Of a stretch of DNA of 64,000 nucleotides, positions 1-64,000 are shown piece by piece. This stretch comes from Hoylesella nanceiensis DSM 19126 = JCM 15639 (lineage in GTDB: Bacteria > Bacteroidota > Bacteroidia > Bacteroidales > Bacteroidaceae), in NCBI RefSeq assembly GCF_000379965.1, contig NZ_KB904332.1, positions 181,688 to 245,687 of the forward strand. The letters are read 5' to 3'. A model generated the notes under the pieces. It saw only the letters and a program-made list of their open reading frames with translations. It did no database searches and had not been told where the DNA came from. Every line of letters starts with the position of its first letter. The first letter of the stretch is position 1. The position numbers were made by a program, and so were the translations under genes.

Positions 1-1
1 A

Positions 2-1123
2 GAACTTGTCTTCTTCCGTGAAAACAACTTCGATATTCAAAAGAGAGCACAAGTGTTAGGAACCCTAACTCGCACTCATAAGGGCATTTGCGTTGCGGGA
101 ACACATGGCAAAACATCTACTTCTACGATGTGTGCACACATCCTTCACCAGAGTAATGTAGACTGTAACGCCTTTCTTGGAGGCATTTCGAAAGATTATG
201 GCACCAACTATATCTTATCAAAAGATAGCGAATACGTTGTAATCGAAGCCGATGAATTCGACAGAAGCTTTCATTGGTTGCATCCATATGCCACAGTTAT
301 CACCTCAACAGATCCCGATCACTTAGATATTTACGGAACTAAAGAGGCTTATTTGGAAAGCTTTCAACACTATACAACACTCATTCAACCAGGCGGTGCC
401 TTAATTATTAAGAAGGGATTGGAGATGACTCCTGCTGTAGTTGAAGGCGTTAAGGTGTATGAATATAGCGAGAATGAGGGTGATTTCCATGCTGAAAACA
501 TCAAAATAGAGAATGGAGAGATCACATTCGACTTCATTTCGCCCATCGAAAACGTGCCTAATATAAGATTAGGACAACCTGTTCCTATCAATATTGAGAA
601 TGGTGTGGCTGCAATGGCATTGGCTCAAATATGCGGTTGCACTGCAGATGAATTGCGATATGGTATGAGTTCGTATCACGGAGTGGTGAGACGATTCGAC
701 TTTAAGATAAAGAACGATAAGCATGTGCTGCTCTCTGACTACGCACATCACCCCAAAGAGATATACCAAAGCGCAAAAAGCTTAAAACAACTTTATAGCA
801 ATCGCAAAATAACTGCTATCTTCCAACCTCACCTTTACAGCAGAACTAAGGACTTTTATAAGGACTTTGCAGATGCTCTTAGCTTGTTGGACGAAGTCAT
901 TTTATGCGATATCTACCCTGCAAGGGAGCTTCCTATCGAAGGAGTTACAAGTAAGTTGATTTACGACTGCTTGAAAGATGGAGTTCAAAAGCAAATGATT
1001 CACAAAGAAGAGCTGCTCGACTTGGCTCGTGAACGTGACTTCGATGTGCTCGTAATATTAGGTGCTGGCGACATAGAAAGCTACATGCCACAGCTCACTA
1101 AAATAATAGAATCAAAAGAATAA
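2..1123 (+). CDS. murC: UDP-N-acetylmuramate--L-alanine ligase, 5'-truncated by window edge
   Basis: MurC adds L-alanine to UDP-MurNAc, the first step of the peptidoglycan stem peptide, in the cytoplasm using ATP. The reading frame is open from base 2, so the N-terminal Rossmann region lies outside the window. The ATP-binding P-loop (VAGTHGKTSTS) comes early. Next come the central Mur ligase region with EADEFDRSF and HPDH-like residues, and the C-terminal domain with DYAHHPKEI. It sits just before ftsQ, ftsA and ftsZ, the usual dcw-cluster order. The GTG at 53 is internal to the gene, not a start. Confidence 0.96.
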   Translation, partial: ELVFFRENNFDIQKRAQVLGTLTRTHKGICVAGTHGKTSTSTMCAHILHQSNVDCNAFLGGISKDYGTNYILSKDSEYVVIEADEFDRSFHWLHPYATVITSTDPDHLDIYGTKEAYLESFQHYTTLIQPGGALIIKKGLEMTPAVVEGVKVYEYSENEGDFHAENIKIENGEITFDFISPIENVPNIRLGQPVPINIENGVAAMALAQICGCTADELRYGMSSYHGVVRRFDFKIKNDKHVLLSDYAHHPKEIYQSAKSLKQLYSNRKITAIFQPHLYSRTKDFYKDFADALSLLDEVILCDIYPARELPIEGVTSKLIYDCLKDGVQKQMIHKEELLDLARERDFDVLVILGAGDIESYMPQLTKIIESKE

Positions 1124-1165
1124 ACCACATTATATAAATAAGGCATCAACCTCTTTTCGGTCAAT

Positions 1166-1954
1166 ATGCGAATAAATGTAAAGAAAATAGTAACCATTTT
1201 GCTCGATGTTGCATTGGCAGTGTATCTTGTTTTTGCGTTCACATCGTTCAATAAGCCCTACTCTACAACCACGACTTGCAATAAAGTGCAGATCAATGTT
1301 GCAGATGGTGCTACCAATGGGTTTATAGATGCCAAGGAAATAAAAGCGAGATTGCAAAAGAAAAAGCTTTTCCCGCTTGAACAACCAATGCGTTATATCG
1401 ATACAAGACGCATTGAAGAGATGCTTACAAAGAGCCCTTTCGTGAGTACAGCAGAATGTTATAAGACTCAAGAGGGACACGTAAACATCACCATTACACA
1501 ACGAATGCCAGTGGTAAGAATAAAGGCTCAGAACGGAGATGACTATTATGTGGACGACAAAGACTGCATAATGCCCAACTCACATTACACCTCTGACCTG
1601 ATCATTGCAACGGGACCAATCACTCGTTCGTTTGCTCAAAGATACATTTCGCCTATGAGCCGCACTATCATTAGTAACGAACTATGGCAGAATCTCGTTG
1701 AGCAAATCAATGTATTACCCAACAATGGCATCGAAATCATACCAAGAATAGGCGACCACATCATCTATCTTGGTCAGATTCCAGAAAGTAGAAGTCGTGA
1801 AAAACGAGAACTATTGATAAAGAATTTTATTGATAAAAAGCTGTCAAGACTAGAGAAATTCTATAAATATGGATTGTCTCAAGCAGGCTGGAACAAATAT
1901 TCTTATATCAATTTAGAGTTTGACAACCAAATTATTTGTAAGAAACGAATTTAG
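1166..1954 (+). CDS. ftsQ: Cell division protein FtsQ
   Basis: A 262-residue bitopic membrane protein. It has a short basic cytoplasmic N-terminus, one transmembrane helix (about residues 8-26, VTILLDVALAVYLVFAF) and a periplasmic part with a POTRA/FtsQ-like region. FtsQ links early and late divisome proteins. Assignment rests on position between murC and ftsA, size and topology; the sequence is weakly conserved, as is usual for Bacteroidetes FtsQ. It starts 42 bp after murC and ends 21 bp before ftsA, consistent with one operon. Confidence 0.88.
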   Translation: MRINVKKIVTILLDVALAVYLVFAFTSFNKPYSTTTTCNKVQINVADGATNGFIDAKEIKARLQKKKLFPLEQPMRYIDTRRIEEMLTKSPFVSTAECYKTQEGHVNITITQRMPVVRIKAQNGDDYYVDDKDCIMPNSHYTSDLIIATGPITRSFAQRYISPMSRTIISNELWQNLVEQINVLPNNGIEIIPRIGDHIIYLGQIPESRSREKRELLIKNFIDKKLSRLEKFYKYGLSQAGWNKYSYINLEFDNQIICKKRI

Positions 1955-1975
1955 AAAATACAACGAAATACAGTT

Positions 1976-3430
1976 ATGGCAAAGGAATTTATTGTAGCAA
2001 TAGAATTAGGGTCAACCAATATTATTGGTGTTGCTGGCAAGAAAAACATAGATGGAAGCATCTCAATTCTTTCAGTAATCAAAGAAGACTCCACCTCATG
2101 TATCAACAAAGGAGTGGTGTATAACATTGACAAAACCGTGCAATGTTTAACCAATATTATCAAGCGTTTAGAGACATCTTTAAAGGCTAAGGTGGCTCAA
2201 GTGTATGTTGGTGTAGGCGGACAAAGCATTAGAAGTGTCAAGAACACATTGATTAAAGAACTTCCTTTAGATACTGTTGTAACCTTAGACATGGTAAATG
2301 AGCTAATGGATGAAAACAGAAACATGACTTATCCCGCACAAGAAGTCCTCGATGCGATAACTCAAGAATATAAAGTTGATGCACAATATCAGCTCGACCC
2401 CGTTGGTATTCAGTGCACAAGACTCGAAGCAAACCTATTAAATATATTGTGGAAGAAATCTTTTTACCGCAATCTTAATAAGTGTTTCGATAATGCAGGT
2501 ATCGCAATTGCAGAGATGTACCTTGCTCCTTTGGCTCTTGCCGACAGCGTTTTAACCGACGTAGAGAAGCGAGTTGGCTGTGTTTTAGTTGACTTAGGTG
2601 CTGAAACTACAACCGTTTCAGTGTACTATCGCAACATACTTCGCCATTTAGCTGTTATCCCATTGGGTGGAAATAACATCACAATAGACATCGCATCACT
2701 TCAGATGGACGATGAAAATGCAGAGAAGATGAAGCGCAAATATGCTTCGGCTTACACTGATAGTAAAGACATAGACGAGAACTTAAAGTATTCAATTGAT
2801 GAAGACAGACAAGTTGATAGCAAGACATTCATCGAGATTGTAGAAGCTCGTTTAGAAGAAATTATAAAGAATGTGTGGTACCAAGTGCCTAGCGAATACA
2901 CCGATAAGCTATTAGGTGGATTCATAATTACAGGTGGAGTATCTAACATGAAGAACATAGAAAAGGCGTTTAAGCAACACACTGGAGTTGATAAGATAAG
3001 AATTGCCAACTTTGTTCAAGAGACAATTAACTCAAATATTCCTGAAATCACAGCACACGACGCAACAATGAACACCGTATTAGGATTGATTGCTAAAGGC
3101 GATATGAATTGTGCTGGCGACGAACTAACAAGCGATTTATTCGCAAAAGAAAATAACACAGAAACCACTTCTACTGTTGTTGAGGCACCAAAGGCACCTC
3201 GTTCAATAACTGAAACACAGGGAAGAGGTGTTGTTCCTACTGAAGCTGAGAAACAAAAGGCTGAAGAAGAGGCAAGAAGAAAGCGTGAAGAAGAAGAAGC
3301 TGAACAAAGAGCTAGAGAGGAAGAAGAACGCAGATTAGAAGAAGAAAAGCGTAAGAATAGTCCTTTAAACAAGCTATTCAGAAAGACAAAGAGTTTCTTC
3401 GATCAGATAATGAAAGAAGAAGGAGAGTAA
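1976..3430 (+). CDS. ftsA: Cell division protein FtsA
   Basis: An actin-like ATPase that tethers FtsZ to the inner membrane. The N-terminus carries the phosphate-1-type motif (AIELGSTNIIGVAG). Further on are the phosphate-2 region (VLVDLGAETTTVSVY) and the adenosine-type region (GGFIITGGVSNM). At 484 residues it is longer than E. coli FtsA because of a charged, Glu/Arg-rich, probably coiled-coil insert at about 415-465. It ends in an amphipathic tail (LNKLFRKTKSFFDQIM), the expected membrane-targeting helix. Lies 39 bp before ftsZ. Confidence 0.96.
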   Translation: MAKEFIVAIELGSTNIIGVAGKKNIDGSISILSVIKEDSTSCINKGVVYNIDKTVQCLTNIIKRLETSLKAKVAQVYVGVGGQSIRSVKNTLIKELPLDTVVTLDMVNELMDENRNMTYPAQEVLDAITQEYKVDAQYQLDPVGIQCTRLEANLLNILWKKSFYRNLNKCFDNAGIAIAEMYLAPLALADSVLTDVEKRVGCVLVDLGAETTTVSVYYRNILRHLAVIPLGGNNITIDIASLQMDDENAEKMKRKYASAYTDSKDIDENLKYSIDEDRQVDSKTFIEIVEARLEEIIKNVWYQVPSEYTDKLLGGFIITGGVSNMKNIEKAFKQHTGVDKIRIANFVQETINSNIPEITAHDATMNTVLGLIAKGDMNCAGDELTSDLFAKENNTETTSTVVEAPKAPRSITETQGRGVVPTEAEKQKAEEEARRKREEEEAEQRAREEEERRLEEEKRKNSPLNKLFRKTKSFFDQIMKEEGE

Positions 3431-3469
3431 GAGAACAAGCAGATTTAACGTTTTTAATGCACAAAGAAT

Positions 3470-4804
3470 ATGGCAGATAACGCATTTAACGACAGCGGAA
3501 GAGTAGAATTTATATCAGCTAAGAAGGCTAAAAGTATAATAAAAGTAATTGGTGTTGGAGGTGGAGGCGGTAACGCTGTAAACCACATGTATAGAGAAGG
3601 AATCCACGATGTAACCTTCTTGGTTTGCAACACCGACCGACAAGCACTCGAAGACTCACCCATTCCAGACAGACTTCAATTGGGAGACGAAGGTTTGGGA
3701 GCAGGAACTAATCCTATAAAGGGTCGTACCGAGGCTGAAAACAGCATCGAACAAATCCGTGCAAAGCTAAGCGATGGCACCAAGATGGTATTTATCACCG
3801 CCGGAATGGGTGGTGGAACTGGTACAGGTGCTGGTCCTATCGTAGCGAAAGTAAGTAAGGAAATGGACATTCTTACAGTGGGAATCGTCACCATTCCATT
3901 TATTTTCGAGGGTGCAAAGAAAATCGATCAAGCTTTAGATGGTGTGGAAGAGATGGCTAAAAACGTTGATGCTCTTTTGGTTATCAACAACGAACGCCTC
4001 AGAGAAATATACCCTTCGCTTGGTGTTTTAGATGCTTTTGGAAAGGCAGACGACACTCTTAGCATCGCAGCACGAAGCATTGCAGAGATAATCACAGAAC
4101 ATGGTATTATCAATGTCGACTTCCAAGACGTTAAAAACGTATTGAGAGAAGGCGGAGTAGCTATCATGAGTACTGGTTATGGCGAAGGTGAAGGCAGATT
4201 AAGAAAGGCTATTGAAGATGCACTTAACTCGCCTCTACTCAACGATAACGACATCTATAACTCAAAGAAAATCCTTTTAAGCATCAAGATTAGTGACGAC
4301 AAGGACGAAAAGACCAAATTCACTATGGAAGAGATGAACGAGGTTCACGAGTTTATGGGTAAGATTACAGGCGACTATGAGTCGAAGTTTGGATTGTCTG
4401 TAGATCCTGAATTGGGCGAAAAAGTAAAGGTTACCATTCTTGCAACGGGCTTCGGTATGAAAGATATCGATGTTGTTGAGAACCATATGAACAAGAAAGA
4501 AGCTCAAGAAGAGGCTATCAACAACGCCAAAAAGCAACAAGAAGTGGCTCAAAAGATGATGCTCAGAGGTAAGTATTACGGCGGAGATGTGGCGCACAGA
4601 AATGCAAAACGCAATTTCAACGTGTTCCTATTCGATTCTGAAGACTTATCAAATGAAGAGATTATCCTTGAAGTAGAGAAGATACCAACCTACAAACGTA
4701 GTATCAAAGCACTCGAAGACATTCGTCGTAAGCTAAAAAAAGAGCCTACAAACGATAACAACGATGGCCAAGAACCTATACAAGGGCTCATCACATTTGC
4801 ATAA
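3470..4804 (+). CDS. ftsZ: Cell division protein FtsZ
   Basis: Tubulin-like GTPase that forms the Z ring. The nucleotide-binding loop (GVGGGGGNAVNHM) lies near residue 26 and the tubulin signature (GGGTGTGAGP) near 114. The T7-loop and H8 region (NVDFQDVKNVL) follows. A likely conserved C-terminal peptide (EVEKIPTYKR, about 401-410) is followed by an unusual extra 34 residues ending in GLITFA. Length is 444. Last of the division genes here; a GatB/YqeY-domain gene follows after 30 bp. Confidence 0.98.
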   Translation: MADNAFNDSGRVEFISAKKAKSIIKVIGVGGGGGNAVNHMYREGIHDVTFLVCNTDRQALEDSPIPDRLQLGDEGLGAGTNPIKGRTEAENSIEQIRAKLSDGTKMVFITAGMGGGTGTGAGPIVAKVSKEMDILTVGIVTIPFIFEGAKKIDQALDGVEEMAKNVDALLVINNERLREIYPSLGVLDAFGKADDTLSIAARSIAEIITEHGIINVDFQDVKNVLREGGVAIMSTGYGEGEGRLRKAIEDALNSPLLNDNDIYNSKKILLSIKISDDKDEKTKFTMEEMNEVHEFMGKITGDYESKFGLSVDPELGEKVKVTILATGFGMKDIDVVENHMNKKEAQEEAINNAKKQQEVAQKMMLRGKYYGGDVAHRNAKRNFNVFLFDSEDLSNEEIILEVEKIPTYKRSIKALEDIRRKLKKEPTNDNNDGQEPIQGLITFA

Positions 4805-4834
4805 ATAAGAACGTAAAATATCAATTATAGAGAT

Positions 4835-5284
4835 ATGGAACTATTCGAACAAATCAGCAATGACATTAAAGACGCAATGAAAGCACGTGACAAAGTGCGC
4901 TTAGAAACATTGCGTAACATTAAGAAAGTGTTCCTTGAAGCAAAGACAGCACCTGGTGCAAACGATCAATTAAGCGATGCAGATGCTCTTAAAATACTTC
5001 AGAAACTTGCTAAACAAGGCAAAGAATCTGCCGCAACTTTCACTCAGTCGGGTCGTGAAGACTTAGCTGCTCACGAAATAGAACAGGTGAAAGTGATCGA
5101 AGCATACTTGCCTAAGCCTCTTTCTAACGAAGAGATTGAGAAGATAGTAGCTAACATTATCAGCGAAACAGGGGCACAAGGTATGAAAGATATGGGCAAA
5201 GTGATGGGACAAGCAAGCAAACAAATGGCTGGAAAAGCAGAGGGTGGAACCATCTCTACCATCGTTAAGAAGTTGCTTTCTTAA
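4835..5284 (+). CDS. GatB/YqeY domain-containing protein
   Basis: A 149-residue protein of the YqeY family, related to the tail domain of amidotransferase subunit GatB that contacts tRNA. Typical family features are an N-terminal helical segment (MELFEQISNDIKDAMKARDKVRLETLRNI) and a C-terminal region (GAQGMKDMGKVMGQASKQM). The cellular role is not established; a link to tRNA-dependent amidation is only suggested by homology. It lies 30 bp after ftsZ and is followed by a terminator, so it probably closes the operon. Confidence 0.92.
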   Translation: MELFEQISNDIKDAMKARDKVRLETLRNIKKVFLEAKTAPGANDQLSDADALKILQKLAKQGKESAATFTQSGREDLAAHEIEQVKVIEAYLPKPLSNEEIEKIVANIISETGAQGMKDMGKVMGQASKQMAGKAEGGTISTIVKKLLS

Positions 5285-5341
5285 TCGTTTCGAAGCACAA
5301 TAACGCCTCAGCAACAATGTTTGCAGGCACATAATATCATT

Positions 5342-5378
5342 AAACTCCAATGCACTCCGTGTGTTGGAGTTTCTTTTT
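5342..5378 (+). terminator. Rho-independent terminator after the ftsZ operon
   Basis: Inverted repeat AAACTCCAA / TTGGAGTTT with a 13-base loop, followed by TCTTTTTAT. It lies 58 bp after the YqeY-domain gene. Confidence 0.8.
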
Positions 5379-5390
5379 ATCCCTCAAAAA

Positions 5391-5470
5391 GCAGTGCTTT
5401 TACGGTTCAATTGCATTGCTTTTTGCACCCAATATCAATGCTTTTCCAAGCCAATAACATCGCTTTTACT
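5391..5470. repeat. 22-bp-period intergenic repeat array A
   Basis: The core GCTTTT (complement AAAAGC) starts at 5396, 5418, 5440 and 5462, exactly 22 bp apart each time, with ATTG/ATCA-type sequence before each. The first unit is part of a near-palindrome, AAAAGCAGTGCTTTT. The array begins 13 bp after a terminator. Together with the terminator and a promoter candidate it fills the gap 5285-5683. Confidence 0.75.
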
Positions 5471-5547
5471 TTCAACCTGCATAAGTCTTTGACTTACATA
5501 ACAAGAAAATGAATTGCAAAGCGATGAGTTATGTAATGTTTTTTTTG

Positions 5548-5555
5548 TACTTTTG
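5548..5555 (+). promoter_or_regulatory. Possible -7 box upstream of the PASTA gene
   Basis: TACTTTTG fits the Bacteroidetes TAnnTTTG -7 consensus and lies about 130 bp before the chosen PASTA gene start. No clear TTG-type -33 element is seen at the expected spacing, so this is weak. Confidence 0.4.
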
Positions 5556-5683
5556 CAAAGAAGAGGCGCCACCTATTTATATAATAGCACGCACCCTTGC
5601 AGTTCACTCGTTATGAGATACCTCACTATAAACAAAACCATCTGAAACGTGTGGACATCATTTTGCAAACGAAAAAGAAACAA

Positions 5684-6343
5684 ATGAAATCGTCAGAATT
5701 TATAGGTAAGTTTAAAAGTAGATATCTTTGGCTCAACATTCTCGGTATGATAGCCGTGGTATTGATTTGCATTTTTGGCTTGAAATATGGCTTATCGATC
5801 TACACTCATCATGGAGAAGCCATCACAGTGCCTCATCTTAAGTTTAAATCTTATCAAGAAGCAGAAGCTCAACTCAAGCGTTTAGGACTTGAATTGCAGG
5901 TAGTAGACACTGGTTATATCAAAACCTTGCCTGCTGATTGTATCCTCGAACAAATCCCCAAGGGTGGCGAAAGGGTCAAATCAGGTCGCATCATCTACCT
6001 CACCATCAACTCTTCTAAATCACCAACAATCACTCTTCCCGACGTAATCGACAACAGTTCGCTCCGTGAAGCAATGGCCAAATTGCAGTCAATGGGCTTT
6101 AAGCTCACTGCACCTAAGCAGGTTCCCGGTGAGAAAGACTGGGTCTATGGCATCATGGTAGGCGACAAAAGCGTTGTAGCAGGCGAGAAAATTCCTGTAG
6201 ATAAACCGCTAACTATTATGGTTGGGAATGGTATGCGCAGTGCAAGTGATAGTGTAAGCTATGTTGAACCCATATATCGTAACAACAATTCAGGCAGTAA
6301 TGACGTCGATGATTTCGAAGAAGTGTCTGTCCCTGGCGAGTAA
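5684..6343 (+). CDS. PASTA domain-containing membrane protein
   Basis: A 219-residue protein with a short cytoplasmic N-terminus, one transmembrane helix (about residues 18-40, LNILGMIAVVLICIFGLKYGL) and extracytoplasmic PASTA-like repeats (TVPHLKFKSYQEAEAQLKRLGLEL, shortened here to VPHLKFKSYQEAEAQL; then LPDVIDNSSLREAMAKLQSMG). PASTA domains bind muropeptides or beta-lactams in other proteins. No kinase or transpeptidase domain is attached. I chose ATG 5684 over the in-frame TTG at 5597 because the latter would add 29 residues with no signal features. Next to RluD and Ddl genes, a common Bacteroidetes order. Confidence 0.87.
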   Translation: MKSSEFIGKFKSRYLWLNILGMIAVVLICIFGLKYGLSIYTHHGEAITVPHLKFKSYQEAEAQLKRLGLELQVVDTGYIKTLPADCILEQIPKGGERVKSGRIIYLTINSSKSPTITLPDVIDNSSLREAMAKLQSMGFKLTAPKQVPGEKDWVYGIMVGDKSVVAGEKIPVDKPLTIMVGNGMRSASDSVSYVEPIYRNNNSGSNDVDDFEEVSVPGE

Positions 6344-6390
6344 TTTGCCAAAGAGAAGTTGCGATATCATCAAACAAAAACATTTTATTT

Positions 6391-7467
6391 GTGATTAAAG
6401 ACGAAAATATTTCAATAGATAACGACGAGCTATTAGAAGACGAAGATCAACAACTTTACGAACATTTTCGCATCGTTGCCGACGAAGGTCAGAAGCCTTT
6501 GCGAGTGGATAAGTTTATGTTCGAAAAGCTTCAACATAGTAGTCGAAACAGAATTCAAAAGGCTGCAGAGGCTGGTTTCGTGCATGTGAACGACCAACCA
6601 GTGAAGAGTAACTATAAAATTCGTCCCAACGACGTGGTTACTTTGATGCTCGATCGCCCCCGACACGATAACACTATCGAGGCAGAGGACATTCCTTTGG
6701 ATATTGTTTACGAAGATACTGAATTGCTTGTAGTGAACAAACCTGCTGGACTTGTGGTGCACCCAGGTGTGGGAAACTTTCATGGTACGCTGATAAATGC
6801 CGTTGCATGGCACATGAAAGACGATAAAAACTTCGACGCAAACAGTCCTGAAGTGGGCTTGGTGCATCGCATCGACAAGGATACAAGTGGTTTATTGGTG
6901 GTGGCAAAGACTCCTAATGCCAAAACAAAGTTAGGTGTTCAGTTCTTTAATAAAACCACTACACGAAGCTATAAGGCTCTTGTTTGGGGACATATCGCTG
7001 AAGATGAGGGCAGAATTGAAGGCAACATCGGTCGTGATCCCAAAGATCGTCAACGCATGACTGTATTCTCTCCCGACTCAGGAATAGGCAAACCGGCCGT
7101 TACTCACTATAAAGTTCTCGAGCGTTTTGGCTACACTACGCTCATTGAGTGTATCTTAGAGACTGGAAGAACGCACCAAATACGTGCTCATATGAAGCAT
7201 ATCGGTCACCCATTGTTTGGAGATGAACGCTATGGAGGTAAGGAAATACTTCGTGGTAACAGAAGTTCAAGCTACAAATCGTTTGTTCAAAACTGCTTTA
7301 ATATATGCAATAGACAAGCACTTCACGCACAAACACTGGGTTTTGTGCACCCTTCTACTCAAAAAGAATGTTACTTTACATCGCCATTGCCTGAAGATTT
7401 AGACACAATGTTAAACAAATGGCGTGTGTATATAGAAGGAACTAATAACGATACTTTCAATAATTGA
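6391..7467 (+). CDS. rluD: RluD-family 23S rRNA pseudouridine synthase
   Basis: A 358-residue enzyme that converts uridine to pseudouridine in large-subunit rRNA. An S4-like RNA-binding domain lies at about 37-95 (LRVDKFMFEKLQ...GFVHVND). The RluA/RluD catalytic domain follows, with the active-site motif HRIDKDTSGLLVVAK, whose Asp is catalytic. The GRTHQIRAHM motif is also present. It starts with GTG. An acidic N-terminal stretch of about 25 residues precedes the S4 domain. RluD specificity (helix 69) is inferred from the S4 fusion, not shown. Confidence 0.9.
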   Translation: MIKDENISIDNDELLEDEDQQLYEHFRIVADEGQKPLRVDKFMFEKLQHSSRNRIQKAAEAGFVHVNDQPVKSNYKIRPNDVVTLMLDRPRHDNTIEAEDIPLDIVYEDTELLVVNKPAGLVVHPGVGNFHGTLINAVAWHMKDDKNFDANSPEVGLVHRIDKDTSGLLVVAKTPNAKTKLGVQFFNKTTTRSYKALVWGHIAEDEGRIEGNIGRDPKDRQRMTVFSPDSGIGKPAVTHYKVLERFGYTTLIECILETGRTHQIRAHMKHIGHPLFGDERYGGKEILRGNRSSSYKSFVQNCFNICNRQALHAQTLGFVHPSTQKECYFTSPLPEDLDTMLNKWRVYIEGTNNDTFNN

Positions 7468-7487
7468 AAAACAAAGAATAAGCAAAA

Positions 7488-8486
7488 ATGACTCAAAAAA
7501 GAAATATTGCCATTGTATGTGGTGGCTACTCATCAGAACACGAGGTATCTTTACGCTCGGCACAAGGTATTTATTCGTTCTTCGATAAAGAGCGTTACAA
7601 CGTTTATATCGTTGAAATCAGTAAAGAAGCATGGTGGGTGAACGTTGAAGAAAACCAACAACTGCCAATTGATAAGAACGACTTCTCGTTTGAGTTAAAT
7701 GGCAATAAGGTGGCATTCGATTATGCTTACATCACGATTCACGGCACTCCTGGTGAGAATGGACTACTTCAAGGCTACTTTGATATGATTCAATTGCCCT
7801 ACTCTACCTCTGGTGTTTTGGTGGAAGCAATGACCTTTAACAAGTTTGTTTTGAACAATTACCTTCGTGGTTTTGGCTATAATGTGGCTAAAAGTATGGT
7901 AGTTTACAAAGACGAAGCACACAAAATAAACGCAGAAAAGATTGAGAGTGAACTCGGAATGCCTTGCTTTATTAAGCCAGCAGCCGACGGTTCGAGCTTT
8001 GGAGTATCGAAAGTGAAGACCAAAAGCGATATTCCTGCTGCCTTAGAGCTTGCCTTTAACGAAAGCAATGAGGTGATGATTGAAAGCTTTTTACAAGGAA
8101 CTGAAATCTCAATAGGCTGCTATGCCACTAAAGAAGGATTGGTTTCGCTTCCTGCAACCGAAGTAGTTACAGAGAATGAGTTCTTCGATTACAACGCAAA
8201 ATACAACGGACAGGTGCAAGAAATCACCCCTGCTCGCCTTCAACCAGACACTGCAGAGCGTGTAGCTAACCAAGTAAAGGAAATCTATTCGCTATTACGT
8301 TGCAACGGAATTATACGTATTGACTACATCATTAGCAAGGATTCAGAAGGCAATGACGTTCTCAATCTATTGGAAATCAACACCACTCCTGGTATGACTG
8401 CAACAAGTTTCATTCCTCAACAGGTGCGTGCTGCAGGCTTAAACATGACTGATGTGCTTACAAACATCGTAGAACGTCAATTCTAA
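7488..8486 (+). CDS. ddl: D-alanine--D-alanine ligase
   Basis: An ATP-grasp enzyme that joins two D-alanines for the peptidoglycan precursor. The N-terminal motif IVCGGYSSEHEVSLRSA is typical of Ddl. Others are HGTPGENGLLQGYFDM, the ATP-grasp segment CFIKPAADGSSFGVSKV and the metal-binding end region LLEINTTPGMTATSFIPQQ. Length (332) fits the family. It lies 20 bp after the rluD-type gene and probably shares its transcript. Confidence 0.96.
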   Translation: MTQKRNIAIVCGGYSSEHEVSLRSAQGIYSFFDKERYNVYIVEISKEAWWVNVEENQQLPIDKNDFSFELNGNKVAFDYAYITIHGTPGENGLLQGYFDMIQLPYSTSGVLVEAMTFNKFVLNNYLRGFGYNVAKSMVVYKDEAHKINAEKIESELGMPCFIKPAADGSSFGVSKVKTKSDIPAALELAFNESNEVMIESFLQGTEISIGCYATKEGLVSLPATEVVTENEFFDYNAKYNGQVQEITPARLQPDTAERVANQVKEIYSLLRCNGIIRIDYIISKDSEGNDVLNLLEINTTPGMTATSFIPQQVRAAGLNMTDVLTNIVERQF

Positions 8487-8527
8487 AACATAACATTTTC
8501 ATCTTAAACATCAAATACTTTAAAGAT

Positions 8528-9676
8528 ATGATGATACCTGAAGAGTTTAAAGACATACGCCCTTTCGAGCCAGAAGAATTGCCCGAGGCGATTGATAGGA
8601 TATTTAGTAGCGAGCAATTCCGCTCTGTTTTGCCTTATTTCTTCCCTGAAATACCCGTTGAAACGCTTCATCAAAAGATGAAAGAGGCAAAGAACAGCAT
8701 GGAATTTCAACGTGCTTTTAGTTATCATTTCGTGTATCGGGTGCTCAATAATACATCTAAATCGGTTTCATTTAACAGCGATGCGATAGACAAAAGCAAG
8801 CATTTCACGTTCTTAAGTAACCACCGTGACATTGTATTAGACTCAGCAATTCTCGACGTATTACTAATAGATGCAGGCTTTGACACCTCTTGTGAGATTG
8901 CAATTGGCGACAACTTGCTATCTCTTCCATGGGTAAAAGACCTTGTAAGAGTGAACAAATCGTTCATTGTTGAACGTGGTTTGTCCCCTCGTCAGATGCT
9001 CATTGCCAGCAAACGCCTATCTAACTACATGCATTTTGTGATGACCAACAAAAGCGAAAACATTTGGATTGCGCAACGAGAAGGCAGAGCAAAGGATTCA
9101 AACGACCGCACTCAAGAGGCTCTTTTGAAGATGCTTACCATCGGAGGAGAAGGCTCTTTGGCAGATAAACTAAAGGAAATGCACATCGTTCCCTTAGCTA
9201 TTTCGTACGAATACGACCCTTGCGACTATCTAAAGGCAATGGAGTTCCAACTAAAGAGAGACAATCCTGAGTATAAAAAGAGTGCTCAAGACGATATATT
9301 AAGTATGCAAACAGGCATCATGGGCTATAAAGGTCGCATTCATTATCATTGTGCAGAGTGCATAGATCCATTCCTTGAATCGCTCGACAGCGAACTTTCT
9401 AAGAACAATTTTTATGCAACTGTGGCACAACACATCGACCAACAAATACATGCTAACTATCGTTTGTTTGCCAATAACTACATTGCTCTCGACCTATTAG
9501 AGAACAATAACCAATATAGTAACTATTACACACACGAAGAAAAGCAATCTTTCGAAGGCTATATCGCTGGTCAATTGAATAAAATTCAAATCGAAAACAA
9601 AGATGAAGCCTATCTTCGTGAGCGTATATTAACAATGTATGCCAACCCAGCAATTAATCATTTTAAAGCTATATGA
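8528..9676 (+). CDS. Putative 1-acyl-sn-glycerol-3-phosphate acyltransferase family protein
   Basis: A 382-residue protein with a PlsC/GPAT-like core: the motif SNHRDIVLDSAIL (about 97-109), resembling the His...Asp acyltransferase motif, and a second block IWIAQREGRAKDSNDRTQ resembling the phosphate-binding block. In Bacteroidales this longer form is usually annotated as a glycerolipid acyltransferase. The spacing between His and Asp is five residues rather than four, so the exact reaction is uncertain. It overlaps the next lipoprotein gene by 4 bp (ATGA), pointing to translational coupling. Confidence 0.75.
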   Translation: MMIPEEFKDIRPFEPEELPEAIDRIFSSEQFRSVLPYFFPEIPVETLHQKMKEAKNSMEFQRAFSYHFVYRVLNNTSKSVSFNSDAIDKSKHFTFLSNHRDIVLDSAILDVLLIDAGFDTSCEIAIGDNLLSLPWVKDLVRVNKSFIVERGLSPRQMLIASKRLSNYMHFVMTNKSENIWIAQREGRAKDSNDRTQEALLKMLTIGGEGSLADKLKEMHIVPLAISYEYDPCDYLKAMEFQLKRDNPEYKKSAQDDILSMQTGIMGYKGRIHYHCAECIDPFLESLDSELSKNNFYATVAQHIDQQIHANYRLFANNYIALDLLENNNQYSNYYTHEEKQSFEGYIAGQLNKIQIENKDEAYLRERILTMYANPAINHFKAI

Positions 9677-10329
9677 AAATAAAATCTATTATTGGTGCAG
9701 CCCTAGTACTATTAACAGCCTGCACTTCTAACACCTTTGAAGGTGGAGATGGAAACAATTCTTACCTAAAACGAGATGCCGCAGAGGTAACTATTAACAA
9801 GCAAGACCAAACTGCAAACATCGTATTTGACGATGATCAGAAAGCAAGTGTCAAGCTTCCTACAACACATCCATGGTTAACTGGCACTGAAACTTTCTAT
9901 CGTGCAATAGTTACTTATCGTGAAAAAGATCAGGTAAAGTCTATCTTAGGCTTCATTCCTATGATGCTTCTTCAACCTGTTACACAAACAACTGAAGACG
10001 TAAAGAGCGACCCTGTGTTGTATGTTGCATCGAGTTTTGCTAAGAATAAGAAGTATTTGAACGTTCAACTAACTGTTCCAATGCGCTTAGAGAATGTAAA
10101 AGACAAGCCCATTAACATCTCTATTGCTGAAAAAAAGCACGCAATGAGCACGGGAAACAACACACATTATATTTGGACGGTGGTGTTTAGCAACAAAGAA
10201 ACCACCAACAATGTAACTGAACCAGCGTTGTTAAGCATTCCAACATCACAACTTGTTAAAGGCGATTCTTTAACGCTTAGAATACAAAACGGCATTAGAT
10301 TAGAAGAACTAAAAGGCGTTATGCAATAA
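9673..10329 (+). CDS. Putative lipoprotein of unknown function
   Basis: A 218-residue protein with a lipoprotein signal (lipobox LTAC, Cys17) and a mature part of alternating strands; no enzyme motif is visible. The start ATG overlaps the stop of the acyltransferase gene by 4 bp, so the two are probably co-translated and may act together at the envelope. I do not recognise a named family. A strong bidirectional terminator follows. Confidence 0.75.
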   Translation: MKIKSIIGAALVLLTACTSNTFEGGDGNNSYLKRDAAEVTINKQDQTANIVFDDDQKASVKLPTTHPWLTGTETFYRAIVTYREKDQVKSILGFIPMMLLQPVTQTTEDVKSDPVLYVASSFAKNKKYLNVQLTVPMRLENVKDKPINISIAEKKHAMSTGNNTHYIWTVVFSNKETTNNVTEPALLSIPTSQLVKGDSLTLRIQNGIRLEELKGVMQ

Positions 10330-10333
10330 AAAG

Positions 10334-10368
10334 AAGCTACTGCTTAAAGGCAGTAGCTTTTATTTTAT
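10334..10368. terminator. Bidirectional terminator between convergent genes
   Basis: Perfect stem AAGCTACTGC / GCAGTAGCTT with a 6-base loop, flanked by A-rich sequence on the left and T-rich on the right. It can serve both the lipoprotein gene (+) and the M16 peptidase gene (-), whose stop codons face each other. Confidence 0.9.
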
Positions 10369-11609
10369 TCTAAAATGAGGGTGAATAAACGATTGGGATC
10401 GAATATTTCTCTCGATACATTCATAATCTCTTGAGGTGTAATAGCATCGATTTCGGCAAACAAATCATCGATAGACTTCATCTCATTAAAATACAAATAG
10501 GCTTTTGAAAAGTCGAGTGCAAAGCTCTCTCTACTATCACATGACACTGCAATTTGCCCCTTTAACTGTTGCTTTGCGCTTGCAATTTGCTTGGCTGTTA
10601 GCATGGTGTCGCATAGGCGTTGCATTTCTTTTTTCACCAAGGCGATGCACTTTTTAAGGTCGTGAGGGTCGCAACCAAAGTACACACTCCACACTCCTAC
10701 GTCGCTATAACACACCATCGAGCTATCAACACTATACACTAAGCCTCGTTTTTCACGCAAAGCAATAGATAAACGAGCGTTCATTCCTGGTCCACCTAAT
10801 ATGTTATTCAACAAATAAAGCACCACACGCTGCTTGTTATACACGCTAAACGACTTGGCACCTATCATGACATGGCATTGGTGGGTGTTGCGTTTTATGA
10901 CCTTTTGAGTGCCTTCTACGCCCGTTGTTTTCGATATATCGGTAGGCAAAAGCGCATCCTTTTGCAAATAAGGAGTAGCCTCTGGGAAAACACTTGTTAG
11001 CTTATCGAGTTGCTGAACCAATCGTTTAAAGTCGATATCTCCATACACAAAGAACACCATATTACTGGGTTGATACATTCGTTGTGTAAATCTTTGGGCA
11101 TCGGCAGTGGTGAATTGTCGCACATTTTCGGCCTTTCCCAAAATGTTATGACCCAAGGCTGCACTGCCAAAAAGCTCTTGTTCGAAATAATCGTAAATGA
11201 GTTCTGAGGGTGAATCGTTATAACTCTCTATCTCATCGCAAATCACTTCTACCTCTTTTGCTATCTCTTTTTGTGGATAAACGCTGTTAAATACCATGTC
11301 GGTAAGCACTTCTACAGCCTTATAAACATGCTTCGACAATATCGCTGCATGATAAACGGTTGTTTCTTTGGTTGTAAAAGCATTTAAATCGCCACCATAT
11401 TGCTCCAAACTGTTGATGATATTACGTGCCGAACGCTTTGCTGTGCCTTTGAAAGACATGTGCTCACAGAAATGCGCTAAGCCCTCTTCGTGGCTCAACT
11501 CATCTCTTGTTCCTGCCTTAATGTAATATCCACAATACACCACTTGTGATGAATGAGGAACGCAAACCAGGCGTAATCCGTTGGAAAATGTATGCGTTTG
11601 ATGTGTCAT
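10365..11609 (-). CDS. M16-family zinc peptidase (pitrilysin type)
   Basis: A 414-residue processing-peptidase-like protein. The inverted zinc motif HFCEH (His46, Glu49, His50) is followed by the distal Glu region EVEVICDEIESYNDSP, completing the M16 active site. The C-terminal half has the inactive M16 domain (LGGPGMNARLSIALREKRGLVYSV). I chose ATG 11609, which opens MTHQTHTFSNGLRLV, the usual start of the family. The 17-codon upstream extension lies in poorly coding sequence. The substrate is unknown. It is transcribed away from mutS across a 195-bp gap that holds repeat array B. Confidence 0.92.
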   Translation of the reverse strand: MTHQTHTFSNGLRLVCVPHSSQVVYCGYYIKAGTRDELSHEEGLAHFCEHMSFKGTAKRSARNIINSLEQYGGDLNAFTTKETTVYHAAILSKHVYKAVEVLTDMVFNSVYPQKEIAKEVEVICDEIESYNDSPSELIYDYFEQELFGSAALGHNILGKAENVRQFTTADAQRFTQRMYQPSNMVFFVYGDIDFKRLVQQLDKLTSVFPEATPYLQKDALLPTDISKTTGVEGTQKVIKRNTHQCHVMIGAKSFSVYNKQRVVLYLLNNILGGPGMNARLSIALREKRGLVYSVDSSMVCYSDVGVWSVYFGCDPHDLKKCIALVKKEMQRLCDTMLTAKQIASAKQQLKGQIAVSCDSRESFALDFSKAYLYFNEMKSIDDLFAEIDAITPQEIMNVSREIFDPNRLFTLILE

Positions 11610-11644
11610 AGATGGGCAAAGGTAGTATATTTTTGCGAGAATTG

Positions 11645-11780
11645 AATGTAAAAGCACCACTATTAAAGTTTAAAAGCAATGATATTGCACCCTAAAAGCA
11701 TTGATATTACACTGCAAAAGCACTGCTATTACCGCACCAAAAGAACAATGCCACACTGCAAATGCAATGTGGCAATAGCT
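11645..11780. repeat. 22-bp-period intergenic repeat array B
   Basis: AAAAGC-type cores start at 11650, 11672, 11694, 11716, 11739 and 11760: spacings 22, 22, 22, 23 and 21. The typical unit reads CTAAAAGCATTGATATTAC. This is the longest array seen, with six units. It fills the gap between the mutS stop and the M16 peptidase start, and its last unit overlaps a GCCACA/TGTGGC hairpin (about 11750-11775). Confidence 0.85.
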
Positions 11781-11803
11781 AAAAGACGATTATAAAGGAC
11801 GCT

Positions 11804-14425
11804 TTATCCTTTGACAATCTTCTTAATATCGTTTAATTTATTGAGTGCTTCAACGGGAGTTAAGTTGTTAATATCGAGGTGTAAGAACTCATCTCGTATC
11901 TGAATGAGCACTGGATCGTCTAACTTAAAGAAGCTAAGTTGTACGTTTTCGTTAGGCTCATCGAGCTTATTTATAGCGTTCTTCGATACCTCTCCCACTT
12001 GATCGTTGTTCTTTTCGAGCTGTTTCAAAATAACATTTGCACGCTTAACAATGCTCTTTGGCATGCCAGCAATGTCGGCAACGTGAATACCAAACGAGTG
12101 TTCTGAACCGCCTTCTACCAGCTTTCGCATAAACATCACTTTGCCATTGGCTTCTTTCACACTTACATTGAAGTTCTTAATGCGCTCGAATCGCTTCTCC
12201 ATCTCATTGAGTTCGTGGTAGTGAGTGGCAAAAAGTGTGCGTGCTCTTGCCTTTGGTTGCTCGTGAAGATACTCGACAATGGCCCACGCAATGCTTATTC
12301 CATCATAGGTAGATGTGCCTCTTCCCAACTCATCGAACAAGATAAGAGAACGTGAAGACACGTTATTGAGGATGTTTGCAGCCTCTGTCATCTCTACCAT
12401 AAAGGTTGATTCGCCCACCGATATGTTATCGCTTGCCCCTACACGGGTGAAGATTTTGTCTACAACACCTATGCTTGCACTATGTGCAGGCACGAAACTT
12501 CCGACCTGAGCCAATAGCACTATGAGGGCAGTTTGGCGCAAAAGAGCTGATTTACCCGCCATATTAGGACCTGTAATCATCATAATTTGCTGCTTTTCGC
12601 TATCGAGCAGAATGTCATTGGGCACATAACGCTCTCCAATAGGTAGTTGCATTTCGATAACTGGGTGTCTTCCTGCCTTGATATCGAGCACTTCTGTGGT
12701 GTTAATCTCTGGTCGAACATAATGGTTCGACTGTGCTACTGAAGCGAAAGAGTGCAAACAATCGATGCGAGCAATGATGTTGGCATTGATTTGTATTTGT
12801 GGAATAAACTCTTGAAGAGCCACTATCAGGTCGTTAAAGATTTGCGCTTCGAGTGCCAAAATCTTATCTTCTGCACCTAAAATCTTCTCTTCATACTCTT
12901 TCAACTCTTGTGTAATATAGCGTTCTGCCTGCGCAAGAGTCTGCTTACGAACCCACTCTTGGGGCACTTTATCTTTGTGCATGTTGCGCACTTCGAGGTA
13001 ATATCCAAACACATTGTTATAGCCTATCTTCAAAGAAGAAATGCCTGTTTGCTCTACTTCACGCTCTTGAATGTGCAAAAGATAGTCTTTTCCTGAGTGA
13101 GATATTGCTCTTAACTCGTCTAACTCGGCGTTCACCCCATCGGCAATAACGCCTCCTTTGTTCACAAGTTGTGGTGGGTCGGAGGTGATTTCTTTTGCTA
13201 TTCGAGCACGAATAGACTCGCATAGGGTGATTTGTTCGCCCATTCGCACTAAAGATTCGTTCTTTGAAGCCACACAAGCCGCCTTAATTGGCTCGATAGC
13301 GTCGAGTGCATAGCGCAATTGAACAACCTCTCTAGGAGACACTCTGCCCACTGCTACACGAGAAATGATGCGCTCTAAGTCGCCAATACGATGAAGTTGG
13401 TCGGACAACACCTGCTCAAAGTCTTCACTATTATAGATGTGTTCTACCACATTAAGGCGTTGTTCTATTGCTTTTTGCTCTTTCAATGGGAATACTAACC
13501 AGCGTTTGAGCATGCGACTACCCATTGGTGTGATGGTGTTATCAATAACATTGAGCAATGAACTACCGCCTTCGTGCATCGAATTGATGAGCTCTAAGCT
13601 GCGAATAGTGAATTTATCGAGGCGCACATAACGGTCTTCTTCTATGCGAGAGATGGATGTTATGTGACTGATATTGGTGTGTTGGGTGATTTCAAGATAC
13701 TGCATAATGGCCCCAGAAGCGATGATTCCATTGACAAGATGGTCGATTCCGAAACCTTTAAGTGTTTGTGTTCCGAAGTGCTTCAATAGCTTTTGACGGG
13801 CTGTTGATTCGGTAAAAACCCAATCATCAAGCTCGAATGTGCAATATTTATCGCCAAAATATTGGTTGAACTGTTGCTTATTATCTCTATCGAACAACAC
13901 TTCTTTGGGCGAAAAGTTCACCAACAACTTCTCTATTGTATCGTATGAGCCTTCTCCTGTTAAGAATTCGCCTGTTGAGATGTCGAGAAATGCAACACCA
14001 CAAGAGGCTTTTCCGAAATGAATGGCAGCTAAAAAGTTGTTTTCTTTATAGTTTAATACATTGTCTGCCAATGCAACTCCGGGCGTAACCAGTTCGGTTA
14101 TACCACGTTTAACAAGCTTTTTTGTTAGTTTGGGGTCTTCTAATTGGTCGCAAATAGCCACTCGTCGTCCCGCACGAACAAGCTTTGGAAGATAAGTATC
14201 CAAAGCATGGTGAGGGAAACCAGCCATCTCTGTAACCGCAGATGAGCCGCCATTGTTTCGTTTGGTGAGCGTTATCCCTAATATCTTCGATGCTTCTACA
14301 GCGTCTTGTGAATATGTTTCGTAGAAATCTCCACAACGAAAAAGCAATATTGCATCTGGATGTTGATGCTTAAATGTGAAAAATTGCTTCATCATTGGGG
14401 TGAGTCCTTTATCTTTAACTGCCAT
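11804..14425 (-). CDS. mutS: DNA mismatch repair protein MutS
   Basis: An 873-residue mismatch-recognition ATPase. The mismatch-binding motif (GDFYETY, the Phe-x-Glu site) is in the N-terminal domain. Connector, core and clamp regions follow. The C-terminal ABC-type ATPase has Walker [12 protein letters not shown] (Lys625), the STFMVEM signature and Walker [17 protein letters not shown] chose ATG 14425 ([15 protein letters not shown]), the usual MutS opening; the longer frame to 14464 adds 13 unlikely residues. It stands alone, with no mutL beside it. Confidence 0.97.
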
Positions 14426-14556
14426 AATAAATCGTTGTAAATTATGCCATCTGCCTACAAACAAGCAGGCATGGCGCTATTTATGCAAAGATAATAAATT
14501 TAATGCAGAATGAAGATGAAGACGAAACAAAAGAATAAAGCTCTAAATCTTATTCA

Positions 14557-14973
14557 TTATTTTTTTGCTTCTTGCTCAAATCTAAGCCGAGTACGAACGT
14601 CTCCTGCTGTAAATTCAAATATTGTTATGCGCACCTTTGAGGTGGTATTTGGCTCAAATACAACAGTCATCACGTTCTTATTGACAGTTGTTTTAAGCCA
14701 AGGAGTTAATGAAACGGGGGAAATAGTTGTTGAATTGGGATCTTTAAATGGATGTCTATCAACTGTAAATGAATATTGATCGACCGAGAATGACTCGTAG
14801 TTGGTGCAGGTTACGTGAATTGTTCCACCCTCTGCAGGCACAGAAATGGTGTTTTGACCTTTAAGATTGGTGTCTGAAACAAGATGTATAGGTTCAGTCT
14901 TTTCGCAAGAAGTGGTGATTGCAAGGAGCGAAAATACTGCAAGAAGGGTTAAAAGTAGATTTTTCTTTAACAT
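14557..14973 (-). CDS. Small lipoprotein with BACON-like domain, copy 1
   Basis: A 138-residue lipoprotein with signal MLKKNLLLTLLAVFSLLAI and lipobox Cys23. The mature part has the alternation seen in BACON domains: VPAEGGTIHVTCTNYESF, then WLK, then a strand rich in Thr and a final FEFTAGDVRTRLRFEQEA. BACON domains occur in surface proteins of Bacteroidetes; ligand unknown. It is a tandem paralogue of the gene at 15241-15669. Signal peptides are identical but the mature parts differ at about 27 positions. Confidence 0.8.
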   Translation of the reverse strand: MLKKNLLLTLLAVFSLLAITTSCEKTEPIHLVSDTNLKGQNTISVPAEGGTIHVTCTNYESFSVDQYSFTVDRHPFKDPNSTTISPVSLTPWLKTTVNKNVMTVVFEPNTTSKVRITIFEFTAGDVRTRLRFEQEAKK

Positions 14974-15082
14974 GATATTTTACGTTTAAGTTATGATTAG
15001 TTATTGTTTTTAGATAACGTAGAAAGTTATTGGTTCTCTTTCAACAAGATGATCCACTGAAGAAACATACCTCTCTACTCCA

Positions 15083-15113
15083 CAAAGATACAAGTTTATC
15101 TCTAAAAGTCAAA
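15083..15113 (-). promoter_or_regulatory. Promoter of BACON-like gene copy 1
   Basis: On the minus strand TTTG (15113-15110), 19 bp, then TATCTTTG (15090-15083). This matches the Bacteroidetes -33/-7 pattern. The leader to the start codon is about 100 nt and is nearly identical in copy 2. Confidence 0.7.
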
Positions 15114-15240
15114 CTTTTGAAGAAAATAATCTGTGTTGAGAGGCTTTATTATCGCTTTTTTATTCCTATACCTCTCTCCTCTTTGCTCAAAAGATATAAG
15201 AGAATAGGACATAAAAGAATAAAGCTCTAAATCTTATTCA

Positions 15241-15669
15241 TTATTTTTTTGCTTCTTGCTCAAATGTAAGCCAAGCAAAAATATCTCCTGCTGTAATTTC
15301 AAATCTTGTTGTGCGCACCTTTGAGGTGGTATTTGGCTCAACCACAACAGTCATCACGTTCTTTTTGACAGCTGCTTTAAGCCAAGGAGTTGATAAAACG
15401 GGGGAAATAGCTGTTGAATTGGGAGCTTTAAATGGTTGTCCATCAACTGTAACTGAATTTTCAGAGAACCAGAATGACTCGTAGTTGGTGCAGGTTACGT
15501 GAATTGTTCCACCCTCTGCAGGCACTAAAATGGTGTTTTGACCTTTAAGATTGGTGTCTGAAACAAGCTGCATTGGTTCCCATTCCCAGGTAGTCTTTTC
15601 GCAAGAAGTGGTGATTGCAAGGAGTGAAAATACTGCAAGAAGGGTTAAAAGTAGATTTTTCTTTAACAT
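15241..15669 (-). CDS. Small lipoprotein with BACON-like domain, copy 2
   Basis: A 142-residue lipoprotein with a signal peptide and lipobox (Cys23) identical to copy 1, and a four-residue insert (TWEW region) right after it. The C-terminal part reads FEITAGDIFAWLTFEQEA, closer to the classical BACON ending (Trp present) than copy 1, where this Trp is Arg. It is probably the less altered copy. Function unknown; it is expected at the outer membrane surface or periplasm. Confidence 0.8.
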   Translation of the reverse strand: MLKKNLLLTLLAVFSLLAITTSCEKTTWEWEPMQLVSDTNLKGQNTILVPAEGGTIHVTCTNYESFWFSENSVTVDGQPFKAPNSTAISPVLSTPWLKAAVKKNVMTVVVEPNTTSKVRTTRFEITAGDIFAWLTFEQEAKK

Positions 15670-15779
15670 GATATTTTTACGTTTAAGTTATGATTAGTTA
15701 TTGGTTTTAGATAACGTAGAAAGTTATTGGTTCTCTTTCAACAAGGTGAGCCACTGAAGAAACACATCTCTCTACTCAA

Positions 15780-15810
15780 CAAAGATACAACTTTATCTCT
15801 AAAAGTCAAA
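15780..15810 (-). promoter_or_regulatory. Promoter of BACON-like gene copy 2
   Basis: Minus strand TTTG (15810-15807), 19 bp, TATCTTTG (15787-15780); same layout as copy 1. Confidence 0.7.
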
Positions 15811-16048
15811 CTTTTGAAGAAAATGATCTGTGTTGAGAGGCTTTATTATCGCTTTTTTTATTCCTATACCTCTCTCCTCTTTGCTCAAAAGACATAAGAG
15901 AATAGGACATAAAAGAATAAAAGACAGCTCTAATCAAAGCCTGAAATAAAAGTAAGAGACTAGTATGTAATAGATTAAGAAATAAGAAAATGACAAAAGA
16001 ACTATCTGTTTTGCCAACATTAAGCAACCTAACAATAGGACAAAAAGA

Positions 16049-16080
16049 AAGAGGGAAACAATATTTCATGTTTCCCTCTT
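16049..16080 (-). terminator. Terminator of the ribosomal protein block
   Basis: Perfect 12-bp stem AAGAGGGAAACA / TGTTTCCCTCTT with an 8-base loop. The A-rich stretch on the left gives the T-tract on the minus strand. It lies 24 bp past the rplQ stop and ends the long translation block. Confidence 0.9.
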
Positions 16081-16104
16081 ATATCATATTTGCATAACAA
16101 GCAA

Positions 16105-16587
16105 TTATTCTGCTGTTGCTTCTTCAACCTTTTCAGCTGTTGCTTCAGGAGCTGCAGCTTCTTTTGTTGCAGTAGTCTTACGGCTACGACGTGTTTTCTT
16201 AGCAGCTTTAGGAGCTTTTGCCATGTTTTCATTGTAGTCAACAAGCTCGATAAATGCCATTTCAGCAGCGTCACCTTGACGTGTACCCAACTTGATTACA
16301 CGAGTGTAACCACCTGGACGGTCAGCAACTTTTGTTGAAATTTCTTTGAAAAGCTCTGTTACAGCATATTTATTTTGCAAGTAACGGAAAACAACACGAC
16401 GTGAGTTTGTTGTATCTTCCTTTGAACGTGTGATCAAAGGCTCTACATATTTCTTAAGAGCTTTTGCTTTTGCAAGAGTCGTAGTGATTCTTTTGTGCAT
16501 AATCAACGAGATAGCCATGTTTGCAAGCATAGCACTACGGTGAGATGCAGTACGACCCAAATGGTTGAATTTTTTATTGTGTCTCAT
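16105..16587 (-). CDS. rplQ: 50S ribosomal protein L17
   Basis: A 160-residue protein. The L17 core is about 1-115 ([21 protein letters not shown]...). A basic then acidic C-terminal tail follows, rich in Lys, Ala and Glu, as in other Bacteroidetes L17. L17 binds several 23S rRNA domains near the exit tunnel. Last gene of the alpha operon, after rpoA, and followed by a strong terminator. Confidence 0.97.
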
Positions 16588-16682
16588 TATTTGTTTTAAT
16601 TTTTAAGATGAGAAAAGATCTATATAAATAGCTTGCAATTGCTAGTCGGTCATAAAAAACAACTGCATGCTATCATAATTTC

Positions 16683-17675
16683 TTATTCTCTGTCTAATTT
16701 ATACTTTGAAATATCTGTTCCAAAAGATAGATTCAGACTCTCGAGCAAATCATCAAGCTCAGAAAGCGATTTCTTACCAAAGTTGCGGAACTTAAGAAGA
16801 TCTGTCTTATTGAATTGTACAAGGTCGCCTAATGTTTCAACATCTGCTGCCTTTAAGCAATTCAACGCACGAACAGAAAGATTCATATCAACCAACTTAG
16901 TCTTTAACAATTGGCGCATATGTAATACTTCTTCATCGAATTCATCATTGCTGTCTTGCTCTGGATTTTCAAGAGTAATCTTTTCATCAGAGAACAACAT
17001 GAAGTGATAAATAAGTATCTTAGCTGCTTCTTTAAGTGCATCTTTAGGACTTATGGAACCATCCGTTGTAACTTCTAATACGAGTTTATCGTAGTCGGTC
17101 TTTTGTTCAACACGATAAGGCTCTACTGAATATTTTACATTACGGATTGGGGTGTAGATAGAATCGATTGGGAGAACATTGACATCGGTGCTGTATTGAC
17201 GATTCTCATCAGCAGGAACATAACCACGTCCCTTGTTAATTGTAATGTCTATCTGCATCGATGCTTTGGCATCTAAATGACAAATCACCAAATCAGGGTT
17301 TAACACTTCAAATCCAGTCAGATACTTACCCATATCGCCAGCCTTGAACTCTGTTGTGTTCTCGACTGTGATACTAACTTTCTCATTCTCGAATTCATCT
17401 ACTACTTGCTTGAATCTTACTTGTTTTAAATTCAAGATAATGTTGGTAACATCTTCCTTTACACCAGGAACTGAAGAGAATTCGTGCTCAACACCACCAA
17501 TTTTGATTGTGTTGATTGCGAAACCTTCAAGTGATGAAAGAAGGATGCGGCGCAAAGCGTTACCAATAGTAACACCAAAGCCAGGCTCTAAAGGACGGAA
17601 CTCGAACTTTCCGAACTTGTCGTTTGCCTCCAGCATTACAACTTTATCAGGTTTTTGAAATGCTAATATCGCCAT
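16683..17675 (-). CDS. rpoA: DNA-directed RNA polymerase subunit alpha
   Basis: A 330-residue subunit that starts polymerase assembly. The N-terminal dimerisation domain contains [19 protein letters not shown]. The C-terminal domain (about 255-325) has [23 protein letters not shown], the DNA- and activator-binding fold. It lies between rpsD and rplQ in the standard alpha-operon order; only 12 bp separate it from rpsD. Confidence 0.98.
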
Positions 17676-17687
17676 TAATTTAATGAT

Positions 17688-18293
17688 TTATTTAGAGTAC
17701 AACTCAACGATTAATTGTTCCTTAATGTTCTCAGGAATATCTGCTCTCTCAGGAGTATGCAAGAATTTACCGCTCTTTGTAGCGTTATCCCATTCAATCC
17801 AAGGATATTTGCTGTGGTTAAAACCTGCTAGAGCTGTTTCAATAACTTCTAGAGATTTAGCCTTTTCACGAACACCAATAACTTGACCTGGTTTTACTGA
17901 GTATGAAGGAATGTTTACAACACTACCATCTACGATGATATGTTTGTGTCCAACTAGCTGACGAGCAGCTGCACGTGTAGGTGCAAGACCCATACGGAAC
18001 ACAACATTATCAAGACGAGACTCTAGAAGTTGTAGCAAAACTTCACCGGTAATACCTGAAGCCTTAGCTGCTTTCTCGAACAAGTTACGGAACTGACGTT
18101 CTAGAACGCCGTAAGTATATTTAGCCTTTTGCTTCTCTGCCAACATGACACCGTACTCAGACATCTTCTTACGACGGTTGTTGCCATGCTGTCCAGGAGG
18201 GAAGTTTCTCTTGGACAAAACTTTGTCAGCACCGAAAATGGGTTCACCAAAACGGCGTGCAATCTTAGATTTCGGACCTATATATCTAGCCAT
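17688..18293 (-). CDS. rpsD: 30S ribosomal protein S4
   Basis: A 201-residue primary 16S rRNA binder. The N-terminus is [21 protein letters not shown] and the S4 RNA-binding domain lies at about 92-155 ([24 protein letters not shown]). The N-terminal zinc cysteines of some S4 proteins are absent. In many bacteria S4 represses its own operon; no specific site can be pointed out here. Confidence 0.98.
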
Positions 18294-18350
18294 AATTAAT
18301 TATAATGTGCTTTTAAATAATTTCTTTTTATATAAACCTCAGAATAAGGA

Positions 18351-18740
18351 TTATACTTTTCTTCTCTTTGGAGGACGGCAACCATTGTGTGGTAATGGTG
18401 TAACGTCGATAATTTCTGTAACTTCAATTCCAGAACCATGCACTGCACGGATTGCAGACTCACGTCCGTTACCTGGACCTTTAACGTAAGCTTTAACCTT
18501 TCTTAAACCAAGATCAAAAGCTACTTTAGCACAATCTTCACCAGCCATTTGAGCTGCGTATGGTGTATTCTTCTTAGAACCACGGAAGCCCATCTTACCT
18601 GCAGAAGACCAAGAGATAACTTGTCCTTCTCCGTTAGCTAAAGATACGATAATATTATTGAATGAACTATGAACATGAAGTTGACCAACTGCGTCAACTC
18701 TCACATTTCTTTTCTTAGATGTTGCTGCTTTCTTTGCCAT
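18351..18740 (-). CDS. rpsK: 30S ribosomal protein S11
   Basis: A 129-residue platform protein with the signature [23 protein letters not shown] and the C-terminus [12 protein letters not shown]. It lies between rpsM and rpsD as expected. The basic N-terminus ([14 protein letters not shown]) is typical of the phylum. Confidence 0.98.
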
Positions 18741-18822
18741 AATTACTTTTAGTTTAAAAGTGGAAAGTATTAATAGGGTTGCTCAAAAATATAGAGCTAC
18801 TATATTAACTTTTCAACTATTT

Positions 18823-19203
18823 TTACTTAGTAGCTTTCTTCTTATTAGCAACAGTCTTCTTCTTACCCTTACGAGTACGAGCATTATTCTTCGTACTTTG
18901 ACCACGAACAGGAAGACCATTACGGTGACGAATACCACGATAACAACCAATATCCATCAAACGCTTGATGTTCATTTGGATCTCTGAACGGAGATCACCT
19001 TCTACTTTGAATTCAGCGCCGATAATTTCACGGATTTTAGCTGCTTGATCGTCAGTCCATTCACTAACCTTCAAGTCGCGGCTCACGCCGGCTTTATCCA
19101 ATATCTTTGCTGAACTACTTCGACCAATGCCATAAACATAAGTCAATGCGATTTCGCCACGCTTATTTTGGGGCAAATCTACTCCAACAATTCTTATTGC
19201 CAT
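18823..19203 (-). CDS. rpsM: 30S ribosomal protein S13
   Basis: A 126-residue head protein that contacts the P-site tRNA and 23S rRNA bridge. The sequence shows helix-two-turn-helix regions and the C-terminal tail [19 protein letters not shown], which reaches the P site. It follows rpmJ after a 114-bp gap. Confidence 0.98.
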
Positions 19204-19317
19204 TTGTAATTTTAATAATTAAAACTGATTAAACCTTAACTTTTTATTAGTTGATTTTTTAATTTTAAATCTAATCGCTCGCAAAGATACGATTTTTTAT
19301 TAAAACTTCCAACTAAA

Positions 19318-19434
19318 TTAACCCTGACGTGTTTTAAACTTAGGATTTTTCTTGTTAATTACGAATAAACGACCCTTACGACGTACAATTTTGCAGTCTG
19401 CTGAGCGTTTTTTTAACGATGCTCTTGTCTTCAT
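19318..19434 (-). CDS. rpmJ: 50S ribosomal protein L36, zinc-independent form
   Basis: A 38-residue protein found by translating the minus strand from ATG 19434 to TAA 19318: [14 protein letters not shown], then [20 protein letters not shown], then TRQG. The zinc ribbon of the common form (Cys11, Cys14, Cys27, His33) is broken: position 11 is Ser, 27 is Asn and 33 is Phe, and only Cys14 remains. It lies 9 bp after infA in the usual order. Confidence 0.95.
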
Positions 19435-19443
19435 ATTTCTATT

Positions 19444-19662
19444 TTATTTATATCGGAAAACGATACGTCCCTTTGTCAAATCATAAGGACTCATCTCTAC
19501 TTTAACTTTATCTCCTGGTAAAATCTTGATGTAGTGCATACGCATCTTACCTGAGATGTGAGCTGTAATAGGACATCCATTTTCTAATTCTACACGAAAC
19601 ATTGCATTAGATAATGCTTCAACAATTGTTCCGTCTTGTTCTATCGCAGATTGTTTTGCCAT
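19444..19662 (-). CDS. infA: Translation initiation factor IF-1
   Basis: A 72-residue single OB-fold protein that occupies the ribosomal A site during initiation. The sequence is near-universal in form ([20 protein letters not shown]... [21 protein letters not shown]). It starts 2 bp after the map stop, implying tight coupling. Confidence 0.98.
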
Positions 19663-19664
19663 AT

Positions 19665-20465
19665 TTAATGATTTTCTCTTTCTATCTTTTCTATTTCGTC
19701 AAATGAGGATAAAACCTCTGTTTGTCCTTCGTGAATTGCAATTGTATGCTCAAAATGTGCTGATGGTTGTCCATCAAGAGTTATTACTCCCCATTTATCT
19801 GGTAGCAATCCTATCTTTGCATTTCCCAAAGTAAGCATCGGTTCTATAGCAAGTGTTAGACCACTTTTTAATAAAGGCCCTTCTCCTCTATTACCATAAT
19901 TAGTAATTTGTGGACCTTCATGCAATTCTTTTCCTAGTCCATGTCCTGTTAACTCTCGAACAATTCCTAATCCTTTTCTCTCTGAAAACTTTTGAATTGC
20001 ATTTCCAATGTCTTGAAGATGTCCGCCCTCTACAACTGAGTGAATTGCTCTTTTCAAAGCTTCTTTAGTATTTTCAACTAAATACTGCATTCGTGGATGA
20101 ACATCTCCGACTTGGAATGTATAGCAGCTGTCACCACAATAACCATCGAGTGAAAGAGCACAATCAACAGAAATGATATCACCATTCTGTATGATTTCGT
20201 TCTTACTTGGTATTCCATGTGCTACAATTGCATTTCGAGAAGTACAAATTGCTGCGGGGAAAGGTTTGCCAAATGGATTTGGAAAATCTTTTAGTATTGG
20301 AATACCTCCATGATCTCGGATGAAGGTTTCTGCTAAAGTATCTAATTGAAGCGTGCTAATCCCTGGACGAATTATCGTCGCTAATTCAGCAAGTGTTTTG
20401 CTTACTAGCTGACTAGCACGCTTCACTAGCAATATCTCATCTTCGGTTTTTAGAAATATCTCCAT
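19665..20465 (-). CDS. map: Methionine aminopeptidase, type I
   Basis: A 266-residue metalloprotease that removes the initiator methionine. Metal ligands are visible in order: the Asp of [19 protein letters not shown], the second Asp in GDSC, His of [13 protein letters not shown], Glu of LAIEPML and Glu of FEHTIAI. It sits between secY and infA, the usual position in Bacteroidetes. Confidence 0.97.
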
Positions 20466-20479
20466 TATAGAGATGTATT

Positions 20480-21817
20480 CTAATATGCTGCAAGTCCTGC
20501 GTTACGAGTATGACCTGAATTTAATAGGCCATCATAATGACGCATCATAAGGTGACTTTCTATTTGTTGTAGAGTATCCATTACAACACCTACAAGAATT
20601 AAAAGAGAAGTACCTCCAAAGAATTGTGAGAACGCATTCTGCACATTTACTAATGATGCTAATGCAGGCATAACAGCAATGAAAGCTATAAAGAGTGAAC
20701 CTGGCAAGGTTATTCGAGACATTATCTCCTCAATGTAGTCTGCAGTATCTTTACCGGGCTTGATTCCTGGAATGAAACCGTTGTTACGTTTCATATCTTC
20801 TGCCATCTGTGTTGGATTCAATGTTATTGCTGTATAGAAATATGTAAAAGCAATAATCAAGAATACATAAATACAGTTGTACAATAAGCTGTGGTTATCC
20901 ATCAACGAATGTACGATGCTTGAAGAGTTATCTGATTGGAATCTAACCAACATTAAAGGTATAAACATTAGAGCTTGCGCAAAAATAATAGGCATTACAT
21001 TTGCTGCAAATAACTTCAATGGGATGTATTGTCTAGCACCACCATATTGTTTATTTCCAACAACACGCTTAGCATATTGTACAGGCACCTTACGTGTTCC
21101 TTGTGTTAGTAGGATTGCAGCACATACTACTCCGTAAAGGATAAGTAGTTCTACAATAAACATAACTAGACCACCACCTGTGATTGCTTGGAAACGTGAA
21201 CCAACTTCTTGTGCGAAAGCTTGGGGAAGACGAGCTATAATACCAATCATAATGATAATTGAAACTCCGTTTCCTATACCTTTATCGGTAATTCTTTCTC
21301 CTAGCCACAAGATAAACATACTTCCAGCTGCAAGAATGATTGTTGCTGGAATCATGAAAACCTCCCAAGAAATACCAGAAGCCAATGCTTGGCTTGCCTG
21401 GTATTTGAGGTTAATAAGGTATGACGGTGCTTGGAATAAAAGAATTCCAATAGTAAGCAAACGTGTATACCAATTTATCTTTTTGCGTCCGCTTTCGCCT
21501 TCACGCTGCATCTTTTGGAAATAAGGTACAGCTATGGCTAAGAGTTGCATTACAATAGAAGCTGAGATGTAAGGCATTATACCCAATGCAAAAATAGATG
21601 CATTAGAAAATGCTCCACCAGAGAACATGTCCAACAGTGACATCAAGCCACCGGCTGTCTGTGATTGAAGTTTCTCCAATTGGCCTGGATTTATTCCGGG
21701 AAGAACAACAAACGAGCCAAAGCGATAAATCGCAGTAAATAGAAGGGTGATAAGAATCCTTTGTCTAAGGTCTTCTACCTTCCAACAGTTCTTTAGTGTC
21801 TCAATAAACTTTTTCAT
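20480..21817 (-). CDS. secY: Protein translocase subunit SecY
   Basis: A 445-residue, ten-helix inner-membrane channel for exported and membrane proteins. The N-terminus includes RQRILITLLFTAIYRFGSFV; the plug region GGLMSLLDMFSGGAFSNASIFALGIMPYISAS (here cut to GGALMS-like start) follows. The C-terminal SecY signature GGTSLLILVGVVMDTLQQIE is present. It begins 3 bp after rplO, the normal spc-operon neighbour. Confidence 0.97.
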   Translation of the reverse strand: MKKFIETLKNCWKVEDLRQRILITLLFTAIYRFGSFVVLPGINPGQLEKLQSQTAGGLMSLLDMFSGGAFSNASIFALGIMPYISASIVMQLLAIAVPYFQKMQREGESGRKKINWYTRLLTIGILLFQAPSYLINLKYQASQALASGISWEVFMIPATIILAAGSMFILWLGERITDKGIGNGVSIIIMIGIIARLPQAFAQEVGSRFQAITGGGLVMFIVELLILYGVVCAAILLTQGTRKVPVQYAKRVVGNKQYGGARQYIPLKLFAANVMPIIFAQALMFIPLMLVRFQSDNSSSIVHSLMDNHSLLYNCIYVFLIIAFTYFYTAITLNPTQMAEDMKRNNGFIPGIKPGKDTADYIEEIMSRITLPGSLFIAFIAVMPALASLVNVQNAFSQFFGGTSLLILVGVVMDTLQQIESHLMMRHYDGLLNSGHTRNAGLAAY

Positions 21818-21820
21818 TTC

Positions 21821-22267
21821 TTAGATTATAGTTGTGTTACCACCTACTGCTTTGATAGCTTCTTCTGCAGTTTTAGAAAAAGCATGAGCTTCTACTTCCA
21901 ATTTTGCTTTTAATTCTCCGTTACCTAGGATCTTAACAAGTTTCTTACCATTTGTAAGACCTGCGTCAACTAGTTCTGCTAATCCTACTTTAGTTAGATT
22001 CTTGTTTTCTGCTAGTTCTTGAAGAACAGAAAGGTTTACTGCAAAATATTCTTTGTGATTAATGTTCTTAAATCCACCTTTAGGAATACGACGTTGCAAT
22101 GGCATCTGACCACCTTCGAAACCGATTTTTCTTTTGTAACCAGAACGAGCCTTAGCACCTTTGTGTCCACGTGTAGAAGTACCACCCAAGCCAGATCCTG
22201 GTCCACGACCAAGACGACGACGTGAATGAGTTGACCCTGCAGCAGGTTTCAATGTATTTAATTTCAT
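21821..22267 (-). CDS. rplO: 50S ribosomal protein L15
   Basis: A 148-residue late-assembly protein. The Gly/Arg-rich N-terminus (GSTHSRRRLGRGPGSGLGG) threads into 23S rRNA and the C-terminal globular domain packs at the surface. It lies between rpmD and secY. Confidence 0.97.
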   Translation of the reverse strand: MKLNTLKPAAGSTHSRRRLGRGPGSGLGGTSTRGHKGAKARSGYKRKIGFEGGQMPLQRRIPKGGFKNINHKEYFAVNLSVLQELAENKNLTKVGLAELVDAGLTNGKKLVKILGNGELKAKLEVEAHAFSKTAEEAIKAVGGNTTII

Positions 22268-22288
22268 AATTAATCTAATTTAAATTTA

Positions 22289-22465
22289 TTATTCAACTAC
22301 ACTTACAAGATGATGTACTTTACGAAGCATTCCGCGCATAGAAGGAGTATCTTCGATCTCAACAACTTGAGAGATCTTACGAAGTCCTAATGCAACAAGT
22401 GTAGCTTTTTGGTCTTTTGGATAACCAATTCCACTCTTTATTTGTTTGATTTTAATTGTTGCCAT
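22289..22465 (-). CDS. rpmD: 50S ribosomal protein L30
   Basis: A 58-residue protein found by translating the minus strand from ATG 22465: MATIKIKQIKSGIGYPKDQK, then ATLVALGLRK and so on, ending HHLVSVVE. It matches the bacterial L30 pattern (KSGIG...LGLRK...VxDTPSxRGMxxKVxHLV). It occupies the expected place between rpsE and rplO. Confidence 0.95.
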   Translation of the reverse strand: MATIKIKQIKSGIGYPKDQKATLVALGLRKISQVVEIEDTPSMRGMLRKVHHLVSVVE

Positions 22466-22476
22466 ATATTTACTCC

Positions 22477-22989
22477 TTATCCGTTAAATACTTTTTCCAT
22501 ACTAATTCCACGAACACCTGCAATAGTGTAGGCATCACGAACATTGCTTAATGCTTCAATTGTAGCTTTTACAAGGTTGTGAGGATTTGAAGAACCCTTT
22601 GATTTTGCAAGGATATCCTTTACACCTACGCTATCAAGAACAGCACGCATCGCACCACCTGCAACTAGTCCTGTACCGGCAGCAGCTGGACGTAAGAATA
22701 CCTTAGCACCACTATAACGTGCCTCTACTTCATGAGGAATAGTTCCTTTTAATACAGGGACCTTTACTAAGTTCTTCTTTGCAGCTTCTACTCCTTTAGC
22801 AATAGCAGCAGTTACTTCACCAGCTTTACCTAGTCCGTAACCAATAACTCCATTTCCGTCACCTACTACAACAATTGCTGCAAATGTAAATGTTCTACCA
22901 CCTTTTGTAACTTTTGTTACACGGTTGATTGCAACCAAGCGGTCTTTTAACTCTACGTCGCTATTTATTTTTACTTTATTCATTGCCAT
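22477..22989 (-). CDS. rpsE: 30S ribosomal protein S5
   Basis: A 170-residue protein with the N-terminal double-stranded RNA-binding domain ([20 protein letters not shown]) and the C-terminal S5 domain ([21 protein letters not shown]). It shapes the mRNA entry and fidelity centre. ATG 22989 or the ATG two codons later could be the start. Confidence 0.97.
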
Positions 22990-22995
22990 AATCGT

Positions 22996-23340
22996 TTAGA
23001 AATTAAGACCGCCATTACGTGCAGCATCAGCTAGTTCTTTGATACGTCCATGGTATAAGTAACCATTACGATCAAATACAACAGAAGTGATACCTGCAGC
23101 TTGAGCATTCTTTGCTACTAATTCACCAACTTTTTGTGCTTGCTCTTTCTTTGGCATAGCTTCCATACCAAGAGAAGAGGCAGATGCCAATGTCTTTCCT
23201 GTTAAGTCATTCACAACTTGAGCATAGATTTGCTTGTTAGAACGAAATACGCTTAGACGTGGACGCTCTGCTGTTCCGTTTACATTCTTACGAATACGGA
23301 ATTTTATTTTAATTCGTCTTTCAACTTTCTTTGTTGTCAT
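22996..23340 (-). CDS. rplR: 50S ribosomal protein L18
   Basis: A 114-residue 5S rRNA-binding protein ([38 protein letters not shown]). It lies between rplF and rpsE, 6 bp from the latter. Confidence 0.97.
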
Positions 23341-23357
23341 AAATCCTATAATTTTAA

Positions 23358-23924
23358 TTATTTAGCCGCAGCTGTTTTACCAGACTTTCTGCGAATAACT
23401 TCACCTTGGAATAAAACACCCTTACCTTTATAAGGTTCTGGTTTACGGAAAGAACGAATTTTAGCACAAACAAGTCCTAGTAATTGTTTATCACAAGATT
23501 CTAAGATGATCAATGGGTTTTGATTTCTCTCAGATTTTGTTTCTACCTTAATTTCACTAGGTAACTGAATAAATATAGGGTGGGTATAACCTAAAGAAAA
23601 TTCGATCAAATTTCCTTGGTTTGACACACGATATCCAACACCAACAAGTTCCAATACTTTCTTGTATCCTTCGCTTACACCAACAACCATGTTGTTAACT
23701 AGTGAACGATATAAACCGTGGAAAGCTTGTTTTTGCTTATAGTTTACTGCGCTTTCTTCGTTGATATCCAAGACAACTTGAGCATCTTCTACCTTTACAT
23801 TAATAGAAGAATCAACTTTCTGAGAAAGTTCTCCTTTAGGACCTTTTACAGTAACAACTCCGTTATTAAGAGTTACTGTAACTCCAGCAGGAATGTTAAT
23901 TGGCAATTTTCCTATTCTTGACAT
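23358..23924 (-). CDS. rplF: 50S ribosomal protein L6
   Basis: A 188-residue protein with two related domains and the C-terminal signature [22 protein letters not shown] chose ATG 23924 ([15 protein letters not shown]), the universal L6 opening; the ATG four codons upstream would add MEVN. Confidence 0.96.
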
Positions 23925-23936
23925 ATTCACCTCCAA

Positions 23937-24332
23937 TTAATATACATAACAAAGAACTTCACCACCGATCTTAAGATCTGCAGCTTCTTTGTTTGTCATC
24001 ACACCTTTAGATGTAGATATAATTGCTATACCTAATCCATTTATTACTCTCGGCATGTTCTTATAACCGGTATACTTACGAAGTCCCGGAGTTGAAACAC
24101 GTTTCAAGCTAGTAATTGCACTCGCTTTGGTTGTAGGGTCGTACTTTAATGCAACCTTTATTAAACCTTGTGGTCCATCTTCTACAAACTTATAGTTCAA
24201 GATGTAACCTTTTTCAAAAAGAATCTTTGTGATTTCTTTTTTCAAATTAGACGCAGGAACTTCAACAACACGATGATGTGCCATGATTGCGTTTCTGAGT
24301 CTTGTCAGATAATCTGCTATTGGATCTGTCAT
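23937..24332 (-). CDS. rpsH: 30S ribosomal protein S8
   Basis: A 131-residue 16S rRNA central-domain binder: MTDPIADYLTRLRNAIMAHH at the start and the signature GIAIISTSKGVMTNKEA near the end. In E. coli S8 represses the spc operon; no such site is evident from reading alone. Confidence 0.97.
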   Translation of the reverse strand: MTDPIADYLTRLRNAIMAHHRVVEVPASNLKKEITKILFEKGYILNYKFVEDGPQGLIKVALKYDPTTKASAITSLKRVSTPGLRKYTGYKNMPRVINGLGIAIISTSKGVMTNKEAADLKIGGEVLCYVY

Positions 24333-24392
24333 ATAAATAATTTTTAATTAATCGGGACTTTCCCGACAATATTAAATACTAAGTTTCGCTTA

Positions 24393-24695
24393 TTACCAAC
24401 TTGCTTTCTTTACTCCAGGAATTAGACCTGCTGAAGCCATTTCACGGAATTGAATACGTGAGATTCCGAATTGACGGATATAGCCTTTAGGACGTCCTGT
24501 GATTTTACAACGGTTGTGTAAACGAATTGGATTTGCATTCTTTGGTAATGATTGCAACTTACGTGCAGCTTCATAAGCTTCAGCAATATCAGTTGCAGTT
24601 GCAATTACTTTTTTTAGTGCAGCTCTCTTTTCAGCATAACGTGCAACTAATTTTGCGCGCTTAACTTCACGAGCTTTCATTGATTCTTTTGCCAT
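24393..24695 (-). CDS. rpsN: 30S ribosomal protein S14, zinc-independent form
   Basis: A 100-residue long-form S14 ([20 protein letters not shown]...). The C-terminus [20 protein letters not shown] keeps one Cys, but the CxxC...CxxC zinc ribbon of the short form is absent. The long form without zinc is common in this phylum. Between rplE and rpsH. Confidence 0.96.
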
Positions 24696-24700
24696 ATCAC

Positions 24701-25255
24701 TTAATCGTTTTTAGCGTTTTTAAATGGAAGGCCAAAAGCTTTCAATAGTGCAAAGCCTTCTTCGTCAGTTGTTGCAGAAGTAACAAATGTTATATTCATA
24801 CCTTGAATACGATCAATAGAATCAATATTAATTTCAGGGAAAATAATTTGTTCCGTGATACCCAAAGTATAATTACCTTTACCATCAAATCTTGTTTCGA
24901 TACCTTTGAAGTCACGGATACGTGGAAGAGCTACACGTACAAGCTTCTCAAGGAACTCATACATACGCTCACGACGTAGAGTTACCATAACACCGATAGG
25001 CATCTTTTTACGCAATTTGAAGTTTGCAATATCTTTCTTTGAGAAAGTTGCAACAGCCTTTTGACCTGTAATGGCTGTTATTTCATTAATTGCAACATCA
25101 ACAATTTTCTTATCTTGAGTAGCATCACCCAAACCTTGATTGATTACTATCTTTTTCAAGACTGGAATCTGCATTGCTGAAGAATAATTAAATTGCTTTT
25201 GCAATGCAGGAGCAATGCTTTCTTTATAGATTTTCTTTAATTGTGCTGTATCCAT
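24701..25255 (-). CDS. rplE: 50S ribosomal protein L5
   Basis: A 184-residue 5S rRNA-binding protein ([37 protein letters not shown]). Its first base overlaps the last base of rplX by one nucleotide, so translation is likely coupled. Confidence 0.97.
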
Positions 25256-25575
25256 TATTTGATAACCTCCCCTGATTTTTTAGAAACACGTACTTTTGTT
25301 CCATCTTCGTTTTTCTTGATGCCTACACGAGTAGCTTTACCTGTTTTAGGATCAATCAAACTTAAATTTGAGATATGGATTGGTGCTTCTTGTTTTACAA
25401 TTCCTCCTTGAGGATTTTTTGCAGAAGGCTTAGTGCTTTTAGAGACGATACGTATACCTTCAACAAGTGCACGATTTTCATCTACAAAGACTTTTAGCAC
25501 TTTGCCAGTCTTGCCCTTATCTTCACCAGATAGGACAATAACTGTATCGTTTTTCTTAATATGTAACTTACTCAT
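25255..25575 (-). CDS. rplX: 50S ribosomal protein L24
   Basis: A 106-residue assembly-initiator protein with an N-terminal KOW motif ([21 protein letters not shown]). Between rplN and rplE in the usual order. Confidence 0.97.
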
Positions 25576-25595
25576 TACTGTATTATTTTATTTTG

Positions 25596-25961
25596 TTAAA
25601 GAACTTCAGGTGCTAAAGAAACAACTTTCATATTCACAGCACGTAACTCACGAGCTACAGGACCGAAAATACGGCTACCACGAAGTTCACCAGCATTATT
25701 AAGTAATACACAAGCATTATCGTCGAAACGAATATAAGAACCATCAGCACGACGGATTTCTTTCTTTGTTCTTACGATTAAAGCCTTTGATACCGCACCC
25801 TTTTTAACATCACTTGATGGGATAACGTTTTTGACAGCTACGACAATAACGTCTCCAACACTAGCATAACGGCGACGAGTTCCGCCTAAGACACGAATAC
25901 AAAGTGCCTCGCGAGCTCCGCTATTATCACATACTGTAAGTCTTGATTCTGCCTGTATCAT
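25596..25961 (-). CDS. rplN: 50S ribosomal protein L14
   Basis: A 121-residue highly conserved protein ([44 protein letters not shown] at the end). It forms inter-subunit bridges. Confidence 0.98.
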
Positions 25962-25963
25962 AA

Positions 25964-26221
25964 TTACTTAGCTTTTTCTGTTATTTGAACTAGTCTCCAT
26001 CTCTTTGTTTTACTCAAAGGACGGGTTTCCATGATGAGGACTGTATCACCTAGATGTGCCTCATTCTTTTCATCATGCACATGGTATTTCTTTGTTTTTT
26101 GAACAAACTTACCATATATAGGGTGCTTTTCTTTGAACTTAGAAGCGATTACAATGGTCTTTTCCATTTTATCACTTACTACTACACCCTGTCTTACTTT
26201 TCTTAAATTTCTTGTTTCCAT
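25964..26221 (-). CDS. rpsQ: 30S ribosomal protein S17
   Basis: An 85-residue OB-fold protein binding the 5' domain of 16S rRNA ([36 protein letters not shown]). Two bases separate it from rplN. Confidence 0.97.
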
Positions 26222-26233
26222 CTGAACTGTTCG

Positions 26234-26428
26234 TTATTTATTAAGTTCTCTTTGATGAAGTTCTGTTTTCATACGTGCAATATCACGACGAGTAGCCTTA
26301 ATCTGTGATGGATTAGCAAGTGGAGAAACAGCATGATTGAGTTTCAATTGATGCAATTGAGCTTCTGTTGATTCTATTTTCTCTACCAACGCATTGTTGT
26401 CGAGTTCTCTTACTTCTTTAATCTTCAT
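26234..26428 (-). CDS. rpmC: 50S ribosomal protein L29
   Basis: A 64-residue two-helix protein at the tunnel exit (MKIKEVRELDNNALVEKI; LKLNHAVSPLANPSQIKATRRDIARMKT shortened). It lies 3 bp after rplP. Confidence 0.96.
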   Translation of the reverse strand: MKIKEVRELDNNALVEKIESTEAQLHQLKLNHAVSPLANPSQIKATRRDIARMKTELHQRELNK

Positions 26429-26431
26429 AGT

Positions 26432-26860
26432 TTAAGCGTTTTTATCGAAATCACGTCTAACAATAAACTTTGTCTTTACAGGTAACTTTTGAGCTGCTAA
26501 GCGAAGTGCTTCCTTAGCAATATCAAAACTAACACCTTCTACTTCAAAGAGGATACGTCCTGGAGTTACAGGTGCTACCCATCCTGCGGGATCACCTTTA
26601 CCTTTACCCATACGTACGTCTGCAGGCTTACGTGTTATTGGTTTATCTGGGAATATTCTAATCCAGACTTGTCCCTCACGCTGCATATAACGATTCACTG
26701 CTACACGAGCGGCCTCTATTTGTCGGCTATCAATCCATTTAGCTTCAAGTGTCTTGATTCCAAATGAGCCAAAAGCCAACTGTGTTCCTCGATGTGCGTT
26801 TCCTTTATTTCCACGTCCATCTTGAGGTCTTCTATATTTTACTCTTTTAGGCTGTAACAT
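26432..26860 (-). CDS. rplP: 50S ribosomal protein L16
   Basis: A 142-residue protein near the A-site ([16 protein letters not shown]; the signature [20 protein letters not shown]). It starts 14 bp after rpsC. Confidence 0.97.
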
Positions 26861-26874
26861 GTTTAAAATTACTT

Positions 26875-27606
26875 TTAACGATTATTGTTTCTCTTACGAT
26901 TACCGCCACGACGATCTGAACGACCATTCGAACGAGAACCATTTTGTTTGTCTTGAGTAAAGTTAGGAGTCAAATCACGTTCTCCATAAACTTCTCCACG
27001 ACAAATCCATACTTTAATTCCTAGAAGTCCAACTTTTGTTAGAGCTTCTGCTTGGCAATAATCTATATCAGCACGGAAAGTATGTAAAGGAGTACGACCT
27101 TCCTTGTACATTTCTTTTCTTGCCATTTCTGCTCCATTCAAACGTCCAGAGATCTGAACTTTAATACCTTCTGCACCAGCACGCATTGTACTTTGAATAG
27201 CCATCTTAATTGCACGACGATAAGAAATCTTACCTTCTACTTGTCTTGCGATATTGTTTGCTACAATATTTGCATCAAGCTCTGGCTTCTTTACTTCGAA
27301 GATATTAATTTGAATATCTTTTTTGTAGAGTTTCTTTAACTCTTCCTTCAATTTATCAACATCCTGTCCGCCTTTACCTATAACGATACCTGGGCGAGCT
27401 GTACAAATTGTGATGGTAACAAGTTTCAATGTTCTTTCAATAACAATCTTTGAAACGCTAGCTTTAGCCAAACGTTCGTTTAGATAGTTACGAATTTTTT
27501 GATCTTCAACTAGGTTTTCACCAAAGTTCTTACCACCAAACCAATTCGAATCCCAACCACGAATAATACCTAGTCGGTTACTTATCGGATTTACTTTCTG
27601 TCCCAT
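26875..27606 (-). CDS. rpsC: 30S ribosomal protein S3
   Basis: A 243-residue protein of the mRNA entry tunnel. A KH domain ([20 protein letters not shown]) is followed by the S3 C-terminal domain ([20 protein letters not shown]). The last 25 residues are an Asn/Arg/Gly-rich low-complexity tail ([20 protein letters not shown]), longer than in E. coli. Confidence 0.97.
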
Positions 27607-27615
27607 TCTACCTAA

Positions 27616-28020
27616 TTATATTTCGTTATTAGTTTTGGTATCAACAAACAAAGTAACGTGATTACTACGTTTACGTATACGATAACCGCGTCCTTGTGGA
27701 GCTGGTCTCATACGCTTCATTGTTACGCCTTCGTCTACAAACACTTTTGAGATATATAATTCTCCGTCTTCAGCCTTACGGTCATTTTTCACCTCCCAGT
27801 TTGCAATAGCTGAGCGCAGTAGTTTCTCAACATCTGCAGCGGCTTGTTTCTTAGAGAATCTCAAAACTCCCAAAGCTCTATTAACCTCCATTCCACGAAC
27901 CATGTCTACTACATAGCGCATTTTACGTGGAGAAGAAGGAACGCCTTTGAGCTTCGCAAAGTACAAACTTTTTAGGGCCTCTTTTCTTTTCTCAGCCGCT
28001 ATATGTTTTCTTTTTCCCAT
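27616..28020 (-). CDS. rplV: 50S ribosomal protein L22
   Basis: A 134-residue protein lining the exit tunnel ([20 protein letters not shown]; the tunnel loop [20 protein letters not shown]). Between rpsS and rpsC. Confidence 0.97.
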
Positions 28021-28055
28021 TATTATTCCTAAATTTAAAATGGTTTTAAACCTGA

Positions 28056-28322
28056 TTACTTGCGATTACCAGAGTGACCACCAAAGCGACGAGTTGGAGA
28101 AAATTCTCCAAGCTTATGGCCTACCATGTTTTCGGTAATGTAAACAGGGATAAATTTGTTTCCGTTATGAACTGCAACTGTATGTCCCACGAAGTCTGGA
28201 GAGATCACAGATGCTCTAGCCCAAGTTTTTACTACATTTTTCTTACCACTCTCGTTCATTGCAAGAATTTTCTTCTCGAGTGATACGTTAATGTAAGGAC
28301 CTTTTTTTAATGAACGACTCAT
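28056..28322 (-). CDS. rpsS: 30S ribosomal protein S19
   Basis: An 88-residue head protein ([20 protein letters not shown]; the end [16 protein letters not shown]). It follows rplB after 20 bp. Confidence 0.98.
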
Positions 28323-28342
28323 AAATTTACTAGTTTACGTAA

Positions 28343-29167
28343 TTACTTTTTAGCTCTTTCAATAATATACTTATTTGAAAGTTTCTTAGGTGCACGAGTC
28401 TTAAGACCCTTAGCATATAACCCCTTGCGTGAACGTGGGTGTCCTCCACTTTGGCGACCTTCACCACCACCCATTGGGTGATCAACAGGGTTCATAACTA
28501 CACCACGGTTGTGTGGGCGTCTTCCCAACCAGCGAGAACGACCAGCTTTTCCTGATTGTTCCAAAGCGTGATCAGAGTTACCTACGCTACCAATAGTAGC
28601 CTTGCACACTGAAAGAATCTTACGAGTTTCACCTGAAGGAAGTTTGATAACACAATAGCTACCTTCACGAGAAGTTAACTGAGCAAAATTACCAGCCGAA
28701 CGAACGAGTAAAGCACCTTGACCTGGACGCAATTCAATGTTATGAATCACAGTACCAACAGGAATATTTGCTAAAGGAAGTGTATTTCCGATTTCAGGAG
28801 CAGCATCAGCACCTGACATCAAAGTTGTTCCCACTTGCAAACCATTAGGAGCAATAATGTAACGTTTTTCACCATCAGCATAGTATAACAAAGCGATACG
28901 AGCCGAACGGTTTGGATCGTACTCGATTGTTTTTACTACAGCTGGAACACCATCTTTCTCACGCTTGAAGTCGATTAAACGGAACTTTCTCTTATGACCA
29001 CCTCCAATATAACGGACTGTCATCTTACCAGTGTTATTTCTACCACCAGTTGCACGTTTACCGTAAACGAGAGACTTCTCTGGCACGGATGCAGTAATAT
29101 CCTCGAACGTGCCAATAATCTTGTGTCTTTGTCCCGGAGTTACCGGTTTAAATTTACGTACTGCCAT
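28343..29167 (-). CDS. rplB: 50S ribosomal protein L2
   Basis: A 274-residue core protein near the peptidyl-transferase centre ([13 protein letters not shown]; the conserved [20 protein letters not shown], whose His is the essential one). It follows rplW after 8 bp. Confidence 0.98.
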
Positions 29168-29175
29168 TTTCTATT

Positions 29176-29469
29176 TTAAATATTGCTATAAAAATCAATT
29201 GTTTCGCCTTCTTTTAAAGTCACAACAGCTTTCTTAAACGCGTTACGTTGTCCACGAATAAGACCAGCCTTTGTATAGCGACTTGAACGCTTACCTGCAT
29301 AACGTGCAGTATTCACGTCTACCACAGTAACATTATAGAGACCCTCAACCTCTTTCTTAATTTGGAGTTTATTAGCCTCAGGACGAACAATAAAACCGTA
29401 ACGATTTTCTTGTTTCTCTGTGATTTTGGTCATCTTTTCAGTAACCAAAGGTTTTATAATAAATGCCAT
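29176..29469 (-). CDS. rplW: 50S ribosomal protein L23
   Basis: A 97-residue exit-site protein that docks trigger factor and SRP (IIKPLVTEKMTKITEKQ; KKEVEGLYNVTVVDVNTARYAGK in part). Between rplD and rplB. Confidence 0.97.
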   Translation of the reverse strand: MAFIIKPLVTEKMTKITEKQENRYGFIVRPEANKLQIKKEVEGLYNVTVVDVNTARYAGKRSSRYTKAGLIRGQRNAFKKAVVTLKEGETIDFYSNI

Positions 29470-29489
29470 ATATCAATAATCTCCTATTA

Positions 29490-30119
29490 TTATTTTGTTA
29501 AGAGTCCGTCTACAACTTGAAGCGACTTTTCAGTAAATACAAGAACATCTGCATTCAAAACTTTATAAGCATTGAGTGTAGATGCAAGCATAACTTCAGA
29601 ACGCTGTAAGTTACGAGCAGACAAATATACGTTTTTATTCACTTCTGGCAAAAGAAGAAGTACCTTCTTAGAATCTATTTTAAGATTCTTAACTACATTT
29701 ACAAATTCTTTTGTCTTAGGTGCTTCTAAATTAAAGTCTTCAAGAATAATGATAGCACTTTCTTGAGCCTTATAAGAAAGAGCAGATTTACGAGCTAAAG
29801 TCTTTACTTTCTTATTTAGTTTAAATCTATAATCACGTGGTTTAGGACCGAATACACGACCACCACCAACGAGTAGAGGAGAATTAATATCACCACGACG
29901 TGCTCCACCGCCACCTTTTTGACGACCTAGCTTACGAGTTGAACCACTAATTTCACTTCTTTCTTTAGACTTAGCAGTTCCTTGACGTTGGTTTGCCAAA
30001 TACTGTTTTACGTCTAGATAAAGAACGTGATCGTTAGGTGTGATACCAAAGATAGATTCGTTTAACGTAACCTTTCTTCCAGTTTCCTGACCATTGATAT
30101 TTAATACGCTAACTTCCAT
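29490..30119 (-). CDS. rplD: 50S ribosomal protein L4
   Basis: A 209-residue protein with a tunnel loop ([20 protein letters not shown]) and the globular body. L4 autoregulates the S10 operon in some bacteria. Its start overlaps the rplC stop by one base. Confidence 0.97.
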
Positions 30120-30733
30120 TATTTCTCAATTAAAAGGGTTGAACCATTACATCCAGCAACTGATCCCTTTACTAAGAGAATATTGTGTTCTGGAATTACC
30201 TTTAATACTTTAAGGTTTTGAGTTGTAACTCTATCACCTCCCATTTGGCCTGCCATACGCATTCCTTTAAATACCTTTGCAGGGTAAGAACAAGCACCGA
30301 TAGAACCTGGCTTACGAGCGCGGTCATCTTGTCCGTGAGTACTTTGTCCAACACCACCAAATCCGTGACGTTTGATTACACCTTGAAAACCTTTTCCTTT
30401 AGATGTACCTACGACATCAACGAAGTTTGCATCGTTAAATAACTCAACAGTGATTGTATCACCTAGGTTATACTCTTCGTCAAATTTGAACTCGGCCAAG
30501 TGCTTTTTAGGTGTTGTGCCTGCTTTCTTAAATGTTCCCATCATAGGTTTGTTTGTGTTGCTTTCTTTAGCTTCACCGAAACCTAATTGAACAGCTTTGT
30601 AACCGTCTTTCTCGATTGTTTTTACTTGGGTTACAACACAAGGACCTGCTTCGATAACAGTGCATGGTATATTCTTACCATCAGCACTGAAAACGGATGT
30701 CATTCCGATTTTTCTTCCAATTAATCCTGGCAT
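30119..30733 (-). CDS. rplC: 50S ribosomal protein L3
   Basis: A 204-residue assembly initiator ([20 protein letters not shown]; the tip [20 protein letters not shown]). It follows rpsJ after 30 bp, which opens the S10 operon. Confidence 0.97.
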
Positions 30734-30763
30734 TTCAATTTAATTTAAATGTTTAAAATCTTA

Positions 30764-31069
30764 CTATACCTTAATTTCTACTTCTACACCGCTTGGCAAT
30801 TCTAACTTCATCAAAGCGTCTACAGTCTTTGCTGTTGAGCTATAGATGTCGATAAGACGTTTATAGTCTGACAATTGGAATTGCTCACGTGACTTCTTGT
30901 TAACGAAAGTACTACGATTCACAGTAAAAATACGTTTGTGAGTTGGCAAGGGGATTGGACCGCTAACGATTGCACCTGTTGCCTTAACTGCCTTAACAAT
31001 TTTCTCAGCAGACTTATCAACCAACTTGTGGTCGTAAGATTTTAGCTTAATTCTAATTTTTTGACTCAT
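30764..31069 (-). CDS. rpsJ: 30S ribosomal protein S10
   Basis: A 101-residue head protein and transcription-antitermination partner NusE ([40 protein letters not shown]). First gene of the S10 operon, separated from fusA by a large hairpin. Confidence 0.98.
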
Positions 31070-31097
31070 TACTTTTTATTTATTAATTATTATATGA

Positions 31098-31151
31098 AAA
31101 GAAGGAGGACAGATTAAGAGTCATTAGCTAATCTGCTAACCTCCTTCTTCT
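31098..31151 (-). terminator. Hairpin between fusA and rpsJ (terminator or attenuator)
   Basis: Nested inverted repeat: outer stem AAGAAGGAGG / CCTCCTTCTT and inner stem CAGATTA / TAATCTG. On the minus strand the structure is followed by TTCTTTTCATAT. It lies between the fusA stop and the rpsJ start. It can end the str operon or tune read-through into the S10 operon. Confidence 0.7.
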
Positions 31152-31161
31152 TTATTTAATC

Positions 31162-33276
31162 TTAAACAAGATCTGTTCTTCCGTTAACCTCTTCAAGAAC
31201 TACCTTAGCGATTGAAGAAGATAATGGAGAGTGGTGATCATACTCCATTGAGCTTGTTGCACGACCTGAAGTAATAGTACGAAGTGCTGTTACATAACCG
31301 AACATTTCTGAAAGTGGAACCATTGCCTTAACGATACGAGCACCGCTACGACCTTCTTCCATACCTTCTACTTGTCCACGACGTTTGTTCAAGTCACCAA
31401 TCACGTCACCCATGTTTTCTTCTGGAGTAACAACTTCAACACGCATGATAGGCTCCATCAATACTGGTTTAGCCTTTGGATATGCGCTCTTGAATGCGTT
31501 ACGTGCAGCAAGTTCGAATGATAATTGGTCAGAGTCAACTGGGTGGAATGAACCATCAGTTAGAGTAACCTTCAAACCAGTTACAGGATAGCCACCAAGT
31601 ACACCAGCTTTCAAGCAATCTTGGAAACCTTTTTGTACTGAAGGAATGAATTCCTTAGGTACGTTACCACCCTTAACTTCGTTGATAAATTGTAAGTCTC
31701 CCTCTTTGTAGTCTTCGTCTTTAGGACCAACTGTAACGATAATATCAGCAAACTTACCACGTCCACCACTTTGTTTCTTATAAACTTCACGAAGTGTAAC
31801 AGGTTCTGTGATTGCTTCTTTATAGTTAACCTGAGGTTTACCTTGGTTACATTCAACTTTAAACTCTCTCTTCAAACGGTCGATAATGATATCAAGGTGA
31901 AGCTCACCCATACCAGAAATAATTGTTTGACCACTTTGTTCGTCTGTACGAACTGTGAAAGTTGGGTCTTCTTCTGCCAATTTAGCCAAACCGTTATCAA
32001 GTTTTGCAACGTCAGCTTGACTCTTTGGTTCTACTGCAATAGAGATCACAGTATCAGGGAAGGTCATTGATTCAAGTACGATAGGCTTAGCTTCATCACA
32101 AAGAGTATCACCTGTACGGATATCTTTGAAACCTACACCTGCACCGATATCACCAGCATCGATTGATTCCATTGGAATTTCCTTGTTAGAGTTCATTTGG
32201 AACAAACGGCTGATACGTTCTTTTTTACCTGAACGTGGGTTGTAAACATAGCTACCTGCAGTTACCTTACCTGAGTAGACACGGAAGAATACCAAACGAC
32301 CCATAAATGGATCAGTAGCAATCTTAAATGCAAGAGCTGATGTTGGAGCGTCTTCAGAAGGTTGACGACCTTCTTCTTCCTCTGTATCTGGGTTAGTACC
32401 AATTATCTCACCTGTATCAATTGGAGATGGCAAGAAAGCACAAACATAATCCAATAGAGGTTGAACACCCTTATTCTTGTATGAAGAACCTAATATCATT
32501 GGAGTTACCTCCATTGCAATTGTACCTTTACGGATTGCAGCGATAAGTTCTTCTTCTGTGATTTCAGCACCTTCAAGATACTTCTCCATAAGAGCATCAT
32601 CAAAGTTTGCTGCACATTCAACTAGCTTTTCTCTCCATTCGTTAGCTTCATCAACAAGGTCAGCTGGAATTTCTTCCAAGTCGTAGTCTGCACCCATTGT
32701 CTCATCATGCCAAAGAATAGCCTTCATCTTAATAAGGTCAACTACACCTTTAAAGTTCTCTTCTGCACCAATAGGAATTTGAATTGGGCAAGGATTAGCA
32801 CCTAAGATGTCTTTCATTTGTTGTACAGTCTCGAAGAAGTCTGCACCAGAACGGTCCATCTTATTTACATATCCCAAACGAGGAACGTTATATTTATCAG
32901 CTTGACGCCATACAGTTTCAGACTGAGGTTGAACACCATCAGCAGCAGAGTATGTAGCAACAGCACCGTCAAGTACACGCAAAGAACGTTCTACCTCAGC
33001 AGTAAAGTCAACGTGTCCTGGAGTGTCAATCAAGTTGATCTTGAAGTTTTGGTTATTCCAAGTCCAGTTACAAGTTGTAGCAGCAGATGTAATAGTAATA
33101 CCACGTTCTTGCTCTTGTGCCATCCAGTCCATAGTAGCTGCACCATCGTGCACCTCACCAATCTTGTGAGTTTTACCAGTATAGAAAAGGATACGTTCAG
33201 AAGTTGTTGTCTTACCGGCATCGATGTGAGCCATAATACCGATATTACGTGTCAATTTTAAATCGCGACTTGCCAT
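31162..33276 (-). CDS. fusA: Elongation factor G
   Basis: A 704-residue translational GTPase that drives translocation. G1 motif [16 protein letters not shown]3 DTPGHVDF and G4 NKMD are near the N-terminus, and domains II to V follow with [11 protein letters not shown]. It lies between rpsG and rpsJ with no tuf gene between them. Being within the str operon, it is likely the housekeeping copy rather than a paralogue. Confidence 0.97.
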
Positions 33277-33299
33277 TTTCTTTTTACCTTATTATATAA

Positions 33300-33776
33300 T
33301 TAGAATCTGAAATGAGCAAATGCACGGTTAGCTTCTGCCATACGATGCATATCCTCTTTACGTTTGTAAGCACCACCTTGATTATTATATGCATCAGCAA
33401 TTTCTGCAGCCAACTTTTCAGCCATAGACTTGCCACCACGTTTACGTGCAAATAAAATCATATTTTTCATAGAGATACTCTCTTTACGTTCTGGACGTAT
33501 TTCAGTTGGAACTTGGAAAGTAGCACCACCGATACGGCGACTTTTCACTTCCACTTGAGGAGTAATATTATCAAGAGCTTGTTTCCAGATTTCCAAAGAA
33601 GACTTTTCTTCCTTAGCCATCTTTTCCTCTACGATATTAAGAGCATTGTAGAAAATTTCATAAGATGTAGTCTTTTTACCATCATACATCAAATGATTTA
33701 CGAATTTTGAGACCTTTTGGTCATTGTAAACGGGATCTGGAAGGATCACACGTTTCTTTGGTTTTGCTTTTCTCAT
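33300..33776 (-). CDS. rpsG: 30S ribosomal protein S7
   Basis: A 158-residue head-assembly protein ([20 protein letters not shown]; the signature [20 protein letters not shown]). Ends in FAHFRF. The 211-bp gap to rpsL is larger than other gaps in the block and shows no gene. Confidence 0.97.
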
Positions 33777-33987
33777 TTTGTTTAAAATAAAAATTCTGCA
33801 TGGGGCTGTTATTGTTCTTCAACGCTCTCACTCGAGCATTTACTCAACCTGTTTTTAACAATTCACCAGCAAAACGATAATAAAAAATTTGTCTTGTTTT
33901 GAGATTCACAGTCAAGAGTTTAACAATAATCATTACAATCATAATTCTAAACTCTGTCTTCATCTCTTGTCCTTCAATTACTTAGAA

Positions 33988-34371
33988 TTACTTCTTAGCA
34001 GCTTTAGGACGTTTCGCTCCATATTTAGAACGACGTTGTGTACGGTTTGCTACTCCAGCGGTGTCAAGAGTACCACGAACGATGTGATAACGAACACCAG
34101 GAAGGTCTTTTACACGACCACCACGAACAAGAACGATACTGTGCTCTTGCAAGTTGTGTCCTTCTCCAGGAATGTAAGAGTTCACTTCTTTTTGATTAGT
34201 CAAACGAACACGGGCAACTTTACGCATTGCCGAATTAGGCTTTTTAGGTGTTGTTGTATAAACACGAACACACACACCACGACGCTGAGGACATGAGTCC
34301 AACGCAGGTGACTTGCTCTTGTCTACAAGAACCTTTCTGCCTTTTCTTACCAATTGTTGAATTGTAGGCAT
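33988..34371 (-). CDS. rpsL: 30S ribosomal protein S12
   Basis: A 127-residue decoding-centre protein ([13 protein letters not shown]; the loop [20 protein letters not shown]). The Lys residues of the PKKPNS and GRVKDLPGV loops, which mediate streptomycin resistance when changed, are of wild-type form. First gene of the str operon. Confidence 0.98.
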
Positions 34372-34423
34372 AATTGTACTTTTATTGAATTATATTTATT
34401 TATTATTTTTGTTCTACGTATAC

Positions 34424-34458
34424 AATGACCCCATTCGGTCATTTGAGTTGCAAAGGTA
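34424..34458 (-). promoter_or_regulatory. Promoter -7 box and leader hairpin of rpsL
   Basis: On the minus strand TACCTTTG (34458-34451) fits the -7 consensus. A few bases on, AAATGACC / GGTCATT (34444-34424) forms a hairpin at the very start of the expected transcript. No clear -33 element is seen. The rest of the gap 34459-34733 shows no gene. Confidence 0.5.
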
Positions 34459-34738
34459 CAATGTTTTCTCCGTTTTTTAATACATTACTATATAGAAACC
34501 TTTCAAAGATAACATTATTTAATATTTGAAAGTATTTTTTATTTGAGGTTTTTGTAACAATAAAAGTCTTAGAAAATACTTCTCGAGGTTTTTGTTTTAT
34601 GTAAAAAAGCTATTTTTCATCTATTCACTCCCTACCGAAAATAGCTCAAAATGGATAGGAATATCATTGTTTTTAGATATCTATTCTACTTGTTTCTCAA
34701 CAAAAAAGACCTACTTTTTCTCAATTAGGTCATTAAAA

Positions 34739-34790
34739 AAAGAAGAGCAAAGGATAGAAACAACAATTATTTCTTTCCTTTGTTCTTCGT
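34739..34790 (-). terminator. Terminator of the DUF3467 gene
   Basis: Long imperfect stem GAAGAGCAAAGGATAGAAA / TTTCTTTCCTTTGTTCTTC with a 9-base loop and an A-run on the left that gives a T-tract on the minus strand. It lies 8 bp past the stop codon. Confidence 0.8.
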
Positions 34791-34798
34791 TAGAGTTC

Positions 34799-35122
34799 TT
34801 AAGCTTCGTTCTTTGCTACACCAAATGGAGCTACAGTTTTAGATTCTTCCTCTGCTGCAGGCATACCAATTGCGCCAAATTCTTGTTCATAGCGTTGAAT
34901 ATTCTCATTAAGAGCAAACAACAAACGCTTAGCATTTTCTGGTGCAAGAATCAAACGGCTGTTTACTAAAGCCTTTGGAATTCCTGGCAATACGCTTGCA
35001 AAATCTAATACGAATTCTGATCCAGAATGACCAATAAGAACAAGGTTTGCATATTTACCTTGTGCTACTTCAGGACTCAACTCTATTCCTAATTCTGGTT
35101 GTTGTGTGTTATTTTCTTCCAT
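34799..35122 (-). CDS. DUF3467 domain-containing protein
   Basis: A 107-residue small cytoplasmic protein of the DUF3467 family: LSPEVAQGKYANLVLIGHSGSE (in part), then EFVLDFASVLPG and SRLILAPENAKRLLFAL. The family is widespread in Bacteroidetes and usually lies near transcription or translation genes; its function is unknown. It is transcribed alone, ending in its own terminator. Confidence 0.87.
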   Translation of the reverse strand: MEENNTQQPELGIELSPEVAQGKYANLVLIGHSGSEFVLDFASVLPGIPKALVNSRLILAPENAKRLLFALNENIQRYEQEFGAIGMPAAEEESKTVAPFGVAKNEA

Positions 35123-35248
35123 TTTTATTTATTGTTTAGTTAGAATTCAATTTCTTTTACGAGCTCCATTTCTTAAAGTCTCTATCACAAAGTTAAGTAT
35201 TTTTTTTGTTTAAGCCAAATAAATAAGCGATAAAGCAACACTAAAAAT

Positions 35249-35280
35249 AAAAAGAGACCAATCACCTTGGTCTCTTTTTA
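35249..35280 (-). terminator. Terminator of the metalloprotease gene
   Basis: Near-perfect stem AAAAAGAGACCAA / TTGGTCTCTTTTT with a short loop. It lies about 145 bp past the metalloprotease stop (minus strand). No other gene is seen in the 302-bp gap. Confidence 0.85.
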
Positions 35281-35424
35281 TAGCTAAGCACTGGCGCAGT
35301 AATTTCCTTTTCAACTCACAATCAACTTATTATATAATTGCAAGAGTCAAAAGGGTGGTTTTTGATTCACACCTTATTATATTATATATAGGCGAAGCAA
35401 TCACCACACAACTGATGCTTTATC

Positions 35425-37935
35425 TTATTGATTTTTGCCTTCTCGCTTATCTTTCAACACCTTAATAGTGTTCAACAACTCTTTATAGTGAAGTGCATTT
35501 ACGCCCTTTGTGGTAGCAGCAGAAGCATTCTTCTTAACATAGTCTTCCACTTTGTTCAAATGATCCACTACATATAGCAACATATCAGTATTGTTCGCTT
35601 TAAGCGAAACTGCACCCTTCTCGTTTGAAGTAGAAGTAATCAAAGAAGATAAACGATCTACATACGAACGTTGAAGTGCTCTTCTATAGATATTCTTTCG
35701 CTCAACAGGGTTGTTAAGAGGTTTCCAAACAGCTTTAAAGAGGTCGTCTAAATAAGTTGCAGGATTATAGTTCTTCTCGCTACTTGCATAAGCGTTATAG
35801 ATGTTTGTCAAGATACCTGGCGACATGATAGTTGTTAACACTTGATCTTGTCGACTGATAATATCTTTCGAAGCATCAATACCCACCTTGTTTACGATTT
35901 CTTCTGGATACAACCAAAGAGGCGCATCGAACACTTGTCGTGAGATATAGTCAACCGCTTCTTGCTGACGTGCAGCAGGAGTTGGTTGGAATGGAACCAT
36001 ACCAGGCATGTTGTTGGTATACTTTGTGCCGATGTTTTTAGTTACATGACCTAAGTATCTCTTGAATTGTCCTAACACAGCTTTATACATATCGGATAAG
36101 TCTGAATAGTCATCATTCTCTTGTTTTGTCCATTGAGGTAAGCCTGCAATCACACGTTTAAGGTTCTTTACACCATAATCGCTTGCTTTCATGTTGTTAT
36201 CACTCAAGTCTTCGATCTGACTTCTTGGGTCTTCATTGCGACCTTCTCCACCAAACCACAACTTACGATTATCGGTTAACACCTTTGTAGTCTCTTTCTT
36301 TAGAGCGTCTCTTTCTTCATATTCATTCTTAAACTCAGGTCTATAGCTATATCCCCACTTAATAGCCCACAAGTCATAGTCGTTTATTCGAGGGAAAAGT
36401 CCTTTCCTACTGATGTTATCTTCGGGTTGAGCAACATAGTTAAAGCGAGCATAGTCCATAATAGAAACAGTGTGGCCGTGCTTCTCTACCCATTCTTTGT
36501 TGCGTAAGTTCTCTACTGGTGTAGCGAAACTTGCACCCATATTGTGACGAAGACCCAATGTGTGTCCCACCTCATGAGATGACACAAAGCGAATAAGTTC
36601 GCCCATCAACTCATCGTCAAACTTCATTGTTTGCGCACCTTTATCATTTGGTCCACATTGAATCATATACCATTCTTTCAACAGCTTCATCACATTGTGA
36701 TACCAACAGATGTGTGTCTCGATAATTTCTCCACTTCGTGGGTCAACAATACGTGGTCCATAAGCATTCTCAATCTCTGCAGGTAGATAGCGTAATACAT
36801 TATAACGAGCATCTTCCAAGCTCATTCTCGAGTCGTTAGGCCATTCTTTTGCCACAATTGCATTCTTAAAACCAGCCGCCTCAAAAGCCTTATTCCAGTC
36901 GTTTACACCAGCAATAAGATATGGAACCCATTTCTTTGGAGTACCTGGGTCGATGTAATACACAATCTGTTTGATTGGTTCTACCAACTGACCTTTCATA
37001 TATGCCTTTAAGTTTTTAGGTTCTAAGCGGAAGCGAGAGATAAAGCTTTCGTTCTCTGTCTTTTGTTCTTTGTCTGAGAAGAGCGTAAATCTATTAACGA
37101 AGTAACCCACTCTATCATCCCAAATACGTTTTCTCATTGGTGTTTCGGGAAGGATAACGATAGATGTATTCAAGCCTAATGTAGCGGAACCACTGATAGA
37201 AGCAGTCATCACGCTATTACTTGCGCTATATGTTCGGGTTGTCTTTAGCTCGATATTCATAGGGAACGCTCTCACAGTATCCACAAAACTACGATCGTCG
37301 AGCATCGCACCTAACTTCGCCTTGGTCTTCATTTCAGAAGGAAGACCTGTAAAGTTATTATCTTTAGAGATAAAGTTGGTTACATCAACAAGCATAGAAT
37401 CTCTTTTCTTGTCGCTATTGATAATTTTGAAAGAGGCGATAATTGGGTCTACGGTTGATGTCTTTAATGAGATAGAAATAGCATCTTTAGGATCTGCTAT
37501 CTGTGTTTCTACATACGAACGAACCAGAATTTGATCGTTACGACGTTCGAAATATACTGTGTTGTGATTCACTTCTTCACCTCCAAACGCTCCAAAGCGT
37601 TGTGGAACAGAGGTAAATCGGGTTACCATAAGAAAATAACGACCTAACAAATTGTTTGGAATATCGAAATACCATTTATCGTCTATCTTTCTAACTCCAA
37701 ACATTCCTTCTTGATAAGAGCCTCCCTTTTTAATCAATTCTTCATAAGGAGCAGGCTTTTTGGCAGCCTTATCTTTGTCTTTATCCTTTGCATCCTTGTC
37801 GGCTTTAGGCTTTTCAACCTTCACCGAGTCGGTCTTTACGCTTTGCCAAAGATTTGCTGTCGTCGCCTTTGGAGCAGCACAAACAAAAGCTGTTTGCGCC
37901 ATTAAGCACGCCAAAATTGCGTTGATTTTCTTCAT
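35425..37935 (-). CDS. Exported zinc-dependent metalloprotease (DUF5117/DUF5118 type)
   Basis: An 836-residue secreted or periplasmic protein. It has a signal peptide (MKKINAILACLMAQTAFVCA) and then a Lys/Asp-rich linker (about 38-62). A large N-terminal region typical of the DUF5118/DUF5117 family follows. The metzincin motif HEVGHTLGLRH has zinc ligands His454, His458 and His464 and catalytic Glu455. A likely Met-turn is SIMDYARF. Substrate unknown; the family is common and often multi-copy in Bacteroidetes. A -7-like TATATTTG lies at 38041-38034, without a clear -33. Confidence 0.9.
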   Translation of the reverse strand: MKKINAILACLMAQTAFVCAAPKATTANLWQSVKTDSVKVEKPKADKDAKDKDKDKAAKKPAPYEELIKKGGSYQEGMFGVRKIDDKWYFDIPNNLLGRYFLMVTRFTSVPQRFGAFGGEEVNHNTVYFERRNDQILVRSYVETQIADPKDAISISLKTSTVDPIIASFKIINSDKKRDSMLVDVTNFISKDNNFTGLPSEMKTKAKLGAMLDDRSFVDTVRAFPMNIELKTTRTYSASNSVMTASISGSATLGLNTSIVILPETPMRKRIWDDRVGYFVNRFTLFSDKEQKTENESFISRFRLEPKNLKAYMKGQLVEPIKQIVYYIDPGTPKKWVPYLIAGVNDWNKAFEAAGFKNAIVAKEWPNDSRMSLEDARYNVLRYLPAEIENAYGPRIVDPRSGEIIETHICWYHNVMKLLKEWYMIQCGPNDKGAQTMKFDDELMGELIRFVSSHEVGHTLGLRHNMGASFATPVENLRNKEWVEKHGHTVSIMDYARFNYVAQPEDNISRKGLFPRINDYDLWAIKWGYSYRPEFKNEYEERDALKKETTKVLTDNRKLWFGGEGRNEDPRSQIEDLSDNNMKASDYGVKNLKRVIAGLPQWTKQENDDYSDLSDMYKAVLGQFKRYLGHVTKNIGTKYTNNMPGMVPFQPTPAARQQEAVDYISRQVFDAPLWLYPEEIVNKVGIDASKDIISRQDQVLTTIMSPGILTNIYNAYASSEKNYNPATYLDDLFKAVWKPLNNPVERKNIYRRALQRSYVDRLSSLITSTSNEKGAVSLKANNTDMLLYVVDHLNKVEDYVKKNASAATTKGVNALHYKELLNTIKVLKDKREGKNQ

Positions 37936-38104
37936 TGTGTTATGTGTTTTTTATTTTTATTGAATACGTTATTTTATCTTTGCGCAGTTGAGCAGTGCTC
38001 AAAGAGATCGTTTTTAAGTGTGTTTACTTGTTGCAAATATACTATAAATTAATGAATTAGAACACCTTTTATAGCTTTACATTCTCTCCTTGTAGACAAT
38101 TCGA

Positions 38105-38200
38105 ATGTAATAGCATTTCTTTTTCACTCTAAAAGCATCACTTTTGCGATGCAATAGCTATCCTTTTACAACACAATAACATAGCTTTTATTTTATCCCC
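38105..38200. repeat. 22-bp-period intergenic repeat array C
   Basis: Cores AATAGC, AAAAGC, AATAGC and AATAAC start at 38109, 38131, 38153 and 38175: exactly 22 bp each. The second unit is near-palindromic (AAAAGCATCACTTTT). The array lies beyond the terminator of the 38325 gene and upstream of the metalloprotease promoter region. Confidence 0.8.
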
Positions 38201-38228
38201 ACACATCTATTACACTATATAACAACAG

Positions 38229-38265
38229 AAATGCGGCATCAGTAGTTGTCTACTTTGCCGCATTT
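38229..38265 (-). terminator. Terminator of exported protein gene 38325
   Basis: Stem AAATGCGGCA / (T)GCCGCATTT with a loop of about 18 bases. The same hairpin recurs at 40778, and variants (ATGCGAC/GTCGCAT) at 39044 and 39858. Confidence 0.75.
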
Positions 38266-38324
38266 GTATCTGTTTCATCTCGATAACCAGTTGAGGTTAT
38301 ATCATAAAGAAAGAAAAATCGTTA

Positions 38325-38909
38325 TTATTTGGATGAATAATCTTCTGACACTACATCATTCACTTTATCGTAAAACAATACTCTTACGCAGTTTTCATTT
38401 TCGTCTTCGATGTGCGACATCTCAAGATATATTTTGCCACCGTCTACCTCCCACGTTGAAGTATAGTTACATTTATCTGCACAAAGCAGTTTCCATTTAT
38501 CCTCATTGCGTTCTACTTCCCTGGATACCTCAAAGTTCGAATGGAACTCATCGGGTGCTCCGAGCTTCTTAATATAATATCTTTGGAGGTATTGATAGTC
38601 TCTTTCTATCTGTTCCCAGTTATCTCTAAAAGGCATACAAACCACAACTCGATACACTATGTCACGTTTCACATTACGCAACACGAATACTTGGCAATTG
38701 CTTTTACCTGCAAATGTACCTTTAAGACACTGCATTTCTTCCCATTTTTCCACTGGTTTAAAGCCCTTTTCTTTTAGCTTTTGAACAAAAGGTTCTATCG
38801 GTCCGTCAATGGGAATGCCTTCAAATCTAAGATGACTGAAGTTGCATTGTGTAAAAACAAGCAACAAAGACAAGAGAAATAAAAAAGGTAGAATTCTTCT
38901 TTTTATCAT
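38325..38909 (-). CDS. Small exported lipoprotein, paralogue 1 of 3
   Basis: A 194-residue protein starting at ATG 38909 (MIKRRILPFLFLLSLLLVF), with a lipobox-like FTQC (Cys22). Mature part: LRFEGIPIDGPIEPFVQKLKEKGF, abbreviated here as FEGIPIDGPIEPF. Then come a conserved GTFAGKSNC block, a VYRVVVCMP strand, an ATWEVDGG-like STWEVDGGKIYLEMSH and a final RVLFYDKVNDV. Function unknown. Paralogues follow at 39151 and 39946; each has its own promoter and terminator. Confidence 0.78.
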   Translation of the reverse strand: MIKRRILPFLFLLSLLLVFTQCNFSHLRFEGIPIDGPIEPFVQKLKEKGFKPVEKWEEMQCLKGTFAGKSNCQVFVLRNVKRDIVYRVVVCMPFRDNWEQIERDYQYLQRYYIKKLGAPDEFHSNFEVSREVERNEDKWKLLCADKCNYTSTWEVDGGKIYLEMSHIEDENENCVRVLFYDKVNDVVSEDYSSK

Positions 38910-38948
38910 AATTTGGGTTTTGCTTAATGATTGTTTGATATTCAGTCG

Positions 38949-38980
38949 CAAATATAATACTATTTAAAAAAGCACACAAA
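38949..38980 (-). promoter_or_regulatory. Promoter of paralogue 1
   Basis: Minus strand TTTG (38980-38977), 20 bp, TATATTTG (38956-38949). Same geometry as paralogues 2 and 3. Confidence 0.75.
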
Positions 38981-39043
38981 TTTAGACTATTGTTTTTCAT
39001 TTGCACTTCAATAAGAGAAGTAAAAAAACATAACCATAAAAGA

Positions 39044-39078
39044 AATGCGACATAAGCAGTTACCCACTTTGTCGCATT
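39044..39078 (-). terminator. Terminator of paralogue 2
   Basis: Stem AATGCGAC / GTCGCATT with a 19-base loop, followed on the minus strand by TTCTTTTATGG. Confidence 0.7.
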
Positions 39079-39150
39079 CGCATTTATTTCATCTCGATAA
39101 CCAGTTGAGGTTATATCATAAAGAAAGAGAGGTCATGATTATTTCGAGGC

Positions 39151-39723
39151 CTAATTTTCTGCCACTACATCATTCACTTTGTCATAATACAACACTCTTA
39201 CGCAGTTTCTTCCATTAGCTCTGATGTGCGAAATCTCAAGATATATCGTGCCACCGTCTACTTCCCATGTTGCAGTATAACGACATTTACCTTCATTGAG
39301 CAGTAGCATCTTCGTTTCATTCTTTGTTATATTCTCCAGTCCGTCATACTCTTCGGTTTCGTATTTAGGTGCTCCATAAGTCTTTACGAGTTGTGCTCTC
39401 ATATATTTAAAGTCGCTTTCTAACTCTTCCCAAGTATCTTTTGGGGGAAGAGCAACCACTACTCTATAGATAAGATCACGTTCCACATTACGTAAAACGA
39501 ATAAGTTACAACTGTCTTTACCTGCAAATGAGCCTTTAAGGTAGGCCATATCGTCTACTCCTTGTTGACGTTTAAAACCCTTTTTCTCTAACTGTTGTAG
39601 GAAAGGTTCCATCGGTCCATCGATCGTAAGACCCTCAAATTTAAGGTGATTGTAGTTGCATTGTGTAAAAACAAGCAACAAAGACAAGAGAAATAAAAAA
39701 GGTAGAATTCTTCTTTTTGTCAT
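39151..39723 (-). CDS. Small exported lipoprotein, paralogue 2 of 3
   Basis: A 190-residue protein starting at ATG 39723 (MTKRRILPFLFLLSLLLVF). Its signal peptide differs from paralogue 1 only at residue 2, and FTQC gives a lipobox Cys. The mature part keeps the family blocks FEGLTIDGPMEPFLQQL, GSFAGKDSC, YRVVVALPPKDTW, TATWEVDGGTIYLEISH and RVLYYDKVNDVV, but is otherwise much diverged. The in-frame start at 39789 would add 22 residues containing the promoter region, so it is rejected. Function unknown. Confidence 0.78.
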   Translation of the reverse strand: MTKRRILPFLFLLSLLLVFTQCNYNHLKFEGLTIDGPMEPFLQQLEKKGFKRQQGVDDMAYLKGSFAGKDSCNLFVLRNVERDLIYRVVVALPPKDTWEELESDFKYMRAQLVKTYGAPKYETEEYDGLENITKNETKMLLLNEGKCRYTATWEVDGGTIYLEISHIRANGRNCVRVLYYDKVNDVVAEN

Positions 39724-39762
39724 AGCTTTAGCTCTATTTAATGATTGTTTGATTTGTATTGG

Positions 39763-39794
39763 CAAATATAATACTATTAAAAAAAGCATGCAAA
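39763..39794 (-). promoter_or_regulatory. Promoter of paralogue 2
   Basis: Minus strand TTTG (39794-39791), 20 bp, TATATTTG (39770-39763). Confidence 0.75.
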
Positions 39795-39857
39795 TTTAAA
39801 CAATAGTTTTTCATTTTATATTCAAAATGAGAAGTCTAAATTTATAAAAACAAAAGA

Positions 39858-39892
39858 AATGCGACACGAACTGTCACCAGCTATGTCGCATT
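39858..39892 (-). terminator. Terminator of paralogue 3
   Basis: Stem AATGCGAC / GTCGCATT with a 19-base loop and a T-rich tail on the minus strand (TTCTTTTG). Confidence 0.7.
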
Positions 39893-39945
39893 CATCATTT
39901 TGTTATCTCAATAACCTATTGAAACTATATTATAAGAAAGAGTGT

Positions 39946-40536
39946 TTATAGGTCGTCTTGCTTGAAAGAGTCTGCTAATTTTCCGTTTATCAAATCAATA
40001 TAGACCAGCCTAACGCAACTGTCTGAAGCACCATCGGCATTAAATACCTCAAGAACTATCATTCCTTCAGTAGATCCCCAAATTGAATAATATTCACATT
40101 TCCCCTCTTTTAAAGCTGAGATTTTTAAATAATCAGAACCTACATAAGTTCCTTCTTTAAAAGATTCAGAATATTTAAAAGGGTCTCCATATTTTGAAGT
40201 CAGCATCCTTTTAAATTCAGTATAATCGTCTTCCAACCACTCCCACGTATCTTTTGAAGGCAAACAAACTACAACTTTATACACAATATTACGTGAAGGG
40301 ATCCTCATTACACATACGCCAGAACCGCTTTTCCCCGCAAATGTTCCCTTAAGAAGAACATTATCTTCCCATGCATGTTCACGTTTTAACCCCTTTGCCA
40401 CAAGCTTTTGAGTGAAACTTTCTAAGGTTCCGTTAATGGGAATGCCCATAAATTTAAGATGTTCGTTGGCGTTTTGTGCCATAGCACCTATACAAGAGAA
40501 AACGAATAAAAGGGCTATAAGTATTCTTTTCATCAT
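39946..40536 (-). CDS. Small exported protein, paralogue 3 of 3
   Basis: A 196-residue member of the same family. It has a standard signal peptide ending in AMA-Q (MKRILIALLFVFSCIGAMAQ) instead of the lipobox form, so it is probably periplasmic. Family blocks: LKFMGIPINGTLESFTQKL, GTFAGKSGSGVCVM, YKVVVCLPSKDTW and RLVYIDLINGKLADS. Either of two adjacent ATGs (40536, 40533) may start it. The N-terminal repeated phrase (F.G..I.G....F...L...G) is shared by all three. Confidence 0.78.
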   Translation of the reverse strand: MMKRILIALLFVFSCIGAMAQNANEHLKFMGIPINGTLESFTQKLVAKGLKREHAWEDNVLLKGTFAGKSGSGVCVMRIPSRNIVYKVVVCLPSKDTWEWLEDDYTEFKRMLTSKYGDPFKYSESFKEGTYVGSDYLKISALKEGKCEYYSIWGSTEGMIVLEVFNADGASDSCVRLVYIDLINGKLADSFKQDDL

Positions 40537-40574
40537 AGTTTTTGTTTGTTTAGCGTTAGTTTAAATGATATTTG

Positions 40575-40606
40575 CAAATATAACAACATTTTAATAAAAC
40601 TACAAA
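40575..40606 (-). promoter_or_regulatory. Promoter of paralogue 3
   Basis: Minus strand TTTG (40606-40603), 20 bp, TATATTTG (40582-40575). Confidence 0.75.
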
Positions 40607-40653
40607 CTTAGACTATATTTTTTTCATTCTCATCCACCCGTTATGTAAATCTG

Positions 40654-40750
40654 ACGTAATAGCATTTCTTTTACATTCTAAAAGCATCACTTTTGCGATG
40701 CAATAGCTATACTTTCACATCACAATAACACTGCTTTTGTTTTACACCCA
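40654..40750. repeat. 22-bp-period intergenic repeat array D
   Basis: Cores AATAGC, AAAAGC, AATAGC and AATAAC start at 40658, 40680, 40702 and 40724: exactly 22 bp each, same order as array C. Arrays C and D, with the hairpin that follows each, are clearly copies of one segment. Confidence 0.8.
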
Positions 40751-40777
40751 CATTTCCTTTACGCTACACAACAAAAA

Positions 40778-40813
40778 AAATGCGGCATCAGTAGTTGTCT
40801 ACTGTGCCGCATT
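40778..40813 (-). terminator. Terminator of the 360-residue protein gene
   Basis: Stem AAATGCGGCA / TGCCGCATTT with an A-run of eight on the left, giving a T-tract on the minus strand. Confidence 0.75.
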
Positions 40814-40903
40814 TGTATTTATTTCATCTCTATAACCTATTGTTGTAGCATCTCTTTTGCTCGAGTAGAGATGTGAAACACTGATGTTTTCGGCCACATT
40901 ATC

Positions 40904-41986
40904 TCACTTTAACTCATAAAAATCGCCATCATCATTAATACGATAGACATAAATTCGTGTTTCCTTTTTAGTGGTTTCTTTTCTATAAATGGTTCCATCT
41001 GTAAATATAGCGAAGTCACCTAAGTAGTCATTATATGAGCCTGTGGCTGTTGATGACACTGAATTATTGACGTCAATTCCCCCGTGTTTATAGGTATAAA
41101 TAAGGAAAATATCATCTTCATTATAGTTCAAACAAAGGTAAATAGGATACTTTTTGTAGTTAGGTAGCCTGAGATAATCAAATCCATCACCTGTTTGTAC
41201 GCTATCACAACGCTGCCCATCCATCAGCTTTAAATAGCCATTGTATGGTTGAATTCCATACTTAAGAGCACGAGCACTACGACTTTTACCCTTAAAGTCT
41301 TTATAAGCATCGGCTTGGGTGTACATAATTGTGGCTTTAGCGTCAGGCAATCCTTGTCCATTTCGCTTGATATACTTGAACATCAAAACCACTCCTTTAT
41401 GATATAAAACCAAATAATTACCTATATATATGTACTTTAAGTCACGGCTATAGATACCCTTTGTGACTGGAACAAGTCGTAAAACAGGTATTTGTGTGCC
41501 GATATTGATACCTTGATTACTAAAGAAACGCACTAAATAGCCGTATAACTCTTTATTTTTTTGATAGACTCTTGTATCTTGAAGTACACGTTTTACCTTT
41601 ATTTTCCTATCATTCTGAAATAGAAGTGTATCGCCTTCAAGACGAATTTTCATGTCGTATATTTCTTTTCTGGTGCGTTCATCTTCTAAATTACCAAAAT
41701 TAAAATAGTCGACAAGCTCCCAAGTATCTTTCAATTGGTATGTTTTATTAGCATATTTAGCATGTATCTCATTCCAATTTCTAAGCCTTTTTTCTGTGTT
41801 ATTTTGGGCTAATCCAATCTGTTTACCTCCTCCATTTACGGGCGTTTGGGCATAGATCGCTCCACTTACAACCCAACATAAGGTTATACTTAGAACTATG
41901 CTTGACAGGATAAACGTTGGTCTTTTAATATATTGCTGCTGATTATTGAGCAGAATTGAGAACAATATCTTCAAAATTCGATTCAT
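40904..41986 (-). CDS. Exported protein of unknown function
   Basis: A 360-residue protein with an unusually long N-terminus: about 27 residues before a hydrophobic signal segment (ILSSIVLSITLCWVVSGAIYAQ). ATG at 41986 (MNRILKILFSILL) is itself hydrophobic. The mature part is rich in Tyr and Lys with short phrases such as LYGYLVRFFSNQG and YIYIGNYLVLYHKG. No catalytic motif is recognised. A homologue in the same genus is likely, but I cannot name a family. Confidence 0.72.
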   Translation of the reverse strand: MNRILKILFSILLNNQQQYIKRPTFILSSIVLSITLCWVVSGAIYAQTPVNGGGKQIGLAQNNTEKRLRNWNEIHAKYANKTYQLKDTWELVDYFNFGNLEDERTRKEIYDMKIRLEGDTLLFQNDRKIKVKRVLQDTRVYQKNKELYGYLVRFFSNQGINIGTQIPVLRLVPVTKGIYSRDLKYIYIGNYLVLYHKGVVLMFKYIKRNGQGLPDAKATIMYTQADAYKDFKGKSRSARALKYGIQPYNGYLKLMDGQRCDSVQTGDGFDYLRLPNYKKYPIYLCLNYNEDDIFLIYTYKHGGIDVNNSVSSTATGSYNDYLGDFAIFTDGTIYRKETTKKETRIYVYRINDDGDFYELK

Positions 41987-42147
41987 ATCTATAACTTTTA
42001 AGACGACATCAATACCGCCATTGCTTTAATGCTACTAAATTACAAAACTATTTCTTATATTTAATATATGTATCTATACTTTTTCAATGATAGTAAAATG
42101 GGAGCTTATTATTTCTCGTTTTTAGGCAAACATTAGAACATAAAAAA

Positions 42148-42181
42148 CTCTCTCGCATTGCCTTAGCGACAAGGGAGAGAG
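42148..42181 (-). terminator. Terminator of the small membrane protein gene
   Basis: Stem CTCTCTC / GAGAGAG with an A-run on the left (AAAAAACT). It lies 24 bp past the stop at 42205. Confidence 0.75.
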
Positions 42182-42204
42182 CCTATTTCGTTGTAATCTA
42201 TGGA

Positions 42205-42453
42205 TTAGCTCAATATTAATCGAAGGATGATACCAAACACAAAACCTGCAATTGCAACGTAAAGACAATTCTTTGACAAGTTAGGTTCTTTTGTTTTCTT
42301 TAAAAAGAACATTACCAATCCAAACAAAGGAACTAAGAATGAAGCAATATAGTAGAAATAAAGTACTGCACCTTTGGTTTCTTCACCTGTGTTTTCTAAG
42401 TTATTCTTAACTTCTTTCATCTTGTCTTTTAATTCATCGAATTCGTTTCCCAT
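42205..42453 (-). CDS. Small two-helix membrane protein
   Basis: An 82-residue protein from ATG 42453 (MGNEFDELKDKMKEVKNN), preceded by the purine-rich AAAAGAAATT. It has a charged amphipathic N-terminal helix, then two transmembrane segments (YFYYIASFLVPLFGLVMFF; LYVAIAGFVFGIILRLIL). The frame continues upstream to 42501, but that part looks non-coding. Function unknown. Confidence 0.7.
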   Translation of the reverse strand: MGNEFDELKDKMKEVKNNLENTGEETKGAVLYFYYIASFLVPLFGLVMFFLKKTKEPNLSKNCLYVAIAGFVFGIILRLILS

Positions 42454-42811
42454 AATAATTTCTTTTATTTTAAGTTTGTGAATAGTGTTAACTTGTGCCA
42501 CTCATCGGCGTTCAAGATATAATGTATGTATGCCGTTAAGCAATACTTATCGTTTCTTTGTAATGCATGCAGTGATTTATTGAGTTAACAAAGAGTTGAA
42601 ACTATTTTTCTTCTGCATGGTTTTTATCCCATTGTTTGTGCCATTTATAAATCCAATACTATTCTTTTTGGCACATTCTCTGTTTGGTTTACAAAGATAA
42701 TGGGAATGGAATAAAATAAGAGAAAGACCCTTTCTTTTTACAAGTATTTTAACAAAAGAAATGAGTTTTTTCGAGAATTGTTTGTGAAGACTCAAAAAAA
42801 CTCATCTTAAT
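42454..42811. other. Gap without a supported gene
   Basis: A 358-bp stretch between the small membrane protein start and the aquaporin stop. It contains an open minus-strand frame (42577-42795) with no coding character. I see no repeat, hairpin or promoter that I would defend. Confidence 0.5.
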
Positions 42812-43519
42812 TTATTTGTTGTTACCAATTACTTTCCATATACAACTTGCTAAAACAGCACCTGCAAATGGACCAACAATGAAGATCCAGAGGTTGCTTA
42901 ACGCTGTTGCTGGACCGCCAGCAAGCTGTGCAAACAATGCAGGACCAAACGAACGAGCTGGGTTCACTGATGTTCCTGTGTAGCGAATACATACTAAATG
43001 TACTAAAATAAGTGACAAACCAATTGCAAGACCTGCGAATTTGCCTGTAGACTCATTATCACTTGCAGTAGTTCCAAGTACTACTAACACGAAAACACAT
43101 GTGAATACGATTTCTGCAATCAAACCACCTGCAACGCTAACTCCGCTTTGTAGGTCGTTAGAACCTAAGCCTGCGCCAGCTAATGCAAAGTCTGTTCCTG
43201 CGCTAGTAACGAGTGCATATAAGATAGCTGCACCCAACAAACCACCAATTACTTGGAAAACAATGTACATAAGAGCATCTTTTGCGCTCATTCTTTTGCT
43301 TAAGAAAACTCCTAATGTGATTGCTGGATTGATGTGACAACCTGATATTCCGCCAATAGTATATGCCATTGCGATAACTGAAAGACCGAAAGCCATAGCT
43401 GTTCCAACTACTGTTGACAAATCTGCTCCAACGGGATTACATCCTAAAGACACTGCTGTTCCACAGCCCATAAGTACAAGTACCATTGTACCTATCATCT
43501 CTGCTAAATACTTTTTCAT
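42812..43519 (-). CDS. aqpZ: Aquaporin (MIP family)
   Basis: A 235-residue, six-helix channel of the inner membrane. Both NPA boxes are present (SGCHINPAITLG near residue 60; SVNPARSFGPA near 185). The ar/R position has the Arg of NPARS. The lack of the Asp of glycerol channels after the second NPA (NPARS rather than NPARD) points to a water channel. Stands alone with its own promoter. Confidence 0.92.
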   Translation of the reverse strand: MKKYLAEMIGTMVLVLMGCGTAVSLGCNPVGADLSTVVGTAMAFGLSVIAMAYTIGGISGCHINPAITLGVFLSKRMSAKDALMYIVFQVIGGLLGAAILYALVTSAGTDFALAGAGLGSNDLQSGVSVAGGLIAEIVFTCVFVLVVLGTTASDNESTGKFAGLAIGLSLILVHLVCIRYTGTSVNPARSFGPALFAQLAGGPATALSNLWIFIVGPFAGAVLASCIWKVIGNNK

Positions 43520-43595
43520 TTCTGTTCTACTTTAATTAATTATTGATTATTCTTTGATTGATATCCTTTTGCTGTTTTGTAATATATTGATTGAG

Positions 43596-43626
43596 CAAAT
43601 ATAAAACATTTATAGCTCCATAACAA
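43596..43626 (-). promoter_or_regulatory. Promoter of the aquaporin gene
   Basis: Minus strand TTG (43626-43624), 20 bp, TATATTTG (43603-43596), about 80 bp before the start codon. The remainder of the gap (43627-43828) shows no gene. Confidence 0.65.
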
Positions 43627-43828
43627 GAACCGATTAATAAATTGAACAAATTTTAAACGTTATTATATTTTATGTCTATTTGCCTTTACTTATCTCATCT
43701 TTCATTAGTAAATAACCCCAAACGACACCCCAATATTATTGCGACTCAATTTATTTGAGCCTGCTTTGTATCTATATTACAACAAAAATAATGATTTGAA
43801 AAAGCACTTTTTAGATAGAAATACCTAT

Positions 43829-44227
43829 CTATCGTAAGCTAATATGCAAGATCCAAGCAAGTATTTCGAAGAGAATAAAGGCGCAAAAGATCAGCTTTTT
43901 ATTCAGCATTTCTTTTACTTTGTGATATACTTGCTCTAACTTTTGAGTGTGAAAAATAAGGTCGTAAACCCTCAATGTAACATAAGTGACAATCGAAGGC
44001 AATAAAATAAGAATGTTGATGTTATACTTCAACGCCTCAACCACATCGAAAGTGAAAAGGCTTTTAAATGCTCTTGTGGTGCCACAAGATGGACATGGCA
44101 CACCTATCAACCTCTTAATGGGACATATTTCGATATGCACATTCCATAAAAGGTGGATCAACAGCCACGCAACACCAACACAAAAGAAGATGGATATAAT
44201 GCGAAGATCTCGTTTATCGCTATTCAT
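43829..44227 (-). CDS. DUF2752 domain-containing membrane protein
   Basis: A 132-residue protein with the DUF2752 hallmark CPIKRLIGVPCPSCGTTRAF (Cys residues and TTRA) between hydrophobic segments; three likely membrane helices. The family has no established function. In Bacteroidetes it is often beside TM2-domain genes, as here (TM2 gene 104 bp upstream on the same strand). Confidence 0.87.
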   Translation of the reverse strand: MNSDKRDLRIISIFFCVGVAWLLIHLLWNVHIEICPIKRLIGVPCPSCGTTRAFKSLFTFDVVEALKYNINILILLPSIVTYVTLRVYDLIFHTQKLEQVYHKVKEMLNKKLIFCAFILFEILAWILHISLR

Positions 44228-44242
44228 CTACAATCTAAACTA

Positions 44243-44312
44243 CAAAGAAAGCGAACCCACTTGTCTAGACCTTAATAGTCTAAAGCGCAGTTAGTGTTCG
44301 CCTCTTTTATTT
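44243..44312 (-). terminator. Terminator of the TM2 gene
   Basis: Nested inverted repeat: AAAGAAAGCGAAC / GTTCGCCTCTTTT outside and TAGAC / GTCTA inside. On the minus strand it is followed by TTTCTTTG. It lies 19-88 bp past the TM2 stop. Confidence 0.65.
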
Positions 44313-44330
44313 CTTTTGATTGGCTATAGC

Positions 44331-44663
44331 TTAGAGAGCGACTAACAATTTCTCTAAGTTCTTTTGACGAGTAGCACCCATAATCAAGAAAAGATCAATG
44401 ATTGCCCATATCGAAAAGCCTCCACATGTTATCAATTTCAATACTCCTAAAGTGGTATCACCAATGTAGAAGCGATCAATTCCCAATCCTCCTCCAAGCA
44501 AAGAGATGATTAATGCCATCAAAGGATCTTTGAATTGAAGCATCGATAAGGTAGATACTTGGTTAGGATCCATATTCTCAAAGATTTGTCTTACTTGATA
44601 CATGCTCTCTTCTGGGAAGTATTTTCCATAAGTAGCGAGCAGTAAATTAACGTCTTTTTCCAT
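44331..44663 (-). CDS. TM2 domain-containing protein
   Basis: A 110-residue protein with an N-terminal helical part (about 1-45) and a C-terminal TM2 domain: ALIISLLGGGLGIDRFYIGD, then GVLKLITCGGFSIWAIIDLF, the two helices joined by the DRFY turn. Inner membrane; function unknown. Confidence 0.9.
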   Translation of the reverse strand: MEKDVNLLLATYGKYFPEESMYQVRQIFENMDPNQVSTLSMLQFKDPLMALIISLLGGGLGIDRFYIGDTTLGVLKLITCGGFSIWAIIDLFLIMGATRQKNLEKLLVAL

Positions 44664-45031
44664 GTTTCTTATTTCTAAAAGATAATTATTGTATTCGTTT
44701 TGATCGACCTCTTGCCATGTGAAAGCACTTTCATTCGTTCCTTTTCAATATGCAATCACGTTGCAGGCTCTTTACTTTTATAGACGCACAGCAGGTCTAA
44801 TTAGTTGCAATAGCAAACAAAAATCTTTGCAATTTTATTCAAATATATTTGCAAACAGCAAGAAATCTTTATCAATGCAAAGGTAAACAACTCCACTAAA
44901 ACACCATTATTTAATAACAACTATTTTCATTTATAACCACCTATTTATATATATTACGATTAAATTATTAATCTTCTCATTTTTATAAATAGGTATTCTT
45001 TAGTAAAAGAATAAAAACAAAACGAATTTTA

Positions 45032-45063
45032 TTTGTGTAAATTGGATAAAAAGTGTACATTTG
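45032..45063 (+). promoter_or_regulatory. Promoter of the HAD phosphatase gene
   Basis: TTTG (45032-45035), 20 bp, TACATTTG (45056-45063). It implies a leader of about 155 nt. The rest of the 560-bp gap 44664-45223 shows no gene; it is AT-rich. Confidence 0.75.
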
Positions 45064-45223
45064 CAGCCCGACAAAAAGAGGAGATTTAGAAAAACCATAC
45101 ATTATAATTGTAGCGCAATTTCAATCGGAGATAGAATTTAAAGAATACTTTATCATTGTAGACTATACGAAAAAAGCGCTTTAGAGCTTACAAATTTATT
45201 TATTAATTAAAGCCAATATTGTC

Positions 45224-46048
45224 ATGAAATACAAAATGCTAGTGCTCGATTTAGATGGCACTCTTACCAATAATTATAAGGAGATTACCCCAAGAACCAA
45301 AGAAGCTTTGATGCAAGCGCAAGCAAAAGGCGTTAGAGTTGTTTTAGCTTCAGGACGTCCTACCTATGGAATTACCCCCATTGCAAATGAACTTATGCTT
45401 ACAAATCACGGTGGATTTATTCTCGCTTTCAATGGAGGTAAGATAATAGATTACACCTCTCGTGAAACAGTTTTTGAGCAAACGATAGGCAAACCCGAAG
45501 TAGAAGCTTTGTATAATGCGGCTGATAAGGCTGGATTAGCTATCCTCACCTATCAAGATTATGGTATTGTTACAACGCAAAAGGATAACAACTACGTTGA
45601 ACACGAAGCCTTTATCAATAAGTTACCCGTTACACAATGCGACAATTTTGTTGAAGATTTGCAATATCCTATCAACAAATGTCTTATCGTTGGCGACCCA
45701 ACTCCATTGCATGAGTTAGAACTTCAATTGTCAAAAGATTTGTTCGGACAAGTTGAAGTGTATCGTTCTGCAGGCTTTTTCCTTGAATGTGTGCCCCCAG
45801 GAGTAGACAAAGCGAAGTCGCTTGAGCGTCTTCTTGCCATGGTAAACATCGACAAAGACGATGTAATTGCAGTGGGTGACGGATTCAATGACTTATCAAT
45901 GATTGAGTATGCAGGGCTCGGAATAGCAATGGATAACGCCCCCGGAGAGGTTAAAAGTCGTGCAAACTTCGTTACATCATCAAACGATGAGGACGGAGTT
46001 GCAAAGGTAATCGAGAAGTTTATACTTGAAATGGATGTTGAAGAATAA
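45224..46048 (+). CDS. Cof-type HAD-IIB family phosphatase
   Basis: A 274-residue cytoplasmic phosphatase. Motif I is LVLDLDGTLTN (nucleophile and acid Asp), motif II LASGRPTYG, and motifs III/IV are a Lys in KAKSLERLL and GDGFNDLSMIEYAG. The C2 cap of the Cof subfamily lies between. These enzymes act on sugar phosphates or pyridoxal phosphate; the substrate here cannot be told. Neighbour of the thiamine operon but separated from it by a terminator, so no link is claimed. Confidence 0.93.
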   Translation: MKYKMLVLDLDGTLTNNYKEITPRTKEALMQAQAKGVRVVLASGRPTYGITPIANELMLTNHGGFILAFNGGKIIDYTSRETVFEQTIGKPEVEALYNAADKAGLAILTYQDYGIVTTQKDNNYVEHEAFINKLPVTQCDNFVEDLQYPINKCLIVGDPTPLHELELQLSKDLFGQVEVYRSAGFFLECVPPGVDKAKSLERLLAMVNIDKDDVIAVGDGFNDLSMIEYAGLGIAMDNAPGEVKSRANFVTSSNDEDGVAKVIEKFILEMDVEE

Positions 46049-46062
46049 TTTCATTCCATAAT

Positions 46063-46103
46063 AAAAAGAAAGAGGCTGCGCTATAATGGTGCAGTCTTTT
46101 TTA
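46063..46103 (+). terminator. Terminator of the HAD phosphatase gene
   Basis: Stem AAAGAGGCTGC / GTGCAGTCTTTT with a 9-base loop, followed by TTATTG; 15 bp past the stop. Confidence 0.75.
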
Positions 46104-46150
46104 TTGTTCCCCACTCATATCACTGGCTTTGCGCATCGAGTTTCACTTCC

Positions 46151-46235
46151 AAAAGCAGTGCTTTTAGTGCGTAAAAGCATTGACATTGGTAGCTAAAAGC
46201 ATTGAGTTTACAAGGCAATAACATAGCTTTTACCT
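46151..46235. repeat. 22-bp-period intergenic repeat array E
   Basis: AAAAGC starts at 46151, 46173 and 46195, 22 bp apart. A further inverted unit (GCTTTTA) is at 46226. The first unit is a perfect palindrome, AAAAGCAGTGCTTTT. Located 48 bp after the terminator. Confidence 0.75.
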
Positions 46236-46477
46236 TGCAAGTGCGCAACCTCTTCTTTCACAACGCATTGCATTCACAGCGCAACAGCACATCACCTCGT
46301 TTCCATTCTCTTTTTCTTTCGTTTACAAATAGGCTATAGAGCCTCATCTACTACCATGTTTTTTCGCTTAAAACTTGCTTTTTCTCTCTTCCATTTAAAT
46401 AGCCATTGTTTATCATTTAGATTTGTTTTAGGTGAATGATGAAAAAGAGTTCGAAACGTTTTTCTTATCTTTTTCTG

Positions 46478-46507
46478 TTGGATTTATTACATTTTTTATT
46501 AATTTTG
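46478..46507 (+). promoter_or_regulatory. Promoter of the thiamine operon
   Basis: TTG (46478-46480), 19 bp, TAATTTTG (46500-46507). The transcript would begin about 46513, just before the TPP riboswitch. Confidence 0.75.
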
Positions 46508-46527
46508 CCGCCGACTTGCAGACTGTA

Positions 46528-46605
46528 AGTTAAGGGGTGCCCGACATTTCGAGCTGAGATCATACCCAAAAACCTGATCTGGATAATGCCAGCGGAGGGA
46601 AAAAG
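46528..46605 (+). promoter_or_regulatory. TPP (thiamine pyrophosphate) riboswitch
   Basis: The THI-box core is almost consensus: GGGGTGCCC, then GAGCTGAGATCATACCC, then ACCTGATCTGGATAATGCC and AGCGGAGGGAA. It lies about 50 bp before the TonB receptor gene. TPP binding is expected to lower expression of the operon. No strong terminator stem is visible between it and the gene, so control of translation initiation seems more likely. Confidence 0.95.
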
Positions 46606-46653
46606 GATACCAAGAAACGCCCCTTTTGTTTATTTTCACACATTCAAAAGGAA

Positions 46654-48942
46654 ATGAAAAAACCACAAAGTCTAGCATTTTTGTTAGCATGTTGCCCTGC
46701 ACTTTATGCGGCAACGCCCGAAGAAACCAAATTAGACACACTTAAAACCTACGAGCTTCAAAGCGTACAAGTGACGTCTACACGTGCCAATAGAACCACT
46801 CCTATGGCATTTCAAAACATCAACAAGCAACAACTTAAAGCTATTAACCACGGACAAGACATTCCTTTCTTGCTCTCATTAACCCCTTCTGTCATCACAA
46901 CGAGTGATGCTGGAAACGGCATTGGCTACACTTCTTTGCGTGTAAGAGGTACTGATCCAAGTAGAATTAACATCACTTCGAATGGCATTCCCATGAATGA
47001 TGCAGAGAGTTCTCAAGTGTTTTGGGTGAATATGGGTGACTTTGCATCGAGCATTTCGTCAATGCAAATACAACGAGGTGTGGGTACTTCTACCAATGGT
47101 AGCAGTGCTTTTGGTGCTACTGTCAATATGGAAACCGAACAAATTGGTATGAATCCTTTCTTATCGGTGGATCTTTCGGCTGGTTCTTATGCTTCTCATA
47201 AAGAGACTTTACGCTTTGGAACAGGCCTACTTGGAGGTCATTGGGGCATTCAAGGACGCCTTTCTAACATCGGAAGTGATGGTTATATCGACCGAGCATC
47301 TGCCAAACTCAACTCTTATTTTGTTCAAGCTGGATACTTTGCAGATAACACTATCGTTAAATTTATTACCTTTAACGGAACTGAACGCACTTATCATGCA
47401 TGGGACCTTGCTTCTAAATACGACCAAAGTGTTTATGGAAGAACCTACAATCCCAGTGGTAAAATGGAGAAAGATGCTAACGGAAACCTTCAATTTTATC
47501 GTGATCAAACCGATAATTATCACCAACAACACTACCAATTGTTTTGGAATCAATACTTAAACAAAGATTGGACGTTGAACGTTGCCTTGCATTATACCAA
47601 CGGAAAGGGCTACTATGAGCAATATAAAAAGGATAAAAATCTATTAGATTACGGATTAGATGCTAACAAAACCCAAGCAACAAGCTCATTAGTACGTCAA
47701 AAATGGCTCGCAAATGACTTCTTCGGAACTATTGCTTCGCTTCACTTTAACAACAAAAAGAATGTTGAAGCTACCATAGGAGGAGGCTGGAACAAATACG
47801 ATGGCGACCATTATGGCTTCGTAACATGGATTGCTAAGCCTGTAGATGCATACTTCCCCTATCATCGTTATTATGACAATAACACCAAGAAGACCGACTT
47901 TAATGTTTATTCTAAAGTGAATTACACTTTTGTTGAGGGCTTAAATGGATTCGTAGATCTACAATATCGCCATGTAGGAATAAAGATGAACGGTCCTTCT
48001 GACGTGATTAACGAAAGCACAGGAGCACTTGTTTATGACCTAAAGAATAACTTTAACTTCTTTAATCCTAAGTTCGGAGTGAACTATCAGATTAATCCTA
48101 ACCACAGATTCTATGCAAGTTATGCTATATCTCATCGTGAACCTGTGCGCAACAACTATGAGAACAATCTCAATGCACAACTCGCTTTGCCAACAGCAGA
48201 ACGCTTAAACGACCTTGAAGTGGGCTATCAATTAAGATTAAAGAACTTCAATGCGGGTGTAAACTTCTACCATATGAACTACAAAGACCAATTCGTTTTA
48301 ACTGGCGAACTTGACAATTTGGGTGAAGCTATTACACGAAACTTTGAAAAGAGCTATCGTATGGGTGTTGAATTGGAAATGAACTACAAGCCAACAACAT
48401 GGTTTGAATGGAGCGCAAACGCTACCTTCTCTAAGAATAGAGTAAGCAATGTGAGTGTAACCTACGACAAAAAAGCAACTCAAGTCATTGAAGGTGAATC
48501 GCCATTATCATTCTCTCCAAGCGCAATGTTTAACAATATACTTACCTTTAACTATAAAGGTTTCAAAGCAATGTTAATCAATCGCTATGTAGGTGAGCAA
48601 TACTTAACCAACACTGGTATAAGAAATATGGTATCAAAGGATAAGGATAACAACCCAGTTCTTTCTACAATGATGTTGAAGAGCTATTGTGTTACCGACT
48701 TAGACCTTTCTTATAACTTCTCATTAAAGCGTTTAGGCGTGAAAGATGCAACCTTTGGAGTGAGCTTCTACAACCTATTTAGCGCAAAATATGACAACAA
48801 TGGTTGGGCAGGACCAAAATACACAAAGGTGAACAACAAACTAACTGCGATAAATACATGGGGACCTTACGATTCATATGCAGCAGGTTTTGCTCCTTCT
48901 GCGCCCTTTAATTTCATGGCACACCTATCTTTAAACTTCTAA
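46654..48942 (+). CDS. TonB-dependent outer-membrane receptor, probably for thiamine
   Basis: A 762-residue protein with a signal peptide (MKKPQSLAFLLACCPALYAA), a TonB-box-like stretch (LQSVQVTSTRA) and a plug domain (about 45-155; SLRVRGTDPSRINITSNGIP). A 22-strand-type barrel follows, ending in the aromatic terminal strand (FNFMAHLSLNF). Substrate is inferred from the TPP riboswitch upstream and the PnuC-type transporter and thiamine pyrophosphokinase downstream. This matches the receptor described for Bacteroidetes thiamine operons (OMR1-PnuT-TNR3). Confidence 0.9.
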   Translation: MKKPQSLAFLLACCPALYAATPEETKLDTLKTYELQSVQVTSTRANRTTPMAFQNINKQQLKAINHGQDIPFLLSLTPSVITTSDAGNGIGYTSLRVRGTDPSRINITSNGIPMNDAESSQVFWVNMGDFASSISSMQIQRGVGTSTNGSSAFGATVNMETEQIGMNPFLSVDLSAGSYASHKETLRFGTGLLGGHWGIQGRLSNIGSDGYIDRASAKLNSYFVQAGYFADNTIVKFITFNGTERTYHAWDLASKYDQSVYGRTYNPSGKMEKDANGNLQFYRDQTDNYHQQHYQLFWNQYLNKDWTLNVALHYTNGKGYYEQYKKDKNLLDYGLDANKTQATSSLVRQKWLANDFFGTIASLHFNNKKNVEATIGGGWNKYDGDHYGFVTWIAKPVDAYFPYHRYYDNNTKKTDFNVYSKVNYTFVEGLNGFVDLQYRHVGIKMNGPSDVINESTGALVYDLKNNFNFFNPKFGVNYQINPNHRFYASYAISHREPVRNNYENNLNAQLALPTAERLNDLEVGYQLRLKNFNAGVNFYHMNYKDQFVLTGELDNLGEAITRNFEKSYRMGVELEMNYKPTTWFEWSANATFSKNRVSNVSVTYDKKATQVIEGESPLSFSPSAMFNNILTFNYKGFKAMLINRYVGEQYLTNTGIRNMVSKDKDNNPVLSTMMLKSYCVTDLDLSYNFSLKRLGVKDATFGVSFYNLFSAKYDNNGWAGPKYTKVNNKLTAINTWGPYDSYAAGFAPSAPFNFMAHLSLNF

Positions 48943-48950
48943 GATAAAAT

Positions 48951-49565
48951 ATGATTACAAGCTATATAGTCCAACATTGGTTAGATATTTTCACCACAAT
49001 ACTCGGTTTAGTCTATATTTATTTAGAGTATAGAGCAAGTATTGCGCTCTGGTTTGTGGGTATAATCATGCCTGCTATGGACGTTTATCTATATTATTCG
49101 CATGGACTTTATGGCGATGCAGGAATGGCTGTGTACTACACTTTCGCTGGTATTTATGGCTATGCAATGTGGAAATGGGGCAACAAGGCACGACATTCGC
49201 AACATGGTGCGAGTGCCATTACACACATGCCTCAACGCCTTTATCTTCCCGTTGCACTCATAATGTTTGCCGCATGGGCTGCTACATACTATATTTTAGT
49301 TACCTTTACCGACAGTAATGTGCCTATGTTAGATGCTTTCACCAATGCTGTTAGCTTTATAGGGCTATGGGCTTTGGCTCGAAAATACATCGAACAATGG
49401 TTATTTTGGATTGTTGTAGACATTATTTGCACCATACTTTATATCTATAAAGGCATACCTTTCAAAGCTGGTTTATATGGACTTTATGTCGTTATTGCCA
49501 TCTTAGGCTGGTTTAAATGGAAGCGAATGATGCTCAATCAACAAAATATCACCCTACAAGAATGA
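48951..49565 (+). CDS. pnuT: PnuC-family thiamine transporter (PnuT type)
   Basis: A 204-residue inner-membrane protein with about seven helices. PnuC-family residues include IYLEYRASIALWFVGIIMPA and the Trp-rich AMWKWGNKA. It starts 9 bp after the receptor and overlaps the next gene by 4 bp. PnuC proteins rely on phosphorylation of the substrate after entry; the kinase is the next gene. Thiamine rather than nicotinamide riboside is inferred from this context. Confidence 0.9.
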   Translation: MITSYIVQHWLDIFTTILGLVYIYLEYRASIALWFVGIIMPAMDVYLYYSHGLYGDAGMAVYYTFAGIYGYAMWKWGNKARHSQHGASAITHMPQRLYLPVALIMFAAWAATYYILVTFTDSNVPMLDAFTNAVSFIGLWALARKYIEQWLFWIVVDIICTILYIYKGIPFKAGLYGLYVVIAILGWFKWKRMMLNQQNITLQE

Positions 49566-50197
49566 TAAAGAAACTAAACGAAAGTACGCTTTTCGATGCT
49601 GTAATTGTGGCTAATGGCTCGTTCCCCACATCGCAATTGGCATGGCATTTCTTAAAGAATTGCCCCTATATATGCTGTTGTGACGGTGCAGGAACAACCC
49701 TTATTGAACACGGGTTGAAGCCTCATGCCATTATAGGTGATGGCGATTCGTTGCCACAAGCATTTAAAGAGCAGTATAAAGACATTCTACATGTTGTAGA
49801 AGAGCAAGACGACAACGATTTAACCAAAGCCACTTTGCATTGCAAAAGCTTAGGTTTTAAACGCATTTTGTATGTCGGAGCAACGGGAAAAAGAGAAGAT
49901 CACACACTCGGAAACATTTCTTTAATGATGCGATATTTTAAAGAATTCGACCTCGAACCTGTGTGTTTAAGCGACTATGGCTACTTTATTCCTGCCCAAA
50001 ACACCTGTTCTTTTGAAACGAAAGCAGGCAAGGCGGTGAGCATCTTCAACTTCTCTTGCACCCAATTGCAATCCGAAGGACTGAAATGGAGCCTCTATCC
50101 CACCTCTGAATGGTGGCAAGGTACGCTCAACAAAGCAACCAACAACATGATAACTATTCGTTCAAATGGATTTTATATGCTCTACTTTGAGATATAA
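49562..50197 (+). CDS. Thiamine pyrophosphokinase
   Basis: A 211-residue enzyme that turns thiamine into TPP with ATP. Family motifs: YICCCDGAGTTLIEHG, AIIGDGDSLP, EEQDDNDLTKATLHC and VGATGKREDHTLGNI (catalytic Asp residues in DGD and DQND-like blocks). I chose ATG 49562, whose ATGA overlaps the transporter stop; a longer frame from 49517 would overlap further and lacks homology. TNR3-type gene of the Bacteroidetes thiamine operon. Confidence 0.92.
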   Translation: MIKKLNESTLFDAVIVANGSFPTSQLAWHFLKNCPYICCCDGAGTTLIEHGLKPHAIIGDGDSLPQAFKEQYKDILHVVEEQDDNDLTKATLHCKSLGFKRILYVGATGKREDHTLGNISLMMRYFKEFDLEPVCLSDYGYFIPAQNTCSFETKAGKAVSIFNFSCTQLQSEGLKWSLYPTSEWWQGTLNKATNNMITIRSNGFYMLYFEI

Positions 50198-50234
50198 AAC
50201 GAATGAAGAAACGATATAACAAACGATCATTTAT

Positions 50235-50277
50235 AAAGCAGAAGACCTATTTTGGTTTTCTGCTTTTTTTTCTTTTT
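50235..50277 (+). terminator. Terminator of the thiamine operon
   Basis: Stem AAAGCAGAA / TTCTGCTTT with a 14-base loop, followed by a T-rich run (TTTTTCTTTTT). Confidence 0.85.
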
Positions 50278-50373
50278 AGATCGTTTTTGGCACCCTTTCT
50301 TAATAAACAAATAGAAACTATACTCAATAAACACTTTTTTTTCTTTCTTAGGAAAATAAAAACTTCATATTGC

Positions 50374-50403
50374 TTGCGTTCCTAATATATATTTATATCT
50401 TTG
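50374..50403 (+). promoter_or_regulatory. Promoter of the malolactic-type gene
   Basis: TTG (50374-50376), 19 bp, TATCTTTG (50396-50403). It implies an unusually long, very AT-rich leader of about 220 nt with no visible ORF. Confidence 0.6.
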
Positions 50404-50631
50404 GATTATCTGTAGATAAAACAAGTTAGATCATAATACAAACTAAGATAGAGTTTTAGATTATATATTCAGAATTATAATATTATTAATAGAATTATAA
50501 GAAGATATCTTCATCATAATTAAAAGATTAGACAAATTTAATATCAAATAAGATAGCCAATTAAAATTATTTATAGGTCCTAAGAAGTAGCATGGATAAC
50601 CTTTCGCTACTAAATAAACATTTAAGAGAGT

Positions 50632-52254
50632 ATGGATACATCTAAAGAAATCTTGAACAACCCTTTCGTTAACAAGGGAACAGCCTTCAGTATGGCTGAA
50701 CGTGAGAAGTTAAATCTCGTAGGATTACTCCCTCCAGTTGTGCAGACACTTGAGGAACAAATAGAAAGAACATATCTACAATATCAGAAAAAGGTAAATA
50801 ATCTGGAGAAACGTGTATATTTAATGACACTTTTCAACACCAACCGCACTCTGTTCTATGCTCTTATGGCACAGCACATCGAGGAGTTTATGCCGATTGT
50901 TTATGATCCAGTTGTTGCAGATGCTATTCGTCAATATGACGAATTATTCATGAAACCACAGGATGCAGGATTTCTCTCTATCGACCATCCTGAAGATATT
51001 GAGAAGTCATTGCGCAACGCTTCAGAAGGAAAAGATATAAAACTCATTGTGGTTACTGATGCCGAGGCCATATTGGGTATAGGTGATTGGGGTGTAAATG
51101 GTGTTGCCATTGCTATTGGAAAACTAATGGTTTATACCGCAGCAGCTGGTATTAACCCTAATAAGGTTTTGCCATTAGTACTTGATGTGGGAACTGATAA
51201 TAAACAATTGCTCGACAATCCTCTTTATCTAGGCAATCGTCATGAACGTGTCCGTGGTAAAAAATATCATGAATTTGTAGACAAGTTTGTTGAAACAGCA
51301 GAACGTCTATTTCCAAACTTATACCTTCATTGGGAGGACTTTGGCCGTCCTAATGCCGCAGCTATTCTCGAACGCTACCAGAATAAGATTACAACTTTCA
51401 ATGATGATATACAGGGAACCGGTATAGTTGCATTGGCTGCTATCCTCGGAGCACTAAATATCTCTAAACAAAAATTTACCAACCAACGTGTAATGGTGTT
51501 TGGTGCAGGAACAGCAGGCGCAGGAATTGCACATCAGATTTACGAAGAATTCATGCAACAAGGCCTATCTTCTGAAGAGGCAAAGCAACATATTTATTTA
51601 GTAGACAAGCAGGGATTACTCACTAATGACATGACCGAATTGACAGAAGGACAGCAGTTCTTTGCACGCTCGACAAGTGATTTACAGGAGCCTCTACCTA
51701 CTTTACACGCAGCAGTTAGTGCTATTCAGCCTACGATATTAATAGGAACGTCTACACAAGCAGGAGCATTTACAGAAGAAATAGTGAAGGAAATGGCTGC
51801 ACATACTGAACGTCCTATTATCTTCCCGCTGTCAAATCCAACAGAACTTGCAGAAGCAAAGGCTTCTGACTTGATAGAATGGACTGACGGACGTGCACTC
51901 ATCGCTACTGGTATTCCAAGCTCACCTGTCAATTATAAAGGAGTAACTTACACTATTGGACAAGCTAATAACGCTCTGATGTATCCAGGATTAGGACTTG
52001 GTGTGATAGCTTCTACTGCAAAATTAGTAGATCAGTCACTCTTATCAGCTGCAGCGCATGCATTAGGAGGAATAGTGAATGTATCAGAACCTGGCGCAGC
52101 AGTACTCCCTCCTGTGAATAAAATAACTTCTTTCTCACAGCATCTTGCTGAGGTAGTAGCACAACATGCCATTGACCATCAAAACACAAAAGAGAATATT
52201 ACTGATGCACGTGCTGCTGTTGAGCATATAAAATGGTATCCTCGTTATGAATAG
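50632..52254 (+). CDS. mleA: Malolactic-type enzyme (malic enzyme family)
   Basis: A 540-residue enzyme of the malic enzyme superfamily. It opens with [20 protein letters not shown]. Catalytic block: [20 protein letters not shown] (the metal- and malate-binding region), [22 protein letters not shown] and the NAD site [12 protein letters not shown]. From memory, GDWG and HWEDFGR together with [11 protein letters not shown] fit malolactic enzymes of lactic acid bacteria better than E. coli MaeA (GDQG, QFEDFAQ). Malolactic enzyme makes L-lactate and CO2 from L-malate with bound NAD; malic enzyme makes pyruvate. No malate permease lies beside it. Horizontal origin is an inference. Confidence 0.75.
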
Positions 52255-52324
52255 TCGGGAAATACAAGTGATTTTTATTATTAAATATTGCTTCCCGATA
52301 AAACTTAAATCGCATATAAATTCT

Positions 52325-52365
52325 TGCGGAATTGCCTGTATATAGGTAATTCCGCATTCATTTTT
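52325..52365 (+). terminator. Terminator of the malolactic-type gene
   Basis: Stem TGCGGAATTgCC / GGtAATTCCGCA followed by TTCATTTTTC; 70 bp past the stop. Confidence 0.8.
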
Positions 52366-52477
52366 CAAGTCCAAGAGAGGATTTAATCCCTTCAATTTTA
52401 TATTACAAGAATGTTTATCGGATGCACTGCAAATAACTTTTAACATAAGGTTATCATTAAAATTGCATAAAAACATC

Positions 52478-52485
52478 TATTTTTG
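52478..52485 (+). promoter_or_regulatory. Possible -7 box of the 5'-nucleotidase pair
   Basis: TATTTTTG fits TAnnTTTG, about 22 bp before the start codon. No good -33 element at the expected spacing. Confidence 0.45.
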
Positions 52486-52506
52486 TAAATATAATTCATC
52501 GTAAAT

Positions 52507-53274
52507 ATGAACACAAAACACATTATAAGCTCTTGCTTTTTATCAGCGATATTATGTGCTTCTTGTAGCTCAGGATATCACCTTTCTAATATAACTCGTG
52601 ATCGAATACTCATCGATAACAGATATGATGCAAGTCCAGATGCCGACGCAAACAAGTTTATGGAACCCTTTAAACATCGTGTAGACAGCATTATGGCACC
52701 CATAGTGGGCACTACTTCGATGCCATTAGCAAGCTACCGACCAGAGAGTCCGCTATCTAATTTGCTCTCAGACATTCTTGTTTGGGGCGCAAAACCCTAT
52801 CAACAGCAAGTGGATTTCGCTGTTTATAACATCGGAGGCATTAGAGCTGCATTCGCAAAAGGCGACATTACGGTGGGTGATGTGGTGGATGTTGCTCCTT
52901 TTGAGAATAAGATTTGCTTCTTAACCCTTAGCGGAGAGAAGGTGATGGAGCTGTTCAAGCAAATCGCTTCCACTGGTGGTGAGGGCGTAAGTGGCTCAGT
53001 TCACCTTGAGATAACAAAGCAAGGCGAATTGAAAAAGGCTCTTATCAACAACCAACCTATCGACCCTAACAAGGCATATCGCATCGCAACGCTCGACTAT
53101 TTGGCTCAAGGTAACGACAAGTTAGAGGCATTTAAGAGCAAAACAAACGTGCTTTCGCCTCAAGACTATCATAGTAATGTGCGATTCATCATTATGGATT
53201 ACTTCAGAGAGGCAGCCAAACAAGGTCAAAAAGTGGGTGCAAAGGTGGAAGGACGAATCACTATTTTGCCCTAA
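52507..53274 (+). CDS. 5'-nucleotidase C-terminal domain lipoprotein
   Basis: A 255-residue lipoprotein (lipobox CASC, Cys20). The body matches the substrate-binding C-terminal domain of UshA-type 5'-nucleotidases: ESPLSNLLSDILVWGAK, FAVYNIGGIRAAFAKGDITV, VVDVAPFENKICFLTLSG, and YRIATLDYLAQGND. It has no metallophosphatase domain; that domain is encoded by the next gene, 29 bp downstream. Together they probably hydrolyse nucleotides in the periplasm. Confidence 0.9.
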   Translation: MNTKHIISSCFLSAILCASCSSGYHLSNITRDRILIDNRYDASPDADANKFMEPFKHRVDSIMAPIVGTTSMPLASYRPESPLSNLLSDILVWGAKPYQQQVDFAVYNIGGIRAAFAKGDITVGDVVDVAPFENKICFLTLSGEKVMELFKQIASTGGEGVSGSVHLEITKQGELKKALINNQPIDPNKAYRIATLDYLAQGNDKLEAFKSKTNVLSPQDYHSNVRFIIMDYFREAAKQGQKVGAKVEGRITILP

Positions 53275-53303
53275 ATATTCATTTATTTATTTCAAGAAAG
53301 ACA

Positions 53304-54188
53304 ATGAAAAAACTCATCATAGCACTCAGTTTAGCAGCTACATTCGTTGCAACAAAAAGTGAAGCACAAACCAATAGCCCAGCGAAGTCAACCGAAAAGG
53401 GAACAAAAGAATTGGTTATTTTGCACACAAACGACACCCATAGCTGCATATATCCATTGAACCCACAACTTGCCGACACGCTAAAAGCAGGACGAGGAGG
53501 CTTCCTTCGCCGCATAGCCATGTTGAAAGAGGAACGCAAAAAGAACCCCGATCTATTGCTATTCGATAGCGGTGACTTTTCACAAGGGTCGCCTTACTAC
53601 ACTCTTTTCAAAGGAGATGTGGAAGTAGGACTAATGAATAAGATGCATTATGATGCCGTAACGATTGGCAATCACGAGTTCGATTTCGGCTTAAAGAATA
53701 TGGAACGCCTCTTTAAAAAGGCGAACTTCCCCATCGTTTGCGCTAATTACGACTTCACAGGAACGCCTCTTGCAAAGATTGTTAAGCCTTATGTGGTGTT
53801 GAAACGCAAGGGAATTAAGATTGGAGTGTTTGGTCTTGCGCCTCAATTAGATGGTTTGGTGGACGCTAAAAACTATGAAACTGTGCGTTATATCAACCCT
53901 ATCACAGCTACCAAAGAGGTGGTATCGACTCTTAAAAACAAAGAGAAATGCGACCTTATTATATGTATCTCGCATTTAGGTTGGACTGAAAAGACGATGA
54001 ACGACCAAATACTTATCCCTCAAACTCGTTATGTAGACTTGGTATTGGGTGGTCATTCACACACTTTCTTCGAGACACTTAGAACCCATAAAGACCTCGA
54101 TAACAACACTGTTTATAACGATCAGAACGGTAAAAGTGGTATCTTCATCGGAAAGATGACTATCCAAATGGCGAAAAACAAACGCTAA
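53304..54188 (+). CDS. Metallophosphatase, 5'-nucleotidase N-terminal domain
   Basis: A 294-residue exported phosphatase (signal peptide MKKLIIALSLAATFVATKSEAQ). Calcineurin-like motifs in order: LHTNDTHS, LLFDSGDFSQGSPYY, TIGNHEFDFG, CISHLG and LGGHSHTFFE, giving the two-metal site. It corresponds to the N-terminal half of UshA and lacks the nucleotide-binding half, which is the gene just before it. The order is C-terminal half first. Confidence 0.93.
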   Translation: MKKLIIALSLAATFVATKSEAQTNSPAKSTEKGTKELVILHTNDTHSCIYPLNPQLADTLKAGRGGFLRRIAMLKEERKKNPDLLLFDSGDFSQGSPYYTLFKGDVEVGLMNKMHYDAVTIGNHEFDFGLKNMERLFKKANFPIVCANYDFTGTPLAKIVKPYVVLKRKGIKIGVFGLAPQLDGLVDAKNYETVRYINPITATKEVVSTLKNKEKCDLIICISHLGWTEKTMNDQILIPQTRYVDLVLGGHSHTFFETLRTHKDLDNNTVYNDQNGKSGIFIGKMTIQMAKNKR

Positions 54189-54239
54189 TCGTTTTTCAAA
54201 GTCTGCCCCCTTTATATTAAAGGGCTACGGGCTTACCCA

Positions 54240-54325
54240 ATAAAAGCATTGTAACTACACTGCAATAGCAATGTAATTCCCTTCAATCTCATTGCTTTTA
54301 CATACTAAAAGCAATGCAATTGAAA
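54240..54325. repeat. 22-bp-period intergenic repeat array F
   Basis: AAAAGC at 54242, AATAGC at 54264 (22 bp) and AAAAGC at 54307 (43 bp further, two periods less one base). An inverted GCTTTT is at 54294. Almost the same sequence recurs in array G. It lies between the phosphatase stop and a terminator. Confidence 0.7.
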
Positions 54326-54345
54326 TAAAGAAAACATTGAATTGA

Positions 54346-54390
54346 AAGAAAAGAGTTTTGCTATAACCTTATATAGCACTGCTCTTTTCT
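54346..54390 (+). terminator. Terminator after array F
   Basis: Nested stem AGAAAAGAG / CTCTTTTCT and GCTATA / TATAGC. It would place array F in the 3' untranslated region of the phosphatase transcript. The rest of the gap to 54589 shows no gene. Confidence 0.6.
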
Positions 54391-54589
54391 AATCAATAAC
54401 AAAAATACTTACCTATAAAAATAAAAGAATTAGAAACCTATCAACACTATATACGCTATTCTAAGCAGCGATAAAATGGCTTTCAAGAGCTATATTTACA
54501 CCCCACTTTCATATATATCACACTACTATTATATTGGTATTTAATTATTAATCCTCAAAATCAATAACACTTTTAAATTATTATCGCAC

Positions 54590-55924
54590 ATGAAAAAACT
54601 TTTTACTCTTTTAGTACTCTGCGTATTATGCTTAAACATGAGTGCACAATCGTCTACGAACAAAATCGTTCTTTCTATCGCTCCCAATGCAACTGAAGTG
54701 CAATTTGCAGTGAAACTCGATGGAGCAACAAGTTATTCGGTTAACTTTGGCATTGGAGAAGGTGTACAAACATTTAACAAAGCTGCTACAGAAGATTTTA
54801 TAAAAGTGCACTATACCTTTACTCATCCAAGGTCAAGTGCACGTGAAATAACTTTAGATGCAACCAATATCGTTACTTTCCGTGTAACAGCCAGCAAGGC
54901 AATTAATGGTATTAAAGAGGTTGTTTCTGACAAAATTAAAGAATTAGGCTTTGCTAATACCAACCTTGATGCCTATCCTTCATTAGATATTTCGCAATGT
55001 CCAGCTTTAGTTAACGCTGTGTTTGTAGGCTCAAACCTTGAGACTGTGAAGCTACCTGCAGGCAAAACACTTGAAAGTATTCAAGTGAGTGCAAGCTGGG
55101 TTGGTACAAAGAAGTCGTTAAAAGAAATCAACTTGAGTGACGCTGAAGGCTTAAAATCGATTCTAATTACCGATGCTATTCTAACAGAAGTAGACCTTTC
55201 AAAGCAAACAGACCTTGAAACTCTATGCATTTATAATCCTAATAAGATAGGTTTACGAAAGATTATTGGAGCCAAAAATTTAGTAAAAATCACTCGTTTA
55301 AATCTAAATGGCAACAATTTAGGATTCGATCAGATACCTAATAGAGTGATAGATGAAGCCCCACTTGAGCAATTTCAATATGCTCAAAGCTACTATTATG
55401 TAGACAAAAGCAAAATAAACAATAACACAATAGACCTTAGTCACTTGCTAAAAACAAAAGGAATATCTACAAGTGAGCAGAAATCGTCTTTCACTTGGCT
55501 ATGGAAAGCTAAAAAAGAAGATAAGTTATCGGTTGTTCCTGCACAGTATGTGAAAGAAGAGAACGGCAAGTTTACTATTGATCCCACCCCTTTAAACACC
55601 GAAAACTTTTATGTTGCAGTGCGAATAACAAATCCTGGATACCCTGAAATCGGTAGCAAAGGAAAGAACTATTTGCAAAGTTACAATCTATATATAACAA
55701 AAGGTACAACCAATAGCGTTGAAAGTGTTTCTACAAAAGAAGGCGTAAACATCAGTATTACAGCCGATGGCGTTCAATTGAGCACGGAAAGTCCAAATAG
55801 AGTAAGCATCTTCAATGTCAATGGCATAAAGGTTTGGGAAGGCATTGCACCTGCAAACGTGTCGCTACAAAAGGGTATTTACATTCTTCAAACAGCGAAT
55901 GACATTACTAAGTTTGTTCGATAA
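54590..55924 (+). CDS. Exported protein with LRR-like region and C-terminal sorting-like domain
   Basis: A 444-residue protein with signal peptide MKKLFTLLVLCVLCLNMSAQ. The middle (about 120-270) has irregular leucine-rich phrases (LKEINLSDAEGLKSILITDA; TRLNLNGNNLGFDQIP). The end resembles a type IX secretion C-terminal domain (VSIFNVNGIKVWEGIAP... KGIYILQT), so surface delivery is possible. Partner or ligand unknown. Single-gene unit with a strong terminator. Confidence 0.8.
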   Translation: MKKLFTLLVLCVLCLNMSAQSSTNKIVLSIAPNATEVQFAVKLDGATSYSVNFGIGEGVQTFNKAATEDFIKVHYTFTHPRSSAREITLDATNIVTFRVTASKAINGIKEVVSDKIKELGFANTNLDAYPSLDISQCPALVNAVFVGSNLETVKLPAGKTLESIQVSASWVGTKKSLKEINLSDAEGLKSILITDAILTEVDLSKQTDLETLCIYNPNKIGLRKIIGAKNLVKITRLNLNGNNLGFDQIPNRVIDEAPLEQFQYAQSYYYVDKSKINNNTIDLSHLLKTKGISTSEQKSSFTWLWKAKKEDKLSVVPAQYVKEENGKFTIDPTPLNTENFYVAVRITNPGYPEIGSKGKNYLQSYNLYITKGTTNSVESVSTKEGVNISITADGVQLSTESPNRVSIFNVNGIKVWEGIAPANVSLQKGIYILQTANDITKFVR

Positions 55925-55955
55925 CAAAGCTATATTGAATACCAATTCAACCCAT

Positions 55956-55993
55956 AAAGACTGAAATCGACACCAAGATTTCAGTCTTTTCTT
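55956..55993 (+). terminator. Terminator of the LRR-like gene
   Basis: Stem AAAGACTGAAATC / GATTTCAGTCTTT with an 8-base loop, followed by TCTTTTTCTTTC. Confidence 0.9.
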
Positions 55994-56149
55994 TTTCTTT
56001 CTACCCCTATCCCTCTCCCAAACACTCATAAAATAGAGATCTTCCTGGCCTGTTTTTATTTATAATAACTGTTTTTTCGCTTACAACATCTCAGACGAGT
56101 TGCCAACAAGCTCAACCCCCTCTGTTAGAAGATGCTATAAAGTCACATT

Positions 56150-56235
56150 CAAAAAGCATTGATATTACACTGCAATAGCAATGTAATTACCCTTCAATCT
56201 CATTGCTTTTACATGCTAAAAGCAATGCAATTGGA
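56150..56235. repeat. 22-bp-period intergenic repeat array G
   Basis: AAAAGC at 56152, AATAGC at 56174 (22 bp) and AAAAGC at 56218 (44 bp). The sequence is nearly identical to array F (shared phrase TTCAATCTCATTGCTTTTAC). A hairpin with a T-rich tail (GCGATACTAT / ATAGTATCGC, 56265-56293) follows at once. Confidence 0.75.
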
Positions 56236-56262
56236 AAACATATTGATACTATATCATTCAAA

Positions 56263-56302
56263 GGGCGATACTATCACATCAAAATAGTATCGCTCTTTTT
56301 CT
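56263..56302 (+). terminator. Hairpin terminator after array G
   Basis: Stem GGGCGATACTAT / ATAGTATCGCTC with an 9-base loop, then TTTTTCTATTTTTTC. No gene lies between the previous terminator and this one, so what it terminates is unclear. Confidence 0.65.
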
Positions 56303-56547
56303 ATTTTTTCAGTCCTCCTATCTTCTAAAAAAAGAATAAAAGCGACACAAGAAATATTCCATTCACTTTTATATATGGCGAAAAAATTGTTCTATTTCGC
56401 ACCACTATTTTATATTAGTCGCATATTTATGCAGCAAAAGCTCCAAAATTTAAGTTTTTTGGTCGAAAAAACGGATTATTATTTTAATTTCATTTAAAAT
56501 CAACCAACAAATAATAATTACACGTTTTTTGTACTATTTTATTTGCA

Positions 56548-56575
56548 TTGATTTAGAACAAAAGCATTACATTTG
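56548..56575 (+). promoter_or_regulatory. Promoter of the small peptide and 716-residue lipoprotein genes
   Basis: TTG (56548-56550), 17 bp, TACATTTG (56568-56575); another TTTG lies at 56542-56545. The spacing is slightly off the usual 19-20. The segment 56303-56540 shows no gene. Confidence 0.55.
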
Positions 56576-56722
56576 CCATACTAAACATAAAAAGTAGAAG
56601 AAATATACCATAAAAGATACGTCGACAGAACGAACAAGAGGTTTGTTTTGCCCCGATAAGTGTATTTAATTTGGGACGATAATTATAGACGTAGGAGAAT
56701 AAAAAAATTAATAGAAGAACAA

Positions 56723-56893
56723 ATGAAAAAGAAAGAACGTGCTGATTACACCCAACCAGCGAGTTGGATTGTATCATGTTATGAAGAACCTTTATTGCAT
56801 TATGCATCCATAAAGGGCAAAGTTAATCCATTTGTAGATGGCGGTGAACCTGAAGAGGACGAGCCATCGGAAACCAATCCATTTGAAGATTAA
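56723..56893 (+). CDS. Small peptide of the Bacteroidetes KxYxxP type
   Basis: A 56-residue peptide from ATG 56723: MKKKERADYTQPASWIVSCY, then EEPLLHYASIKGKVNPF and an acidic tail ending NPFED. The layout (basic start, Y.QP, a Val/Cys stretch, LL..S, then Gly/Glu/Asp-rich tail) resembles short peptides often found before surface-protein genes in Prevotella and Bacteroides. Their role is unknown. The frame is also open from a TTG near 56660. It lies 95 bp before the lipoprotein gene, on the same predicted transcript. Confidence 0.6.
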   Translation: MKKKERADYTQPASWIVSCYEEPLLHYASIKGKVNPFVDGGEPEEDEPSETNPFED

Positions 56894-56988
56894 CATCATA
56901 AACAAAAGATTAAAACAGAATAGTTATGTGTTTTAGGCTGAGAACCTGAGATACTCACTTTCAAAAATCAAGACAAACATATTTTATT

Positions 56989-59139
56989 ATGAAAAAACTC
57001 ACATCATTATTAGCTATTATGATGCTCGTATTTTTCGTGGCTTGTAATAGTGAAAACAATATTATTGATGAACAAGAACAAGGAACAGCTCTAACTGTCC
57101 CTATGTCGTTAGAGCTTACAGGTAATGTAGATAAACCTGTAAATGTGCAAATGATGGCTTTTAAGAGCGATGAAACAACTGGTATTCCTGTACCTCAAAG
57201 CCTCAAAAACGTGGGTAGCACTATCAACGTAACATGTATTTTTAAGAGCACAGACGCTTCTCAACCTGTAACAAAGGTGGTTATTCCTTGGACAGTTACA
57301 TCGGAAGGCGTTCTTGAATTGCTTCCTAAAACAACCTTTAATATGGCCACTGGCACTGATATAAGCAAGGGTACATGGTATGTTTGCGGTGTTATTGGCG
57401 GTGTAGTTTCAGGTACTCCTTCAAGAAATGTCACTGGAATTCAATTCAAACGAGTTGCTGCTCGTGCTGTAGCAGGGGCTAATTTCGATGCTGATATCCC
57501 TTATGTTTTCACATGGAGAAAACTTACTGCGCACCCAACATCTAACAAATTGCGCAGCGAAAACCCTGTTTCTTTATCTCCATTAGGCACTTTCTCTCGA
57601 CTAACTGTGAGCAACAAAACAGGTTTCGGCATCAAATATAAAGGTATTAGAGTGATTACTTCTAATAAAACTGAAGGTAAATTAGATTTGGATAACATCG
57701 TTAATTCAACTCTAAAAGATACTCCAAGCAATATCGAAAGCACTGATAAAAGCTATGCATCTACCTTTAAAATCATTCAAACTGCAGGCAAACCAAAGAA
57801 CTGTAACTTGTATTATGCAGACTATTCTTTCGACGAAGTGCAAGTACAAAACGGTGCTTCTGACCCTGCTTACACTTATATTTGGATGGTTCCTGATGTA
57901 CAAAAGATTGAGTTTACTGCACCTGGTGGAGTTCAAAAGACCAACTATATTGAAAAGGCTCAAGTGCTTTTACACGCCGCTCCCATCAATCCTAGCGACC
58001 CAAGTATCGACATGTTGCCTGTATATGGTACACGTGCATTCTTCACTAACGGTAAAAGTTACTCATTTAAAGGCGTAGCTACTTTCGAATATGCACCTCT
58101 TCACTATGTAGCTAAGCGTGATAACTTCGGCACCGACGATAGCTATTCGAGCGCAGACGACGATATTTCTAAGACAATTGCATACGATGTGGAGGAATAT
58201 GAGCGTAACTTAAGCAATATCCCAGCAGGCTATTACGCTGCAGATAGGACTAAATGGGCGACTATCTTCAACAACACTTTCAGCTTTATCGGTCTTGCTC
58301 CTTTCAAATATGGAACTTATCAAAAGGCACCTACACACAGAGTGCTTACTCCATGTAATCTAAAAGAAAAGAAAACATACGTTCATTCTTATGCTGGTGC
58401 AGCGTTTAAAGACAACTATAGAGGCTTTAACAGCATCACTTATATGATGGGTATGGAAGGTGTTGCAAACAGATTGACTGACAAATCTCTTGGAGCTACC
58501 TACTTAGACTATAACACTGTGCCTTATACAGCTGCTTCTTTTGCTCCTGTAAACTATGGTAGCAGTTTTACAGTGAACGACTATCCTATCGCAAACGATA
58601 ACAAATATCGTTACACTATACGTTGGGAAGATATTAATTTCAGCAGAAACGACCAATCAGCTCTTAAACTTAGACAACGCTATTTGGGTGAACATTTCGT
58701 GTTAGACCTTGAAGATATTGCTAATGAAAAGTTCTGGGAGCCTCTCGATTCTGACTATCCAAGCGACCTAACACGTATCTTCCCCTATAAAGGTTGCTAC
58801 GCATTCAATGCAGGAAACGGTCCTTTCATGCCTTATAAGCGTCTACAAGGAGCTATGTACTACGTGAATGAGCCTTTCGATAGAACAAGTGATAACATCG
58901 TAGGAAGTGCTACTACAGACACATCTGACTCATATGCATCTCTCACTTTGCGTGGTAATGGTGGAACAGATAATTATGGTTATGCATCTGGTTTCAAGTT
59001 TCCAATCCGCAAAGGAGCACGTCCTGAAGTAAGAACTGGTGTGAATAGAGGTCAAACTATTGTATGGGAAAGTACTGTAGACTTTATTACTATGAGAGCA
59101 GCAGTGCGTCTTTGGAAGATCAACCCAAGCAATCACTAA
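56989..59139 (+). CDS. Large lipoprotein of unknown function
   Basis: A 716-residue lipoprotein (lipobox FVAC, Cys19) with a short acidic spacer (NIIDEQEQ) after it, as in surface-exposed lipoproteins. The N-terminal 250 residues are rich in beta strands with phrases such as VPMSLELTGNVDKPVNVQMM. This part recalls fimbrillin-like domains, but I cannot assign a family. The C-terminal half is aromatic-rich (YNTVPYTAASFAPVNYG). It has its own terminator. Confidence 0.75.
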   Translation: MKKLTSLLAIMMLVFFVACNSENNIIDEQEQGTALTVPMSLELTGNVDKPVNVQMMAFKSDETTGIPVPQSLKNVGSTINVTCIFKSTDASQPVTKVVIPWTVTSEGVLELLPKTTFNMATGTDISKGTWYVCGVIGGVVSGTPSRNVTGIQFKRVAARAVAGANFDADIPYVFTWRKLTAHPTSNKLRSENPVSLSPLGTFSRLTVSNKTGFGIKYKGIRVITSNKTEGKLDLDNIVNSTLKDTPSNIESTDKSYASTFKIIQTAGKPKNCNLYYADYSFDEVQVQNGASDPAYTYIWMVPDVQKIEFTAPGGVQKTNYIEKAQVLLHAAPINPSDPSIDMLPVYGTRAFFTNGKSYSFKGVATFEYAPLHYVAKRDNFGTDDSYSSADDDISKTIAYDVEEYERNLSNIPAGYYAADRTKWATIFNNTFSFIGLAPFKYGTYQKAPTHRVLTPCNLKEKKTYVHSYAGAAFKDNYRGFNSITYMMGMEGVANRLTDKSLGATYLDYNTVPYTAASFAPVNYGSSFTVNDYPIANDNKYRYTIRWEDINFSRNDQSALKLRQRYLGEHFVLDLEDIANEKFWEPLDSDYPSDLTRIFPYKGCYAFNAGNGPFMPYKRLQGAMYYVNEPFDRTSDNIVGSATTDTSDSYASLTLRGNGGTDNYGYASGFKFPIRKGARPEVRTGVNRGQTIVWESTVDFITMRAAVRLWKINPSNH

Positions 59140-59193
59140 CATAAAGAGATTGCAATGAAAAGATTGAATTAATCCTTTCTAACATAGATAGAG

Positions 59194-59235
59194 CACCTAT
59201 GGCAAGTTTAATACTTGTTGTAGGTGTTTCTTTTT
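59194..59235 (+). terminator. Terminator of the 716-residue lipoprotein gene
   Basis: Stem CACCTAtggcAAGT / ACTTgttgTAGGTG followed by TTTCTTTTT; 55 bp past the stop. Confidence 0.8.
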
Positions 59236-59515
59236 GCCCCTATTACACGAGAGATGTATGAGTAATGAGATTTAGAGGAGGATATAGTTTAAGGCCGTCA
59301 CAGCTCATTTTAGCACATATATTGCCCATGCTTTCATTATATCTATTCATCTATTACCTTTCTTAGGTGCCTCAATACTTCCCAACAAGGGAATAACTAC
59401 AAGTTTTTATCATGCTTTCACTGTTGCCATGGGTTAAATACACCAATCTATAAAGGACTATACGATGAGTAATCAACAACATAAATGGTAGAATTTGACT
59501 CATGTTCATTCATAA
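59236..59515. other. Gap without a supported gene
   Basis: About 280 bp between two facing terminators. Short frames on the minus strand read like broken protein fragments (for example KLVVIPLLGSIEAPKKGN, near 59360-59420), but I could not connect them to a family. It may hold a gene remnant. Confidence 0.4.
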
Positions 59516-59519
59516 AAAA

Positions 59520-59548
59520 ATGCTGAGTTCTACAAAAGAACTCAGCAT
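59520..59548 (-). terminator. Terminator of the BspA-like gene
   Basis: Perfect 12-bp stem ATGCTGAGTTCT / AGAACTCAGCAT with a 5-base loop and an A-run on the left, giving a T-tract on the minus strand. Confidence 0.9.
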
Positions 59549-59600
59549 AATCTATTTTAACAAGACTGCTATTGTCGAGTAACTACGACAAATAAAGTCT

Positions 59601-62570
59601 TTACTTTATTATTACTTTCTTGCCTTTAATGATGTATATTCCCTTTGGCAACTCTCCTACTTCACTTTGTGTAGCACGTTGAAGCACTCTAAGTCCGTCT
59701 ATTGTATATACATCTACTCGTTCTTCGGTTGCAGTTTCATTGTTGATGCTATCTATTCCGAGAGCAATCTTTCCAATAACAGAAAAATCTTTCCATATAT
59801 TAGCCTTTTTATAGGCCTCTACACTCTTCTCAGGAACATAGAGTTTACAATTGCTTACGTTTGCTCCTTGGAAGGTATCGTCTGCACATACAGGCGGAAC
59901 TTCTGCCTCGCAATATAAAGTTTTCATCACAAACCAATCTCTAAACGCTAAACTTCCAATCTTTGTAACACCACGAGGAATGGTTATACTTGTCAATCTC
60001 TCGCATGCTCCCAGCGCATAGTCTTCTATTTCTGTTACACTTTTAGGTATTTGGAAATCTACAAGATAATTACAACCAAACAAAGTACAATACTTAAGCG
60101 TTTTAATACCTTCAGGATATCTAATGTATTCTAAGTCTAAACAATATGCAAAAGCAAATGAATCGACATAAGCTACAGTATTTGGTATAACCAATCTCTT
60201 CAAATTACGACATTCATAAAATGCTCCCTTACCAATAGTTTTAACATTTTTAGGAATAACTATTGTTTCAATTCCTATATTTGCTAACGCATCATCTGGT
60301 ATTTCTGTTAAGCTTTCGGGGAGTGTAATATCTTTAAGATGATAACTTCCTTGAAACATTCTAATGCCTAAAGTCTTTACTCCTTCTTCAAAAGAAACCT
60401 TTTTAAGTTCTCTACAGTTAGCAAAGACGCTTTTTCCCGTTTCTTTTATGCCTTTATGAATGAATAGATTGGTAATATCACTTGATCTAAAAGCAAAATC
60501 ATCAATATGAGTTACAGTTGAAGGAAGAGTAAAGTTTCTTAATCCTGCAGCCTGAAAACAAGCTTTAGTTATTCTTGTTACCCCAGCAGGTAAGACAAAG
60601 TCATTTAAACTTCCACAAGATTCAAAGGCTGATTCCTCAATAACATTTACAGTTTCAGGAAGTTTTACACTTCTTATTTTAGAACAATGAGAGAATGTTC
60701 GTGCCTGAATTGTTGTAACTCCATGAGGAATAACCGCTTCAAGCAGTTCTTCACAATCGTGAAAAGCATCTTGCTTTATAGTTTTTACAGTATTAGGAAT
60801 CTCCACTTTCTTTAATTTTCTACATCTTTCAAAGGTAGCTTCTTCTATTGTAGTTATTCCATCTGGAATTGCGATACCCTCAAGTGAAGCACAATCCTGA
60901 AAACATTGCTTTCCAATAGTCTTAACACTCTTTGGAATAATCAGCTCTGTAATTCCTGATAAGGTGAAAGCATTGTCTGCAAATTCAGTAACAGTGTTAG
61001 AGGGTAGCACTACTGTTTTGAGCTTTGGAGTGCCGCTAAAAGTATTACTGTCTACCTTTTTTAGGCCATCACCTATCACAACCTTCTCCAGATTCGCACA
61101 ATACATAAACGCCTCAGCGTAAATATAGTTTACAGAAGGCATCTCGAACTTCTTTAAGTTTGCACATCCGTGAAAAGCTTGAGCACCAATCTCTTCCAAT
61201 TTACCTTGAACAACGACTTCAGTAAGGTTCTCACAGAAGCGGAAAGCTTCATTCCCAATCGTTTTAAGAGCAGAGGGTAATACAATACGGTCAAGACTTG
61301 TACAGCCTCTAAAAGCTCTTTCTCCTATAGCTGTAATATCATTATGAAGGATTACTTCTTTCAAAGAAAGGCAGGCTTCAAAAGTTTCTTCCTCAATAGT
61401 CTTGACAGATTCTGGAATTTTTATACTTTTAAGAGCGCTACATCCTGCAAATGCTATTCCTTCAATCCACTTCACTGTATTTGGAATAACAACACTCTCA
61501 AGCTTTTTACATCCACCAAAGGTTACTTTTCCTATGCGGGTAATCTTTTCTGGAATAACTACATGAGCAATTTGAACATTACTAAAAGCTCCCCACCCCA
61601 TATATTCCATTTTTGTAGGCAGCTTTTCCATTTGCAAATTTACACATCCTCGAAACGCCTCATCACCCACATATCTTACATTATCAGAAAGTTTGAATGT
61701 TTCTAAAGATTCGCAAAGCTTAAAAGCCTTTTTCCCAATAGACACAATTTTATTGCCTTCTGTAACCGTTTTAAGTTTCGGACAGTTAAAAAATGCCATG
61801 TCAGGTAGTTCAGTTAGATTGTTACCTAACCTCACAGTCGTTAAGTTGTCACACCTATCAAAAATGTTATTGCCCATTGTTGTAACGCCATCTCCTATAT
61901 ATACGTCTGTAAGATTAGGACAATGGCGAAAAAGACCCTTACCCAAAGACTTCACTTTTTCGGGAATTTTTATACTCACCAGTCCAGAAAACATAAATGC
62001 ATCCCAAGCAATCTCAACAAGATTTTGGGGAAGTTCAATATGAGCAAGAGAAGCACAATGAACAAATGCATCTCTGCCTATTTTCTTTAAATTACCATTT
62101 TGAGGTATTTCTACTCTCTTTAATTTAGGGCAAAATGAAAATGCGTCTCTACCAATAAGCTCAACACTATGGGGAATTACAACACTTTCGAGATTTTCAC
62201 AACCAAAAGTCGATTCTTCAATAGTTTTCAGACCATTGGGAAGAACTACATTCGTCAACTTATCACAGCCTCCAAAAGCGTATGCTCCAATAAATTTCAT
62301 ACTATTAGGGAAGGCTATATTAGAAAGATTCTCACAACGGCTAAACGCCGCAACCCCAATGGTGTCCACACTATGGGGAATTACGATATTCTGAAGATTG
62401 CTACATTTCTCAAAAGCTCTATTACCTATTTTATTTACACTATTGGGAATAACAACATTTCTAAGGTTAGAACATTCAGAAAAGAGGTCAGAATTAAGTT
62501 CTGTCACACCATTTGGTATAACAATTTCCGTCAAACCAGTACATCCTTTGTATTTACAACCGATTATTAC
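59601..62570 (-). pseudogene. BspA-like leucine-rich-repeat surface protein, 5' end missing
   Basis: About 977 residues from a TTG at 62534, almost entirely LRR_5 (Treponema pallidum type) repeats of about 23 residues (unit like IPNSVNKIGNRAFEKCSNLQ). The end is a sorting-like domain (VYTIDGLRVL... LPKGIYIIKGKK) expected to need type IX secretion. There is no signal peptide. In-frame repeat sequence (YKGCTG) continues upstream of the TTG to a TGA at 62573-62571, with no ATG or GTG start. The gene therefore looks cut at its 5' end. A working cytosolic product cannot be excluded, but an exported one is unlikely. Confidence 0.75.
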
Positions 62571-62934
62571 TCAATATTTTATAGATAATAAGTCAGAAAT
62601 ATGGTTGTTATTTTTAATTGCACATTCTAAAAGGTGAAGATTTAACGCTTTTATTGATTATTAACTCAAAAAGGACATCAACTTGGGTCGTTTCTTCTCT
62701 TTTCCTTGCTATTCGTTTCCGATATTCCACTTTTGTTTTGGTCTATCTCATATGTACTGCAAAGGTATTGATTTTTGTTTGATATTGCTCCTTGCTTGCT
62801 CCTTGTCGTAGATTAATTTTCACACAGGAATTTTTGTTCTCTTTCTATAGGGGCTTGAAACAATCCATTTATTGGAAACAATTAAAGACGGAGCTGGTTT
62901 GCCCCAGTGCTTTTTAAGAAACAGGGCAATTATT
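62571..62934. other. Gap without a supported gene
   Basis: 364 bp between the truncated LRR gene and the Abi remnant. A minus-strand TACCTTTG (62767-62760) resembles a -7 box but has no -33 partner. I see no frame that would restore the LRR gene's missing start. Confidence 0.5.
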
Positions 62935-63234
62935 TTATCTCCACAAAGGCTCTTGTTCCCAATTATGAGGAAAGCCTAATAAACGAGTTCTTACTGATGG
63001 GTATTTCGATAAAAGCTGCTTGAAATCTGCAACAAAAGTGTTGCCCATAGAAATGGAGTTAAGCCAATACACCACATAGCAGAGTTGCGGATAAAGTGTT
63101 TGTTCACGGAACGAGAAATCCGTAATCCATGTGTTTGGCATACGCATAGGCATCATTGGCTTGACAGGAAAGACCCGATTTGACAGTCTTGAATGATGGG
63201 CGCAGCAATTACGAAGTACGGGTCTGGGTACGGA
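62935..63234 (-). pseudogene. Abi-family (AbiD/AbiF-like) protein, C-terminal remnant
   Basis: About 99 codons open on the minus strand from a TAA at 63237-63235 to the natural stop at 62935. The conserved Abi motif LRNCCAHHSRLSNR is present (family pattern RN.CAHHSRLWNR). The typical tail ends LGFPHNWEQEPLWR. Full-length members have about 300 residues, so roughly the N-terminal two-thirds is gone. Abi proteins block phage growth by aborting infection. The first ATG (63156) lies after the motif, so no functional product is expected. Confidence 0.75.
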
Positions 63235-63236
63235 TT

Positions 63237-63274
63237 AAAAGGCTAAGTGATTATTTTCAGTCATTTAGCCTTTT
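63237..63274. terminator. Strong hairpin beside the Abi remnant
   Basis: Stem AAAAGGCTAAgTGA / TCAtTTAGCCTTTT with a 10-base loop; flanking A and T runs make it usable in both directions. It lies exactly at the break in the Abi gene. Confidence 0.75.
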
Positions 63275-63315
63275 TAATTATCTAATTTTTCCCCACATTT
63301 TCCCCACAGCTGTCT

Positions 63316-63693
63316 ATTTATATACAGGGCAACCGCATCAAAATAACGTTAGCTTAGGAAACAAACGTAGTTTTCAACCTCCTCCTCTCCCTTATTGTCC
63401 ATTTTCCTAAAAAAACCATTGGTCCAAATCGAAACTACTACCCCATAAAAATTGATTTTTTGCCCCATATAATTCAAATTTCCCTTGCGGGTAATATTTT
63501 TTAAGAAACATGATTTTTGACAACAGGCTATTATTCAGACAAATACAAAATTATGCATTTTTAAGGGGGGATATTGTAAATTGTTGAAACTTCTCATCCT
63601 TGTATCCACCCCACTTATCCCTATTAATACAAAATCGACAAGTATTGATTATCAGGTTATTGACATTTTGATGCGGTTGCCCTGATTTATATA
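63316..63693. mobile_element. MITE-like element with inverted ends and target duplication
   Basis: The element is 63325-63684 (360 bp). Its ends are exact 20-bp inverted repeats: CAGGGCAACCGCATCAAAAT at the left (63325-63344) and its complement at the right (63665-63684). Outside both ends lies the same 9-bp direct repeat ATTTATATA (63316-63324 and 63685-63693), the mark of target duplication. The interior holds no ORF of note, so it needs a transposase from elsewhere. The parent IS family was not identified. Confidence 0.88.
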
Positions 63694-63831
63694 TTTTAGA
63701 AACATATTTTTCCGTAAAGTTATGTACTAAAGTTTCCCACCCCTTAAAACACTAACTTTTCTCATTTTCCTTTGTCTGTCTTCCCCCATATCCATTGACT
63801 GTTAACACATGCCTAACAGAAGTTATGCAGA

Positions 63832-63999
63832 CTATCCACATACTTCGTCCCATTTTTCCAACGCTTCAGCCATTACAAGGATTTTGCTCATCTCTTTGTC
63901 GTTTCCGCTGATTGTAGCCATAAGGTATTGGGGCGTCATTCCAAGTATTTCTCCTAAAATGCGAAGAATGCGTTCGATGCAGGTAAGAACTCGCTTCCA
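63832..63999 (-). CDS. 3' end of an unidentified gene, cut by window edge
   Basis: Fifty-five codons on the minus strand, open through the right edge and ending in TAG at 63834-63832. The protein end has a helical look: RILRILGEILGMTPQY, SGNDKEMSKILVMAEALEKW, DEVCG. The family is unknown to me. Its place next to decayed defence and mobile sequence suggests an accessory gene. The segment 63694-63831 shows no gene. Confidence 0.5.
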   Translation of the reverse strand, partial: WKRVLTCIERILRILGEILGMTPQYLMATISGNDKEMSKILVMAEALEKWDEVCG

Positions 64000-64000
64000 T

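Follow-up and report, generated by a model that had tools for sequence, protein, structure and literature searches.

REP and BIME elements are dispersed intergenic palindromes of species-specific sequence that go with a RAYT transposase, while the sites of Noc, SlmA and MatP are single palindromic sites spread for a nucleoid protein. Nucleosomes are positioned rotationally by AA/TT steps with a period of about 10.2, also in coding sequence. REP/BIME elements and RAYT are the subject of PMC2817692 and PMC3733652. A-tract AA/TT periodicity of 10-11 bp is known in prokaryotic chromosomes, according to the accessible portions of several papers (PMC3940949, PMC3431218, PMC4132750, PMC1242344, PMC7537859, PMC4060949), and the cause of this bacterial rhythm of about 11 bp has long been debated without a physical anchor. 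In those portions, the studies use separations of 30-100 bp (PMC3431218) or describe signals of ~100 bp (PMC4132750), the AA/TT bias is gone beyond 70 bp (PMC1242344), and longer coherent curvature is described in transposase halves (PMC4132750).

The window analyzed here, a stretch of 64 kb (C6:181688-245687) from a genome of 2.65 Mb in 12 contigs, can be compared with each of these systems. As in A-tract periodicity, an AA/TT period near 11 bp persists across much of the chromosomal DNA read; it differs, as far as the accessible portions of the A-tract papers go, in being coherent over about 2 kb and phase-locked to discrete palindrome arrays. These arrays are, like REP/BIME elements, dispersed intergenic palindromes with species-specific sequence, but they come with no Y1 match and no conserved hairpin, and they have a nearly fixed unit number, a 22-bp step and a register with the surrounding DNA. 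Palindromic sites across the chromosome recall those of Noc, SlmA and MatP, whereas here they form tandem sets at two helix turns, number hundreds by extrapolation and have a lattice around them. Periodic AA/TT in coding DNA is shared with nucleosome positioning, yet the period here is 10.98, the anchors are strong palindrome arrays and the setting is bacterial. The weak periodicity of ~11 bp is already known in bacteria; anchoring arrays with a kilobase phase lock were not found in the literature searched, coverage of which was incomplete, with most subscription papers outside it. Discrete elements that set the phase of the rhythm make the question of its cause testable.

The preliminary description had noted a 22-bp beat in at least seven gaps, and the seven that it listed all hold arrays at the positions it gave, the pattern being more extensive than claimed. 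Each of the seven intergenic arrays consists of four 22-bp near-palindromes with the core YAAWAGCAWTGCTWTTR, the outline of the unit in register being TGYAAWAGCAWTGCTWTTACA (22 bp). Array 1 lies at 5384..5471 (profile score 77) and array 2 at 11647..11734 (profile score 88), the latter with mutS (minus strand, 11804-14464, supported by a MutS domain V match) on one side and the next minus-strand gene on the other. A fifth and a sixth unit that had been placed at 11739 and 11760 are not sustained: they score -11.8 and 0.4 bits, whereas each of the preceding four reaches 16-26. Array 3 (38106..38193) has 90% identity with array 4 (40655..40742), which has two paralogous gaps without an array nearby. 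Array 5 (46148..46235) sits between the preceding gene and a TPP riboswitch downstream (46523-46617, 56.1 bits) that is itself upstream of the gene at 46654; no other Rfam match was found in the window. Array 6 (54239..54325) had been listed as 54242/54264/(54307). The array is there, with four units in all, and the odd position of 54307 results from a 1-bp deletion that separates units 2 and 3. Array 7 (56149..56236) shares 93% identity with array 6 over 84 query bases, with flanks that are dissimilar by eye. An RNA element was considered and rejected: folding five of the seven arrays of the window gave z values from -0.66 to -4.79 and no structure shared among them. We also observed a run of four minus-strand genes at 38216-41986, each followed, by eye, by a hairpin AAATGCGnCA...TGnCGCATTT, and two of these gaps have an array past the hairpin; Pfam gave no match for any of the encoded proteins.

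On a four-unit profile, the training set of which included some of the window arrays, six of the seven arrays score 72-88, and array 6, split by its deletion, scores 18.7 and 31.5. The top score in 20 Markov shuffles is -7.8. Intergenic 6-mer identities at 22 bp number 42 pairs, against a mean of 8.4 (sd 6.6) over distances of 8-69. The genome search with a 22-bp periodic profile that had been proposed was carried out on 464 kb (the window and 20 further stretches) and returned 73 arrays, with 0 positions above threshold in the reversed-sequence control; counting array 6 of the window, the total is 74, and plain extrapolation gives ~420 per genome. With one window array as query, at least 57 matches with an E of 1 or less were obtained in the genome, 40 of 186 candidates having been scored, and a sequence-only model found at least 174 over the two strands, with 150 of its 3562 candidates scored. 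The matches listed are spread over eight of the 12 contigs (C1, C2 and C5-C10), a distribution that may make the terminus-like protein that had been suggested less likely. A sequence-blind scan of 400 kb outside the window found 78 four-unit repeats at lag 22, compared to 10, 3, 3 and 6 at lags 17, 19, 20 and 21 and 0 at each of lags 23, 25, 26, 28 and 29.

The unit number is nearly fixed. At a threshold of 8 we counted 181 single units, and chains had two units in 8 cases, three in 2, four in 68, five in 0 and six in 1, which amounts to exactly four units in 68 of the 79 runs of at least two; the corresponding counts at thresholds of 10, 12 and 14 are 59/74, 53/75 and 41/74, the other chains having two or three units except for one of six at 10. 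The reversed control contained 65 singles and 0 chains. Successive units at threshold 8 are spaced by 22 bp in 218 cases, by 44 in 4 and by 21 in 3. The median distance between arrays is 4.5 kb (55 arrays on a 300-kb piece), and the 10% quantile of this spacing, 2612 bp, exceeds the 1387 bp obtained by random placement in gaps of at least 150 bp, a value of that size being reached in 0 of 2000 simulations; the coefficient of variation is ordinary, equally low in 0.18 of simulations.

Within the unit, conservation is 95-97% for AA at positions 4-5 and for TT at 17-18, and 82-90% for the central CA.TG. The half-site AAAAGC occurs in 246 of 584 halves, the others being a few variants such as AATAGC, AATTGC and AAACTC. 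That the units are near-palindromes stands insofar as their halves are related by a dyad, but perfect palindromes are avoided: only 20 of 292 units have two consensus halves, versus 51.5 expected, while 206 have one AAAAGC half and 66 have none, versus 97.5 expected. Complementarity of the half-sites (1219/1752) is below that of shuffled halves (1284 +- 11), and no conserved hairpin covariation or compensating change is seen in the 292 units. Because of the bias toward one consensus half and the lack of hairpin covariation, the symmetry is of the kind that a dimeric protein on double-stranded DNA would have.

The arrays are surrounded by a lattice of AA/TT steps. With the arrays masked, the AA/TT peak lies at 10.98 bp in coding and 11.00 bp in noncoding DNA, and 10.98 is half of 21.96. 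The frequency of AA at unit position 4, for which the mean is 0.134, runs outward as 0.42, 0.54, 0.41, 0.43, 0.38, 0.33, 0.28 and on to the right and as 0.33, 0.42, 0.46, 0.30, 0.36, 0.25 to the left. The best AA period outside the arrays is 22.0 on both sides, the repeat being 22 bp close to arrays and tending to 11 bp farther away. Of 22 shifts of a softened profile, the in-phase one scores highest at all 10 unit distances (sides pooled) and, over pooled ranges, out to 60 units (1.3 kb), dropping to rank 4 at 61-90; the in-phase score in coding DNA alone is -1.88 versus -4.43 (sd 0.44). The same test in other genomes, in which arrays longer than four units inflate the nearest distances, gave rank 1 at 7 of 8 distances in G010, 6 in G016 (5 of the first 7), 6 in G006, 4 in G003 and 3 in G012, the in-phase rank being lost beyond 3 units in G012 and at 4-6 units in G003.

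We also measured the phase of the AA/TT signal within 1.5 kb of each array, with duplicates removed, against 1000 jittered sets. Phase lock is strong in the source genome (R 0.88, n=73, reached by 0/1000 sets), in G016 (R 0.87, n=18, 0/1000) and in G010 (R 0.77, n=12, 0/1000), with further values of R 0.74 in G003 (n=7, 13/1000), 0.72 in G006 (n=6, 37/1000) and 0.78 in G017 (n=4, 85/1000), and it is not seen in the five arrays of G012 (R 0.40, 490/1000). The autocorrelation amplitude falls from 0.0216 at 22-220 bp to 0.0092 at 1.3-2.6 kb, 0.0033 at 2.6-5.3 kb and 0.0017 at 5.3-10.6 kb, while block shuffling at 3 kb, done three times, leaves 0.0207-0.0208, 0.0033-0.0041, about 0, and -0.0016 to 0.0002; from this decay relative to the shuffles, coherence extends over about 2 kb, with a weak remainder to 5 kb. 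A coherence of 10-20 kb read from normalized spectral power was rejected, as a 3-kb block shuffle keeps that power, and long-lag power is used here as a measure of lattice strength, not of coherence. There is a tendency for adjacent arrays to lie in a common 21.96-bp register (z 19.8, n=68, versus at most 9.35 in 300 jittered sets), with R of 0.66 below 4 kb, 0.52 at 4-8 kb and 0.38 at 8-16 kb (0/300 each), and the shared register is not clear beyond 16 kb, where 2 and 1 of 300 null sets reach the observed values.

The lattice continues through coding DNA, mostly in synonymous codons. Coding-only power aligned on 55 arrays is 863; synonymous shuffling within genes reduces it to 65-92 (eight shuffles), and jittering the arrays by as much as 11 bp reduces it to 0.4-89 (20 sets). 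A/T at third codon positions alone has the same period. About a tenth of the power, with a phase R of 0.59-0.71, remains after synonymous shuffling, which suggests some trace in amino-acid order. The known A-tract signal likewise lies largely in third codon positions, according to the accessible part of PMC4132750.

Lattice power per 2 kb (noise = 1) is 5.6-28.7 in positions 1..20000 of the window, where the AA/TT period is 10.98 bp, and 10.3-28.2 in 34000..58000, which includes arrays 3-7. Between them lies a lattice-poor, array-free stretch (20000..34000, power 1.2-5.1) whose genes, by Pfam, include SecY, ribosomal proteins S5, L6, L5, S3, L2, L3 and S7, and EF-G. The known signal is weak at highly expressed genes in the accessible part of PMC3431218; here this ribosomal-protein to EF-G stretch shows 1.2-5.1 against mostly 5-29. 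Low-lattice regions were picked by inspection, and the window also has a power of 1.8 at a BspA-like leucine-rich repeat gene, while the 2 kb at RNA polymerase alpha (rpoA) are not especially low (6.5). Across the 300-kb piece, 93% of 1.5-kb windows have a power above 3, and 17 two-kb windows, only some of them assigned to genes, fall under 3. These include a region with a GH3 glycosidase, a TonB-receptor plug (SusC-like) and two SusD genes, a fimbrillin-like gene and a PEPCK gene.

To look beyond the source genome, we compared 80 named Bacteroidales MutS loci (0.99 Mb), to which its own MutS is 68-78% identical, with the best matches in Prevotella records, so that the source genome counts as Prevotella-like. 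A motif conserved across species was rejected, the motifs being different, and a sequence-blind scan by lag and palindrome was used instead. By lag alone, 24 repeats were found at lag 22, compared to 8, 5, 1, 8, 2 and 9 at lags 16, 18, 20, 21, 23 and 24, of which those divisible by three may be coding repeats. With the palindrome criterion, 38 were found at lag 22, compared to 18, 4, 3, 2 and 13 at lags 16, 17, 19, 20 and 21 and 5, 8, 0, 1 and 0 at lags 23, 24, 25, 26 and 28; at a palindrome score of at least 1.0, 7 of 10 lag-16 repeats come from one locus, and two at lag 21 resemble the same kind of array. In most of the named loci just one array was seen, so that use throughout the species is presumed. 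Array sequence is species-specific, with TTTCACATTAGTGAAAC in Phocaeicola oris and TGCCGATATATATCGGCA in Parabacteroides sp. 52.

Genomes of the same genus have the same 22-bp step with other sequences and about 3-8 units: AAAAGCTATGCTTTT in G012, AAAACCTAYGGTTTT in G006 and G017, AAAAG.T.ACCTTTT in G010 and ATTTG...CAAAT in G016. Five units occur in 4 of 5 distinct G012 arrays, four to eight in G006, four to six in G017, mostly four to six in G016, and three to five in both G010 (12 arrays) and G003 (7 arrays). Motifs obtained by EM in G004, G008, G009, G020, G023 and G025 look unlike the arrays, and these genomes, together with G001, G005 and G007 (1-3 arrays each), were not used further. 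At 1480-1653 of locus L185 of G006 there are two more adjacent 22-bp palindrome arrays, TAAATCAAATTGATTTG-like and TAAATTAAATTAATTTG-like, which differ in sequence from each other and are additional to the main G006 motif.

The best power inside mutS is 37 in the source genome, 20 in G010, 15 in G016, 14 in G006 and 13 in G017, and it does not exceed 6.4 in any of the remaining 15 genomes, including G003 and G012. Among 75 named loci of at least 7 kb, three are strong (54-90; Prevotella sp. UBA1705, HJM029 and Prevotellaceae S29M_St_24) and a handful are moderate (12.6-17). Long-lag power is 140-733 in the source genome, G016, G010, the three strong named loci and one G003 stretch, 26-56 in G017, G012, G070 and G006, 3-19 in the same-genus G042, G057, G007 and G020, and at most 16.0 in 36 stretches from outside the genus (other genera, other families and E. 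coli). Some Bacteroidales have arrays without a detectable lattice, and array and lattice are therefore separable.

Our best explanation, to which we would give a probability of roughly 0.55, is that the arrays are nucleation sites for a protein-DNA assembly that covers much of the chromosome, and that they set its phase. A regular assembly is suggested because strong dyad arrays recur every few kilobases in phase with a weak preference between them. In each array, four strong sites clustered together would bind a dimeric protein that reads the DNA sequence, with one dimer per two helix turns and all dimers on one face. Bound arrays would set the rotational phase of the assembly, be it a coat, a filament or a regular wrapping, which would reach one to two kilobases each way, across genes, with a weak AA/TT preference on the contacted face. 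With neighbors in one 21.96-bp register, assemblies from adjacent arrays could join without a seam, and some usually highly transcribed genes would lie outside. The phased binding array of the preliminary description fits such an arrangement in its 22-bp step, its dyad units and an AA/TT phase extending far beyond the array. We infer the bound protein, its dimeric state, its spreading and its part in nucleoid organization from patterns in the DNA. A more specific proposal, for which we see slightly less than an even chance, is a chromosome in a fixed rotational register, in which a species-specific protein would sit on tetra-palindrome anchors every few kilobases and polymerize along or wrap the intervening DNA at 21.96 bp per unit, with a footprint in codon choice, the most transcribed genes outside and motif turnover between sister species that leaves the geometry unchanged. 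Against the assembly stands the unit number, which is four here yet five in 4 of 5 G012 arrays and about 3-8 elsewhere; moreover, since the motifs differ within one genus, hundreds of sites would need to change with the protein. The missing phase lock in G012, the early loss of in-phase rank in G012 and G003, and the Bacteroidales arrays that lack a detectable lattice also count against it. Should a protein be found, some of Prevotella would possess a regular chromatin with a register extending into codon choice, and the rapid turnover of anchor motifs would prompt one to ask how a single protein can change in concert with hundreds of sites.

The main rival, which we consider unlikely while taking it seriously, is a supercoil anchor without a coat: arrays would hold the ends or apices of plectonemic supercoil loops, and the 10.98-bp lattice would reflect the right-handed writhe of negatively supercoiled DNA, with no continuous coat. 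According to the accessible text of PMC4132750 and PMC7537859, periods close to 11 bp are commonly associated with negative supercoiling; the median array distance of 4.5 kb suits loop ends, and highly expressed genes of other bacteria lie in low-periodicity DNA in the part of PMC3431218 that is accessible. However, the AA phase near arrays repeats at 22 bp, not 11 bp, which suggests a protein with a two-turn repeat, and PMC7537859, in its accessible part, argues that the period does not track supercoiling. Mutation bias in supercoiled DNA, again without a coat, could be the source of part of the lattice.

That the arrays are REP/BIME-like selfish repeats spread by a transposase seems improbable. 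Their dispersed, palindromic and intergenic character, with convergent gaps filled most often, speaks for it, as do five pairs of arrays that are near-copies of 81-90% identity with unrelated flanks in the pairs inspected. A filled gap also lies beside paralogous empty ones, and the alignment of these gaps, with inexact boundaries, is consistent with insertion of an array into gap 4. The REP-associated transposase-like gene that was to be sought is not apparent: PF01797 (Y1 transposase) has 0 matches in the source genome and in array-bearing G003, G012 and G017, although it is present in 4 of the 10 genomes searched, namely array-bearing G006, G010 and G016, and G007. Nor are there conserved hairpins, complementarity being below shuffled, or any enrichment of target-site duplications at arrays over shuffles, and the arrays are phase-locked with DNA kilobases away. 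The REP/BIME family suggested earlier is disfavored here, with the near-copies speaking for it.

About as doubtful is the reading of the arrays as operators of a global transcription factor. Half-sites of dimer type with graded strength would suit operators, as would the 40 of 69 classified arrays that lie in tandem gaps, the others being in convergent (20) and divergent (9) gaps; 61 of the 69 are clear of called ORFs, and 8 overlap one, by a simple ORF caller. When copies were mapped against gene orientation, as had been proposed, convergent gaps proved to be the most often filled (13/20 gaps of at least 180 bp, compared to 32/70 tandem and 7/18 divergent), which counts against operators and only partly favors the 3' boundary element suggested earlier. 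The distance from array to next start is variable in 36 tandem cases (median 164 bp, -14 to 963), and operators leave the lattice in coding DNA 1 kb away unexplained. An artifact of composition, codon structure or the profile search is hardly credible, for although the profile was trained on arrays that it then finds, long-lag power overstated coherence, and codons and amphipathic helices can give periods of about 11 bp, it is opposed by the sequence-blind scans across lags, the reversed controls, the jittering of array positions and the synonymous shuffles, by 22 not being a multiple of three, and by absence of the lattice in the 36 stretches from outside the genus.

For the assembly that we favor, we examined several candidate proteins, and searches among AsnC/Lrp, HU, HU-HIG, ParB and Y1 transposase matches found no binding protein. 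AsnC/Lrp, which we take to be the best guess by oligomer size, was rejected, as its recognition helix is constant where array motifs differ: SGAAIHQRIQKL is found in G000 (the source genome), G017, G004 and G014 (4 read of 11 matches grouped by score), and a second group has SRAAIHQRVQHL in G017, G003, G010, G012, G016 and G020. A second ParB-type (ParB/Noc) binder was set aside on a single HTH_ParB match in G000, and HU-HIG as a partner does not fit. An HU family confined to lattice-bearing genomes was rejected, as PF00216 has matches in all 14 genomes searched, whether or not they show the lattice; a special HU, as a paralogue or sequence variant, could still serve as the coat.

Some other repeats were observed in the comparison loci. 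L162 and L163 (G009) contain several arrays of 7-bp units (GTCAACT, GTCACCT or GTCAATT), with little at lag 22. Units of the form GTTTCAC-4 bp-GTGAAAC occur at 3469 in L069 (Phocaeicola oris) and at 6598 in L215 (G003) and look to us like parS half-sites pushed apart. Arrays at 3189 in L159 (G003) and at 3694 in L023 are like the palindrome arrays, with a step of 21 bp instead of 22 bp.
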